Source of the DNA: Paramacrobiotus metropolitanus
Lineage: Eukaryota; Tardigrada; Eutardigrada; Parachela; Macrobiotidae
Direction of reading: 5' to 3'
Length of the DNA stretch: 64,000 bases
NCBI RefSeq assembly: GCF_019649055.1
Contig: NW_026570278.1
Coordinates: 186,001-250,000, forward strand
Positions within the stretch are counted from its first letter, which is position 1. Each line of letters opens with the position of its first letter. Of the stretch, positions 1-64,000 are shown piece after piece. Under the pieces are notes generated by a model. That model saw nothing but the letters and a program-made list of their open reading frames with translations, ran no database searches and was not told the origin of the DNA. The translations under genes were made by a program, and so were the position numbers.

Positions 1-2
1 GT

Positions 3-161
3 ATACTGGATATCTTGCCCACTTTTTTAAATGACTGCCATTCTGTGGTACTACTTTTGCTCGCTGGGTTTCTACGATCTCGGAATGAGCATTCCGTTTA
101 CATCGAGGTGCTCGAATTTTTGGAATCGACATTTAGCTTCAACCTCGAGAAAGTTTCGTGA
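3..161 (+). CDS. 3' end of an unknown gene, cut by the window start
   Basis: An open frame runs from the first complete codon to a TGA at 159-161 and reads like a protein C-terminus: hydrophobic stretch VVLLLLAGFL, then a charged helical part ending STFSFNLEKVS. There is no start codon because the gene begins outside the window. A different + frame (31-384) is also open, so the assignment is tentative. No family recognised. Confidence 0.3.
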   Translation: MLDILPTFLNDCHSVVLLLLAGFLRSRNEHSVYIEVLEFLESTFSFNLEKVS

Positions 162-1423
162 CAACAGCCATGATCCCGATATGAACGGGCCTACCTGGAG
201 CAATAGCACAGGGACTAACTATTCTGGAAGAAACAGTGTTGAGCTTGTGCTGCAGGGCCGCAGGTCCTCTGTGATAACGCTGAAGAAACTTATATGTTTC
301 GACACGGCATCACCCCGTACGGTGCAGAATCACGAAAACGGTCTCATGCAGGTCGCGATTTCTGGTCGCGGTGTTTACTTGTAAAAGGATATGCCGCAAG
401 CGGCACATCCTTATACATTTATTTTATTCACATACCTTAGTCCGTTACATTGTTAAAATATCTTTGACTCTGAAGCAATTATTGCGTAAGAAAAAATAAC
501 AACAGTTGAGAAACCGACAGGAAACTTTCAAGGGGCGATCTCTTCTCTGCCGTACGATTTTTCTACGAATACGTTTCTAAAATTAGGGAACACGTTTGCA
601 CTGTTTACTTGTATTATATACAGGCAGAAAAAAGAAATACAGTTTATGGAAACGAAGAAGAAAAACTGATGCAGTGGAGGTGTGCGTACCGATTTCAACA
701 GCTTACTGAGTAACCCTAGTAAAATACCGTCCCATTTACCGAAATACCGTGCTTCAATCGTGAGAGGCACAGACTGTGAGTGCTCTGTAACTGTGACAGC
801 GCTGAACCTGCTGAACCGCGGTGCAGCGCTCGGTCACAAGACCCCGGCTTACGTGTCCATGGGTGTTCAGTGTTCTATAGAGTCGATTTGGAAAAATACA
901 AAGACTCTCCCTTTAAAACTTGTCGTTGGTTGGCAGATTCGTCTCTTGCTGATGCTTAGTTTTTGGCAGTTACCACGTTTTATCGCTTGCCACAACGCGT
1001 AGTGGCAACTGCCACTGCCGCTGGCAGTTGCCAGTGGCAGGTGCCACTGCCACCTTTTATCTCCTGCCGCAAACGCACGCATTTCAGTTCCAACATAGCG
1101 GTCCAATGCGGACGATTTGCGCGCATTGGATTTGATCCTGTTACCCAGACTACCCTATCCCCAGTTTTTCAGTCGTACTCTGTACAGGTACGTGTAGTAT
1201 AATTATATTTTCTTCAGTTGAGCCGATCACTTTCAATAACAATAATAAGTTGTCACAAAAGTTGTTAAATTAAACCGAATTATATGTTAGAAATAACACC
1301 AAACACTGTTTCATTTAAGTGGGCAGCTCTTCCGCACAACCTGTTGAACTTTAAACGGCGCAGCTTATCAGCTAACGAACGCTTCCTGCTCAATTTCCAG
1401 CTAATTAAACAACGACAAAGCGC
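162..1423. other. Non-coding stretch, nothing recognised apart from a hairpin
   Basis: No open frame here has splice sites or composition that looks coding. A GC-rich tandem hairpin lies at 1003-1049 and is listed separately. The rest is presumed 3' flank of the gene at the window edge and 3' flank of the minus-strand gene that ends at 1424. Confidence 0.4.
1003..1049. repeat. Two adjacent hairpins built from TGGCA/TGCCA words
   Basis: GGCAACTGCCA (1004-1014) and TGGCAGTTGCC (1022-1032) are perfect inverted arms with a 7-nt loop. CAGTGGCA (1032-1039) pairs with TGCCACTG (1042-1049). The same short word is used in both orientations. Function unknown; probably a small foldback repeat. Confidence 0.6.
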
Positions 1424-2219
1424 TTACTGACCGTATTGGATCCTGATACTGTCCACAGCGATCTCTTTAAGACTGACTTCACAGTTATCATTGTGGTACG
1501 CGAACCAGTATAATACGTACGGTTCGCTTTGGTCACGGTGAAAGACTGCTTCGACAGATTTCCAAACGTTAGGAAGAACTCCATCGTAGTCTTCTTCTCT
1601 GCCCCAGATCAGCTCAATGGGAAATGTGTGCCCATAATCCTCAACAAATACTTGGAGATGAAACTGGTTTTGTGGATTAACAGAATCAAAAACCGGATAA
1701 TCGGACAATCGATACCAAAATGTCACGCGCCACACAGTACATGATGTCACACCGATGTTGGGGCTCTTCAGGACGGCCACGGCATCTTGACTTTCGGGCG
1801 CAGCACCGAAAGGTCGCCTGGTGCAACGTGATAAAGCTATCACATCAACTGCAAGAAATACATATCGAGGGAAAAATTACAGTGAAAAAAAACATGACGC
1901 GACAATTAAAAAAAGGCTTAAATAACCCACAGTCATGGCCCACAACTTCTAGCAATCCTTGATTCATACTTACGAATTTTCTCATCAAAATTCGGATAAT
2001 TTTCCACCAAATCAAATTGATACGGAAAGTATCTATAGCCGCGGAACCAATTGGGGCAGATGTCAATGCCTGTGGCTGTGTTGTCCAGCTGGATTTCCGT
2101 TCCAAAATCACAACTGCCTCCGTTCAAATTTGCCCACCTGTAACATGGCGTTGGTAGAGGGCAAACAGCCCGCTCACTTTTCTCACAAAGTGCGCCAAAG
2201 CGCTTTATTGAAGTTGCCC
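1424..2219 (-). CDS. MAM-like secreted protein, last two exons
   Basis: Two exons are supported: 1974-2219 and 1424-1848, separated by a 125-bp intron (donor GTAAGT, acceptor TTTCTTGCAG). The frame is kept through a phase 1 junction. The upstream exon follows a strong acceptor (TTTTTTCCATTTTCAG) and starts in phase 1, so a 5' exon, presumably with the signal peptide, exists but was not found. The product is cysteine-rich (GGSCDFGTEI, DICPNWF), then hydrophobic and acidic beta-type segments (WRVTFWYRLSDYP, LQVFVEDYG, ELIWGREED) ending VSLKEIAVDSIRI. That order (CxF, LxFxY, W, then a final IAVDxI) resembles a MAM domain, an extracellular adhesion or recognition fold. The family assignment is an inference from motif order only. 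Confidence 0.5.
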
Positions 2220-4058
2220 CTGAAAATGGAAAAAAGTTTGGTGCAGCTGGTTGGGCGCGTGAGATCAAAGAATTTCCGTAGAATATCTCGGCGCTGGCTT
2301 ATTACTTTGTAATGTTACTGATAGTTGCTCGCATTAACACTTATTACTCATAGTTATAATACAAATGTAGTCATCAAGTTACTATTTTTCTTATTACTGT
2401 TACTCAGAATCTGACAATCTAGCATCTATTTGTTTTACAGGCTGCAGTAAGTAGTTAACGAAAATGTAGGGCAAGAATATGCGTATTAATCTGAGTACTA
2501 GAGCACTGTGCACCATCGCCCCTTGTGGCCAGTTGGCAGCCTGGAGTATAAAAAGGGCGCGTTCAGTGTACCTAGCCACATTCGGCATTGATGTACCATT
2601 CGTTGCTGCAATTATTTTGTTTTTTGTTTGCTGTCTTTTGTCATGAGGTTGTTTGCTATGCGGCTGTGTATTTACAATGAAGAATATGCCCCTTTTAGCA
2701 GTTGTTCTGTATGTAACTGGAAACAAAACAACAATACGGGAAATCACATGTAATTTTTGAAGAAAATAAAGAATCTCCTTGACGACGTCCCTAATGCAAA
2801 GGCATCTTACCAAGCAGTAAAAGCGTTATTACTGTCCGTAATTCACTGTGACTCTTTGAAGTAATTTTCATGGGCGAATCCATCCTTCTGTCAAGTCGGT
2901 TATAAGAAAGGGCCTTCCAGATGCGGACCAGTACATGTGTCGCAGTGATTGTGGTTTTCTCAAAGGGAATGTTGCAAACAAGTTACATGGTTCTACACGG
3001 TAAAATAATTTTGCAATCGCATCGTTGCGTCAAATTTAGCTGATAACCACTACCTTATAGGTGATAGTTTTACGCTGTCTATGTGCAATCTGTTGGCTTT
3101 CCGTCCACGCAAAGCTGCGTTTTATTTTTATCTCCTTTGATTCCGTTGGCATTTACTAGTGCCGAGAACAATGCGCCAGCTGTATACTTTTCAGTTGAGC
3201 GCGCTTGCCCGTTATCGGCGCTAGTTTCTTCTTATCTTCAGTTATGCAAAACCTGTCTAATTACATAATACCGGGCACTTTTACAAAGTAATGTCACCAT
3301 TTAAAGAATGCAAAAGCGTAACGATACTACTACGGATCAAAGTACTAGAAGCCTTTGAACATGGGATTGTTAAGCGACAAAAGTTGCTGTTGAGCAGTTT
3401 TTTTTAACTAGAACAAGTTGCCAGAAACAGTTGTTAATATCCGAAGCACTGTGGTTGAGATTTATCTAAGCAAACGGACTTTCTTTTTCTAAATTTCGTG
3501 TACGCTTTTTATTTGGCTTGAGAGGCAAAAGCAGAACCCAGGGTAGCTCGGCCTGGTTGAAACTCAGAAGTTCACGCCCTTTACGGTATGCGTATATTTA
3601 AGGGAGAAGTGGCCGGGTGCATGGTACCAAATTCGTGTACATGCATGAAAGCTTTCATTTTCGCGCACTTCCAAACACATTCGCGTTCCGGTTTATAACA
3701 TTCTGTGGCCCGAAGAATTGTATACATTCGAGTGAAAACCGTTTGTGCGCGTAACATCCGGTTTAGAAGTTATGGCTGTTAGAAAATTCCAAAAAGTTTA
3801 AATACATTCAGGTGTACCAAAAGTCTCATTATGGACCGATGTCCCTCAAACTGGCATGTAAATGCACATAACCAAAAATCCTTTACACCGATCCACTGTT
3901 CCAGCATGTTTTTCTAATTTTGAAATGAAATTTATAAAATTGAAAACTTATTTCAAAATCTGAAAAAAATCGTGGAAGTCTGCATCGGTGCTGTTCTGTT
4001 CTGAAACGCCGCCGCTGTTCACATCCAACTGCGGAAGACTTGCTTCGGTTTTTTAAAC
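2220..4058. other. Intergenic, no supported gene
   Basis: AT-rich sequence with short scattered open frames that lack splice context. The only feature worth noting is a TATA-like box at 2547. The first exon of the MAM-like gene (-) may lie in this stretch but I could not identify it. Confidence 0.4.
2547..2555 (+). promoter_or_regulatory. Candidate TATA box
   Basis: TATAAAAAG followed by GGCGCG, a strong metazoan core-promoter match on the + strand. The nearest downstream ATG (2643) opens only a 38-codon frame, so no gene can be tied to it with confidence. Confidence 0.25.
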
Positions 4059-4513
4059 CTAAATCCGCACCAGAAGTGAAAGCTGGTTGATGACTTTGTT
4101 GTGCTCCCGAATTTTTTGCTGCCATGAGCAGCCTTCGGTCTTGCATAAATAAAAGAAAACTGTGGTGTGATAAAATTCAGATATCATGGCCAATTGTTTG
4201 GCCGTTAAAGCGTTTGAACCTAATTGAGAAAAACGTAAAAAACTAATGGTGCGCATCCGGTCAACAGGATATCCGGCCGCATTATTCTCTCGATGTACTT
4301 TATCTTCGTCAACGCGAAACAATTATTTTGCAGATAAGACACTCTGATAGAATATTACTGTTGTGTATTTATAGAACTTACCCTATATCTCTGCTTCATC
4401 GACCTACCGCGCCTTCGACGTCGGCGTTGCCGCGATTTGGAGATGTCATTCTCTGTGTTGCAGTTTTCCACCATGTTGCTAATCACATTGTCAATGGACA
4501 GTGGTGGCCACAT
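4059..4513 (-). CDS. Possible two-exon gene for a small very basic protein
   Basis: Exon 4382-4513 starts with ATG (MWPPLSIDNVISNM), contains an arginine block (SRQRRRRRRGRSMKQRYR) and ends at a good donor, GTAAGT, in phase 0. A following segment 4059-4139, after acceptor TTTATGCAAG, continues in phase 0 (TEGCSWQQKIREH) to a TAG. The total is about 70 residues. The basic block could be a nuclear or nucleic-acid-binding signal. No family recognised, and the acceptor is mediocre, so the model is tentative. Confidence 0.25.
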
Positions 4514-4646
4514 CTGTGATGCAAATCATTTACCGTAAATTGGAACTCCTAAAGGCAGTTTTACAGCTTCATTATTTAAGTTACAAAGCAAGTTTAAGTG
4601 GATTTGTGTACATTGATACTCGTACTTGATCGAACTGCTAAGTGAA

Positions 4647-7440
4647 ATGGGAACTGCCACTCGGCTCTATGTGTTCCTTTTTTCCTTTGTGTTGGCTGGT
4701 ATCGGCGCATCAGGTAAGGACTAAGACGATGTCGGCTTCTGGTACCGTTAATGCGGAAAATGAATTTGGATACAGACAGGAAAGGTACAGTATTTTTGGA
4801 TATAAAAACAATTGTACAAAGCAAATTGGTTTTCGAATCTCGTAAATCTTTCGTGAACGTCCGATTATTACATTTGAGTTTTGACTAATTGGATAAAATT
4901 CAAAGGCCTGACTTCGATTATTTTTGAATTTGCCTATATTGTTAGTACAGTATTGATTTATCCTGTATCAGTCCTTAGCGTATTGATTTGTTTGCGGGAT
5001 ATTTTTTTTTTAAATCGATCACCGGCCTCCATTTGCGTGGCGCCCTTTTCAAGTCACTGCTGTTTGCATACGATTGTGTATCCGGCATCGAGGTTTTTAG
5101 CTTCAGTTAATAATTCATGGACTGATGGACACCTTCCCTAGTTGTTTTCTGCACAGTTTACGAGTTGAATTCATAGACGAACCGGCCAAGCTTTTTATAA
5201 TTAAAACATCTATTCTTTTAAATGCTTTATTGTGCCTAGAGATGCAGATACGATGGCGACTAATTTCTGAAATAGATTGTGCAAAGTAATAAGCAACAAG
5301 AGACAATAAAAACAGAATCTATGTACGGTACCCTCGGTCATATAGTATTAGCTGGCCGTTGGGCACATGAATGCGTGCATAAATCTTAGTATAGTAATTA
5401 TACGAGCTTTGGGTTTGAGTACAAAATTAGCTCGTGCGCCATAATGCATGATATGTAATATCTTTAAACTGTTGACGCATGTGACCTAATGCCGTTGAAA
5501 CGTGAATGTACAGGAACGCCTAACCTTTCAACGCCCACCATTGCGATTCCATACAAAGACTTCCACATTCAGATTTTCAACGCCTCCTTATCGCCAGCCA
5601 ATGCAGTGTTTAACTATTTGCCAACCGGTGTCCAGCTGGATTCGAGCCCGTGGTCGACCAACAACCTACCCGAGTGGCAGTCGACTACCATGCAGATCCA
5701 ACTGTGGAATCGTGATTATATTGAAACTATGCATAATTTCTTGGCGCCGTTAACCGGGAATCGCAGTGGCCGGGTTCTTCCGGTTCCCTTCAAATGGATG
5801 CACATACGAAACGCCAGCGAACACGAAACGGGACACCAGATGGCCAGCAAATGGCAGCCCATTGCCAGTCGGCCGCAAATGGTGACCTTTCGGTTGCGTT
5901 GCGCTACCCAGGGAGGCGAACCAAACATCCAGCTGACCCTCGCGTACGAGCTGCCGAAATCGAGATAAGTTACCATTACTCTGGACAGCGGGCATCTCCT
6001 CGGGTCGCGTAAGTTTAACCTGCTGACGGAGCAGTTTTCCGGATATCAGTACGTTTTCGTTCAGCGCAGGGATTATTATAATCTCATCTATGAAGTGCTC
6101 ATGGACAGCGTCGGCGGGATCTTGGAACCCGAGGAATTCCTCGATGACCAGCAGGTGGTCAGTCTGCTGAACAAGATGCTGCTAGTATTCCGGCGAAATG
6201 TCACGTCGACCGTAAACTTTACGGACGCCATATGGGCGGCAACATACTGGCCGGAAAATGATCAACGTCCCGATGAGAAAGTGCACAACTTTCAGACCAT
6301 TTTTGCGGATCACATGCCTTGGCTCAAACAGGCACTTCTGGGACAGAACGCCGCCGATGAATCGAGTGAATTTGGCCGTTTAATATCCGTGATCGAAGCG
6401 GTCAACGAACTGAAATCCGGAAGCAGTACGGTCGGCTGGGATGGCGAAAAGACAGTGATCAAAACGACAAAGCTGTAATGTTTGGATTTAGAAAAGCTGA
6501 ATCGACAGGAAACCTTCCGTAATTTTGCTGTTCGAATTAGTAAAAAGACTGCTGACTTTGTTGCAAATCTGTTCGTGATGAACCGGACGAGAGTCCTGTT
6601 GGCTGAACGTGCCTATGATAGACGCCTCCAGGAACATATCAAAACGCTGAATATGGTTTTGAATGCCTCAGCGGAAACTATTCACCGAATCGATGCACTG
6701 CGAAGTGATGTCGAGGCACAACCGGCACGGACAGAATTCACGAACCTGACCAGCGCGATGCAACGCACGGTGAACGAACGACTGGATGCCGCGGACGTCA
6801 CGATGAACGCCATTTTGAAAGCTGTTAATGCGTTGACTAATTGCACAACCAGTGCTGTACAAGGTGGGTTTGCTACGGATATGCGAAAAACATGCATAGT
6901 GGCTATTTTGCCACATTAGGGTCGACAAAAATAATTATATTTAATCATATTTGGTTTTATTTGCCAGCATTAGCTCATTAAAAGAGCTTCTTTGTTTTTA
7001 CCCGTGCTAAATTTTCGTTCAGGTGATCAGAATAGCTTTCCACCGATAAAATGGAGCGAACTTGATGTTGTTACGCAAACGCGTTCTCCCATCATCATCG
7101 TCCCTCCAGGTACATTTCCATTCACCTTTGGTCAGTTTGGTGATACTGCATGGTCTGCAGTTTTTCATGGTCGTTGGTAATTATTTCTCCAGCCAAAGAT
7201 TTCTGGATTTCTTTCCAATAACTCACAATTTCCCGCGCTGCATCAAAAGCAAGAATATATATTTACTGACCTGACCTGACTTGCAGATTGCGATAGTTCA
7301 ATTCGAGTGACCGTGGGTAATCCCAGCTACATACGAACACCAGGGTATCCGTCGCAATATCCCACAAAATGTCTTTTGCTTGTGGAATGACACTGCTGCG
7401 AGCGGAACGACACTTAGGGTTTGTAGTTCTCCCATTATTG
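4647..7440 (+). pseudogene. NTD-CUB secreted protein, copy 1, apparently disabled
   Basis: Exon 1 (4647-4713) encodes a signal peptide (MGTATRLYVFLFSFVLAG). Exon 2 (5514-6863, phase 1 to 1) encodes an N-terminal domain of unknown family (FNYLPTGVQLDSS, MQIQLWN, LPVPFKWMHIRNAS), then GYQYVFVQRRDYYNLIYEVL, LLNKMLLVFRRNVTSTVNFT, and a helical, probably coiled-coil stalk (6600-6850). Exon 3 is 7023-7109. Exon 4 starts at 7287 and opens a CUB domain (CDSS, PSYIRTPGYPSQYP, KC). All junctions are phase 1. The frame of exon 2 carries two in-frame TAA codons (5966-5968 and 6476-6478) with coding-like sequence on both sides, and the CUB exon appears to shift frame after its second cysteine. The same architecture is found at 42.3-44.6 kb (-). 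I read this as a recently disabled paralog; stop-codon readthrough or assembly error are alternatives. Confidence 0.65.
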
Positions 7441-9416
7441 TAATGGGGACATAATGGTTTTCTCCAGTGTAGAATAGACCTACGCATTAGTGCACCGTAT
7501 TAAACTATGCTATCTGTACTACCGCCGATAAAGTTTGTGGTTAACGCAAAATTATTGTTGCTGCTTTTTCTACTTCTCCGCGGAAGGTTTTATCCGGGTA
7601 AAAAAGTTTCGTTTTTCCTATGCTGGTTTGCTGTGATATCTTGACAATCAGATAATAGCATCAGTACTGGCATACCGAAATTTATACCTAGTTTCAATCT
7701 AATTTGTTGATTATTACATTTACACATTTGTCACTTAATAATTATTTATTTTTAAAGGTTCCACTTACAGTAACAGTTACAGTAATATTTCGCACCATAA
7801 CAATAAATAATAAAATGCATCTCGAAATTTAGCAGGCATAATAGACCGTTTAACTGTTAATTAGAATTACAGTACTTGTACTCGAGATGTTTGTATTGAA
7901 ATGTGCGTGCGACAAAACTTTTCTTTCAAGTCGACTGACTGAACTGATTGTTCCGGCGAGCGTCTGGTAATTGATGGGCATGCGTACTGTGGCATTATCA
8001 AAGCACTTCGCGTCAACGTATCAGCAAGCACAGCGGTGGGTATGGTGGTTGGAAAAGTTGTTGTGCTTTCTGCGCAGGAGGCACTTTAAAATCATACGTT
8101 TACTGGCAACTACCATAAACTCTGCTTTAGGTTGCCTCCTTCACCTCCAGATACCACCAGCACGAAGGATTCTCTGTAAAAGTGGAAGCGATTGCGCCGT
8201 GAATATTACCGATTATTTTTACAACCTATCAAAATCGTTTAACCTGCTTCTACAATCATAGACAAATGTTTAGTATATGACATACGTTGTTTTCCTTTTT
8301 TTGATAAGAGCCTTTCGGAACGATGCGACACAGTACGAGTATAAGCGGGTCCGGTATAATCGATTTGCAAACAATAAAAAGCACCTTACCGTACTTCGGC
8401 TCGTAGTTTAATGTCGGTCACCGAAAAACAATCATCGCAGATATCAATCAGGCCAGTACAGTGGTGCAAATCGGTAAAATCCACGTTTCGGATTATAACT
8501 TGACAATCGCAGAGTTCTACTGTTTTTCATGAGCAACATTTTTAACTTAGCTGCCGTTAAGGAAAGTGCTTCGGCTTCATTGAGTACCATTTGACCCACG
8601 GCAGAATAAAGATTTTAATTGGTTTTAGAAATAGTCTAAACTGCGTGCAACCGTGCCCGTGTCATATGATGGCGGAACAGTCCCGCACCAGCATCACCAG
8701 TCGGCGCCGGTGGCTTTCTGCCAGAAGCAGGACATACTGTTCTACCTAGTCCAGCAAAATTTCAAATTTGTTAGATCGGTTATTCATAAAATCGTTAACG
8801 TTTTTCCGAATGTATCGTTGTTCATACGCAAACGCTTACGGCTGTTGTAGCAGATTCAGTTAGTGCTGCGAACTGCACCTGTTTGTCACTACGGAAGAAC
8901 AAACTAAATTTTCACCACAAAAAAATACGCGGGAATAGTAGAGCACCGTCTCATCTTTGCTGGCAGTTTTCGTTATTCTTTTGCACTGGCCCGTTCGCGT
9001 CTGCTTTGCAGCGTTGTATTCGGATCGTCTGAACTGTTTTCGCCTGTGTTACTTGTGTAGGTAAACTGCATATACTCTGTATCAGCAAAAACAAGTAAAT
9101 ATTATTTTATAGCTAAGCTGTTACGTTTTCCCTGCTTACAGGCATCGTGCAGTCATACCCACTTAGCCGGAATGGCGGATGAAAACAACCATGCTGTTGT
9201 ACTGCTTTACACCGCTTGTTATTTTCACACCGACCGTATAATATGCTGTTTTCACCAACTTTGTCTACTCTGTAGGCTGCAATACGATTATTATCAGTCC
9301 GTTACCGTTGCAGAAGCCGACTTCGGCGAGCGGTGTATAACGATGATTAACAGATTAATTCGAAATTATCCAAGTATTCGGTACGGTTTTCTGGCGATTC
9401 TGCCTTTTATCCTACA
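7441..9416. other. Intergenic, no supported gene
   Basis: I could not find the remaining CUB exons expected after 7287 in this stretch. Several short open frames exist but none has a signal peptide with a donor, or a recognisable motif. The 5' flank of the small cysteine-rich gene occupies the right edge. Confidence 0.4.
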
Positions 9417-10041
9417 ATGCTGCGCAGATACATGTGGATTACGATTGCGTGCGGTTGTCTCTGGATAGCGGTACAGGGTACGTAATACCTTTTGCGGAAA
9501 CTGGTGGAATATGGGTCGATATACCTAGCACCGTTATGGCGCTCAGTTGACATGGTTGGGTTTTGTAGGTATCCCAGTAGAAAACACTGGGTCTTCTTCC
9601 GCTAATTCCACAGGAGTTTCGTCAAACGGTAAGAATTTTACACACCACAGTCACAGAGCCTTAATGAATTTGAAAAGCCAGAAAGTCACACTTAATATTA
9701 AGTTCACCCAGTACGTTATAGTACAAATATTATACTACAATCAGTACGGTGATGCAAGAAGTTCTAAGAATTATGCGAAAGGTAGCTGGTTTACTTTTTT
9801 TCCGTCAGGAACACAATCCGGCGATGCTGACATGCCGAAGAACTGCCGGATGGATGGATCCAGGATGATGTGCATGACGGAGATTGGAGAAATGGCGTGT
9901 GAACGTACGTCAGCCGGTGAATTCACCTGTCACCCTCGCTTCTCCATCTCTGCATCCTCTGATGGGCAGGCATGTTTAACTATTGGAGGGAAGACAATGT
10001 GTAAAAATAGTACGGATTCGCAGCCGAATGACAACAAATGA
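9417..10041 (+). CDS. Small secreted six-cysteine protein
   Basis: Three exons: 9417-9477, 9569-9628 and 9809-10041, all joined in phase 1 with donors GTACGT and GTAAGA and acceptors TTTTGTAG and TTTCCGTCAG. The product is about 117 residues. A signal peptide (MLRRYMWITIACGCLWIAVQ) is followed by a Ser/Asn/Thr-rich linker (NTGSSSANSTGVSSN) and a C-terminal domain with six cysteines (NCRMDG, MMCMTE, MACERT, FTCHP, QACLTI, TMCKN), suggesting three disulfides, ending in a polar tail SQPNDNK. No known family recognised; it could be a defence, matrix or cuticle protein. The last ~40 bases of coding sequence and about 1.4 kb of 3' flank have a diverged direct copy at 28.7 kb. Confidence 0.65.
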
Positions 10042-11450
10042 TCCGTTTGTTTCTATCGAGTAGTTTCGCCATGAAGACTGTTGTACAAAACGTATGAAGC
10101 GCTGCAGCTTTTATCTATGGCTTATTCCAAGAAAATAAAATGGCCGTATTCTGTGATGTTACTATAGTTTCCAAGAAAACAATAAATTAAATCCATGTCC
10201 ATGAGTAGCGCGTGGCCATAATTTCGCCGCACAGTGCATGTTGGCCGCTAATCCTTTTGGCAATAGCTAACAAAACCACAACATAAAGGCATGTCGATGC
10301 AGTCATACTGCTGTCGCCGTGTATGTATGTTTACATAGGACATATACGATTCAGCGGAAAATTGTTGGTAAAACTTTAGACGTTACAGAAGCAACTTTAT
10401 GATTAAGGACCTTTTCTTCTTCACATTCGCGGTGCAACAGCAGCCTCAACAGCAGCCTTATGACCTTTATCAATATTTAGACTTGCATGATCGTTATCTG
10501 GAAAAGCAGCAGAGCGGGACCTTTCACTGTCACGTTCTTTATCCCAGCTAGTGTCAGTAGCAACGGATCGAATCAGTTCCGAAAGTTCGTAGGGCACTAA
10601 AGAGGTAATCCAATTTTAAGGGCGACGCCACGGTTGAGTTTCCCGTTCTCCGATTGTTTGTGTGTCTGCTTCCCTCTCGGGATTTTGCCCTTGTGGTCAC
10701 TTCACGCTTGTCAAGGCTGGCGGAAAAATACCCGTAATACAGAACGAAGGATGACTTTGCAGCGACCTAAACAGAACCAGGACACGTGCACAAACAAGCT
10801 TTTAGTTCAACTTCCCCACTTGTACGGTACAGGGTACAGTGCGCACCAATTCTCCGCAATTCAAAATAGTAAAAAAACTGCACGGGCGGACAAAACTCGT
10901 TGTAAAAACCCGGTTAAAGGAAATGCGTTTTGAGTGAGGATTTATTCGAGTGAGGCATAATTCGAGTCACGAATACTTATAGGCAAACAGCCCTTCTCGC
11001 ACCACAATGTATAGCCAATTTTCTGGGGCAAACACTTCCTCAGTGAAAGAGCAAAAATAAGCACGAGCGAAAAACACTGATTTTCTGGCACATTTTTTAT
11101 TATAGTTATGGTGTTACAAGTTACGAATACATAATTACGTAGAATCAGTGCTGTCCGTTCAATGACAACTGCGAATGCGTCTTTGTTGTATATTCTGTAG
11201 ATGTTTTCTTTCTCTTTCGAAAATAAAAAAAGTATACAAAGTACAGCTAACGTCATTGCCAATAGCAACTGTTTTCACTGGCAAAATACATAAAACAGCG
11301 ACAACAGCCTTTGAATACGCCAGAGTGCAGACAATCGCAGTTCAAATGTTGATTTATAAGCTGATGATGAAATGCTTATGATTTTTATGGTTTCTTAGCG
11401 AGATTTGTTTAACGGATTAATGCTAATTTAGCGTTTCCGGTTATGCACAT
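9995..11450 (+). repeat. Segmental duplication, copy 1 (partner 28707-32870)
   Basis: From the last codons of the six-cysteine gene onward this block matches the 28.7-32.9 kb region in the same orientation, with many substitutions and small indels. Clear anchors are ACAATGTGTAAAAATAGTA (10000 and 28707), CAGCCTTATGACCTT (10458 and 31876) and the stretch around 10640 and 32050. Indels are often not multiples of three, so the block beyond the gene is not conserved as coding sequence. The second copy is interrupted by an LTR element. Confidence 0.75.
10134..10139 (+). other. Polyadenylation signal of the six-cysteine gene
   Basis: AATAAA lies 93 bases after the stop codon of the upstream gene. 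The equivalent position in the duplicate (about 28.86 kb) keeps AATAAA too. Confidence 0.4.
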
Positions 11451-11912
11451 AAATTTGTCACTCCAGTCAGCAGGCACTGCCGCGGACTATAGGCACCCAT
11501 TTGTATTTTTTCCCCCACTGGACAGACAATGAATTTTTGACAGATTTTTTTATTTACAAAGATTTTTCGACGATCTGATACGACTTTGGTTATAAAAAAA
11601 GAAATACGCTAAAAAGGCATTTACGTAAAAAGGTATAAGTAATAGGCAGTCCGTCTAGGTATAGAGACAGTGGGCCGCGTTCAGATCGTCTTACTACGAA
11701 TGTTTGGAGCGCATCTCTTTGACACTGCTTGCAAGTAGCTTCGATGCGGAAAAGGCCGGGTAACTGTCCTTCCTTAAGGTCATTTCTTGGGTAGCGTTTG
11801 CGTAAACGAAGTCACTTGTCAGATCGTGGGTTATCTCCGGATGGGATATTTATTCCAGAACTGTCAGACCTTATTATTACAGAGACGTTTCTACTGCAGA
11901 ACTCACATAATT

Positions 11913-11970
11913 ATTACAAGAGAAAAGATATTCTCTTGTAATATGTGTACTATGTGAGAAAACACATATT
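11913..11970. repeat. Double hairpin
   Basis: ATTACAAGAGAA (11913-11924) and TTCTCTTGTAAT (11931-11942) are perfect arms with a 6-nt loop. They abut AATATGTGT (11940-11948) and ACACATATT (11962-11970). Probably the core of a small palindromic repeat. Confidence 0.55.
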
Positions 11971-12244
11971 ACACAATCATAGTATTCTCTTAGGTAAAGA
12001 ATAAGCGACGGCAAAAAGGGCTGCCTATAGCTTTCGCGCGCTACGGAGTGCAAGGATTATTTAATCGAAAAAGGGTGCCCATAGTCTAAGTGGGTGCGAG
12101 AGGGGTGCCTATAGCCAATTCCAGTTTAAATTTGCATATTGAGTTACTCGTATTATTATTTTCGTGCTTAGTTTTCAGTGGTATACTGGTATGTATATAC
12201 GAAGTCAATTTCATAACAAGTGGCAATCGTTAAAAAAATGTACT

Positions 12245-12379
12245 GTATTTACACTATATTAAGGGACCGAGAAATCCACAGGACCGCCCGCATTAGTTGT
12301 CGGTTCCTTTGACATCACTGGAGCTGCCTAGTGCGGGCGGTCCTGGGGATTTCTCTGTCCCTTAATATCGTGTAAATAC
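12245..12379. mobile_element. Foldback MITE with ~51-bp terminal inverted repeats
   Basis: The left arm 12245-12295 (starting GTATTTACACTATATTAAGG) pairs with the right arm 12329-12379 (ending AATATCGTGTAAATAC) with only a few mismatches, leaving a loop of about 33 bp. It has no coding capacity. This is the structure of a short non-autonomous foldback DNA element; the superfamily is not assignable and no target-site duplication was seen. Confidence 0.7.
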
Positions 12380-12825
12380 GCGGAAGTGACGCGGAACTAT
12401 GTTCCAGTGTAGGACATACAAATAAACATTCGAGGGATGCTTGTACTAATATTCCTTCCTGGGCGGACACTAAAAATTGCTAAATTGAAAAAAATATTAC
12501 TTAATAACAAATACTGATTTGTCGTCTGTTTACTTCGCGAACTTCGCAGCTGGGCGTCGCCTACAGCTCCCACTTCTATCACAAACTCTAGACACAACAG
12601 AAAATGAATGTTTTAATTTTAATAAGGACCGTACCCGCCCGTGGAAGCGCGGCAACCTTCAAAAACTATCTAACCCCTGCAGACGACAGCGTCCTGAAGA
12701 AACGTTTTGAGCAGCTCCGTAGACTTTGTTACACCTCCGTAGACCTCTTGATGTTAGGCCGTCGACTTTGTTGTCTTGATATAAGCCGGAAACGATGCAA
12801 TTATCGGGATAGTACTGGTTTTACC

Positions 12826-13057
12826 CTTTTGCCGGGGAAACCTTTGGAGTGCCAGAGAAATGGTCAGCTTCTTTGGACGGAAAATCAAAGGGAGTTCCGG
12901 ATAAGGCAGATCTATGGCTTTTTTAAAGCAGCGCATTAGCCTTGCAATTAATAAAGGCAATGCGGCCGCGATTTTAGGAACTTTACCGGGAAAAAATAGA
13001 AGTCTTGATAATTGTGATTTTGATTTTGCTACTTTAGTTACTTGTCTGCTCATGTAG
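12826..13057 (+). other. Possible decayed coding fragment
   Basis: One frame reads VPEKWSASLDGKSKGVPDKADLWLF up to a stop near 12927. An overlapping frame opens at ATG 12914 and runs 47 codons to 13057 (MAFLKQRISLAINKGNAAAI, then LGTLPGKN). The two overlap as if one ancestral frame had shifted. No family is named with confidence. Confidence 0.2.
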
Positions 13058-13398
13058 CAAACGGTTAACAACCTTAAAGTATGTCAGACTGTGCTACATA
13101 TGGGCAAATTACACACAGGTTTTCACCTGTTTGTTGAAGCTGTGCAGTTGCTTAAACACACAAACAAACAAACATCAACAAAAGGCAGTTAATCGGGAAT
13201 TCCTAGAGGAGACTTCCACCCGATGGTGGTTACACGTTATAGAATTTTAAAGAACGCTTATTTTTACATAAGCAAGTGTGGTTCTCTAACTTCTCTGGAT
13301 GAGTAATCCAAGTCCAAGTTTGAGCAATCCGAATCCTATTCCAAGCGTCAGCGCGGCCCCTCGGGTACTGTAACCGCGTAACGGGATTAATTTTCTGA

Positions 13399-15670
13399 CT
13401 ACACAGACTGCTCAATATGTGCGTCGAGTGTAGCGCTGTTTAGCGGCAACAATTCAGTGCCACTGCCTTCTGTTGTCAAATCCAGACTCGGCATTTCGTC
13501 CACTTCGCCGCCAAATGTGTGCGTCAATTCAGTGGACGCCGTGGAGATCTGTACACTCGGCCTGGATACTGTAGCAACCTGTCTCCCCAGCAGTGGACCA
13601 TTCTCCAGACTTACGGCATTCTTGGCACGTTGCAACGAGCGACAAACACAGCGACATGTCACATAGACAGCCAATATGATGCACAGGCCAAAAACTCCAC
13701 CTACACAGCCGTATATCCAGCTGTACGATTTGGCGTCTTCGTGTACCGCGCTGTCTGTGAAGGGTGACGGTTAACACAATCTATTGAAGAAAGGTCGGGT
13801 AGCAAAATGCTGTGGATAATTGGCTTACTACCTTTCCGATATGGCTCGACAAAGTCGGAATGCAACGGCGCTTCCTGTTTTGACTCGTTGAACAATTTAT
13901 GAAATTTTCCTGCATCAACATTTTGTGTTTTGTCCAACGATCTGTTGCCCGCTGGTTCTGTTACAACAAACGATTTATTCGATTAATAATCACTTCGACA
14001 TGACCAATATTTCGTACGGTTGCATAAATCGTAAAAGAAATAAGTCAATTTGTAACTAGGAAAGCAAATTTTGGCAATAGTTTAGGTGAATATGTACGGC
14101 CACCGAGCGCTTTTATAAGGAGTTGCAACGCTTGCGGTGACAAAAGTACTGATAACGCGTTTTTCGCACTACGTGCACTTGAATAACTTTTGCTGCGCTT
14201 CGGTCGATGGTGTATAAAGAGGTTAAGAGCAACGTACCAGGTATAGATGAATTGTTAACTTCTGTATTTCCGCAAAGGCTGCTGTAGGACGGCGTAATTG
14301 TAGCTTTGATGGTGTCTAAGTCGCCTAAGGTTAAAACAATTATTATTCAACGGATTCTCACCAATGCATGGAAGCGTAACTGGTTCCGGCAGCAAGAGGC
14401 GACTAGAGTGTTCTTACACACTGGTTCGTTAATGGAATATTCACGTTGGTCCGAATTGATTTTCAGTTCCGTAGTGTTTGATGCGTGCGGATCGGCGAGA
14501 CAGTCTACAGGATAAAATATCTGGTCTCTCTTTATTCGTCGACTGCGGGCGATGCCGACAACATAGGTTATTTCGCCTGACCCTAGTTCCAGTCGCAACA
14601 CCTTATTGCTTTCCCTCCATCGTCGAAAATGAGCGAAATCACAGCTACAGTGCAGTCGGCGTAGGTAATCCATCAGCTGCGACCGGCTGACATTGGACTG
14701 GGAGCTGGTTGGATTGAGCAAATCGGACTCCAAGCTCAGCACCGTTAGCTCCCGCAAGGCGCTGAAGGTCCCCGCATCGAGGTGGAGTATCGTGCTGTGG
14801 ACAAAAAGGAGAATGAGCAGGCGCGGGAATCCGCAAAAGTCCTTTTTCCGCACTATCAGCCCATAACAAAACCGTAAATGCAGCTGCATTAAATTGATGA
14901 AACGGAAAACGGCGAGCCTGGATGAAAAACGGGAGTTCTGGCACATACTAAATGACGTAAAAAGTATTTGGTTTCGAATCGGCATGAAAGCAGCGGGGGC
15001 TCCGTTCATCTCATCGCTATCAAGCATTTTCAGTTCGACCACGCGCATTGTCAGGTTCGCCACTGTAACACCCGTTTGGTGCCAGTCATCCAATGTGGTC
15101 GTGGAGTCGCAGGACAGCGGTATGAACCCCCGTAATGAGCAGTCATGGATACGTTCACTAGCACATTTCAGCGTAGCTAACTTATCACACTCCGACGGAG
15201 GAAGATTGCTAATAACAAAATTGGGAATCGGTTCGCGAACACCACCGTCTCCGACTTGTATCGTGCAGTTGTAGGCTGTGTACAATTTGACAATGTCTTT
15301 GGCGCTCAGAGTCCGGCGTTGACCCATTTTAAAGCGTTTCCCTGGTTGTGTTGTTTTAGGGAGGAAGACAGGCAGATCGGGATGTTCGGGATCGGCTAGG
15401 TCGAATGCGCCGTAATGCATAATGGATTCCAGATCGTATTCGGTCCCGTAAGTGGCCATCTGCGGTAGCTGGCGAATCAGAACGCTGTTTGGCGGGAGTT
15501 CTGTTCGATTGAGATATATGCTCAAGTACTCGCTACGATCAGCTCTGTGATGTTCGTGAAATAGACCGAACGCGTGAAGAACCAGATGCTGGAGGGCCCC
15601 GCGAAAAATACATGCTTGCGTTAGAGTGATGTTTTGCTGACCACCTTGTCTGCCAACACTTGACTGGCAT
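13399..15670 (-). CDS. Pseudo-astacin/LRR/transmembrane half of the left astacin-LRR locus
   Basis: Exons in transcription order: 14418-15670, 14238-14324, 13832-13957, 13399-13754. Junctions are phase 1 with consensus sites. The first exon completes an astacin fold: CQSSVGRQGGQQ, the zinc-site region HLVLHAFGLFHEHHRADR and Met-turn SIMHYG. The catalytic Glu of HExxH is Leu while the three zinc His remain, so zinc binding is possible but peptide hydrolysis is not expected. An LRR-like region and an LRRCT-type motif (LRRLHCSCDFAHFRRW) follow. After two short linker exons come a transmembrane helix (WIYGCVGGVFGLCIILAVYV), a Cys-rich juxtamembrane part (CRCVCR) and a cytoplasmic tail of about 85 residues ending AHIEQSV. 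It is probably the 3' part of one gene with 16924-20379. The right-hand homolog (61748-63000) has an exon of identical length, 1253 nt. Confidence 0.75.
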
Positions 15671-15727
15671 CTGCAGCAACGTTGTTAGAATGAATGCTGG
15701 CTGAAATTTCATCCTTAAAGAACTACA

Positions 15728-15819
15728 TGTACACATCACTGGACTTCGAAACGGTGTTACACAATATCCGCACTCGACCCGCACACATGCATAGCACTAT
15801 ACGACTGTGGATGTAACAT
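15728..15819 (-). pseudogene. Decayed counterpart of the second-astacin N-lobe exon
   Basis: This stretch aligns with the intact exon 61418-61541 of the right-hand locus (starts ATGTTACATCC after acceptor ATAAAG; shares TGYGTAAC). It carries an in-frame TAG and is about 7 nt shorter before the shared motif, so the frame is not kept. A 57-nt intron to 15671 with matching phase 2 is possible. Either the left gene skips or lacks this exon or the left locus is damaged at this point. Confidence 0.35.
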
Positions 15820-16083
15820 CTTTATGATGTACACTGTATTGAAGCACGTTAAGTATGAGACGGCAAAAATCTCTATTGGTTTGCGCCATGGAGCCGATTT
15901 AAGCGGCCCCCATAGTTGCACTAAACGTGCGAAGCGAGTTGGCAAACTTGGACATCACGAGCATTCGTGTAGTAATTCAGCCGAAAGACAAGAGCGACAC
16001 AGCGGATTGGATATACTAGTATGAACAACATCATCTGCCGGGCATGCCTTTCGGCTGAAATACCCGCAAAAGCTGGAACCTCC

Positions 16084-16242
16084 ATTGATTGATTTATTTA
16101 TTTTCGAGGGGCCAAGCCCGTAATCGGGCACTCTCACATATCCGGGGGGAATTTTCAAATTTAGACTTTCATTGGGAAGAGTTCTAATGGCCACAGACAT
16201 ATTTTCAGCGGACAAAGTCCAAACTTGAGCGCGGGCCTTCAA
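16084..16242 (-). mobile_element. 3' end fragment of a LINE
   Basis: On the minus strand the sequence ends GATTACGGGCTTGGCCCCTC followed by GAAAATAAATAAATCAATCAATC, a common form of LINE 3' end with a short-repeat tail. The frame before it (MSVAIRTLPNESLNLKI, then GYVRVPDYGLGPSK) is likely the last bit of an ORF or shadow of it. A related fragment in the opposite orientation lies at 17784-17843. Confidence 0.45.
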
Positions 16243-16496
16243 GAATCGACATATTTGATCTGCATTGCGCTTAGCGTATCGTAGCTTGAGCTATGCAGAG
16301 ATTGCTCAAAAATGAATTAACCAGTGACCAGTGAAAACACCTGCCGCTATTGACTACATTCAGATTAGAAAAGTACTGTACTGATATTCAGTTTCACTAA
16401 AACAAGTTCAAAAAATTTTTATTATTCACCACCGTATTTGCACAGGGCTCCACTCACATAGCATTGAATAAAACTTGCCGCAGCCGAGGCCGTGTA

Positions 16497-16638
16497 TAAC
16501 CGGCAAAACCGTCCGGATGAATGAATCGTCTGCCGGGCGTTTTTGCCTGTGAGCTGGTAAAACCGTCCGGTTTTGCCGGCGTACAGATAAAAAAGCGTCT
16601 GGCGGACGGTTCATTCGTTCGGACGGTTTTGCCGGTTA
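16497..16638. mobile_element. Foldback MITE with TIRs TAACCGGCAAAACCGTCCG
   Basis: The left arm begins TAACCGGCAAAACCGTCCG and the right arm ends CGGACGGTTTTGCCGGTTA. Pairing continues inward for about 70 bp with mismatches (words CCGTCCG, GCCGG, CGTCTGGC). There is no coding capacity. It lies in the intron-sized gap between the two halves of the left astacin-LRR locus. Confidence 0.7.
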
Positions 16639-16873
16639 CAGCCGTGTTTTCTAGTACGTACTACGTTTGGCACCGAATCTGTCAGATGGCTCACCTCTGT
16701 CCCAACCGAAAAAAGATGTAGTCATTCTCGAGTTCCCTGGCTTTAAACGTCACACATTGTGCAGTGTAGATCGAGATGGAATGTAATGCCTCCTTGATTT
16801 CTTCTCGATCTGCGATGTCTTCACCCAAAGAATACGAACAGTTAGATGACACCAGATATTGTAACAACTTCAG

Positions 16874-19800
16874 TCAGAATTCTTGCATTTCTCGACCTAT
16901 TTCATTTTTACGGTTTATCGTACCGAGCGCTTCGCTGAATAAATAAGCAATATCTTTGCCATTGTTGAGCCAGAATCGGCTGCTAGACAAAAGTCCGGAC
17001 TCTGCAGCGGGGTCACTGCTGAGCGCTTGGTCATCGTAATGGTATATACGGCCTGCCTCATCAATCGCCTGCGCTGTTAGCTCGGATCGTCGTTCTTGCA
17101 AAATCGGTTTACTCAAGCTGGCGGTCCAGTCTGGAACACAGTAAAGTCATCTAACTTTAGCACTTGAAACTGCCGGTGTCCAAGATAGATTTGCATTCCC
17201 TTCATTCTAGAGTTTCTACTAGAAAGTTTGTTCGCCTGTTGTGAGCGCTGCTTAAACGAGAATTAGCAGTAGTAGAAGTAGCGCTTGCACGATTCGTTTT
17301 CCATTTTTCCGAACCCAGCAACCAGTGAAATAGGTTTTGTTGCTGTTTTCTGCGCCTCAGGTGCAGAAAACTCACACATATTTCTTTCGTTCCGTTCGGG
17401 ACTGAATCATGCGATAAACATAACTAAAGGAAGTAAAAATATTCAAAAGTTTTTTGTGCCAAAGAAATGGCTATTTGTGGCGACTAAGGAAAGTTTCTAG
17501 TTTTTCATACAACTTATCATAGGAAGCGCTACTGTGGTTATATGCAGAGGACCTATCTTAACTCAATCAAAATTCAAAACAGTATGGCTTCAGCTTGCGT
17601 TATTCGTTATAGCCCACCGATAGCACCGTTTTTGGTACCAACAGCTTTGCAGGTTTCTGTGCCTTCTAGAATGTTGATCAGGGTGCTTTATACTCAGAAC
17701 TGAACGAGAGAAATTGGTGATAACTATAAGTCCATGGAGAAAGCCAACTGATTAGCTGAATGGCAATATGACTGCCGTACGCATTTGTGAGAGTGCCCGT
17801 TTACGAGCTCGGCTACTGAAAAATAAATCAAATCAAATCAAACCAGAAAGTTGCTGACTGCGCTCCTGGGCTCGTGTTGCAATGCAGGTCGTGTTGCCTT
17901 GTTTTCACCTGGGCTTATATACGGCTCTGTTATGGGAAATTGCATTATGCATTTTTAGTTTAATAAACATCAAAAGACAGTAATGTTACTGTCTAAGAAC
18001 AAAACTGGAATCTGCCGCATTAATAGTACTCTGGGGAGCGTAATTGCCATGCTAGTGAATAAACGCTCACCTTCTTTATTGCCGGTACTGGAGCGTTCCA
18101 GCGTCTTATTTCCTGTCAGGTAAGGTCTAGAACCTCTTGTTGTTGGTGCATGGGTCGGTGCATAAGCATGCGGGCAACTTGGAGCGTTCACAGAGTAAAT
18201 AAACCGGTGATTATTGTTAACCGTCAGCCAAAAATCGTTGCTAGCTTGCCCAGTAGCGCAATCCAGAGACTGATACATTTCTTTTGTCCACCACTGATAG
18301 CGGTATGTTTCGCCCTCCACATCGTAGTCCAATTGCGCTAGCGCCGTCCAGCTGCGCGAAGCGTTATTTCCTTTGTCATTCGAGTCTACCGCAGTTGTTG
18401 GAATGCGGTCTATAATACGTTGCTGTAGCCATGATCGGAAGTGATTGTACTGGCAATCACAGTGGAGTCTACGTAAATATTGATAATAATTTGAGTCACC
18501 CGTCAGCGCTTCGCGCGCTCCGATTTCCATGGACAGAGCTTCAAGATTCGGAAGCGAACTGAACGTAAACTGGGTCACTCCGTCCACCGTCGACTGTGCG
18601 AACAGTATTACGCGAATATTAGGAAAGTCAGCAAAATCCTCGGTCCGAACAGTAATATTGTGACAGTTGTTTACTTCGAGGTATAGCAGATTTTCGAAAG
18701 CCAAGGAAGGTAATTTGCCTGTTGTCCGTCGTTGCAAGCAATCGTAGAGCTGCATCACTAGAATTTGCGTTTTTACCGGAGCAAACGCACGGTAACACAG
18801 ATAACTTCCGTCGCTGACATTTAATTTCACCATTCGTAATGGTGGTTTGGCCAGCGCGAAGGCAATGTCTTGTACGTCTCGCACCGTCGCGTTGCTCCAA
18901 CATCCAATGGCCAAAGCGGTCTTGGAACTCTTGTGCACTTGCTGGCAATAAATCAGAATTGTCGTTTCCGTAGCTGGCAATGAAGAATGCCTCTCCCACG
19001 GTCGGCAAGATTTTCCAAACTGCATCTGACACTGGCTGATGTCGATGGGAGAAAAAGTAAAGGTTCGTTTAACCTTGAGAGATTCATATGTCGCATTGAA
19101 CGTGCTGTTTGGACACTGCGGTGCGTTAACTGAGAATTCGCTCTGGTTAAAATTTATTGCGTCGAAATCGGAAGGAAATGGCTGCACGGCGCAGTCAATT
19201 GGAATATACACATCGTTTATCGTGATCTCTGGTTGATCAATGAATTTCCCATTGGCGAAGTAAAATATTGCAGATGGTTCAAATGTCGCCCGGAGCAGAC
19301 CGCGTTCCGGAAGCCACTTCCGTAGCCAAGCAAATTCGCAATCGCAGTGCATTCGCTTTAAGTAGCCGGGCATGCTTCGGGCAAGATTCTTCTGCAATTT
19401 GTCGCCGATCACCACACCAAATTTTGACGAAATCGATCGATGCCAAACAAGCATCTGCAGTTGCGGCAAGTTGGTGAAGGCTCCTTTTTCCAAGTATAAG
19501 ATCGTCGACTTCTCGAAGACTATAATTTTCAGCGCCGACAAAAATCGGAAATCGGACATTCTGATGCGCATGTCGATACATCTGCGCACTTCAAAATGCT
19601 GGAGATTAATCAAATTGAAGCTGGAAAGCTTCACTGTTGCGTCGTGAGCTTGACAGTCGAGCATCCACAAAATCAGAACTTGTTTCTCAATTGGAGATAG
19701 CAATTCACCGGTTATTTGTTGGTCCTTTAACAATATACCGATCGGCCGTAATGGCGCCTTGGCCATGGCCATAGCCATTGATCGTAAAAGCGTTGTATCG

Positions 19801-20379
19801 GCCGATGCGTTGAACCAAATATTCAGCCACCTAGTTGTTGTGCAGTTCTCGCTATTTAGTTCCGGGACGCTGCAGTACTGATTGAACTGCCAGGCACACT
19901 GCTCTGCTTGCATCTCTAATCCAGAAAACCCAGGAAACGAACGTTCCTCATAGTCATGCTCGTCTATCTCGAATCTCTGGTCAGCTTGGCAGTGGTAAGC
20001 ATTGCGCAACTTGGCGACATCGCGCACGCTTAGTGCTTCCCGTTGTCCCATTCGGTAAACATGCTCCATTCGGGGAATGATCACCGGACGGTATATGGTT
20101 TTAGCAAAGTCATATGGTCCGTAGTGCATCAGTGATTCCAGATCGTAATCCGTTCCAAATGTATCCATGTCAGGAATAATATCATATTGTGATTTGTGAC
20201 TGTCCATTATTTCGTCAACAAAAATTTTTACACTAGTATTCCGGTCACTCCGGCTGTGTTCATGAAACAGACCAAGAGCGTGCAGAATTTCATGCTGAAC
20301 GATTCCCGGACGCATGCACTGGACTGGGTCCAAAAATATTGGTTGTATGCCACCTTTGACTCCGACGTAGGATGAGCAA
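16874..20379 (-). CDS. Catalytic astacin plus two LRR modules, left locus
   Basis: Exon 18071-20379 encodes the C-half of an astacin zinc protease: CSSYVGVKGG, active site HEILHALGLFHEHSRSDRN with catalytic Glu present, Met-turn SLMHYG, domain end around KLRNAYHC. Two LRR-like regions follow, each closed by an LRRCT-type motif (RMHCDCEFAWLRKW and RLHCDCQYNHFRSW) and a C-x-P segment (SVNAPQCP, SVNAPSCP). The exon ends in phase 1 (donor GTGAGC, 18070). The next exon, 16924-17130 (207 nt, phase 1 to 1), encodes WTASLSKPILQERRSEL, then a piece aligned to an astacin propeptide/N-lobe start (SRFWLNNGKDIAY). If its donor at 16923 is not used, translation ends at 16874. The N-terminal exons (signal peptide, first N-lobe) were not resolved: the frame upstream of 20379 meets a TGA. 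Likely one gene with 13399-15670. Confidence 0.75.
17784..17843 (+). mobile_element. SINE/LINE 3' tail with (AAATC)n
   Basis: The sequence GAGAGTGCCCGTTTACGAGC, then CTCGGCTACTGAAAAATAAATC and AAATC repeats is a diverged, inverted relative of 16084-16145. It sits in the intron between the B and A halves of the left locus. Confidence 0.4.
17915..17924 (-). promoter_or_regulatory. Weak candidate TATA box inside the left astacin-LRR locus
   Basis: On the minus strand the sequence CGTATATAAGCCC occurs in the 940-bp intron between exons 18071 and 17130. If used it could start a separate transcript for the pseudo-astacin half, but no signal-peptide exon was found between it and 17130. Confidence 0.15.
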
Positions 20380-20737
20380 CTGAAAATCTCATTTGCAGTA
20401 TCACCAATTAAAGACACACGTCAATGACTGCGGATATTCGACTGCCTCAGATCGAGGGTCCTTCGACTTTTTCACTTTGTGCATACTGCTTTGTCTTGCC
20501 CTGTCTTTCGCTGCTAAATAGTTGATGGTAGCTGTTTCTACGAAACTCCGTCCACCCTCGTCATGGACATCTTCATAAATCAAATACTGGCGAAGAATGT
20601 ATACCGATAGCCCTGCTAATGTGCAGCCAAAGCGTCTGCGTTGCAACCGTTGCAAAGGTGGATGCAATCAAGCAGATATGTCCATTGCTCCAGCTGCATA
20701 TATCATTCCACTCTTTTTCAGTGCACCGACAGCTTGG

Positions 20738-21325
20738 TCACCGACAAAATGCTTAGCCGACAATCAATGAAACGACAACTCGATGATCGGCAAGTTGCCG
20801 AACGACAGTTTGCCGAACCCCAATATTTTGCTGATGAAAATCAGGTGGCTGAATAAAACATTACTAAACATAAGAAATCGAAGCCAAACATAATAAAGCA
20901 AAAGCGGAAAAACATCACATAGAAAAACATGAGATTATTCTGTACAAGTTAACAGAAAAAGTCATAGGGCAATCAGAACCAAACATAAGATATCAAAAGA
21001 AACAAATATAAGAACATTAGAAAACATAAGAAAACAAGACAAAAGCCAGCATAACAAACACAAGAAAACCAAAGAGAACATAGGGATCTAAATCATGATA
21101 AGAAACCAAGCTAAGCTAATAAACTGTAGCATAAACAAAAAAAGCTACGAAACCTGAAAAAAGAACAGTGAGCGGGATATCGGTCAACAAAATAGTTTCA
21201 GCAGCACGACGTGCAGCAAAATTATCGAAAAGCAATTTGTCGGTCAGCAACCTGTCGAGCAGCAGGCTGCAGGCTGTGAGAATTAGCAATATGCCAGTTA
21301 GCAAAATGTCGGGCAGCAAACCGAA
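20738..21325. mobile_element. Word-repeat foldback element 1 (GTCGG/CAGCAA words, A-rich spacer)
   Basis: The flanks (20738-20850 and 21165-21325) consist of many degenerate copies of short words such as CCGACAA, GTCGGTCAGCAA and GTCGAGCAGCA. The centre (about 20855-21125) is A-rich and repeats motifs like AACATAAGAAAAC. No ORF with a transposase motif. Similar organisation with different words is seen at 22.2, 48.8 and 53.4-57.1 kb. Confidence 0.5.
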
Positions 21326-21819
21326 AGTCAGAGAATTATTAGTCTAAGGAGACAACCAACTGACTAGTTTATCAGTGGCGTGACTACCGTTCTCCTCGAT
21401 TACCTATCGGGTTCAATCAAAATTTTTAAAATGAGAAATTCAATCTGCAGACGAAAAAAGAGTGGGATGAAATATGCATTGCACACAGATTGAAAAACAT
21501 ATCTGCATAACTGCTTCAACTTTTCTGCCGGAGCAGTGACGGCATGCATTGATCCGACCATAGAACCGAATGCACTCAATGGCGACATTATTAGTTCAAG
21601 CCACGCCGACTGGTTGGTTGACTTGGTTCGGCAGAACGGTGGACGACTGATCCACAACTGTGTCGACGAAATTATTCTGTCATCAAGAAAATGAAAATCT
21701 GTTATCAAACAAACCAGGTCAACCTACAACTGATTTTTCTAATCTACAGGCTAATGGAAACACCTGTACTGCACGGCCTGCGCCTACCTAGTCCATGAAT
21801 GTTGCAGGATACTAGTCTC

Positions 21820-21905
21820 ATAAACATTTAGTCGGAAGGACAACACGCCGCGAGACATTTCGCCGCAAGGACGGTGCGCCGAAAGACATTTTGACAATCA
21901 GATAA
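21820..21905. repeat. Short fragment of CGCCGxAAxGACAT words
   Basis: GCCGCGAGACATTTCGCCGC and GCGCCGAAAGACATTTTG repeat the same 12-15 bp idea. It looks like a remnant of a word-repeat element. Confidence 0.35.
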
Positions 21906-22196
21906 ACGGTGTCCCAGCCATACCCACACATTCAAAAAAACTCCGCTGCAAGACTTTTGCTCTGGTCGTCCGCGACTCCTAGACTGCGAGTTACTGTGGC
22001 CCCCAAAATAATTGTAAGACAGAGCCTGGTTGACGAAAGTTACTGCGCACGCTAGTCGATATTCAATGCTCCTACGCCATGGTATTATTCGGCAGCGGTC
22101 GACTGGTTAGTTGTTTCCGCGAACACACTATATGCGGTATATGGTCAAAGCAAGTTATTAGCGACCATTAGGTTGGCTTCCTAACTTATATATGAA

Positions 22197-22585
22197 ACGT
22201 TTCGTACCAATGAAAAAAACTGGAACGTTTTTTTCCTTCTTGTAGTCACTGTAGTTATCTGTAGACAACCAGTAGACACCCTGTATACAACCTGTATGTA
22301 CATCCTAAGAAAACCTAAGAAACAACGAGACTACAGTATGTCTACAGTGGTGTCTACGGGCTGTCTACGGGTGACTACCGGTGTATACAGGCAGACTATC
22401 GAGCTGAACCTAAGAATGGCTACCTGTATACAGCGGTAGACATCTGTAGAGAACCTGTATACATCCTAAGAAAACCTAGGTGACTACTGATAGTTCTACA
22501 GGGAGTCTACAGCCTGTATACATATGTCTACTGTGACTACAAGGAGAGAAAAAACGATTCACTTTTTTTCTTTGGTACGAAGCGT
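22197..22585. mobile_element. Word-repeat foldback element 2 with ~60-bp TIRs
   Basis: The left end (ACGTTTCGTACCAATGAAAA) and right end (revcomp ACGCTTCGTACCAAAGAAAA) are inverted copies extending inward through a poly-T stretch to CTTGTAGTCAC. The interior is filled with TGTAGAC, GTCTACA and TGTATACA words in both orientations and contains CATCCTAAGAAAACCTA twice. Non-coding; a complete foldback element. Confidence 0.7.
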
Positions 22586-24066
22586 GCCACATGTGCCCAA
22601 CTCGAATATCATGAGGATTATCTTAAAACGTCTGCCGTCTCTAGATCAAAGGCCTACTTTTTAGCAAGCTCGAAACTGATATAGTTTTTCTCCTGCTTTC
22701 TCGCCGGGAATGTCACGCAACGGACTTTGCTATGTATAGTGGACATCGCTTGCTGGATAACGAAAGCATCCTGAGACCCTGCAAAATATACGTAAATATT
22801 CAGTCAATATTTGCTTTTATCTGTTCAGTAACCTGACTCCAACTTTGACTGTTGTCACCGCCTATCGTCTTGACATCTTTTACGGCAACGCCGGTGACAA
22901 CAGTGTACGTCGTCTGATTTAGTTTATGTCATAGTCCTTTAGGCGGTAGGAGGTCGGAAAAGAGGCAAAACGAAGTGCTTAACTCTGCCGGCTAGCTTAC
23001 CGCATCTGATAACGAACATATCTAGCGCGAAAAACCGTTCGACGGATGAACCGTATGTATACCAGACCAGTTAAACTTCCACCGCAAACTCACCACTCCC
23101 GGGTTTTCTACGTTTTTTCGTACATTTTTAAATCGATACACAAAGGTACCATACTGTAGCCGCACGATGCGATTGCACCACTGTCATGCCCGGTCGTTGG
23201 CTTACCCCTGCCGGCCTCGCACACTTGATGGCGAACATCGAGCAACCAGTTAAACGGATTCCGTACACCTGATTCTGTTGCGGAATCACGTCACGCGGCA
23301 ACAGTAATAAGTACCTCGACATTATGGGTGAAGTATAAATTCGGCGGAGAACGTTTTTGGTAGAGTTTCCGCACGCTTATAACGGAGTAAAAATTTTTAT
23401 CGGGGAGGAAGTTACCATTAGATAGCATATGCGTTACGTCCGGGAATGAATCGACACATTAGCAAATCGATCCCGAAACAAATACACAATCCCAAAAATA
23501 ACGCTCAGATAACGAATTTATACACAGAAGCTTCCGGATTCAAATGAGGGCTTCAAAAAAAGGAAACGCACGGAAGCAAAATGGCACTTCACCTAAAATT
23601 TACGTTTGGAATTTCTGATCCAAATTGTTCACCAACACATTTAAATCTAGTTACAAGGCACTGAAGAAGCCGGCTACGCAATATTTACGGCCGTTAAGGT
23701 ATCCGACACACGGTCTATCCGTTTAAACGATTCTGGCCTTATGTTATTTTGAACTAAATAAAATTTGTATCAATTATCTGCTGCTTACCAAATAGCTCGC
23801 TTATACGATAGGGAACCATTCCTTTCGGCCACAACGGAAATTTTTTCTTTCCTAAAGAATGAGTGTTATATATAATGCACGCTTTACTTTCTTTTGCTCT
23901 GGTGTGTCACTCTTAGCGTGCTGAAAAGCAACAAGTCAAGAAGCGCCAGCGTGGAATTCTGCTTATGACATCCATCTTTTGAATATCTAAGCTTAAGAGG
24001 CCAAAACGTGGTAATGGCTCTTCATCATTTCGAAAATTCGTTAGCAACAATTGGTCGTTATATGAC
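22586..24066. other. Intergenic, no supported gene
   Basis: Short open frames only. A minus-strand frame at 23913-24143 has coding-like composition near its end (PLPRFGLLSLDIQKMDVISR) and might be a further exon of the gene at 24067-25135, but its acceptor phase does not fit, so it was not added. Confidence 0.35.
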
Positions 24067-25135
24067 TTATATTGACTGTGCCTTAATACCTGCAAATCTT
24101 TTCGATCCTTCGCCCACACCAGCATCAGAAAACAGAATATCATCTTGCAGCGATCCGCGGCGGCTTATATTGGACCAGTGGGCTTTCATAATAGCGGGAT
24201 CAATGCGCGTTACCCAATCTGCAAAGCGAAGGCTATCACCTGCGCAACTGCGTCTACACTCTGCATGTAGTATATTTTTCTTAATCCAGTAATTATGAAA
24301 GCTAACTATTTAGTAACTAGTAGGGCACACACATCTCGGTCAGCGAATACGTACGTATTAACGAAATTTCGTTACAATGTAACACAAAACAATTTTTAGT
24401 TGTTTTACCCTTTGGAACGTGTTTTGTCGAAGAACCAAAAATTTTAAAATGAAAACAGTTCATCAAATTTCTCAAGCATAAAAAACTAAAAAAAGGCGAA
24501 ATGTTGTGCCTCCATAATTAATCCATACAAAGCTAAAGCTGTCTTTGGCTCCGAATCCCCGGCTGTGCATACTTTTATTTGTTATACCCTTTCAGCTTAT
24601 AGAAAACAATTAACATCACAACGCAGTACACTCAATCAGCAGAAAACAGCCGCGCGCGGGAGGTCTAAGAACAGAGAACACCTGATGATCAGGTGTTTGT
24701 AAATTTGGTCCTTTATGCTGTTACCTTGCTGTTACCTTGCACTTGCCGAAATTTTGTACAGTATAAGCTGTACGATACTGTAGCTGTGTGTGAGCTAAAG
24801 CCTCTTGGGTTCAGTCAGCAGACAGCCCCCTGCACGCAGTTACAGGCCTAGTATGTGAATCGTGAATGGCGACTGAACGCGCTCATACAATGTACGTCAC
24901 GTTGAACCACTGAAACTTTCGGCAAGTGCAGGGTAACAGTACAGTACTTCGTTCACTTCGTTATTATTAAGTCAGGTGCTCATAACTATTCAGGGTCCTG
25001 TTTTGTTCATTAGTTACCGTCTGGCAACTCATCTGACGGTGAGTCGTCGTCAAAATCGTCATGATAATCCCTGTCGTCCCAGAAGGCATCTATGGACTGA
25101 ATTACCCTAACCCAGAGAATCAGCCTGATAAGCAT
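24067..25135 (-). CDS. Small secreted acidic protein, left copy
   Basis: Exon 1 (25018-25135) starts with ATG: MLIRLILWVRVIQSIDA, a short signal-like segment, then FWDDRDYHDDFDDDSPSDEL. Donor G|GTAACT, phase 1. Exon 2 (24090-24218, 129 nt) follows acceptor CGCTTTGCAG: DWVTRIDPAIMKAHWSN, then RRGSLQDDILFSDAG. A donor GTATTA at 24089 could lead to further exons; reading straight on ends at TAA 24067. The homolog at 48229-49164 (+) has the same exon phase, the same 129-nt second exon and the same core. Total about 80-90 residues. No known family recognised; conservation of a DWxTRIDPAxMKAHW block beside an acidic N-terminus suggests a secreted peptide or binding protein. Confidence 0.6.
24677..24697. 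repeat. Perfect 21-bp palindrome
   Basis: AACACCTGA TGA TCAGGTGTT, perfect arms of 9 bp around a 3-nt centre, within the intron of the small acidic protein gene. It could be a small repeat or a binding site. Confidence 0.5.
24729..24940. mobile_element. Foldback MITE in the intron of the left acidic-protein gene
   Basis: GCTGTTACCTTGCACTTGCC (24729) pairs with GGCAAGTGCAGGGTAACAGT (ends 24940), with pairing continuing into CGAAA/TTTCG. Inner GGTTCAGTC and GACTGAAC also pair. Non-coding. Confidence 0.55.
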
Positions 25136-26637
25136 GCATCTTATTTCAGCCCAGAAAAACATTGTAGGCTGCAGCTTCTTTAAGGCTCAGCAAACAGTTT
25201 GTGTAGCGCAAACCATCATCTAAAATTCATGTTTTGTTGTTTTGATAGCATGCCTGGACAAAGCGCAATATTTGCCGCGAGAAATTCTGAATGCATGAAA
25301 ACTGGCCAAACAACGTACGTGAGAACCGGTTTTCAATATCCGTATATGAGTTGCAATTGTTTGACTACAGTAGTTCACGCTGTAATTACGCAATTATACG
25401 AGTAATATGCGATTTACCGTACAGTGTGACAATCTGTTGATATATAGATACTACACCACCAAGGTGATCCTAGTTTTATCTCTTATTGCATGCACTCGTA
25501 CATACACAACATCTGTACATGTACGAACTTTAGCATGATCCGTTACTTTCCATAAAAGTAAAACTTCGCATTTGAAAGTTATCAAATAAAATACGTGTTA
25601 ACAAGCAGCAAAACCAAAAAATTAAATGCTGATAAATCAATATGTTTTGAAAAAACGGTTTACGGTTTTGCTAATGAAAATTAACTTGACTTGTTATATA
25701 CATATCTATATACAAGAAACAGCGGCGGCTTCCCCTCCGCGAAATTATTGTCAAACGTGCCGACATCGAAACCCGGGAGTTTGACCTGCGATAATTTGTG
25801 CAATTGAATATAATTAAATGTTTTAGTTTACTGCGTGAGCCTAATACTCTACGTTATGTATCATATTCAGGCAGAATTTTTCTGAATTTCAAGGTGACCT
25901 TAAAGTGGGTGGATCGTTTGCGGAATCGTGTCGACATGGCTCCGGCCGAACGAATTTAAAAACGAAAACCCTGTGAACCAGTTCTGGACTGAGGCCGATC
26001 AATTGGTAGTATCAGCTTTCAAAAAAATGGTTTGGTTATTGAGATCTTAAAGACTATGGGGCGCCGCAGATCTTGTACCTAATAACAGTGAGGTGAAATA
26101 ATTTGTATAACTACTGTATGCACTATATACAACATATGTATACCTGTATCAGTATTACTATGCGCTTCTAATTTTAAGTTTAAAGAACGATCATGCCAAA
26201 CATGTTCACTGATTATAAAGTCCTTCGTAGTTAACTGCACACCACTTTAGCCCAATGAACAGTATACATTTAATTCTAATCGGCTAACAATTCTAGCTAC
26301 CGCGCGCCACCCAAATTGCGCCACGTCAAATACACTTGACAGGCTGTAGGAAATCTGTTTATAAATTTCTCTTTTTACTGATTAAGCTCGTACAGTCAAA
26401 AGTTAAATATGATTTAAAGTAACTCATTACTTTGTAAATATGACTTAAATATGACCGTTCAGTTAAATTAGAAAGGATATGGCTAAATCATGGTAAAGTG
26501 CGGCGACGATTAGAACAGAACACTCTGTTCTCATAAGCGATGCGAAAACCAAGGTCAAGCAAAAAAAAGTTTTCGGGGCAAAATGTAATAGCATTACAGT
26601 GTTTCCGATGTCCAACACAGATAAACCGCTTACTCAC
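25136..26637. other. Intergenic, AT-rich, no gene seen
   Basis: Only short frames without splice context. The remaining exons that should follow the BiP-like exon at 26638 were searched for by eye on the minus strand and not found. Confidence 0.4.
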
Positions 26638-26786
26638 TTGTAAACTCCGGGGCATGAGTAAGTTGTTCCGAGATCAATGCCAATCATGGTACCGACATTT
26701 TTGGCATCTTCTCCGATTTTCTTCGCAGCAGCGAAAGCCGTAAGCACAAAGGCGATGTATATGACGAAGACGGCCGTCCTGCACAT
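26638..26786 (-). CDS. First exon of an ER Hsp70 (BiP/GRP78-like), isolated
   Basis: ATG at 26786 starts a signal peptide ([20 protein letters not shown]) followed by [15 protein letters not shown], the N-terminal phosphate-binding motif of Hsp70 proteins, placed as in BiP, the ER-lumen chaperone. The exon ends PGVYK with donor GTGAGT in phase 2. BiP proteins normally read TTYSCVGVYK, so Val is Pro here. No following Hsp70 exon was recognised in the next 1.5 kb of the minus strand, and other genes follow. Either a long intron leads elsewhere or this is a duplicated, orphan first exon. Confidence 0.6.
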
Positions 26787-28700
26787 TGTAGAAGAAGGGA
26801 TTCTTAACTGGTGAAAATAAAGTACCAATAGAAATGCGTGTAGATCCAAAACCGTTACAAAGCTGGAATTGAAAATTTGGGAATAGCAATGTCAATACCA
26901 TCAATGTCAGGTTTGGAGAATGTTTCTAGTCAGCCGATTCGTTCTGAAATTATTTGATCTAAGAAGTATCACATTGGTGAGCCAGCAAAAACATCAGGGC
27001 TATTTGTGCGAAGGGAAACCTGGCAAGTTGCCGGCGTAGTCCAGTGAAACCGCAGCACGTGCAAGATGGGCGGAAAACGCCACGGAATGACGAAATCATT
27101 CCGACGGGTCCATGAGGTTATTGATCAGCAGTGCGATTAAACGTGGCGGTATCAGATTGTCGCATCATTCTCTGGTGTAACAGTCCCACAGTACCGGTGC
27201 TGGTATAAAGCTCGAGATAACACTGTTTATGCAATTAACAAATTTTAAATTAATATAAATTTTAATAATTTCATCTCTTCATGGTTTTGTGTTATTTGTC
27301 TGCTCTGAATATTCGCACAAACACTAACAAAACTGGCTCACACTTTGCATCCACGAGTATCGTCTGCTGACTGATAAACGACTTGCTGTTAAGTGTTAAC
27401 GGTTACCGCTAACTGCTGTGAAATAAAAAGCGAAGGTATTTACAAATCATGTAAATAATTTCAAAGTTCAACGTTACATTAAATAACAGCTGGCTGAACA
27501 AAATCACCGGGCTGATTCCAATACAGTGTAGCTGGTGCGTCGTTTGATTTACAGTGCTAATTTTTTCAAAAAAGTGTTTTTTTTTCAAAAATGAAATTTT
27601 TTTTTGTACACAGTGTTAATTTTTTAGAAAAAGCTATTTGTATGTTCACCGTGATAACGAGTACTTAATTCATTAAAACTTTTTTTCAGTTGACTGTATT
27701 ATGATACGGGAGTATGCAGCGCAAGTGCGTCTTGTGAGTCATGTACGGTATCGTCGGTATGCACCATGAAAACGCATGAATCACGAATCAATTCACCATT
27801 TTATTATTGGATGCTAAAAATAGGCACATGTATGCAGACTAGCTGGTTCCCGTAAACAAGCCTAAGGTTGTCGCGCCTGATAAAAATTTGCGACCTTGAA
27901 TGCGATCGTTATCAGCTGGTCATTTACAAATCCAGTTGGTTGATTTTTCGTCACAAAGGAACAGCGGATTATCGGTTCAGTCTACGGCATACGTTGAATC
28001 ATCCGCACAATCATCACCGCCCTACTTTCTACAATCACAGGTGCACGTCGCGTCTCACACTTAATGCTCAGTGTTCACAGTCCAAACCAGTCATGCGTGC
28101 GTTAACTGAGTCGTCGGCATCTGACGACTACATCTTGTTCCGCTCCCGCACAGCGCTTACTTAACCGTCTTAACCTGTATCCTAACATCCTCACTGCACC
28201 CCGTCGAGCGGCAGTACGTTTCTGATCAGTGAGCGGAATCACTGATTATATCCCGGACTTAAAAATGCGCCGTAATACAGTACTCACAACGCTTATGCCT
28301 CAGTTGTCTTCTGTCTGTTGAACAATGACGCACACGCGGATTGTCGTTATTGGAGCATGCCGCTTTAAAGCAGCACTGGCGAAGTGATTATATAAGAATG
28401 TACAGAAAAATGATGGACTTGCTAATAGGGGCATTGCTATCCCAGAGCGAGAGCTTAGTATCGCAGTGGGCATCCGGCGCTTCGCCAACGTCCCACCGTC
28501 CAACGTTATCAGGTGCGCGAAGCCGTTGCTGATCCGACTGCCATCATAAGAAGATCACGAAGATCGTACGGTTTTCTGGCGGAAATTCCCCACTGCCTAA
28601 ATTTATCCGTATAAAAATACTGTCTAGTGCAGCTCCATTCACATTATTTAGATGCGCCATATAATTTAAACCCGTGACTTAGCCAATCTAATGTTAAGCA
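26787..28700. other. Intergenic, no supported gene
   Basis: Contains poly-T/poly-A rich imperfect repeats (27545-27640). A 16-bp match between 28567 (GTACGGTTTTCTGGCG) and 9381 hints that the duplication described at 28707 once also included the 5' flank of the six-cysteine gene, whose coding exons are otherwise missing here. Confidence 0.35.
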
Positions 28701-29047
28701 AACGACAATGTGTAAAAATAGTACGGATTCACAACCGAATAACAGCACATGATCAGTTTGCTTGTATCGGGTAATTACACCATGAACAATGTTGTACAAA
28801 ACGTATGGAGCGCTGCATATCATGCGTTGTAGGTGTTATCTGTTGCTTATCCCAAGGAAATAAAAATTTATTGATCGTAATATGTAATGCTAATTTCTAA
28901 TAAAACAGTAACTCAAATGCGTATACATCAATGGGAAGCGTTTGGTTATATTTTTGCCGCATAGTTCACGCTTACCGTTAATCCCTTAGGCAACATCCCA
29001 AAAAATAACAAAATCGAAACATGTTATTGCAGTCGCACTCTTGTCGT

Positions 29048-29486
29048 TAATACGGGGCCAGTGCCGTATATGACTGCGTTATTTACCCGTACTGTGCTGA
29101 CGGAAGGCGAAAGTAATAGTTCTTAACTATAACTTTAATCACACAACAAGCAAGAATAACAATGAGATGGAAAGCAACAGGAAATGGTAGACCGATCGCT
29201 GGAATGATCGATATCATTCACAGCAAAGCAAAACCTTATATCTTAGTGCAACCGTGTTGCAACGATTCTAGAAAGTTCGGTAACTTTCATGAGGACAATA
29301 AACATGAGAACAATCTCTTAGATTGTCAAGCGTTATGGCCAAAACCATAACGTGCTCATCCATGCAAACACACACGCACTTAAACAAGCTGTAATAAAAC
29401 GCATCATGCACAAACACAAGTTTAGCAATAAAGCTCATAAACAGAGTCGCCTTTCAAATGACCGCTATGCGTATACCGGCGTAACA
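29048..29486 (-). repeat. LTR (downstream copy in element orientation)
   Basis: Near-identical to 31283-31722. A 62-codon open frame in each LTR is only a by-product of the repeat and is not a gene. Confidence 0.85.
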
Positions 29487-30424
29487 TTCTCCCCTCCTTA
29501 ACGGTTGCGTCCTCGCAACCGGAAACGCCAACTGCCGGGGGCATCAGGTCCATCCAGGTGATCGTAGGCGATGCATTCACGAACGCAAGCCCGCTTGCAA
29601 CGTTTGCAAATAACCATATGGAACGTTTCCATGACAAGAGAGATGAGGCTTCTCTCTGCTTCTCCGCACTGGCTGGAGAGGAAGTATGGCGGGGGAGGAT
29701 GTCGCCATCACTGGGCCAGTAAAACTGGCATCGCATTTGGGCACCGTTGCGTCCAACGTCCCGCAACTGGATGTCGAACGGACATTCAGCGTGTAACCGG
29801 GTGCGTAATCGGTTACCGGTCGGCAACCACAACCGACCATTGGCTCCTCCACTGTACCGCTACGCGCGCGTGACTCACTACAGTACACCGCTTTGTTCCA
29901 AAAGCGTTTCGTCTTCGGGACATCTGAGTATCTTCGGCCACGGTTTCAGCTGATCAGACTGTCGCCGTTCCGCACTCCATTCCCGGCGGAGCCAAGGGGA
30001 TCCATGTCCCACTTTGGTAAACTCTGCATGGGGTTTCTCGGGATATGGAACTATCCTGCATCTCGTTAAGCCGGCATTGATTCGGACACTTCCCGACACG
30101 CTCCGTGGCTGTCGTAGGTCCAGTTAATCCCTGCAGATAACTTGTACAATGGACAACGCATTCAATACGCACCAAAAGGCATCACCACACAGGCAGCCAT
30201 CGTTGTCCTTCTCGGCCATCAGCATGCTGGCCGATTCTGCAACATCGTCCTTGACGATGCCAGCTGCACCAAACGTGACATTCACACTGCTCCTTCTCGT
30301 ATACCGGCGGTACTGCGTACAACTGTATCGCTTCCAGCCACGACACATCGTACCAGTCAGGATCCGTAATCCCGGCCGTATTCTGCGACCCACACCTTGT
30401 GTGGTCGCTTGCCATGACGTAACG

Positions 30425-31117
30425 CTAGTCATCGTACGCACTGTTTTTGGCCTCCAAATACAGTACGTGCGAAACTCGCTGCATATCCGTAAGGAACTCC
30501 ATAGGCGTGTTAGCTGTGCTCATGGCAAAGCGCTGACAAAATACTGGAAGGAGACCATTGCGGAGCCGATTGATGACGGCATCATCGTCCATGTCGCGGT
30601 CGATGCGGTCACACATTGTCAGAACATCGTTATAGTAATCTTTGAGTGGCTCGTCGGGGTCCTGTTTTCGGTCACGTAACTGTCGTTTGAGACGGGTGCA
30701 GTAATCTTTGGACTGGAAGCGCTTGACTAAGGCTTCCAGAAACAACTTCGTTGTAGCGAACGGCTTCTTTTCTCCGTCTTCGCTCACCTTGTACCGCCAT
30801 GTTGCGGCAAATCCATCCAGGTAAGCCGGGAGCTGACGTAGCGCCTTGGCATCGTTCCACTCCAGGGCAGCAACGATGACTTTGTATCGGCGCACCCACT
30901 GCTCGACGTCTTCACCAGCACGTGCGCTGTAAAGGGGTGGCCTCATATCCGTACCGATACAAAGGTCAGAAAATTGTGTGGCCAGCGCTCGTGAATCCAG
31001 CACAATATTCCGGCTCGAGCTGTCTTGCGTTTCACCGACTTTCGTCGTCCCTGACTCTGTGGTGGGCATTATTGTCGACGACGTGTCAAAAAATAAAAAT
31101 TCCGTAGCAGCAATCAA
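30425..31117 (-). CDS. gag: Gag protein of the LTR element
   Basis: A 230-residue frame with the features of a retrotransposon capsid region: RPPLYSARAGEDVEQWVRRY, ALRQLPAYLDGFAATWRY, and a later YCTRLKRQLRDRKQDPDEPL with DYYNDVLTMCDRID, as in Ty3/Gypsy-like gag proteins. No zinc knuckle was noticed at the end. About 0.94 kb of element sequence follows without recognisable pol motifs. Confidence 0.7.
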   Translation of the reverse strand: MIAATEFLFFDTSSTIMPTTESGTTKVGETQDSSSRNIVLDSRALATQFSDLCIGTDMRPPLYSARAGEDVEQWVRRYKVIVAALEWNDAKALRQLPAYLDGFAATWRYKVSEDGEKKPFATTKLFLEALVKRFQSKDYCTRLKRQLRDRKQDPDEPLKDYYNDVLTMCDRIDRDMDDDAVINRLRNGLLPVFCQRFAMSTANTPMEFLTDMQRVSHVLYLEAKNSAYDD

Positions 31118-31282
31118 CGACTCGGATCACACAGATAAACGCAGGCAATATAAACACAGTCAGTATAAAGCACTGGTATCAGTTCGATAAAGGTCACGCG
31201 TCGTGACGGAATAAATAGCTGGTAAAAGCACCGCTAAACGAACTCACACTGTGAACGCTTCCGTCCACGGTTTCGGCACCAA

Positions 31283-31722
31283 TAATAGGGGCCAGTGCCG
31301 TATATGACTGCGCAATATACTCGTATACTGTGCTGACGGAAAGTGAAAGTAATAGTTCTTAACTATAACTTTAATCACACAACAAGCAAGAATAACAATG
31401 AGATGGAAAGCAACAGGAAATGGTAGACCGATCGCTGGAATGATCGATATCATTCACAGCAAAGCAAAACCTTATATCTTAGTGCAACCGTGTTGCAACG
31501 ATTCTAGAAAGTTCGGTAACTTTCATGAGGACAATAAACATGAGAACAATCTCTTAGATTGTCAAGCGTTATGGCCAAAACCATAACGTGCTCATCCATG
31601 CAAACACACACGCACTTAAACAAGCTGTAATAAAACGCATCATGCACAAACACAAGTTTAGCAATAAAGCTCATAAACAGAGTCGCCTTTCAAATGACCG
31701 CTATGCGTATACCGGCGTAACA
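31283..31722 (-). repeat. LTR (upstream copy in element orientation)
   Basis: Near-identical to 29048-29486; begins TGTTACGCCGG on the minus strand and ends CCCCTATTA before the primer-binding-like site. Confidence 0.85.
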
Positions 31723-32870
31723 TCGTCGCACATGTACAAGTATTTTTTGTATCATGCATGAATACGATACCGCGGAAAGTTATTGGGGAAATTTAGGCTA
31801 CAAAGAAGTAACTGCGTGATTAAGTACATTAATTTTGGCGCTTCGCATTTATGGTGCAACAGCCGCCTCAACAACAGCCTTATGACCTTCAACGATAGTC
31901 AAACTTGCAAGAGTTTTATGTCTGAAAGGGGTGGAGCGGGATTTTTCTCCGTTGTATTCTATATTCGTGCTACCAACACATCGACCAAGTTCCGAAAATT
32001 TGGATGGCATTAAAGAGGCAATCCCTCTGTCAGGGTTTACGGTAGAATTTCTTGTTCTCCGATAGTTTGTGCGTGTGCTCGCCCCACTGGAGTTTGCCGT
32101 TGTGGTCGCTTGTCGGAGCTGGCAGAAATTTCAATAATACGGATATCGGAACGAAGAAAAGTTTTGCGCCGATCTATCGTAATGGCCCTTAGTGTGCCAA
32201 GGTCACGCGCACAAACCAGCTTTTTAATCAACTTCCACACAGTTGTATAACTCGCACAAATTCTCCACAGTTCACATTTGGTAAGAAAACTGCACGGGCG
32301 AATACAAACCATTGTGAAAACCCGGTGAAAATGACATGCATTTCGAATTAAGAAGTATTCGATTTAGGAATTCTTAGAAGAAAACGGTCAATCTAATGTT
32401 GGGCCAATTTTTTGGACCACAACATTTGTCAGTCTTAAGAGCAAAAAAATAAACACGGGCGAAAAACAAAGGATTTATGGCACTCTTTTTAATATATGGT
32501 GTTACACGTTACGAATACTTAAATGCAACTAGCGCTGCCCAACCAGTGACAACCAAGAAAGCGTCTCTGGTGTACAGAATTACAGATGTTTGCGTGGTTT
32601 ACAAGTAGCAACGCAATCCGGACTCCTTCAAGAATAAACAAGACTGCCAACGTTATCGCGCGATGACGTGTAAACTGTTGGCGATATCGCCAACAGCTAA
32701 TTTGTTTTCAATGGCAAAGTGTATAAAACAGCGACGGCTTTTGAATTAGCCAAAGTGCAGACATTCGAAGTTCAAAACTGAAACGCTGTTAATTTATACA
32801 GTTTTATAGCGATATTTGTTAATTTTGTTTTACAGATTTATTCTGTTAACGTTTCCGGTTACCTTTGGAC

Positions 32871-33221
32871 TATAAGTGCAAAGTACCGTTCAAGCACGGC
32901 TGTGTAACTCCACCAACTGATTAGCAGCGCTGAACGAGATTAAATTGTAGTTTCGAGCGTGTGTTTAGTCACTATTTACACTCAGAACGCTAACAACTGC
33001 AAACGTTTCTTGCTTTGCTTGCTTGTCTTGCTTGCCTAGAAGCCAAAGCAAGCCAAAGCAGCCCTTGTTTGAGTTACAAAGGGGCGAAACCTTAAACTAC
33101 ACTTGATTTTAGCTGAATTTTATTTACCCTGCCACGTGGGAAGTTTAGGGACTTGTTGCTTTGCTGGCTCTTGGAGAAGGGAAAAATGTATCTATATGAA
33201 AATGGATTTCGATTAGTATAG
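32871..33221. other. 5' flank or first intron of the F-box gene
   Basis: No ORF of interest. Includes a TTGCTTGC-rich hairpin-like stretch near 33005-33060. The F-box gene's first exon should lie here or further upstream; a TATA-like GTATAAAACAG at 32720 is a possible promoter. Confidence 0.25.
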
Positions 33222-35288
33222 GTCTGGAATGCGGTGAATGTCGAAGTGGACGGAGTACTGCAGCAGGGCCATGTCATTGACCTGGAAAACGTCCAAGATG
33301 ACTCACCGCGTCTTATCGTCGACTTCGGATGTCCATCGCAGCGGTCCGTATTGGTTGATTTCGATAAGGCTTTCGACTGCTCACAGAGATGGGGAGACAG
33401 ACGTAATGAGAAGCGTCAGGTGACCGTAGAGGCACTGCTACGAACCCGCCCCGATCAACCATGGAAATGGTACCCCGCCACTGCCTTAAAGCATCAGATT
33501 GCGGAGGGGGCGAACATCTTCGTGGATGCATTGCTGGAAGGGAATCGCGTCCGCGTGGTGCTGCCCTCCATTCAAGTTCGACAGCTATCGTCGCCCGAGG
33601 CTCTTGCGTGCAGAATTCTGCGGCCGGACCATTTCCAGCCCGGAAGTGGTAGCGCCCGGCATCCAGTGGACTCCATACTGTCTGCCATGTCCCGTAGGGA
33701 GCTTCAGTGGACACCCAACTCCGATGCAAAGACGTTTTACTTCCAACGGACCACTGATCGCTTTGTTAGTCGCCTGAATCGCCACTGGTTTCATGAGTAT
33801 TCTATGTAGCATTATTTAAAAGCAAATGCAATTTAAGACGTAATATCCTTCCGATCTAGAGACCATCAGGTCTGTTGATCGAACTGCCAATAGGTGGTCT
33901 GCTGATCGAACTGGCACATAGTTTGTACTCGTTAAAGGTTTTGTAACTGCCAATGACAAAGCGGAAACAATAATGCCAATTTAGCCACAGTAAATCGGCT
34001 TTTGCATCAGATGTGTCACTGATCTTCGCATGCTTTGAAGTTTGTACCCAGAATTGTTTACTAGCTTTTTAACCGTTAATATGTGACACTGAAAAAGCTC
34101 ATTATTGCATAAAGTTATGCTATATGCGATAGCATGAAGGTTTTATTTGACGCCGCTTTCTTTCTACAGGCGAGGTTACGGAGCAGCCTCAAGCTCGACA
34201 ATGACAGTAGAATGGGTTCACTGAGAGTCGAAGCCTCGGAAGCTGTTACAAGCGAAACCGAATACCACATGATCGACCAGTGCGCTTTTCTAGAGCTGCC
34301 GGAATTGCTGACCGAAATTTTTCAATCGCTGGAAACCGTTGACCGGCAACGCTGCCGACGTACCTGTCATCTCTGGGAGGAGATTCTCACGTCCGCCGTA
34401 CTATCCCAAGATCTGCGCATATCACTCCAGCTGCCCAGTTTTTTCGCCCACGTGCCGAACGACTGGAGCGCGGAATACGTTGTGTACACTTGCATCTTCA
34501 AGCACATAACGGCCGCCACGCGGACTATCTGTCTGCGTGACCGGCAAACTATTTATCATGCCGCGAATTCGCATGTGATGCAGCGTTGGAGGAACTTTCC
34601 TGGCTTTAAGAATACCATGGAGCTGGAGCGCTGTATGCCCGCCGGAAAAATTATGCTCGGCATCCAGGAAGCGCTGGAAGATGCCGGTGCCCGTCTGGAA
34701 CGGTTAATCGTCTACCAGCAGTCGATATCCGTCATACCCTTCGATAAAGCCTCGCTAGCGTATTTCGACAGTATCGCGGAGCTGTACTCCAGCTTGAAGA
34801 CCTGTTGTAACCGTGTGATTTGGAAGGATTATTCGTTACGTTTCAATTCGCCTCCGATGGAGTTCCGCATTCCCTACGCTCGCTTCGGACTAAGCAATGT
34901 GGATGCGGCGCAAATTTGGGACCTGTTTGAAGAACGGCTGGTCAGCAGCGAATCATTGGACATGGAAATCCTGGAGCATTGGACCGGTGAACTAATTGCC
35001 AGGAACGTCAAGGATCTTGAAAAGTCCCTCGTCGGGGCAATTTTTGTAAGTGACATGCATTCCGCATACTTCTTCTGCTATGGCAGTTGATAAAGTAAGC
35101 AAGGGAAATTATATTATTTGTTGCAGGTCTTGGACACGTACCAAAGCCCGGATCCGCGGGCGAGCAGGCACCACTTCCGTCAGTACTGGTCGTTGTCCGA
35201 CCTGGACAGTTTGGACGTGAGAAAACTGAATAAGTTCTGTCTATACGCGTGGGCAGCCTTCATTGGGAAATTGCACTTTGTGTCGTAG
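33222..35288 (+). CDS. F-box protein with an extra N-terminal domain
   Basis: Exons: 33222-33764, 34170-35045, 35127-35288, all phase 0. Acceptors TTAGTATAG, TTTCTTTCTACAG and TTTGTTGCAG; donors GTTAGT (weak) and GTAAGT. A first exon is missing because 33222 has no ATG. The N-terminal domain (VNVEVDGVLQQGHVIDLENV, LIVDFGCPSQRSVLVDFD) is of a kind I associate with tardigrade F-box proteins; no wider family recognised. The F-box is at LELPELLTEIFQSLETVD followed by RQRCRRTCHLWEEIL, the usual L-P-x-E-hydrophobic and C-R-x-x-C/W pattern, which binds Skp1 in SCF ubiquitin ligases. The C-terminal ~300 residues (for example DAAQIWDLFEERLVSS) would select substrates. If the weak donor at 33765 is not used, the first domain would end at 33806 and be a separate gene. 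Confidence 0.75.
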
Positions 35289-36415
35289 TGAGGCCAGAAA
35301 TTACGGTGCGCAGTAAAAATCTGAAATCTACTGTATACTGCGCATTCTTTTAGTCGTTTGCCCCACGAAGCGCTGTAATAGCATCGTTCTACGAGTACAC
35401 TGCTATGCGTTACACCACGTTATCGAACGACACCTTATGAAATACTGTAATCATTAATTTTTTTGCTCATTAGATGCGCAGCATTAAATGTAAGTACTCG
35501 TATCTTGCGCAATGCGGGTGGTTACAGTCACCATTCTCAGAATTATGTGCAGTGAGTCGGCAGTGAACTGTGAGTCTTCATAACCATCTGAGGAAAAAAA
35601 ACACCGGAAATTATTATCTACATCGGATGGGTTTTATTCAATTAAAAATAATTTTAAATTCATTATATTTCACAAAGCAAATGACCGTAGGCCCACGGTG
35701 CATCTGTACGCTGTGACAAACTGTGCAAAGACTGAAAATATACCATCATGTTTATGCTGCTTCTCAACATTTTCTAAGACGCCTTTCATTTTTCTGCAGT
35801 TTTTCACTTTAAACCTAAAATCTCTTTTAAAAATGTTACAAGAAATCAAAAAGTGTGCATGTTCTAAGTATTACATGTGTAAAATTTTATTTTTACTTTC
35901 TCCTAATGATGGCTCACGCTCATCAGTGTAAAGTGCCACCGCATCGGACAAATGCGCTGGTCATTCAATCGAATCGATGTTGCAGTCGAAGCTGTATGAT
36001 ATTTTATTCGCAGTCTGGCGCTGCAATACAGTTATTACTATCGATTAATTTTAGCCACGAGCGCATACGTTGGCGAAAAGAGTAGGGATTGCATGCTGGG
36101 TCTGAACCGACCACTCTCTCCCTCGCGCAGCCACCGTAATGATCAGCCCACAAATAGGACAGTCATGAGTAGCCACAGCGTTCAGCTTTTCCTTCGAACG
36201 ATCGATCCACAAATTTATCATAACTCACTGCGCAGAGACAGATACACACACGCCGCTGTTGCGTTTACTTCTGGCCCAGTCAAGGCAGTGGGGTAGCCGA
36301 CGATGTGTGCCATTAGGACCGTTGTGGAGGTATATTTGCATTTGCAGTGTAGCGGATGCTGAATTTCTAGGATAAAACTGTTCAGTTCTAAAAAAAACAG
36401 TTTGAAAATTACTTG
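35289..36415. other. Intergenic between F-box and esterase-like genes
   Basis: Nothing coding recognised. AT-rich, with the promoter of the downstream gene presumably near 36300-36400. Confidence 0.4.
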
Positions 36416-39400
36416 ATGATGACGGCAGTTAATTTCGTTTGGGCCGCACTTTTACTGTGTTGTAGCGGGAACGACGCGGTTCTTCTGCGCAACCGAGGTA
36501 CAGTTTAAATTCATCGCTCCCAGGAACCATCTAGTTGAATTGTCGTTTGCGCATTTTAGATATACCAGTTCAGGCCAACCGCTCCGACGCGCCCGAACCT
36601 AACGGCCCTTGGAAGAAACTGCGCATAGCTAACATCTTTCACGATGGGATGATTCTCAGCGCCACCTGTCCCGGTTCCCGGTTGTGGGGCTATGGAGAAC
36701 CCGGCGCTCATATCATCATTGATTTGCGTGTTGACGTCTATGATACTAGAGTCAATGGTATTTGATCCATTTTTTACGCCCTTGTAACCTTTCTGCTAAA
36801 TTGCTACTTACTCGTAATTTCACAGGTAATGGCAAATGGGAAACCTATTTATGTGTGGATTCTCCTGGCGGACCATTGGACATTGAAGTGATACAACAGA
36901 TCAAGAGAAAGCACGCCGGACACGCTATGGTTCGCGGCGTTTATTTTGGGGAGGTTTATTTGTGTGCCGGCGAAGGGAATATGGCCTTTCCGGTCAAACA
37001 TGTAAGTGTATTTCCGAATTAATTCTTAACCCTAAAATGTTTCGCCGACGCATTATTATACACGATCGGTTTTTGAGAACTATAAGTAAATTAGCAACAT
37101 CAGTTCTCGGATACGTCTCACAGAAGAACAGCCATTTTTCCGCTGCGACGCAATCAGATCTTTATGCGATGTGGACCAGAAATTTATGGTTTTGGCTGTT
37201 TTATTAAGAAGAAAAATGCATTAATATTTAATTCGTTTATATTTCATCGGTCTCCCATCATTTGGTAGAGGTGTTTTGTAGCCTAGACACTTATCTAACC
37301 CACAAGCCGTGAATATCATACAGGGTTTCAAACATGCTAATATAAATTTGATTTTTTACTTGATTAGTTCCAAATACAGTAATAACCATCGCTTGTACTG
37401 CATGTAAAGATAGCATAATTCCTTTATTTACTGTGATGCGCAGTGACTATAATATTTTAAATTGACCGCTGACATGGTTGCCGAAAATCAAAAGCATGCC
37501 TATTGCTGTAATAATGAATCATAAATGTATGTGTATATTTCTAGATGCGAAACGGAACAGCGGAACTTCTTGCATCGTCAGATTTTCCTTTTATGCGTAT
37601 TATGACAATATACCCGTCGACATCGCCGGTGCCACTCACTGAGCCGCACATTCTGCAAAACTGGACAAAAGTCACCCCCGACACGCTGCGCTACTTCTCG
37701 GCTATATGCTGGACAACAATGCGCCGCGTATATGCCAGGCTTAACCACAAGCGCAAGCCAGGTACGCTCTTACGGAAAATGCATGAGATAAGTAGACTGA
37801 GCAGCAACTGGATTCTACTCCAATTTCCAAGTATCCCGTAATTTACTGAGGCATTTCAAAATTCGACTATAAGTTCTATGAGTAAATACATGTATCAGTC
37901 TAGCGGAATGGTTCGGCCAGGTTTGAAAGGCACCGGTTGCGCAACACATAAGTCCGCAAGGGCATCTTATTTCCGTAACCTCCACTTCTCTCTTGCTTCC
38001 GCTCCGCTTGCTGGAACACGTTACACGGGGCCTGTGTACGTTTGTGCGAACGTTTTTTTTCACGTAACGTTCCCAACCGACCGTTTTCCATTACTCCAGA
38101 CAGCTGGGCGCAACATGTATATCCCACGCCTCGTACAAATCCAGAGCTGCACTGTTTAAACGCACTAATTAATCGCTTTGAGCAGCCAAACAGAAGCTGA
38201 TCTGATTATTGCACTGTACTTTATTTCGAGAAGATATGCTGCTTGATTTTTTCCCGATATATGCGATAATTTTTAAAATTTCACCCATTCCACCACTTGA
38301 TCACACTTTTGCAATTGCTTCGGTTTGTATAGAGTGCGCAAATAAAAGTCAGTAGCAGTACTGTAATGTCACAATCTGCCTCATAAGTTGAACTCCGTGC
38401 GAGTCTGAAAAAACCGAGTTTATCTTGCTGTTAAAGTGAACGTCGACCCCACCATAACCATTTCGATCTGTTGGTCTACGGAGCCGGCGGACGGGCAGTA
38501 ACAGATTACTGTTCTAAATTGTAGATGAACAAATTCCGATTGGTTTGATCGGCGCTTACTATGACAACACCACAATCCGAACCTGGACGCCACCGGAAGC
38601 GATCAAGCAGTGCAATAATAAACGAAATATGTCGGTCGAGCCTGGAAAAGATTCGGCGGTGTTTAACGGAATGATTGCGCCGCTAACGAAATTCCGTTTG
38701 AGCGGGGTGCTGTGGTACCAAGGCGAATCGGACGCCGCGACGAATCCTGAGGTGTACGGATGCCGGTTCAAAGCGCTGATCAATGCCTGGCAAGGACGCT
38801 ATCCTTGGGCAGAGGGCCTGCCTTTCGGTATTGTCCAGTTGGGCACGCAGAGCACGGAGAAGATCCCCGGCGGAACTGCGTTGGTTCGCTGGCAGCAGAC
38901 CGCGCATTACGGCCAGCTGCCGAATAAAGCGCTGCCACGGGTTTTCATGGCATCGGCATTTGACTTGGACGATCCCGGTTCACCGTTCGGGTCGTAAGTG
39001 AACTCAACCAGTATTTTGTCCTTCTTTAAAACGAATAAAGAAGAAGGAAAACTGATGTAACATTACTCGAAAGTTGTCGCCATAAGGAAAAATTATTATT
39101 TTTCGTGGAACTGGTTAGACATTTAAATTTGGTTTTTCGGTTAAACATGTTTTTTTTTGCTTTTTGGTAATAGTAATAATAACTATTGGTAATAGTAATT
39201 TTGAATTAGGAATTATCAAGGTATAACTTAATAACTTTAAGAAAGTTTCAATCTCACCCCAAATGGTAATATCGCTTTTTATGAGCAGCCGCTACACACG
39301 CCACAAGGAAGAAATTGCGGAGCGCCTGTTCGCCGGAATTATGTCGCAGATCTACTACATCCACCTACCGTTCCAAGGACCCTTCCCGAAACAGATCCAG

Positions 39401-39830
39401 ACGGACAGCGATCAAATCATCATCGAATATGATACAAACGTCATTTATCGTAAAGACCATCCTAAAGAATGCTTTCAGGTCAGTCTGCGACTCTGCGGGT
39501 TATTCTGTGTACCTTCCCGTTAAGCTTGCTGTAACAGGCGCTGTGTAGGTCTGCTGTCATTCACCGACAATCCAGTTGAGTAGTTGGCATGAATGCAAAG
39601 TCTGGCACAACGTAACGACCAACTGGATACGATCAGAACCCAATAAAGTCTTCGTCGGCAGTGCAACATGCGGAAAACACGCGGGCTTCGTGCGGTATGC
39701 GTGGCAGCTGGGAAATTTAAAATGCAAGGTTTACATTTCGGATTATTTGTGGAGTTCATATGGTTTGCCGGGGGCGCCGTTCGTCTTGCCCACAAACTGG
39801 ACCCAGGGAGAGGAAGCAACGGTATATTAA
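36416..39830 (+). CDS. Secreted sialate O-acetylesterase-like protein lacking catalytic Ser and His
   Basis: Seven exons: 36416-36497, 36560-36757, 36826-37001, 37545-37761, 38525-38993, 39289-39478, 39549-39830. All junctions are GT-AG and phase-consistent. About 536 residues, close to the usual SIAE length. Signal peptide MMTAVNFVWAALLLCCSGN. Family landmarks in order: LRIANIFHDGMILSA, SRLWGYGEPGA, VYFGEVYLCAGEGNM, EQIPIGLIGAYYDN, LSGVLWYQGESDA, FGIVQLGTQ, ASAFDLDDPGSPFGS, VRYAWQLG, YGLPGAPF. SIAE enzymes use the Ser of GQSNM; here it reads GEGNM. The His of the usual SIHPxxK motif is Tyr (SRYTRHK). Family identity is firm; loss of esterase activity is an inference. It may bind acetylated sugars without cleaving them. 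Confidence 0.85.
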
Positions 39831-42284
39831 AACCGTACACTTTTTTCGTCAATGGTGCCACTAATTTTGTCTAGTCGTTCAAATTTTGCTGCAACGATAT
39901 TGCACAGTTGCCATGTGTTATTACTGTATTAGAAAGGCCTGTATCGGTATCGGTAAATGACGATCATCATTATTCCCGGGTAAAATCTGTTGTCGCACCA
40001 GTCGTCATACTACGTTGTACATGCCTTTGTCATAACTTCCCCGGTTTTAGTAAGCAAGGTAAAATCTGCTAGCAGCTTGAACGTTCGTAAAATTGGTGTC
40101 AGAATATCGTGCAAAGTTTTCTTGGGGCAAAAATGTATTATACGTCACAAGAAACAGTTCATGAGCGCTTTCCGTGGGGATAGAAGCCCGGATGCACCAC
40201 CTCCGCCTGCCATTTCATATATCCTCTAACCAGCAGATCCAGATGAAAAGGTTCAAGTGCATTTCGAATATGACCAAAAGATCGTTTACGATATGGGAAT
40301 ACAATTACCATTGCCTCCAGTTTTAGGTGCGCGGTTATAGTAGCCGCAAGATGAAATTGTACTGCAGAGTCTGGTATACGGAAAATGACGCACAAGTTGT
40401 TCTGAGAAACGTGTGCGATAGGCAACGGCCGGATCTGAAAGTGGTGCAATTTCATTTAGCACGGCTACAGCACATTTTGGCTTGTAGTTTTGCAGCCGTT
40501 ATGTCTTGTTGAAAATTTTGATTTTGATGTTGGAACACGAAGTTCACGAATGGAGAAGAATACTACCTTGCAACTTTTCTACGGCTCTGCGCAGAAACTG
40601 GCGTCCCTTACTGAAGTTTTAAAAATCAGTATGTGACGGTATTACAGCACGCATAAAAACCGCTACGGTCAGTTCGGACGAAAAAATTATTATCCCAATG
40701 GGCTGCATTAGGACAGTGCTCCTTTCTTCGGCATATTATTTGTTCTCTCTTTGTCATATCGTTATCACTTCGGCTGCGTCCGTACTATTTTGCACATACC
40801 TTCCGGCTACCGCATGTCATTTGTGTCCCCGTAAAAGGTCAATATCAGTATGAGCAAACGCAAACACCTCGGATAACTGTGTTTCCATGTTGGTCACCTT
40901 CTTCGTATTTGGGCTTTTTTAAAAAAATATGTCGCGGCTTTTAATAGAAACACGTTCTAGTCTTCGGTTATAGTACGCTGTTTCTCTCAGCTTTGTTTGG
41001 TAATAACATCGGTTACGTAATAGCTGTGTCTACAGAAGGCTGTTTGATTACCGGCAAAGCGCTATTGTGCAAGCATACTCTGCACACAGTAGCTGGTGCG
41101 GTGCAGTTTATTATGCTCTTTCTGAATTGCACTTTAAATGCGACTGGCAAAATGCATTAAATGCTGAGAGTTTGAGACCACAGTGTGCGCTGAGTAAACA
41201 TATTTACCGAGCGATGCGCTGCTACCGCACGCACTATGTACTAAATAATAATATGGTGCGTAATATGGTACAGTAGGTCGTCGTCGCCGCTGCGGATGTC
41301 TTTATAAACGTTTTGCTAATGGATATTCAGCTGCAGAATATGCCGGACAATATTGGGCCGAGTGGTAAATTTGGTTCGAAGTGTTATCATGAGAATAGTG
41401 GCGATTGCTCATGTGGATACTGTTGTTGAAGACGACATGTCAATTTGCCAAGCTGCTACCGAAATTTCCTATGGAAACATCGGTAGTAGTATGCCATTTT
41501 GCCGTGTTGCCAATATATATTGTTGATGTGAAAGTTTTGCCTGAACTCGGAACGGAAGTTTTGCCTGAACTCGGAACGGAAGTTTTGCCTGAACTCGTTG
41601 CAGCATCTGGTGGGAAACAGGCGCTTCAAACTGTTTGTTTGTTTTGCTTGTATGTGTGATCGCTGACTGGTGTGCGCATAACTTTTTGCAGGAAACCATA
41701 TCCACTCGGTCGCAAGTGTTGCCGAACAATTGCGGTCTTGTTATTATCATTTGGATTTACCGCTAATTTAACGGACTGGATTCAATGAGTTCGCACCAAT
41801 TGCAGCGAAAGCGTCGGCACTACTGTATGTTCGAAAACACAGACTACTGAGACTTACCTAATTTATTAACTAATGACCCGGGGTACTAACTGGTGAATTA
41901 CGCCTACGGGCATACAAAAAGCAGCACTGGAACTTGCATTTTGTAAATAGCTTTGTGAATGTGACCGACTGCGTGTTTATTGGTGCAGTTCAGCTGCTGA
42001 CTAATGTGCTTATGGCTGCACACATATGGCGAAAGTGTGCAATTATTAGCGGGAAGATTCTGCATGTAAACCTTTATTTAGCAAAACTGGGAACCACTTG
42101 GACAAGCTCAGCGATCAAAATGCAAGGAAAACTTCTCCGGCAGCAATGCTCTGTTAGATTTTTAGATAGATTCGGAAAAGATAAAAATTCAAAAGGTGAA
42201 ACATCCTCAAATCAGCATAAGCTAATGGAAATTACATACTCCTTATGTCTGCTATACTGATTTTATTAAACTCCTGTACTGAAA
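39831..42284. other. Intergenic; 3' flank of the esterase-like gene, no other gene seen
   Basis: 39831-40110 is duplicated at about 46000-46260 together with the gene's last exon. Beyond that only short frames. A 24-bp tandem repeat lies at 41532-41598. Confidence 0.4.
41532..41598 (+). repeat. 24-bp tandem repeat, 2.8 copies
   Basis: The unit AAGTTTTGCCTGAACTCGGA ACGG is repeated without change. In one + frame it would give the octapeptide EVLPELGT repeated, inside an open frame 41405-41659. On its own this is not enough to call a gene. Confidence 0.7.
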
Positions 42285-44633
42285 CTACGAGACTGCTTCC
42301 ACTATAATGGAGAATCCCGTCTCGGTATTCGAATTGTCGGTAGTAAATGTGGCCACCTAAAGCAAAATCAAGGTGTTTACAGCCCTGGTGAATACCGGTT
42401 AATTTTTCGAACGGAGAATGCATCGTACCGTTGTGTCTGTTGACAGGATTTTGCTGGTGAAGGGATTATTCGCGCAGTATCTGGTTCCGTCAATTCTTAA
42501 GTGGTCATACGGACAGAGTGTTGCACTAGATTGGAAGCCGCCCTCGACCTGCAAGGATATAAGGGTTGTTTCTAGCGACTGCAGACCACCTGTATGCTGG
42601 TATTGGCAGTAACAGTATAAGAATAGCAGTATAACAAAAGCCGATGACGTTACTTCAAATTCGCCTTCCAACGTAAACTGCAAAGAGAACACAATCATGT
42701 CAGTTAAAAAGAACTGCTGGATACGGGAACATCAGATTTGAGTGCATCGAAAATAATTAACGTAAATACCCACCGCTTATTGAGGTCATACTTGCAGTCC
42801 ACCTTTCAGTTACGTATATACTTGGTCTAGTGCCAATATTTTATACTGTACCTTGATTCTCTGACCCCTAGGAGCGGTGATGGTCCAAGTGCACGAGGCT
42901 TGGTCGGGATAATCTTCGGGATAATTCGGTGATTTGATGTAACCGGGCATGGTCGTGTCCACGTGTACCCGCCCACCGCAACCTGAGCCAAACGAAAATG
43001 GTTTTAATCACTTATCACTTACTGTACATTGCCGAGCCTGCAAGAATTATCACGCAATGCTCTTCTCCAGCTATAATGCTTAATTTTAGTCGGATTTATA
43101 AAAGCTGCATGGATTCAAGCGTCAGCAAAACGTTTAATGCAGAAATCACGGCTGATGACTCAGAATATTATTCGAGGGAGGCTAATCATTGCACTAAGCT
43201 AGTTTTTGGTACTACATACTGGGAACTGGGAAATTGTGCTGGAGATATGGATTTGGAAAAGTTTGACTGTCACATTAAATGAAGCGTTTCGCTCTGCTGT
43301 GGGTGCAGATAATTAAATTTTGAGGTAACTTGAACCGAAATTAAAAGGAGTGCACAGTGCACTAAATTAAATTTGGAGTAAAATTATAATTACTGTAGTC
43401 GAAATTCTATCAATAAAAAATTGCAGCGCAACTTGCAGTTACTTCATTAATGGTTACCAATCATTGGCAATCAAAAGACCGAAGCAAAGAAAACAGTAAA
43501 ATTACCCCTTTCCGGTAGCGGACTGGTAGTGGTAGCCATGGTACGCCCTGTTGTGGACTCTTGGATGGGACGTCGTGTCGTCGACCTCCGAGGGCTTAAG
43601 TAGTCTATGACAAGCCCTTGGGCAGACCATGGACCGATTAGCTCGGGAGTCGTCGGCGCGCGTTGCACCCGATGGTTGCTATCGGTAATGGGCCGTACAG
43701 TTGCCGTGTAGTCCGCGTCCCCGCTGCTGACCCGCACGGAAATATTGTGCGAGGGCCTTCCCTCGGACAGTTTCTTCAGATTAACGCAATGCATCGCCAC
43801 CGGTCTAGCAGTATTTTCTTCACGACGCAGGTCATTCCCACGGCGGTACGTCGCATTCCACATATTCTCCGTGAAATCCGCACTCGATGTCATGTTATGG
43901 CGCAGCAGCGACGCCATCTGCTTGATGGCGATTTTCAGTTGTCCGTCGTCGACGAATTCACCAACATGTACGGTGTCTTCGATACCGCTTTCCACCACTT
44001 CGACTACGAAATCAATGTAATCCGTTTCCGACAGGAAAACATACTCATACCCGGTTTTTTACTCGATAAGACTATGAAAATTTGAGGAATGGTGCAAATG
44101 ATGCGGACCTCTGCAAACGGCTGCTTTCCTGTTATGCGGAATATGAAATCCGAACGATATGGCCAGACGCGCTGTAAATGCTTCTCTATCAGTTTAATTG
44201 GATTCCCGCGTGTTTCGGCAGTCGGTAGTATTCTGACAAGGAAGTGCAATTCGGATGTGATGTGGGAAGTGGGAGATACGCTGCCAGCGACCGTTTGTGG
44301 TCCATGAGCGACCATTGTCCGACCCCATCGTGACACGCATCCATTTAAACGGAACAGGCAACAGCAACACCTTAGACACGCTTAGAGTGGTGTGTCTCCC
44401 GTTAAACAAACTGCTGGAGGTCGGATCCCATAACTGAATGGTGGCCACGACAGAGTGCTTGCCTGTCTGGTTGTTTAAGACGATTTCCGTGGAGTTAGGC
44501 TGGAAGATGCCAGCCGGGGCGTAATAGAATGTCGGGGTGGACAGGAAGTCTGAAACGGCACGGAACAACGGGACCTCTTGGTCATGGTAAGGAACGCTGA
44601 AAGCTGGTCTCGACAGGTAGTCCGATCGTAGCG
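42285..44633 (-). CDS. NTD-CUB secreted protein, copy 2
   Basis: Exons in transcription order: 43506-44633, 42852-42982, 42654-42677 (24-nt micro-exon), 42429-42548, 42285-42356. The last four rebuild a complete CUB domain: CGGRVHVD, PGYIKSPNYPEDYPD, CTWTITAPRGQRIK, FTLEGEFE, LCPYDHLRIDG, RYCANNPF, and a final ATFTTDNSNTETGFS. CUB domains bind proteins or sugars outside the cell. The large exon is homologous to copy 1 (IQLWDPTSS, LLPVPFKWMRVTMG, GYEYVFLSETDYIDF, LLRHNMTSSADFTENMWNAT). It starts and ends in phase 1 with length divisible by three, but its middle (about 44050-44270) reads better in a neighbouring frame, implying two compensating small shifts, one next to an A6 run. The signal-peptide exon was not found. 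Assembly error or a decaying gene are both possible. Confidence 0.7.
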
Positions 44634-45369
44634 CTGTAATCAATACTGATGAACGATATAGCGGGATTCGAGGTGTATGAACTATTACGATGCAGATTGC
44701 TGTTTTATACGAGTATTACTGGATTTACGTAAAATAGCGACCCTGACTAAAATTAGTGAGGCGTGCGTCTTTTGAATTTTCTAGTATAGATGTACTGTAA
44801 TCTGGGTTCTTCTACGTTTTTTAATGCGAATTCTTGAGAATGACGGTCTGTTAATAATCAACTTTTCGTTCATCAATATCAAAGAAAAAGTAGAATAAAC
44901 AGTTAAGATATTAGATTTATTCAAAAAACAAATAATACCTGAAATTCTAGACGGTTGAATAAGAGCATACCTTTCAAATGATCGAAGATTGAGAGAAATC
45001 TGAAGTTATAAAAGTTTTTTGTGATTAAAACTTTTACCTGTCATGGTGATTTTTACTGCGGTGAAAACCGCGATGTTGAATGATCGTGTTGTGAATGGAA
45101 AATTAGTGCAACAAATGCAAAATTTGCGTTCCACTGTAAACGGGCGTGGCAGGCTTCAGGCAATCAGGCTTGTTTAGGTCACTTGAAAAGCTACAAACGT
45201 CCTTAGCTAGCTGGCTACTAACTGCCGTTTGCCGAGCGTCTTCAGTTGAAACGTCAACACAGTAGTTACAAATCCAGAGGTTTTTATTGTCAATAATTTT
45301 AGGCTTGGCCTTTCCAAGATTAGGCAGATGAACAGAATGTTAACGCCCTAATAGTACCGGTTCGGCGGT
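44634..45369. other. Upstream region of NTD-CUB copy 2, nothing recognised
   Basis: The signal-peptide exon of the minus-strand gene is expected here by analogy with copy 1 (800-bp first intron). A minus-strand ATGACAG|GTAAAAG at about 45050 has the right phase but no hydrophobic leader in front of it. Confidence 0.3.
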
Positions 45370-46260
45370 CAGATTCTGCTTGAGCGGGTGCTGTGGCACC
45401 CAGGCGAGTCGGACGCCGCGATGAATCCCGAAGCGTACGGTTTTTATGAGCAGACGGTACACACGCCAAAAGGACGAAATTGCGGACCGCCTGTTCGCCG
45501 GGATGATGTCGCAGTTCTATTACATCCACCTACCGGGCGAGAACTCTTTCCGAAACAGATCCAGATGGAAACTAAATCGTTATCGAATACAATAAAGATG
45601 TTATTAACCGTAAAAACTACTGAAAGTCTAGGTCAGTCTGTGGGTCAATTCTAAATATATTGCTGCTAAACTTCCTGTTACCGGAGCCGCATAGGTCTGC
45701 CGTCATTTTGCCGACGATCTAACTGGGTAACTTCCGAGAGTGGAAAGTTTGGCACTATGTAACGGCTCGGTGGATTCGATCATGCAGAACGCAGCCATGC
45801 AGAACATAGTCTTGGTCGGCAGTATAACATGCGGACAACACGCGGGCTTCGTGCGTTATGCCTGGCAACTGGGACAGTTGAACTGCAAGATTTACGCGGA
45901 GGACTATTTGTGGAAACCATATGGACTTCCGGGGCGCCGTTCGTCCTGCCCACAAACTGGACTCAAGGAGACGACGCTGCGGAGTACTGCAGCAGTACAC
46001 TTTTTTCAAATAATTGGTGGTTTTTATTTCGTCATGTTGTTTTGAATTATGCTGCCACCATTTTGCATAACATTGCGTGGTATTACTGTATCAGAAAAGT
46101 CGATACCGGTAAATAACGACTATAATTGGTATACCGTATACGTAATATCCGAGCCCTGTTACTTCTTTGTGGTTACCTTTACCATAACTTCCTCGGTGTC
46201 ATTGAGCAAGGTAAACCACTTAGCAGTTTGGAATTTCATAAAACTCGTTTCTGATTATTG
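45370..46260 (+). pseudogene. Partial broken copy of the esterase-like gene
   Basis: Duplicates 38689-40110 with an internal deletion of roughly 0.5 kb that fuses part of exon 5 (VLWHPGESDAAMNPEAYG) to the end of intron 5 and exon 6, followed by exon 7 (CGQHAGFVRYAWQLGQLNCK) and about 250 bp of 3' flank. Frames are shifted in several places and the N-terminal exons are absent. A non-functional segmental-duplication remnant in the same orientation as the parent. Confidence 0.75.
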
Positions 46261-48228
46261 GTGGCTATAAAACATGTGGTATAAAACAACCTCAGATAGG
46301 GACTATCCAGGAAAATGACGGTAAATTGCAGTCGTGCAACGTGCGATGGCAATAAAACTTCTAATGATTGCTTTTATTCGGCAACAGCAGCCGAGCCGGT
46401 ACAGTGTGCATAAACTATTACGCCTGGACAGATTTTACAAGCTGGGCGAGAAATTCGAAGATACATAACGCATCGAAATTTACATACGGCTTACGCCAAA
46501 CGCCATAATATGGCGCGCCACACAGATAGTTTCAATACGTAACTTGCATTTGGGACGGCTGCTCGCTGGCGGTCGCCAGATATTAGGATAACGATAACCA
46601 TATTGGCATGGTGGATGGCGGCTAAATAAAAGTCGGTGCAGTAAGGGGCGATGTCATTCGGACTCTCGGAGGGCAACTTGCCATTGCAATGAAAACAGTG
46701 TATTCAGCAAATAAATAATTATAGGGATCATCAGTTTATAAGTACGAGTACAACGAAAACATTTAAGTAGTTGGATGTCAATCTTTCATAAACGGTCAGT
46801 TAAACAGTGGTTTGCGCTTGGCGGCCCTGGCCCAACTAAGCTTTTCACTGTTTAACTAATGCATAATGATTTTCATAAGCAATAATTCATAACTTTTGGA
46901 AATTTCGATTTTTTCAAAACTTCATGGAAGTAATATTTTTATTGTAAAAATTAATGAAAGGCTAATGGACAAATTTGAAAAAATTTTAGGTCTTCATAAC
47001 TTTTTAACAAAATTTTATTGATTTTGTTTCTGCATAAATAGCTCTATAGCTGTTTTAAAGGGTTTGCGTAAGGCAAGTCGTATTCGTTCCTGCTGAAGTT
47101 AGGTGTGGGTCGCACACGCATGTTGACTCGCTTCGAGTCTTATTTCTCTTCTCTCTCCCATCGAGCGTGTGTAGTCAACGCAATCGCCATTTGCAATCCA
47201 ACCAAAACGCCGTGCCTGCCTGCCTCAAGCATGTGCATGCTTCTTTATATTTATTGATTATGTTCATCTTTTATGCGGTCGGTGTGTGTTTGTTGCATTA
47301 TTGGGGGCATCCCGCATAATTTGTATTGTAATTGTCCTTTCCTACTCGTAACCGCTATAATTTCTACGTTTTTTTAAGTTTTTCTAAAACAAACCAAAAA
47401 AAAAATTTGTGTGTAAAGTAGTGGAGAGGAAACCATCTTTTACTTAATTGTTGCTTCCAGTGCACGAGTCTTGTTGACAATACTTCTGAAAAAGAACATG
47501 TGACTCTTCCCCTGATTTCTACAGGGCCGTTCTGCCGCATAACAGCCTACGGAACTCAAAAAAAGTTGATACATAATATTATTGTATATTTATCGAGATA
47601 CGGTATATCGTTCATAATAAAGTGACAAGGAGGCGGTAGCGCCTCTTTCCGGATGAGCAAGCAATAATACACAAGTATAATAAACCATAATCTGTATTGC
47701 AACAATGGTATATGAATTTCGTTTAGGATGCCGTTAGCCACACAAAATTAGCTCTTTTCAAATTACAAACTTAATTGCAGAAAATTAGGCTCAGATGGGT
47801 TATTGAAATAACTGTGATACTCAAATCCTTGTGAAATCTAAGACGCGTTGCTTTGTACTAGTTTTATCGGCTTCGATGCGGTCTGTCACGATTTGGAGCG
47901 TTATTAATCAATGGTATTGGTGGATTCTACTGTTAGCGCTATTTGCGGTATGTGCGCGCATTTGTTTAATACATTTCACATGCGGGTAATACGAGCCGTA
48001 TTAGCCGCATGTGAAAAACCTATTAATTATAAAGACGAGATCGTGTGCTCAAAGCTTTGCTGGTTTGGCGTGTTCAAAAGTTTGCTCGGAGCAAAACCTA
48101 CCGGCTTCATCCAGTCGAAATACCATATGAAATAATAAAAGCATGAATGCAAACACGGCTACTACAAAAACTGCGTGCATAGCGTTCGGTGGAATGGCAA
48201 ACCGTTTCCCGTTGTGGGTGCATTCAAG
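46261..48228. other. Intergenic, no gene recognised
   Basis: AT-rich with homopolymer runs (47370-47420). Short frames only. Confidence 0.4.
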
Positions 48229-49164
48229 ATGCTTGTTTACCGGTTAATTATTTGCGTTTTTATTCAGTGCGTAGACGGTTTTTGGGATGACAGGGATTAC
48301 CATGACAATTTCGACGACGACCCGGATGAGCTGCCCGACGGTAACTATGTAGTAACTTCGTTATGAGAAAACGGTTTACGTTACAAATTTTATTGATTAT
48401 TTAAGTACAGTACTTAATTGATTTGTTATAACAAAATTGAAATAATATTGGATCGGAATTACAAATCGTAAACACATTTTACATACGGAAATAAGTATCT
48501 TGATGTTACATTATTACACAATAATGTCTGGGATGTTTCACACGCCAGGAATACAAAAATCAAGTTTTCTGTCTTGCCCTCTAGCAAAGTTTGTGCTCTG
48601 TCGTATGCTTCTTAAATTTCGATAATGTTGTCTGGTTTTTTGCCGGCCAAACACTTTTTTCACACAAAACATGGACTCTCTGTATTCTTTTTATCCCATG
48701 GAACTGTATCCCGGAATCATTTTTAATCAAAAATAACAATTATTCCATAGAAATCTTGAGATAAGAGGTACCTTTCGGGGCTCACCGACACTTCGTCGAC
48801 CGCACTACATCGACCGTCACGAAAGCGACTATTAAGAAAACATTAGAAAACAAGAAATAACATAAGAAAACTATGACGGTTTAGCTAGACGTTAGCTCGA
48901 CGTCGTGACGGGTCGACGTTGTGTCTGTTCGACGAAGTGACGGTCGACGAAATGACGGGTCACCCCTTTTCGGAAGTAACGGTTAGTATTGTATTTACAG
49001 ATTGGGAAACGCGTATTGATCCCGCTGTCATGAAAGCCCACTGGACCAATCTGAGCATCCGTGGATCCTTGGAAGATGATATAATGTTTGCTGATGCTGG
49101 TGCTGGCATCGGCCCGCAAGGCACGGCAGGTAGGCCAGAATTCCATTTGCTGATGTCAAAATAA
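48229..49164 (+). CDS. Small secreted acidic protein, right copy
   Basis: Exon 1 (48229-48340): MLVYRLIICVFIQCVDG, a clear signal peptide, then FWDDRDYHDNFDDDPDELPD. Donor G|GTAACT, phase 1. Exon 2 (49001-49129, 129 nt) after acceptor TGTATTTACAG: DWETRIDPAVMKAHWTN, then SIRGSLEDDIMFADAGAG. Donor GTAGGC at 49130, or reading on to TAA at 49164. Same structure as the minus-strand gene at 24067-25135: identical phases, identical exon 2 length and about 70 percent identity in the core. The 660-bp intron holds part of a word-repeat foldback element. Function unknown; a secreted peptide of about 80-90 residues. Confidence 0.65.
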
Positions 49165-49345
49165 AGGTAACTATTGCGTACACTATCTTTCCCTATGGGT
49201 ACCTTTTGCTCTGTACACTACCTTTTCGGGAGCTAACTTTCGCTCGGTGGCTCACCGATATTTCGTCGGCGAAATGGTGGGTCATCTTGTTCGGTAACTA
49301 CCTTGGACACTACCATTCATTCGGACACTAACAATCCACGCTACA
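48780..49345. mobile_element. Word-repeat foldback element 3 (TTCGTCGACGAAATG words), split around an exon
   Basis: 48780-48990 contains CACTTCGTCGACC, CGACGAAGTGACGGTCGACG and AAATGACGGGTCA words around an A-rich spacer (48830-48875) with CATAAGAAAAC. 49190-49345 contains GCTCACCGATATTTCGTCGG, CGAAATGGTGGGTCA and repeated CACTACC words. The exon 49001-49129 lies between the two parts, so the repeats either flank it by chance or the exon was captured between two copies. Confidence 0.45.
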
Positions 49346-50795
49346 TTTCACTCGGTGCACTACCATACTTTTTCAATTACCAAACTACCATACTAATTTC
49401 CATAATATTATCACAAATATATACTTATACTTTATAATACTTAATTGATATTATATAGAGACCCAGCGTCAACTTCCTAGTTCCTACACACAAAAAGCTG
49501 CGACACTGGGTCGAAATTCGTTTAATAACGGCACAATGTAAACCTTTGCAAAGAAAAAACCGGCTCATGAAGGCCGAATTTTCTGCTCACGAGAATTTTG
49601 CTAGTGATGCGTTGAATCTTAACCAAAAACAGCTGTTAAACAAAGAACGTTAGTTCTGGAAATAACTTTAATGTAAAAAAATTTAAGATATACATAAGCG
49701 CAAATGACGAATGATACTGTATGGTTACTGGTCAGTACGGAGTCAAACGTACTGCTCGAAAAGATGATGTACCGAATAAAAGATAGTGCAGTGCACGGAA
49801 TGAAAGGTAGTGCAAGACCCAGAAATAAATTTCCAAAAACTAGTAACGTTTTTGTATAAGCGTGGTAATTTTCTTCATTCCAAAATTTTGGCATAACGAG
49901 TTAAAGAAAAGAGAAAACTGCTTTGAAAAATTCTTTACATGGCCAAAGTCCGGAAAGGTTAATGAGAACATCCAAATTTTTTGTAGCGAAAGTCTTGACT
50001 TTGTGGCACTAATGTATGTTATTTTGCGGGTTGGATAGCAGCAAAACGAAATAGGAACCCCCGAGAATGCAATGAAAATCAAAAGCTGCTGGTACAACTC
50101 TGTATGGCTAACTGAGTAATCTACTCTTTTGGAGTACCTGAATATGCGGAATATTATGCCGTTACCTAAGACTGACATATCATAAATTCCTGCGAATATT
50201 CCAAACCCAGGTGCTTGATAGAAATGCAGAATACACAATAACCTACACTGTTTCTGCGGAATAAATCAGCAATGTTTAGGGAGACAAACGGTTTCGCTCT
50301 GGCCGAACGGAAAAGTGCCCTATCGGATAAGCGATCTATTTGGTAAGGCGAAAAAAAGTATGTGTTCAGAATAATACATGTACGTTGGACCGTAATTATC
50401 GGGCTTGGTGTGCGCCTACAATTTCTGATCTTCGCCGGAATGGACAGTGCGCCAAAATGGGAACTACGCATACGCTACTTATCACGTACAGATTGGCGCA
50501 TGTTAGGCGCACCGCACTGTCATACCGGGGCCACTGACTGACCGCAGATTTTACCGAGCACACTACTCATTTTTATCATGCATGTGTCTTTCGCTTTGTA
50601 GACCTTGGTTTTCTGTTAATTTTCATGTGCCACCCGTATTTGCAGACAGCACGGTTTGCAAACGCGCCCTAATTAAAAATTACAGTAGGAGCACGCGTTG
50701 CTATGGAGCAGCCACGACTGTGTCCCCAGAATTTTATTGGTTTAGTTATTAGACAGTAATTTACACATCACTTACAAAAAACATTATAACACAAA
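49346..50795. other. Intergenic and 3' flank of the LINE
   Basis: Nothing recognised. The 3' untranslated part of the minus-strand LINE presumably occupies the right edge; no poly-A tail was seen. Confidence 0.35.
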
Positions 50796-53224
50796 CTAAA
50801 CAGCATTAAAACCATCAGAACATGGAACAGTGGACGTCACAGACAGCGCATTCCAGCGCTGTATTTCAATACTAAGACGTTGCAACAAAAACTCGTATGA
50901 TCGTTTTTCTCCAGAAGCATTCTTCAAGCGTTTTCCTAGCTCACGTAAAAATTTCAAACAAGCTGGGCCGCCGACGCCAAAAGTCTCGAAAGCTAAAGGG
51001 ACGAAGTCGTACTCCGGCGCCAGATATTCGTACTTTCGGCACTTTTCTTCTTCCGCTTTCCTGGCAGCTTCTCCGGCTTTGATGCTGCTGCTGATGACGT
51101 TAGACAAGGCCACGGTGTCAACACATGTCACGTCCCAGGCGAGTCGTAGTCCGTTTCTCCAAGGCAGCTGCGACCCACCATCCGGCCGGCGATCATCCTC
51201 GTCGTTGGTCCCTCTCGGTTCCAGTACGGCCGGTATATTGGCGGTAACTAGGCTTCTCCGAATTATTTCGTTCAATGAGGAGTGACGAAGAAAACGTCCA
51301 GCGCTCTTCTTACACGAAAGTCCATGGTGGCCGTATTGGTCGACAGGCAGACGGCAGTCAGCGCAAAAGTGGGGACTGCAAATTGGCGCGCCGACACGTA
51401 GTCCAACTGCTACACGGAAACTCTCGTCTGACATCAACGTTCCAAGTGAAGGTACAGGGAGGGCGTTCAGCCATTTGCCCGATTCCGGCCGCGCAACTGC
51501 AAGCAAACGCGCACAATGTGTAACATCATTTACATACAAGCTTGTAATATCTTCGCAAGCTTTTTTGACCACAGCGGCGTCCCACACTTTCTGCGTCTTT
51601 CGTTGATTTTCTGACGGTAATTCAGCACCTGATGCTGCTTGCCACAACTGGTGCACAAAGTCAAGGCTCTCCGTTCCAGGGGCGATGCTTGAAATTAGGG
51701 ACGATGTGGCATAAACCGAAGCCAAATAGGCTGAAGTCGCTAGTTCTGCCACACGCCTAATTCCCAGCCCGCCACTGAAAACAGGAAGCGAAGCCTGTGC
51801 CCATGTAACGCCATCCATTTTAACGTTCACTATTGTTTCTAGTGCCGATTTCGCTGTATTATCGAAGATATCCAGTTCGTTACTGCACAGCCAAGTTGGG
51901 CTTGATCGTAGTAAATAATTCATTTTGGGAATACAAATACAGGTGCGCAAAAGAAAATAAGCCTGGTGTGCAGGCAGAATACTTAGCTTCGAGGATAGTC
52001 TCTGAAGATCTTGTGTCCTTTTAACGATTGCATTCGGAATGGCGGCCTGTAAAAGAGGAGCACCGAGCAATACCAATTCACTTTCAGTAGGTTGCAGGAA
52101 CTCTGGGTAACGATTGACAAATGTTTGTCGCGCAATTTCACGGTCTTCTACAGTACCACCGAAAATATAGAATTCGCATTTTAGGAGATTTAATTCCAAA
52201 CCGTACTCACTGGCGGTAGCAATGACCTTAGCTACATCGTCCAGTACGTCGTTCAAACTGCCACCTATGACACCATCATCCAAGTACCATGCGTTAAGCG
52301 GTGACACCAAAGATAATATCAGTAGTAATATGAGGAGGGAAAAAAGTAAAGGGCCTAAAGGATCTCCCTGTTGCACGCCAGCCTGTGACAGAATATCCCA
52401 TTCGCCAAAAGCTAAACTGGATGGGTTTTGATAACACTGGCTAATGAAATGAACGTACTCTGGCAACTCAGAATGGACGATTTGTAACATTTTATCGCGA
52501 TGGATCGTGTTAAATGCGTTTCGAAAGTCGAACTTTACAAGGACTCGTACTTCTTCTGAAGGGGTCGTAAGAAATCGCCTGGCAGCATGCACAACGGCCT
52601 CACAGCCACCGGGAGTGCCAAATCCCAGCTGTTTCGGTCTAAGCTTTTCACCCATCTGCTGTTGCACTCGCTTAACCACAATTTTCGCCACTATGCGACG
52701 TACAGTGCTGCCGACCGCTATCGGTCTTATCCCACCCCCCTTTTTATTTAAAGCAGTCAGATTTGCGCCGTACAGAATAGGCACGATTTCCGTAGGAACG
52801 CGACCGGAGAGCATGATATCTCCTAAAAGCGCTAACTGTTCGCACACTATGTTGGGAGTGTCATCTGCAGTATCACTTATCATATCCTTAAGATGCTGCG
52901 GTCGTAAACCGTCAAGACCGCCAGCTGAATCGTTTGGAAAACTCCTGATTGCTTCGATAATTTCTTTCTGTGTAACTCGGCTAATTTTATCGCTTTGGGC
53001 TGGTGACAATACTGGGTAACAAGCATCCGGGTTGACACCCGGATGTTTGTTCTGCAGTTCAGTGAAAGTAGCTTCTGTGCAGGGTGCAAGAGCGTCTTCG
53101 GAACAAAGAATGCGCACCGCTCCTGAGACGTCGCCATTTTGGATTTTTCCTTGCACAAATTTCTGTACATCAAATGGCCTGAATGTTCGCGCAGGACTAA
53201 CGGGAACGTCTCTGATTCCTGATC
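50796..53224 (-). CDS. LINE reverse transcriptase with C-terminal restriction-like endonuclease
   Basis: A continuous frame of about 800 residues. RT motifs in order: GGLDGLRPQHLKDM, RPIAVGSTVRRIVAK, FDFRNAFNTI (motif A Asp), GVQQGDPLGPLLF (motif B), WYLDDGVIGG (motif C), LNLLKCEFYIFGG. The C-terminal part has a CCHC-like knuckle (CADCRLPVDQYGHHGLSC) and a PD-(D/E)xK-like set (RRPDG, LAWDVTCVD, AEEEKCRKY), the layout of R2/NeSL-type elements. YLDD instead of the usual YADD is notable. The frame is open from about 53224; a different frame upstream (to 53383) has coding-like sequence, suggesting a 5' truncated element or one frameshift. The RT region itself has no stop over 2.3 kb, so the copy is young. 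Confidence 0.85.
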
Positions 53225-53376
53225 AAAATTAACAATGTTACACTTCCCGGCTACTCGAAGGCTACTGACTTCCAACCGCCCTCGGGCTGCGTGGCGGCGC
53301 ATATCAGAAATAAGAGCTTCCTTGATCCTACCCCCAGTCTTGCAGTAGGCGCCTCTCTCGATATATGGACGATATC

Positions 53377-56300
53377 GTACCACTCCAGAAATTCAACCCA
53401 TTATTTTTCGATACGTATTCCTAGTATTCTCGCGTATTCCACCGGTATTCGTTCGTGTTTTCCCTGTATTCCGCCTTATCCGCTCCCTATCCATTAAGTG
53501 TCTCTCTGCAGCGGGCCCTGTATTCCCCGTATTCAGCTAGTATTCTCGCGAGTTCTGCCTGTAATTTAATTAGGAATAAATAAGAAAACATAGGAAAACA
53601 TAGAAAACGAAGAAAAACTTGGAGGAATACAGAAGAATACAAGGAGAACACACAAGAATACCGGTGGAATACGGGGAATACAGGACTCACTGCAGAGCGA
53701 CACTTAATACCTGTTCGGCCTATATTTCGTCTAATCTGCTCCGTATCCATTAAGTGCCTCTCTGCAGCGCACATTGTATCCCCCGTATTCCACCGGTATT
53801 CGTTCGGGTTCTGTTTGTATTCCGCCTTATTTGCTTCGTATCCATTAAGTGACACTGTGGTAGGCCCGGTATTGAGTGTATTCCACGTATTCTCGCGTGT
53901 TCTACCTGTATTCCGCCTGTAGTCAGACTGAGAAGCATAAGAAAACATAAATATACAAGCAGACGACGAACGAATACCGGTGGAATATGCGGGAATACAG
54001 GGCCCGCTGCAAAGAAAAACTTAAGGCCATGGCTAGTTCGGCTTAATTCAGACGAAAAAGGCCGGTTTCTCAAGTTTCTTAAAATCGTATCTTTCTCTCA
54101 ATACACCTGTCTGTCCAGTTTAAATCGAGAAAAATTCACAACTTAAAACTGGTAAGATCGGTTTACAACACACAGTTTAAAGTTTGAATCGAAAAAATCA
54201 CGCTAAAAAACTAACTAGTCTGTAGAGAACCACACAGAGTTTTAGATAGACCACCAAGAAAATCGTGAACGTAGTTCTTCTGCACCTTGCGAGGGCTTTT
54301 TTGGTTAAAAAAATTTTAAACTTCACAAACTTAAAAAAAAACACTTTTGTGGTTTCGATTTTCGTAAATAACTTGAGTAAAAACGATTTTTTTCAAAATC
54401 GCTCTCGCAATTAAACTTCCATGGTTTTTCTTAATTGAATGCATCAAGTTTGAAAATTTTCTTATATCGCCAGAATTAGGAGTTAGTTTTCAGACTTCAT
54501 TTGGTGCATTTTGAACGGTAGCTTTTGACAGTTCAGACAAGTTTACATGAGTCAAAGGCACGTTGACTGTTTCAGCCCACCACACAAACCAAACCATAGT
54601 GACTGTCCAGTAGAGATGGGCATCGGGTCGGAATATCCGATCCAATCCGATCCGATCCGAAATTCGGTTCGGATTTTCGGATAGAAATCCGAGTGAGTTC
54701 GGATTCGGATACGGGTCGGATTTTAAAATTTAAGTTTCGGATCGGATCGGATTGTGAAACAATAGAAAGCAATCTGAACACTACGAATACGGAACCGAAT
54801 ACGAACACGGATTGAAATCGTGTTCGTAAGCGCAACCGAGATCTGACTATGCATTCGGACCGAACCAAATGCCGACACGGTTGGTACCGATGATTTTGGC
54901 TATTTACACTTCGGTTACGGTAATTTCGGCCACCACTCACATTCGACCACATCACATTCAGGCTGTAGTCCACCAATGTAAATTATTGATAATCGAAAAC
55001 TTTGCAAACTTGCAGCCTAGTAAGAAGATTACAAGAATGCGTCGATGCATTGTTGCCAACTTTTATCTGTTTACGAAATTTCATTAATACTTACTTTTAT
55101 TAGGAAAAAAGCCCATAAATACAGCTAATATCGATAACCTGAGCATGTTTATGGTTGCGTAATGACGAACAATTATAATGTGTGTGATATAAATTTTTTG
55201 TTACTTGACAACAGATCACTTGATACACAGAAAAAGAAGCAAACTATTTTGTTGGAACAGAACACAGATTACAGTGACATTACACCACGTTCACCTGCAG
55301 TTTCAGTTCACCACCAGCCTCTCATAATTCAAAAATTCTCGTCACAGAAGAAAACCAAAACGTATAATAAATTCTAAAAAACCAAAGATACCAAAGAAAC
55401 CTAAAAAAACTGACAAAAACAAATAGTTTCTCTTTTAAAAAAACGAAAGTGCTAACAACAACAAATATTAAGTAACAACTTGACACAACAAAAATAAAAG
55501 CCGAAATGACATGTAACGGTGGCCGAATAGAGTGCGGACCGAAGTGAGTAAGGCTAACTGTATGTTGCCGAACTGATAACATGTGGCCGAAACGTAGCGC
55601 GGCCGAAGTGTTCAAGCAAAAACTGCCTCAGACCGGAAGCGCTCAACCGCCCGAGTCGGCGACTGCAAGTTAACTAGCTGCACTCGATCCAACTGCTTTT
55701 AGAATTTTCCTATTGGTCGGTTGAGCTCGATGCGTACGGCTGTACGACTCGTACAAGTTTAATTTTTTAACGTAATTTCAGTTGTGATACCTCATGTCAA
55801 TCAAAAATTTGTTCTTAACTTGTGAAAAGGGTTTTCAAAAACTTCTTAAACTCATAAAAAAGAGGAATGTTTTCTCTACTTAAAATCCAGAGCAAACGGA
55901 ATTCCATCAACACAGGCAGAATCGACAGCTATCCGGAGACACGTTACGATTCAAAGCTTAAATTTCGTGCTTTACGGAAGGTTTACGAAACGAATAGGGC
56001 TATGACGTCAACAAAATAGGCGGGGATTCGTATTCGGAACTGTATTCGTAGTGTTCAGATTGCTTTCTAATATCCGAGAAAATCCGACCGGCTTGCGCAA
56101 CGACAAATAAAACATTTTTCGTCTTTAAGAAATAAAAAAATCCGCATTCGCCGTATGCGGAAGAAGTTCAAGAATGTATTATGTGGTGGGAAATCAAGAT
56201 TCCTGTTACACGTTACAGCTGAACCGAATGTGATTTGTCTGTTTTGCACTAGTGTTCCACCAAGGATTTTACTGAAAGTTAGTGCATTCGCTTTTTCTCA

Positions 56301-57107
56301 GTATTATATGTCACAAATTCAGGTTTTTTTTACCAACAGTTAGCGCAAACGGTTTTTCCAACTAGTATTAGCTACTGCGAAAATTTCTGTGACGGGTATA
56401 GTGCTTATTATCAAAAACTAATTTTTTTTGTAACTAAGTCGGATTTAAATCTGATCGGATTCGGATATCCGATGGTCGGATACGGATCGGATTCGGAAAT
56501 TGTAATCCATAAAAACTCGGATACGGATCGGATTTGGATTTTTTTAAAAAATTCGCGGATCGGATTCGGATTTAAAATTTGGATCCGATGCCCATCTCTA
56601 CTGTCCAGACAGCCGATTGCTCGCTTCCTTTCACACTTCGGTGTGATCGAAATCTATTGTCTTTCGGTGTTCGCTCTCATTCTACTGACCAGTGCTCGGT
56701 TTTATGGCTGTCAGTAAAACAAAAGATGTGGATCACAATTCTGCGCTCTCCATTGATTTCATCGCAGGTGCGCTAATTTGTATAAGCGTCTGTAATGGTG
56801 AGCCGGGCCAGTCACTGCTTGCACCATTATTCAGTTTAGGCAGCTAACTTAAAAAATTCATATTTCATAACCCTGCAGTTTAATCACTTTGATAATGTTG
56901 CCATCTAATAGAGCAGTCTTCAATCTATATAGCCGTTTCTTTTTGCAAAATGGCACCTTAGGATTAAAGCCGAACCAGCCATGGCCTTAACGGACACGAG
57001 GCGGTTAAAGCGGAATACAGGCAGAACACGAACTAATACCGGTGGAATACACGGGAATACTAGGGATACGTAACCGAAAATGATGGGTCGAATTTTTGGA
57101 GCGGTAC
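53377..57107. mobile_element. Large foldback element of GGAATAC words, split by a hAT-like insertion
   Basis: 53377-53474 (GTACCACTCCAGAAATTCAA onward) is an inverted copy of 57010-57107 (ending TTGAATTT-type TTTTTGGAGCGGTAC). A second inverted match links TAAGGCCATGGCTAGTTCGG (about 54021) to CCGAACCAGCCATGGCCTTA (about 56972). The left arm to 54010 is packed with GTATTCC and GGAATAC words in both orientations and has A-rich spacers with CATAAGAAAACATA. Without the 1990-bp insertion the element would be about 1.7 kb. Non-coding. Confidence 0.65.
54611..56600. mobile_element. hAT-like non-autonomous DNA transposon with 8-bp TSD
   Basis: Termini are perfect 16-bp inverted repeats, TAGAGATGGGCATCGG and CCGATGCCCATCTCTA. 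The element is flanked on both sides by the 8-bp direct repeat CTGTCCAG (54603-54610 and 56601-56608). An 8-bp duplication and a TAGAGATGGGC-type end are hallmarks of the hAT superfamily. The subterminal 150 bp on each side are packed with CGGAT(C) repeats (GGATCGGAT), typical of transposase-binding clusters. The 2-kb interior has only short ORFs and no transposase motif, so it depends on a partner element. Confidence 0.85.
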
Positions 57108-57119
57108 GAAACGAGCCAT

Positions 57120-57859
57120 AGGTGGCTCTCTGCCATCAGGTTTGAAAAATATGGCTTCACCAAGATTTCCACTCAGGGGGTCGTTAATAATTGTCAAACG
57201 CAAAACGATAATTGCGCCCTAAATTACGTAGATGAATTAATCGGTCAGCTGAATAGGGAAGACGAGCCCTTAAATAGGCCTGCACATAGGAGTACAATCT
57301 AGTTGTTGTAAAGAAGTTCAGAAAAACCGGTGTTACGTACGCTCTTAGGCATACACATCCTTGGAAATAAGTACACGACCACGCGTACCAAAATTACTAT
57401 TCACTTTAAACATTCTAACTTCAAAAATATTAATTACGTGCGAATTTTTTTGTACGGAGGGTTTACGCAAAAGTGCTTTCACTGTAATGACCTTAGAGCC
57501 ACTAAAAGGTTGTACAGTTTGGCTGCTCAAGCAGAGGTGCATGCAAGCTGGGTACGGTAATCGCAAATCCAGGACTGCCGTTAAACCATATACTGGTATC
57601 AGGTAAACACGGCGTTCAGTTTCAGTAGACCCCAATGTGATGCTGTTTGGACATCTATATAATAGCTTATACACTGATTAAAATATAACGGCACCCCACA
57701 GAACAGGCACTTACTGGGTTAGGGCATGTCTCCCAAATAAGTGCCTCTTCTCCATAGCTAACAACTGCTTGTGCCCCAGAGCACCGAGTTTGGCAATTAC
57801 GGCACGTTTACATTAAGCACCTCATGTCCCTCAAATTTACTGTATTCATGTATTTGCAG
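57120..57859. other. 5' region of the right astacin-LRR locus, first exons unresolved
   Basis: The signal peptide, propeptide and IPY-type start of the first astacin domain should be here. A frame near 57483-57560 (ATKRLYSLAAQAEVHASW) precedes a possible donor and may belong, but I could not place it with confidence. Confidence 0.25.
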
Positions 57860-60800
57860 GATCGCAAGATGTTTTTGTTATTCAGCAAGCCATTGCTGCA
57901 ATCGAGAGCAAAACCTTTCGTTGTGTAACTTTTACGGAGAAAGGGAAAGAATCAAATTATATCAACTTCCAGCCCGGAGAAAAGTAGGCTGCCTAATTTG
58001 TTTTGTCGTAGTACGCCATGTAAAAACTCGACCGTATTGGGCTGTGACATTACTAGCACCGGTAGTTACATATAAGAGACTTCTTGATTTGCAGCAGTGT
58101 TATATTACAATGGAGAATTTATTGTGTTCGTGCTGAATCATGCAACGGAACCGCGCCCGGTTCAAGGCAGTGATAATCAAAATTATATTGACTCTTGTTA
58201 CTAGGGTCCCACTAACTTTTTGCTTATTGGAAACGCAGCAGTTAGGCCATAAGCACGGTATCTGTTAAACACACTCTCGAGTTGGAGTGCGGCTACCATA
58301 GTTCGCTAAAGTCTCACTGCAGGTTGAAAAAACAAATTCTGGAATTGCAGTTGTTCGTCCTATGTTGGAATTCAAGGCGGCATGCAGCCTGTGTTTTTGG
58401 ATCCAGCCAGATGCATGCAGCTAGGAATAGTTCAGCATGAAATTCTTCACGCTGTCGGTTTGTTTCACGAACACAGTCGCAGTGACCGGAATGCTAGTGT
58501 GATTATTTACGAGGACGAGATAATGGACAGTCACAAATCGCAGTACGGTATCATTCCCAACATGCCCACTTTTGGAACGGATTACGATCTGGAATCGCTG
58601 ATGCACTACGGTCCATACGACTTTGCTAAAACTGCTTTCCGCCCGGTCATGATTCCAAGAAAGGACGGTGTTTATCGAATGGGACAACGTGAGGGTTTAA
58701 GCGTGCGCGATGCCGCAAAGTTGCGCACTGCGTACCAGTGTCAAGTTGACCAGGGGGATGAAAAAAACGACCAGGATTCCGAGGAACGACCCTTTCCTGG
58801 CTTCTCCGGGTTGCCTATGGAAGCAGAACAGTGTGCTCTACAGTTCAATGACCACTGCAGGAGTGTTACTTCAACCGTAGACAATTGCACGGGTGATAGC
58901 CTTTTACTATTATACTGTGATGAATCCGCAGATAATTCTTTTCTGCGAGCAACGACAACAGCCATGGCTAAACCGCCTTTGCGACCAATCTTTCTGGTAT
59001 TAACGGACTCACAGATAACAACAGAAGCCCTGTATCCAGTTGAGAAACTGGTGAAGCATTTGCAGATGGGTCACTGTCGAGCTAGTGATAGTACGTCAAA
59101 ACTTCCAAGTTTTTCTTTCATCAGTCTCCAGGAGTTGATAATCTTTCGCTGTGCTGACATTCGAATCAAGAAGTCTGACTTTAAATCCTTGCCGTCGCTG
59201 AGAGTTATAGTTTTTCAACTTACAACAATTTTGTACTTGGAAGAGGGCACTTTTACTAACTTGCCGAAACTGCGAATAATATCTTGGCATGAGGATTTGC
59301 TCAGGAACTTTGGTACGGACCAGGACCGTATGTTATACAATAATGAGAAGTTCGACGGCAACCTTGTCCATAGCATGCTAGAATATTTAAAGCGCATCCA
59401 CTGCGACTGCGAATTTGCCTGGCTGAGAAGGTGGCTCGACCAAAGTGGTATCCTTCAGCCTGTTCCTGAATCATCTGTTATTTTTGATTCCGCCAGTAGA
59501 TACATATCCGGGAGCGAGTTCAACAGGATCGATATTTTCATACCGATTGACTGCGCGATGCAGCCATTTCCTTCTGATTTCAGCATGATTAATTTCGCGC
59601 AAAACGAATTTTCCGTCAACGAACCTCGTTGTCCAACACGCTCGGTCAATGCAACCTATGAATCTTTGAAGTTTAAGCGAGTATATTCTCTGTCTCCCAT
59701 CGATTTACGACAATGTCGGTTACAATTTGGGAAAACTTGCAAACCATGGGAAAAGCGCTCTCCTCTACAAGCTACGGAATTGGCTGTATTAGATTATTGT
59801 CTGAATCTATTCACCAGTTCTCAACCGTTTTTAAATATTCAGTGTTTGGGTAATGCGACGGTTAGAGACGTGCAAGAAATAGCATTTGCACTTGCCAAAC
59901 CACCATTACGGGTTGTGAACTTAAACTTGGATGATGGAAATTACATAACCTACCGTGCGTTTTCCCCAATCCGAACGCAGATTCTAAACATGACAATCTA
60001 CGATTGCGTGGGAAAGCGGGCAACTAGTAAATTAGCTTCCTTGTATTTCGAAAATCTGTTGTATCTCGCCGTTGCTAACTGCCACAACATCATGGTGCAG
60101 GTAGAGGATTTCGCTACCACTCCCAATATTCGCATCATACTGTTTGCACATTCAACGGTGGTCGGAGTTACACAGTTCACCTTTAGCTCTCTTCCGAATT
60201 TGGAAATTCTTTCCTTAGAATACGAAGCACAAGAAGTGCCCACCGATGACTCAGCGTATTATCGGTATCTACTGAGGCTTCACTGTGATTGCGAATATTC
60301 TTCATTTCGTGCGTGGCTGCAGCAACGTATCATTGACCAGATACCAACTGTTTCTTCGAATGTCTCAATTGACACGTACAGAAATGAAAGAATGATTTAT
60401 AGAGCTGACCTGCCGAACGTCTGGACGACGATACTTGAATTCGAGGTCGAGGGAGGAACCGGCGTGAAGCGGTGGTATTGGGGAAAAGCGGAACTCTATC
60501 AGCGTTTCGACTGCGCTATCGGGAAGATTAACGACGATCAACTGCTTTTACTGTTAGCTGAAAATTCTAGCCAGTTCAATTACTCTCTCAATGCTCCAAG
60601 CTGCGAAAATGCTAGTTCGTCTGCGAACTTGCCAGTGATAACAAGCTTGCAGAAATCTTACCCGAGCGAAAGCGGGACGATGGACAGTAAAAGCAGCACT
60701 TCGAAGAAAGGTATGCAGTCAATTTGACCGATATGATAACCTTAGTTACCGGTATTTCTGTAAAGCAAACCAATCTGACGATATGAATTTAGTGTAGCGC

Positions 60801-61199
60801 AAGTTTACGGGTCCGCGCTCAGCGGCATTTTTAACGGAGCGTAAAGCTTCGGTAATTCAAGGTTTCTTTAACATGAAAGTGAGTTACGTTGTTATTAATT
60901 CAGTAAAATTTATTGTGGAGCGACAAACACAACAGAAGCAAGCAAATCGCGATACAAAGTATCTAACGTTAGGTAGCTTTGTTATGTTTTAGATTGGACA
61001 GCTAGCCTGAATAGAGTAATCTTGCAAGAGCGACGATCGGAACTAACCGCAAAGGCAGTTGACGGGGGAGGCAGTGCTTTCCATTATGACGACCAAGCAC
61101 TTAGTAGCAGTTCAGTTGCGGAGTCCGGATATCTGACTGCCAGCCGCTATTGGCCAAACAACGGCAAAAATGTTCCTTATGAAATCAGCGAAGCGTTCG
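57860..61199 (+). CDS. Catalytic astacin plus two LRR modules, right locus
   Basis: Exons: 57860-57983 (124 nt), 58351-60710, 60993-61199 (207 nt). The first gives the astacin N-lobe (VIQQAIAAIESKTFRCVTF, SNYINF) and ends in phase 2. The second continues CSSYVGIQGG, with active site HEILHAVGLFHEHSRSDRN (Glu present), Met-turn SLMHYG and domain end LRTAYQC. Two LRR-like regions follow, each closed by an LRRCT-type motif (RIHCDCEFAWLRRW, RLHCDCEYSSFRAW). The third exon, phase 1, encodes WTASLNRVILQERRSEL and then YWPNNGKNVPYEISEAF, which is the propeptide and start (W...VPYEI) of another astacin domain. Its donor at 61200 joins in phase 1 to 61418, so this and the next entry are probably one gene. 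If the donor is skipped, the product ends at 61252. Confidence 0.8.
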
Positions 61200-61417
61200 G
61201 TATGATAACCATCATTGAATGGGGTACTTACCACCAACACATCAATATCTAATGTTTTACGTAATTCAGTCTGAATACCAGTATTACAGTAGAGTCGCCC
61301 ATTCTTAAGTTTTTACTTTTTTCACTTATATTCCGCAAAACCAATGCACATAAAAAATGCTTGCGTCGGACACTAAATAAAATGAAACGAATTATCTGTT
61401 TATTTGGTTCTGCGAAG

Positions 61418-63715
61418 ATGTGCCCGACGTTGAGGAAATCAAGGATGCACTGCATACTATCTCGGCATACACGTCCCAATGCGTAACGTTCAAACTTAAA
61501 GAGCGGGAAGACGATTACATTTTCTTTCAGCTGGGACAAAGGTAGGCGGGGGAGTCCGTGCATTGCGATTTTTCTGATACAACAAGCAACCGCCTCTGAC
61601 TCTGTGATTGTTTCGGTCTAAGGTATCAGCTACGAGTACTTTATATAGTTTAACAACCTTACTGATTTTAACCATCAGTCAGCAGATTTAGACCGAAAAT
61701 GTGGTGAAAAAACCCTAACCAGCAAACTATAATAATTATTATTACAGGTGCCAGTCCAGCGTCGGCAGACAAGGTGGACAGCAAAACATCACGCTGTCAC
61801 AAGCCTGCATCTTTCGCGGAGCTATCCAGCATCTGGTTCTTCACGCAATGGGACTTTTTCACGAACATCACAGAGCGGATCGGGATGATTACCTGCGAAT
61901 ATATTTCAACCGAACGAACGTTCAACCAGACAGTTTTCTGCTTCGTAAGCTTCCACAGATGCAAACGTATGGAACGGAGTACGATCTGGAATCGATCATG
62001 CATTACGGCGCATTCGACCTGACCGACTCCCAACAATCGGATTTGCCGGTGTTTCTTCCCAAGAAAACGGCACGAAAAGGAAAACCAAGTAAAATTGGGC
62101 AGCGGCGAACTTTGAGCGCCAAGGACATTGTTAAGCTGTACACTGCCTACAACTGTACAATGCAACCGCAACACCGTGGTGCTTACGAGCCGCTCCCGAG
62201 TTTTGTTAAAGAACTGCTTTCTTTGCAAACCTGCAATACGTTATCCAGATTGAGATGTGCGAGTTCGAATATCGTTAACTGCACGTCAAGAGGTAGAGCC
62301 ATAGATTTGTTATGTGGCCCGAGCACCACGATAGATGATTGGAATCAAACTGCTGCAACAGTAGCCAAACTCCCGCTACATGTCGTCATACTGCAGATAG
62401 TGGTTAACCGTTATATACACGACGCGCCAGACGCTTTTCGGCCAATTCGCAGACAAATCATTTTTGCGACTTTTTTCCATTGTCAAAACTGTCGGTTCAC
62501 ATCCCTGCTGCCCGTTTTCGGTTTCATTAATGTGATGCACCTTCGTTTGATGATGTGTTACGGGCTGATAATAAGAAAGAAGGATTTCTACGGTTTCCCC
62601 AGGTTGCAAATTCTAGTATTTGCTGCTGGCACTATACTTAATCTGGAAAATGGAACTTTCAGCTCGCTGCTAGATTTGAAAGTGCTAAGCCTGGAGCACA
62701 ATCTGTTTAGTCCAGTCAGTTCTGCTTTTAATGTCAGTCTATCTCAACAAATCGATTACCTACGCAGACTGCACTGCGGCTGCGATTTCGCCGACTTTCG
62801 AATGTGGAGAAGAAAAAACAAAGCGCTGCGAACGGAACTAGAGGAAGGTGAACTAACATTTGTTGTGGGAGTCGCCGGAAATGGTAGAATAAAGAAGAAT
62901 TACGTATTTTATCCCGTCGATTGTTTTGCCAGCCTACCACACACTACGGACATCAAATTTAATTTTTCTCAACTGGAATACTCGATCAACGAACCGCTGT
63001 GTAAGTGTACATATTTCACAATTCCATTCTGGTTAGGTTATCGCTTATTGGAGCATCTTGCGCGCAAGAGCTTGCAGATTGTATTTGGTTATTGTTGGCA
63101 TGTGTGACTGGTAATAATGTCCCCTCATCACCCATGCCAGATACTTAGTAAAACATTGCGACGCTGCTGTCTCCATAATGACCAATTTCGGAATGTTTTT
63201 GGCATGGAACGCTGGTGTAACGCCTGTGGCAGTTTTCGAAAGGTCACGAACCGACTTGCAATCAGCTTTCCCGTGTAGGCCCCCCATGCTACCATTCCAA
63301 CCAAATGGTTACCGGTTTGGTGATGGAGGCAGGAGGGGCATGGCAAAAATGTCCGTGGGACACGGGGACATTTTTACTTGTCACACATGTGGACGTGTTC
63401 TTGCAAGCCTAATTCTGATAATTTTGTAAGCTGCAAGCTACAATTTGTATAATATCTTTACATCCACATGTCTGTTTGATCTATGATTCCGCGAACATTT
63501 CACGCTGTGTAGAAAAGGGTTGTGCATGCAAAGTTACAGTAAGTACTAAGAACATAAATGCTGTTTATATGCATGTAAGAGAAAGAACAGTCTGATAATC
63601 GATTACTTGCAAGAATGCGATAATCGTTTAGGCGAACCCGGAAGCACAGCAACCATAATGGCCTATGACAAAGAGCAGTGCAAAGCTGGATTTGTAAACC
63701 AGTCACCGGAACCGG
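61418..63715 (+). CDS. Pseudo-astacin/LRR half of the right locus, continues past the window
   Basis: Exons: 61418-61541 (124 nt), 61748-63000 (1253 nt), 63632-63715. The first gives the N-lobe of the second astacin domain (VEEIKDALHTISAYTSQCVTF, DDYIFFQLGQ) and joins in phase 2 to CQSSVGRQGGQQ. The zinc-site region is HLVLHAMGLFHEHHRADRD: three zinc His are kept but the catalytic Glu is Leu. Met-turn SIMHYG is kept. An LRR region and LRRCT-type RRLHCGCDFADFRMW follow. The linker exon (EPGSTATIMAYDKEQCKAGF) ends at donor GTATGT. By comparison with the left copy, the next exons should encode a linker, a transmembrane helix and a cytoplasmic tail beyond 64000. Confidence 0.75.
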
Positions 63716-64000
63716 GTATGTTTCGAATAATTCCAGGACAGTTTATACGCTGGTAATTCATGTGCTGTGTAATCCACTAAGCATGTATTTTTGCTTGGTG
63801 TGCTGAGGATTTCGAATAGCGAAATGACTAGAAGTATGCAAAGAGTAAAACGCAATGCACCGGTATTTTTTCCTCCCACTAATGCATGTATAATATTGTG
63901 CCCGGTTCAGAGGGCAATTCGGCCTACCATTGTATTAACCGTATAATGCCCCTTTATTCTCTATTGCGACATAGAATAAAAGGACCATGGCCTACGGTGG
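63716..64000 (+). other. Intron of the right astacin-LRR locus running off the window
   Basis: No exon homologous to 13832-13957 of the left copy was seen before the window ends. Confidence 0.4.

Follow-up and report, generated by a model that had tools for sequence, protein, structure and literature searches.

Astacins are much-studied proteases of the matrix and of signalling, most of which are multidomain proteins. Slit is an LRR protein, and we know of no peptidase domain in the extracellular LRR-LRRCT proteins (Toll-like receptors, LRRC4B, LGR). In Drosophila, the astacin Tolkin cleaves Slit, according to an excerpt of PMC7648596. The LRR is not among the astacin partner domains in the legend of Figure 1 of PMC9848320, and an excerpt of the same paper gives the tardigrade Ramazzottius a LysM-astacin, which is a different architecture. 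Among dead metalloproteases, ADAM7 (HQLGH) and ADAM29 (HHLGH) retain the three His, and the surface of the dead metalloprotease domain of ADAM22 binds the leucine-rich protein LGI1 (excerpt of PMC11266112). A combination of astacin and LRRs with both a live and a dead domain appears not to have been described: within the excerpts of the literature consulted, neither an LRR-astacin fusion nor a tandem of a live and a dead astacin was found, though a database record may exist, and Astacin and LRR8 are named together in one scavenger-receptor figure legend of PMC7663992, where a protein with both is possible.

Two copies of the gene in the window

The window, i.e., the whole stretch of 64,000 nucleotides of Paramacrobiotus metropolitanus DNA analysed here, holds two copies of an astacin-LRR gene (Table 1). 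The first-pass annotation had placed the plus-strand gene at 57860-63715. Its reading frames stand, as the stop-to-stop frames of 799 codons (exon 5) and 462 codons (exon 8) compare with a longest frame of 234 codons among 200 two-base-block shuffles of 56500-64000. Its ends do not, since the gene starts at 48229, approximately 9.6 kb upstream of 57860, and extends beyond the end of the window. A second, complete copy lies on the minus strand at 25135-13399 and encodes 1630 amino acids; the stretch 13399-20379 is a part of it. Both copies have the same order of a signal-like N-terminus, propeptide, astacin 1 (HEILH), two LRR-LRRCT modules, astacin 2 (HLVLH) and a third LRR-LRRCT module, and the minus copy continues with a stalk, one transmembrane-like segment, a tail and a stop. 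Because the window cuts the plus-copy gene after 63715, its C-terminus can be deduced solely from the minus-strand copy.

The two copies are paralogous, old and intact. All eight shared introns agree in phase (1,1,1,2,1,1,2,1 in both copies), in part by construction, since each copy served as a guide when exon borders were set manually in the other, and five of the nine shared exons are equal in length while four differ by multiples of 3. At every astacin-LRR joint, in both halves and in both copies, the astacin and the LRR are in the same frame; thus, splicing is not necessary for the astacin-LRR fusion.

Table 1. Exons of the two gene copies and the intron between the halves, numbered from the first letter of the window
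Copy	Feature	Position	Strand	Remark
Plus	Exon 1: start codon, signal-peptide-like segment, acidic stretch	48229..48340	+	Homologous to 25135-25018; hydrophobic N-terminus
Plus	Exon 2: propeptide with LEDDI (FXGDI-like, Asp and Ile retained)	49001..49129	+	129 nt in both copies
Plus	Exon 3: astacin 1 start, W..VPYRI (LWPNGKVPYRIS)	50280..50342	+	Spliced domain matches Pfam Astacin 2-188/189
Plus	Exon 4: N-terminal subdomain of astacin 1	57860..57983	+	
Plus	Exon 5: remaining astacin 1 (HEILHAVGLFHEH, SLMHY) and two LRR-LRRCT modules, one frame	58351..60710	+	
Plus	Intron 5, between the halves, 282 nt	60711..60992	+	No ATG-to-GT phase-1 exon of at least 12 aa
Plus	Exon 6: conserved segment with YDDQAL, then astacin 2 start (YWPNNGKNVPYEIS)	60993..61199	+	Met-free
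Plus	Exon 7: N-terminal subdomain of astacin 2	61418..61541	+	124 nt; phases as in exon 4
Plus	Exon 8: remaining astacin 2 (HLVLHAMGLFHEH, SIMHY) and third LRR-LRRCT, one frame	61748..63000	+	
Plus	Exon 9: stalk start	63632..63715	+	Weak similarity to 14324-14238, 10/27 aligned sites
Minus	Exon 1	25018..25135	-	
Minus	Exon 2: propeptide with LQDDI	24090..24218	-	
Minus	Exon 3	23789..23851	-	
Minus	Exon 4	22658..22778	-	
Minus	Exon 5: HEILHALGLFHEH; two LRR-LRRCT	18071..20379	-	
Minus	Exon 6	16924..17130	-	
Minus	Exon 7	16695..16818	-	
Minus	Exon 8: HLVLHAFGLFHEH; third LRR-LRRCT	14418..15670	-	
Minus	Exon 9: stalk	14238..14324	-	
Minus	Exon 10: stalk	13832..13957	-	Predicted from one copy only
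Minus	Exon 11: transmembrane-like segment, Cys-rich juxtamembrane part, cytoplasmic tail, stop	13399..13754	-	One copy only

Domains of the predicted protein

The unspliced plus-strand frames matched the Pfam Astacin profile at 1.9e-36 (first) and 1.3e-33 (second). Domain by domain, the scores were 126 (plus 1), 126 (minus 1), 117 (plus 2) and 100 bits (minus 2) before splicing, and 169, 168, 152 and 135 bits, in the same order, after it; spliced, three of the four domains cover positions 2-188 of the profile (length 189), and minus 2 covers 5-188. The third His, the family Glu, SXMHY and four Cys are present in all four. The HEILH and HLVLH motifs were both found where they had been claimed, and exon 6 (60993-61199), earlier assigned to the second domain, does belong there: it carries a W..VPYEI astacin start, and its junction is in phase 1.

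In domain 1 of both copies, the zinc motif HEXXHXXGXXHEXXRXD is found with the catalytic and the family Glu (HEILHAVGLFHEHSRSD and HEILHALGLFHEHSRSD), ending in RN where the full motif has RD, along with a SLMHY Met-turn with its Tyr and four Cys. The propeptide (LEDDI or LQDDI) retains the Asp and Ile of FXGDI, but not the F and G. Judged from these residues, astacin 1 would be a zinc endopeptidase of canonical type, synthesised as a zymogen, and is predicted to be active. Domain 2 (HLVLHAMGLFHEHHRAD and HLVLHAFGLFHEHHRAD) keeps, by sequence, the zinc ligands (three His, Tyr), SIMHY and four Cys; in both copies the catalytic Glu of HEXXH is replaced by Leu (HLVLH). In the minus copy the domain start is off consensus (IAYLFS, compared with VPYEIS in the plus copy). 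With fold-defining residues and zinc ligands kept but the general base lost, astacin 2 is not expected to cleave peptides by the usual mechanism.

LRR_8 passes the cut-off (27) in exon 5 of both copies (plus 28.9 bits, minus 27.1) and falls under it in exon 8 of both (plus 22.4 bits, minus 19.7), and the invariant Cys and Trp of LRRCT occur in 6/6 rows (three modules, two copies). The third LRR was modelled with confidence and gave 11 Foldseek hits at E <= 0.001, all of them LRR structures, while in the exon-8 model the astacin region had pLDDT below 50 and the exon-5 model was poor (mean pLDDT 37.5). An LRR solenoid with a Cys-rich cap is found for the third module by model, and for modules 1 and 2 by homology.

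Hydropathy-based calls of signal and transmembrane segments bear on the surface location proposed in the first-pass annotation, which agrees with them. The hydrophobic N-terminus is clear in the plus copy and weak in the minus copy (KD 1.96 over 10 aa, no 19-aa window above 1.5), and exon 11 of the minus copy has a transmembrane-like segment (KD 2.28 over 19 aa); this segment and the stop are known from the minus copy only, the plus copy being cut by the window. Since the exon 11 translation matched no Pfam family, the minus-copy tail has no TIR domain. We strongly infer surface anchoring, and the topology would be that of a type I membrane protein.

Conservation between the copies and competing explanations

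Two diverged copies expose the conserved parts without a second genome. Identity between them is 140/187 (75%) in astacin 1 and 148/194 (76%) in astacin 2, and lower in the LRRs (52-60%; 158/280 in LRR3), the difference between astacin 2 and LRR3 giving p = 1e-5 (Fisher). Ka/Ks is 0.13 in astacin 1 against 0.07 in astacin 2, both being rough values because synonymous sites are near saturation (Ks ~1.5), and the bootstrap ranges of pN/pS overlap for the two domains. The segment before astacin 2, earlier called a second propeptide, is indeed conserved (36/52 sites identical), but that label is unproven, as the FXGDI motif is missing. Of the coding regions compared, the linker that closes exon 5 is the least conserved (7/34, 21%). 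We conclude that astacin 2 is under strong constraint and is conserved equally to astacin 1; since the dead astacin is conserved like the live one, it probably has its own function.

On balance, and with moderate confidence, we favour a single gene that occurs here as two paralogues and whose product would be a large type I membrane protein facing the extracellular space, with a live-looking astacin, a dead one and LRR modules. Astacin 1, membrane-distal and made as a zymogen, would be the working protease, and astacin 2, its zinc ligands kept and general base lost, would lie closer to the membrane. Together with the three LRR-LRRCT modules, astacin 2 would most likely form a binding platform, which may position a partner or substrate for astacin 1, or cluster the protein. 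We read the product as a membrane-anchored protease carrying a selected pseudoprotease, and a putative role of the dead domain in regulating or targeting the live one is plausible. An LRR partner and an in-chain pseudoprotease as conserved as the live domain would make it naturally suited to studying what role a dead metalloprotease plays beside a live one, as carboxypeptidase D is in another family.

Possible, but doubtful, is an enzyme that processes cuticle or matrix and has no receptor role, its LRRs and dead domain serving only to space and anchor the live domain. Extracellular matrix component processing is among the astacin roles given in an excerpt of PMC2824743, and the LRRs diverge more between copies than either astacin. 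However, each of the three LRR modules retains an LRRCT with the invariant residues in every row, and the conservation of the dead domain argues against a mere spacer. Such an enzyme is compatible with membrane anchoring.

It is rather unlikely that the locus makes several isoforms (live-only, dead-only and joint), the dead form being a decoy or dominant partner. Its basis is the phase series shared by both copies: skipping exons 3-5 or 6-8 keeps the frame because both blocks start and end in phase 1, and retention of intron 5 could yield a secreted live form. However, exon shuffling and intragenic duplication would by themselves also produce symmetric phases. Isoforms and the favoured explanation are compatible. 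We consider it quite unlikely that the protein is a ligand-gated surface protease, with LRR recognition and the dead astacin, as an exosite or clustering module, controlling the live astacin in cis; if so, sensing and proteolytic output would be united in one receptor chain.

Two neighbouring genes, one for an active astacin-LRR-LRR protein and one for an inactive astacin-LRR membrane protein, could have been misjoined here, which we regard as very improbable. The joined transcript is predicted from genomic DNA, the exon 5 frame of the plus copy ends at a stop in the intron, 14 nt past the exon border, the exon-5 end linker is only 21% conserved, and a promoter inside exon 5 could start a separate second gene. 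Moreover, the minus-copy intron between the halves holds two start-exon candidates, one of them of 20 aa, ATG-to-GT and moderately hydrophobic (KD 1.66 over 8 aa). Neither has a plus-copy counterpart, however, and among single exons within the plus-copy intron (ATG-to-GT, phase 1, at least 12 aa) there was no candidate at all, which counts for the joined protein claimed earlier. Exon 6 is Met-free and has an in-frame stop 19 nt upstream in both copies, and donor, acceptor and phase at the junction are conserved. The joining of the halves is further upheld by paralogous copies with equal intron phases and by near-complete Pfam coverage across the joins, and we strongly infer that both lie on one transcript. 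Finally, that astacin 2 is a functionless, decaying relic is hardly credible and was rejected on the constraint between copies: its catalytic Glu is gone, and in the minus copy the domain start is off consensus and the profile match begins at 5 rather than 2, but the domain, with its identity of 76% and Ka/Ks of 0.07, retains the same HLVLH and other motif residues while synonymous sites are near saturation.

Comparison with known systems

The favoured single-gene membrane protein shares with the astacins (M12A; BMP1/tolloid, meprins) the profile (2-188/189), the zinc motif, the Met-turn, the family Glu and four Cys, and in domain 1 an FXGDI-like propeptide; meprins are likewise membrane-anchored. 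It differs from known astacins in that one chain holds two astacin domains and the second lacks the catalytic Glu. Pfam scans that covered exons 5 and 8 in both copies and exon 11 in the minus copy found neither the MAM and TRAF/MATH domains of meprin nor the CUB and EGF domains of BMP1/tolloid. By scans which seek short conserved peptides and thus reach close relatives only, three queries of viral contigs gave 58, 56 and 2 pattern matches and no confirmed relative, and three bacterial loci (L001-L003) were confirmed among 106 pattern matches from one query of genome contigs. In all three the match lies in the astacin part, and by Pfam the frames holding it contain Astacin (3/3) and no LRR (0/3).

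Carboxypeptidase D is built alike: its signal peptide is followed by peptidase units in tandem, of which the inactive one comes last, after the active ones, and then by a transmembrane segment and a tail (excerpt of PMC11266112). It belongs to a carboxypeptidase family, has transthyretin-like partners instead of LRRs, and its third domain, unlike astacin 2, has lost nearly all active-site residues. The pseudo-ADAMs ADAM7, ADAM29 and ADAM22 similarly have a metzincin domain without the general base (excerpt of PMC11266112), but these are separate proteins which bind in trans, whereas here the live domain, the dead domain and the LRRs are in one chain. The LRRs with their Cys-rich C-terminal cap resemble those of Toll-like receptors, LRRC4B and LGR in both sequence and fold matches, without the TIR domain of Toll-like receptors (minus-copy exon 11). 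Tolkin and Slit, in turn, are two proteins, whereas here the astacin and the LRRs are fused.

Exon models of the two astacin-LRR copies

All reading frames were enumerated across 56500-64000. Two open frames are conspicuously long, at 799 and 462 codons; when this region was shuffled 200 times in two-base blocks, the maximum was 234 codons and the mean of the longest 131. Pfam Astacin was found in both frames (1.9e-36 and 1.3e-33), and astacins are the best solved-structure matches of both. Behind Astacin, in the same frame, LRR_8 scored 28.9 bits in exon 5 and 22.4 bits in exon 8 of this plus-strand copy, and 27.1 and 19.7 in the minus-strand copy, the Pfam cut-off being 27 bits. Sub-cut-off matches to R13L1/DRL21 LRRs and DUF2695 were also obtained in the plus-copy long frames. 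Among solved structures, the downstream part of exon 8 matched TLR13 and SLITRK1 (about 5e-07), and that of exon 5 only LGR4/LGR5 (0.0002 or weaker). A profile built from six LRR modules of the window matched TLR13 at 1.5e-18 and LRRC4B at 5.5e-09, among the best 60 of 74 matches.

Searching the translated window with the long frames returned the same blocks at 22785-14407 on the minus strand, with 57% and 64% identity. When frames were compared with frames, similarity was found to begin further upstream, near 48.2 kb (+) and 25.2 kb (-). Thus, the gene start at 57860 proposed in the first-pass annotation is about 9.6 kb too late; most of the missed sequence is a single 7.5-kb intron of the plus copy, which contains a reverse-transcriptase frame. 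The interval 13399-20379, which the annotation had named for checking, corresponds to exons 5-11 of the minus copy.

The plus copy model comprises nine exons inside the window (1485 aa, no stop inside, cut by the window end), and the minus copy model 11 exons (1630 aa) with a single stop, at its end. Introns are GT-AG throughout (8/8 and 10/10). The eight common introns have phases 1,1,1,2,1,1,2,1 in each copy, and the shared exons are either equal in length (5/9) or differ by a multiple of three (4/9), an agreement that is partly built in, since each copy guided the manual placement of borders in the other. A more independent test is provided by the Pfam Astacin scores of spliced versus unspliced domains: splicing raised them from 126 to 169 and from 117 to 152 bits for domains 1 and 2 of the plus copy (positions 2-188 of 189 in both), and from 126 to 168 (positions 2-188) and from 100 to 135 bits (positions 5-188) in the minus copy. 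Over all aligned sites, 889/1461 are identical between copies.

Probable unity and possible origin of the tandem

Each astacin C-terminal part shares a single open frame with the LRRs behind it, so the astacin-LRR fusion is independent of splicing; joining the first and second halves requires it. We looked for single start exons within the intron between the halves. The 282-nt intron of the plus copy holds no ATG-to-GT exon of at least 12 aa in the required phase. The 940-nt intron of the minus copy holds two candidates, neither with a counterpart in the plus copy: one codes for 20 aa and is moderately hydrophobic (KD 1.66 over 8 aa), the other for 12 aa. AATAAA or ATTAAA occurs once in these introns, in the minus copy. 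In both copies exon 6 contains no Met and is preceded, 19 nt upstream, by an in-frame stop. Given the stop, the Met-less exon and the plus-copy intron devoid of a start exon, two separate genes for the two halves appear unlikely.

If intron 5 of the plus copy were retained, the chain would end five codons past exon 5 (60711-60727), possibly giving a secreted form with the live astacin only.

Exons 4 and 7 have the same phases and, in the plus copy, equal length (124 nt). The two astacins of one chain are 46% (plus) and 41% (minus) identical, versus 75-76% for astacin domains between copies. Together with the LRRs behind both astacins, these shared phases and identities would fit an intragenic duplication predating the gene duplication. 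Each paralogous frame set in the table has one astacin-LRR copy within several kb, so the duplicated unit may have been a two-gene block that changed orientation. The frames around Retrotrans_gag look like a recent LTR element.

Other features of the window
Feature	Position	Strand	Remark
RVT_1 open frame, 808 codons	50796-53222	-	inside intron 3 of plus copy
Short frame matching RVT_1 frame	15719-16021		40% over 55 aa
Two frames, identical translations over 76 aa	29120-29347; 31356-31583		flank Retrotrans_gag frame
Retrotrans_gag frame	31126-30425	-	between the two identical frames
Two paralogous frame pairs	5468-6475; 44715-43474	+; -	30% over 128 aa, 34% over 103 aa; plus-strand frames without Pfam match
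Several inverted repeats, 71-135 nt	53364-53831; 56986-57120		large intron of plus copy; 77-82% complementarity
Further paralogous short frames	39227-39871; 45355-46113		46-75% identity over 25-54 aa
F-box protein frame	34113-35087	+
Frame matching sialic-acid-specific acetylesterase	38518-38994	+

Predicted live and dead astacin domains

The order first annotated for the plus copy, a catalytic-looking astacin (HEILH) and then a second astacin domain (HLVLH), is present in both copies. All four domains retain the three zinc-binding His with the Glu that follows the third, SXMHY and four Cys. In astacins, according to PMC9848320, the Glu of the motif serves as general base/acid, and SIMHY contributes its Tyr as an additional zinc ligand; by this rule zinc binding by domain 2 is possible and cleavage is not expected. 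The Glu has likewise been lost, and the three His retained, in ADAM7 and ADAM29 (PMC11266112).

Between copies, 140/187 sites are identical in astacin 1 and 148/194 in astacin 2, as are 154/297 in LRR1 with its linker, 183/305 in LRR2 and 158/280 in LRR3. Of the 65 sites surrounding the zinc motif, 51 are identical in astacin 1 and 50 in astacin 2. Conservation does not differ between the two astacins (p = 0.81), and is higher in astacin 2 than in LRR3 (p = 1e-5). Ka/Ks, a rough measure here because Ks is about 1.5 overall, is 0.13 in astacin 1 and 0.07 in astacin 2; it is 0.18-0.22 in the LRRs and 0.63 in the linker of 34 sites that follows LRR2. When pN/pS was bootstrapped, the ranges of the two astacins overlapped (0.16-0.31 and 0.13-0.25), and those of the three LRR regions spanned 0.32-0.50. 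Even so, such constraint clearly argues against decay of astacin 2.

Structure, probable surface location and parallels

The exon-8 protein model (six alignment rows) has a mean pLDDT of 59.6, with at least 76 in each ten-residue block of the LRR part (about 151-320) and under 50 in residues 1-147, where half of the astacin fold is absent, being encoded by other exons. Foldseek returned 1526 matches at E <= 10; among the best 50, the 11 at E <= 0.001 are all LRR structures (OsSERK2, TLR13, Toll, TLR5 and a repebody complex in which, from its length, the matching chain was taken to be the repebody), with low query TM-scores (0.17-0.26). The exon-5 model (mean pLDDT 37.5) is unusable.

Putative signal and membrane segments were read from hydropathy (KD). 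The N-terminus reaches 3.0 over 10 aa in the plus copy and a lower 1.96 in the minus copy, with no 19-aa window over 1.5. One strong hydrophobic segment (2.28 over 19 aa) lies near the C-terminal end of the minus copy, and the tail after it has no Pfam match; LRR3 of both copies also contains windows of 1.51-1.75.

LRR is absent from the astacin partner domains in the Figure 1 legend of PMC9848320, whose main text uses none of the words leucine, tandem or inactive. A literature search, mostly at the level of titles and abstract beginnings and in one case covering 20 of 231 papers, yielded no paper identifiable as describing this LRR-astacin or live-dead tandem architecture. Viral-contig scans gave no relatives, and the three bacterial astacins found in a genome-contig scan carry no LRR by Pfam.

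We propose that astacin 1, as a zymogen, would form the membrane-distal end of an anchored chain, with three LRR-LRRCT modules and the dead astacin, zinc ligands included, as the stem; these modules and the dead domain would probably act as a binding platform. The nearest working parallels, both from PMC11266112, are carboxypeptidase D, in which active units precede a dead unit and then a membrane anchor, and ADAM22, which binds the leucine-rich protein LGI1 through its dead metalloprotease domain.
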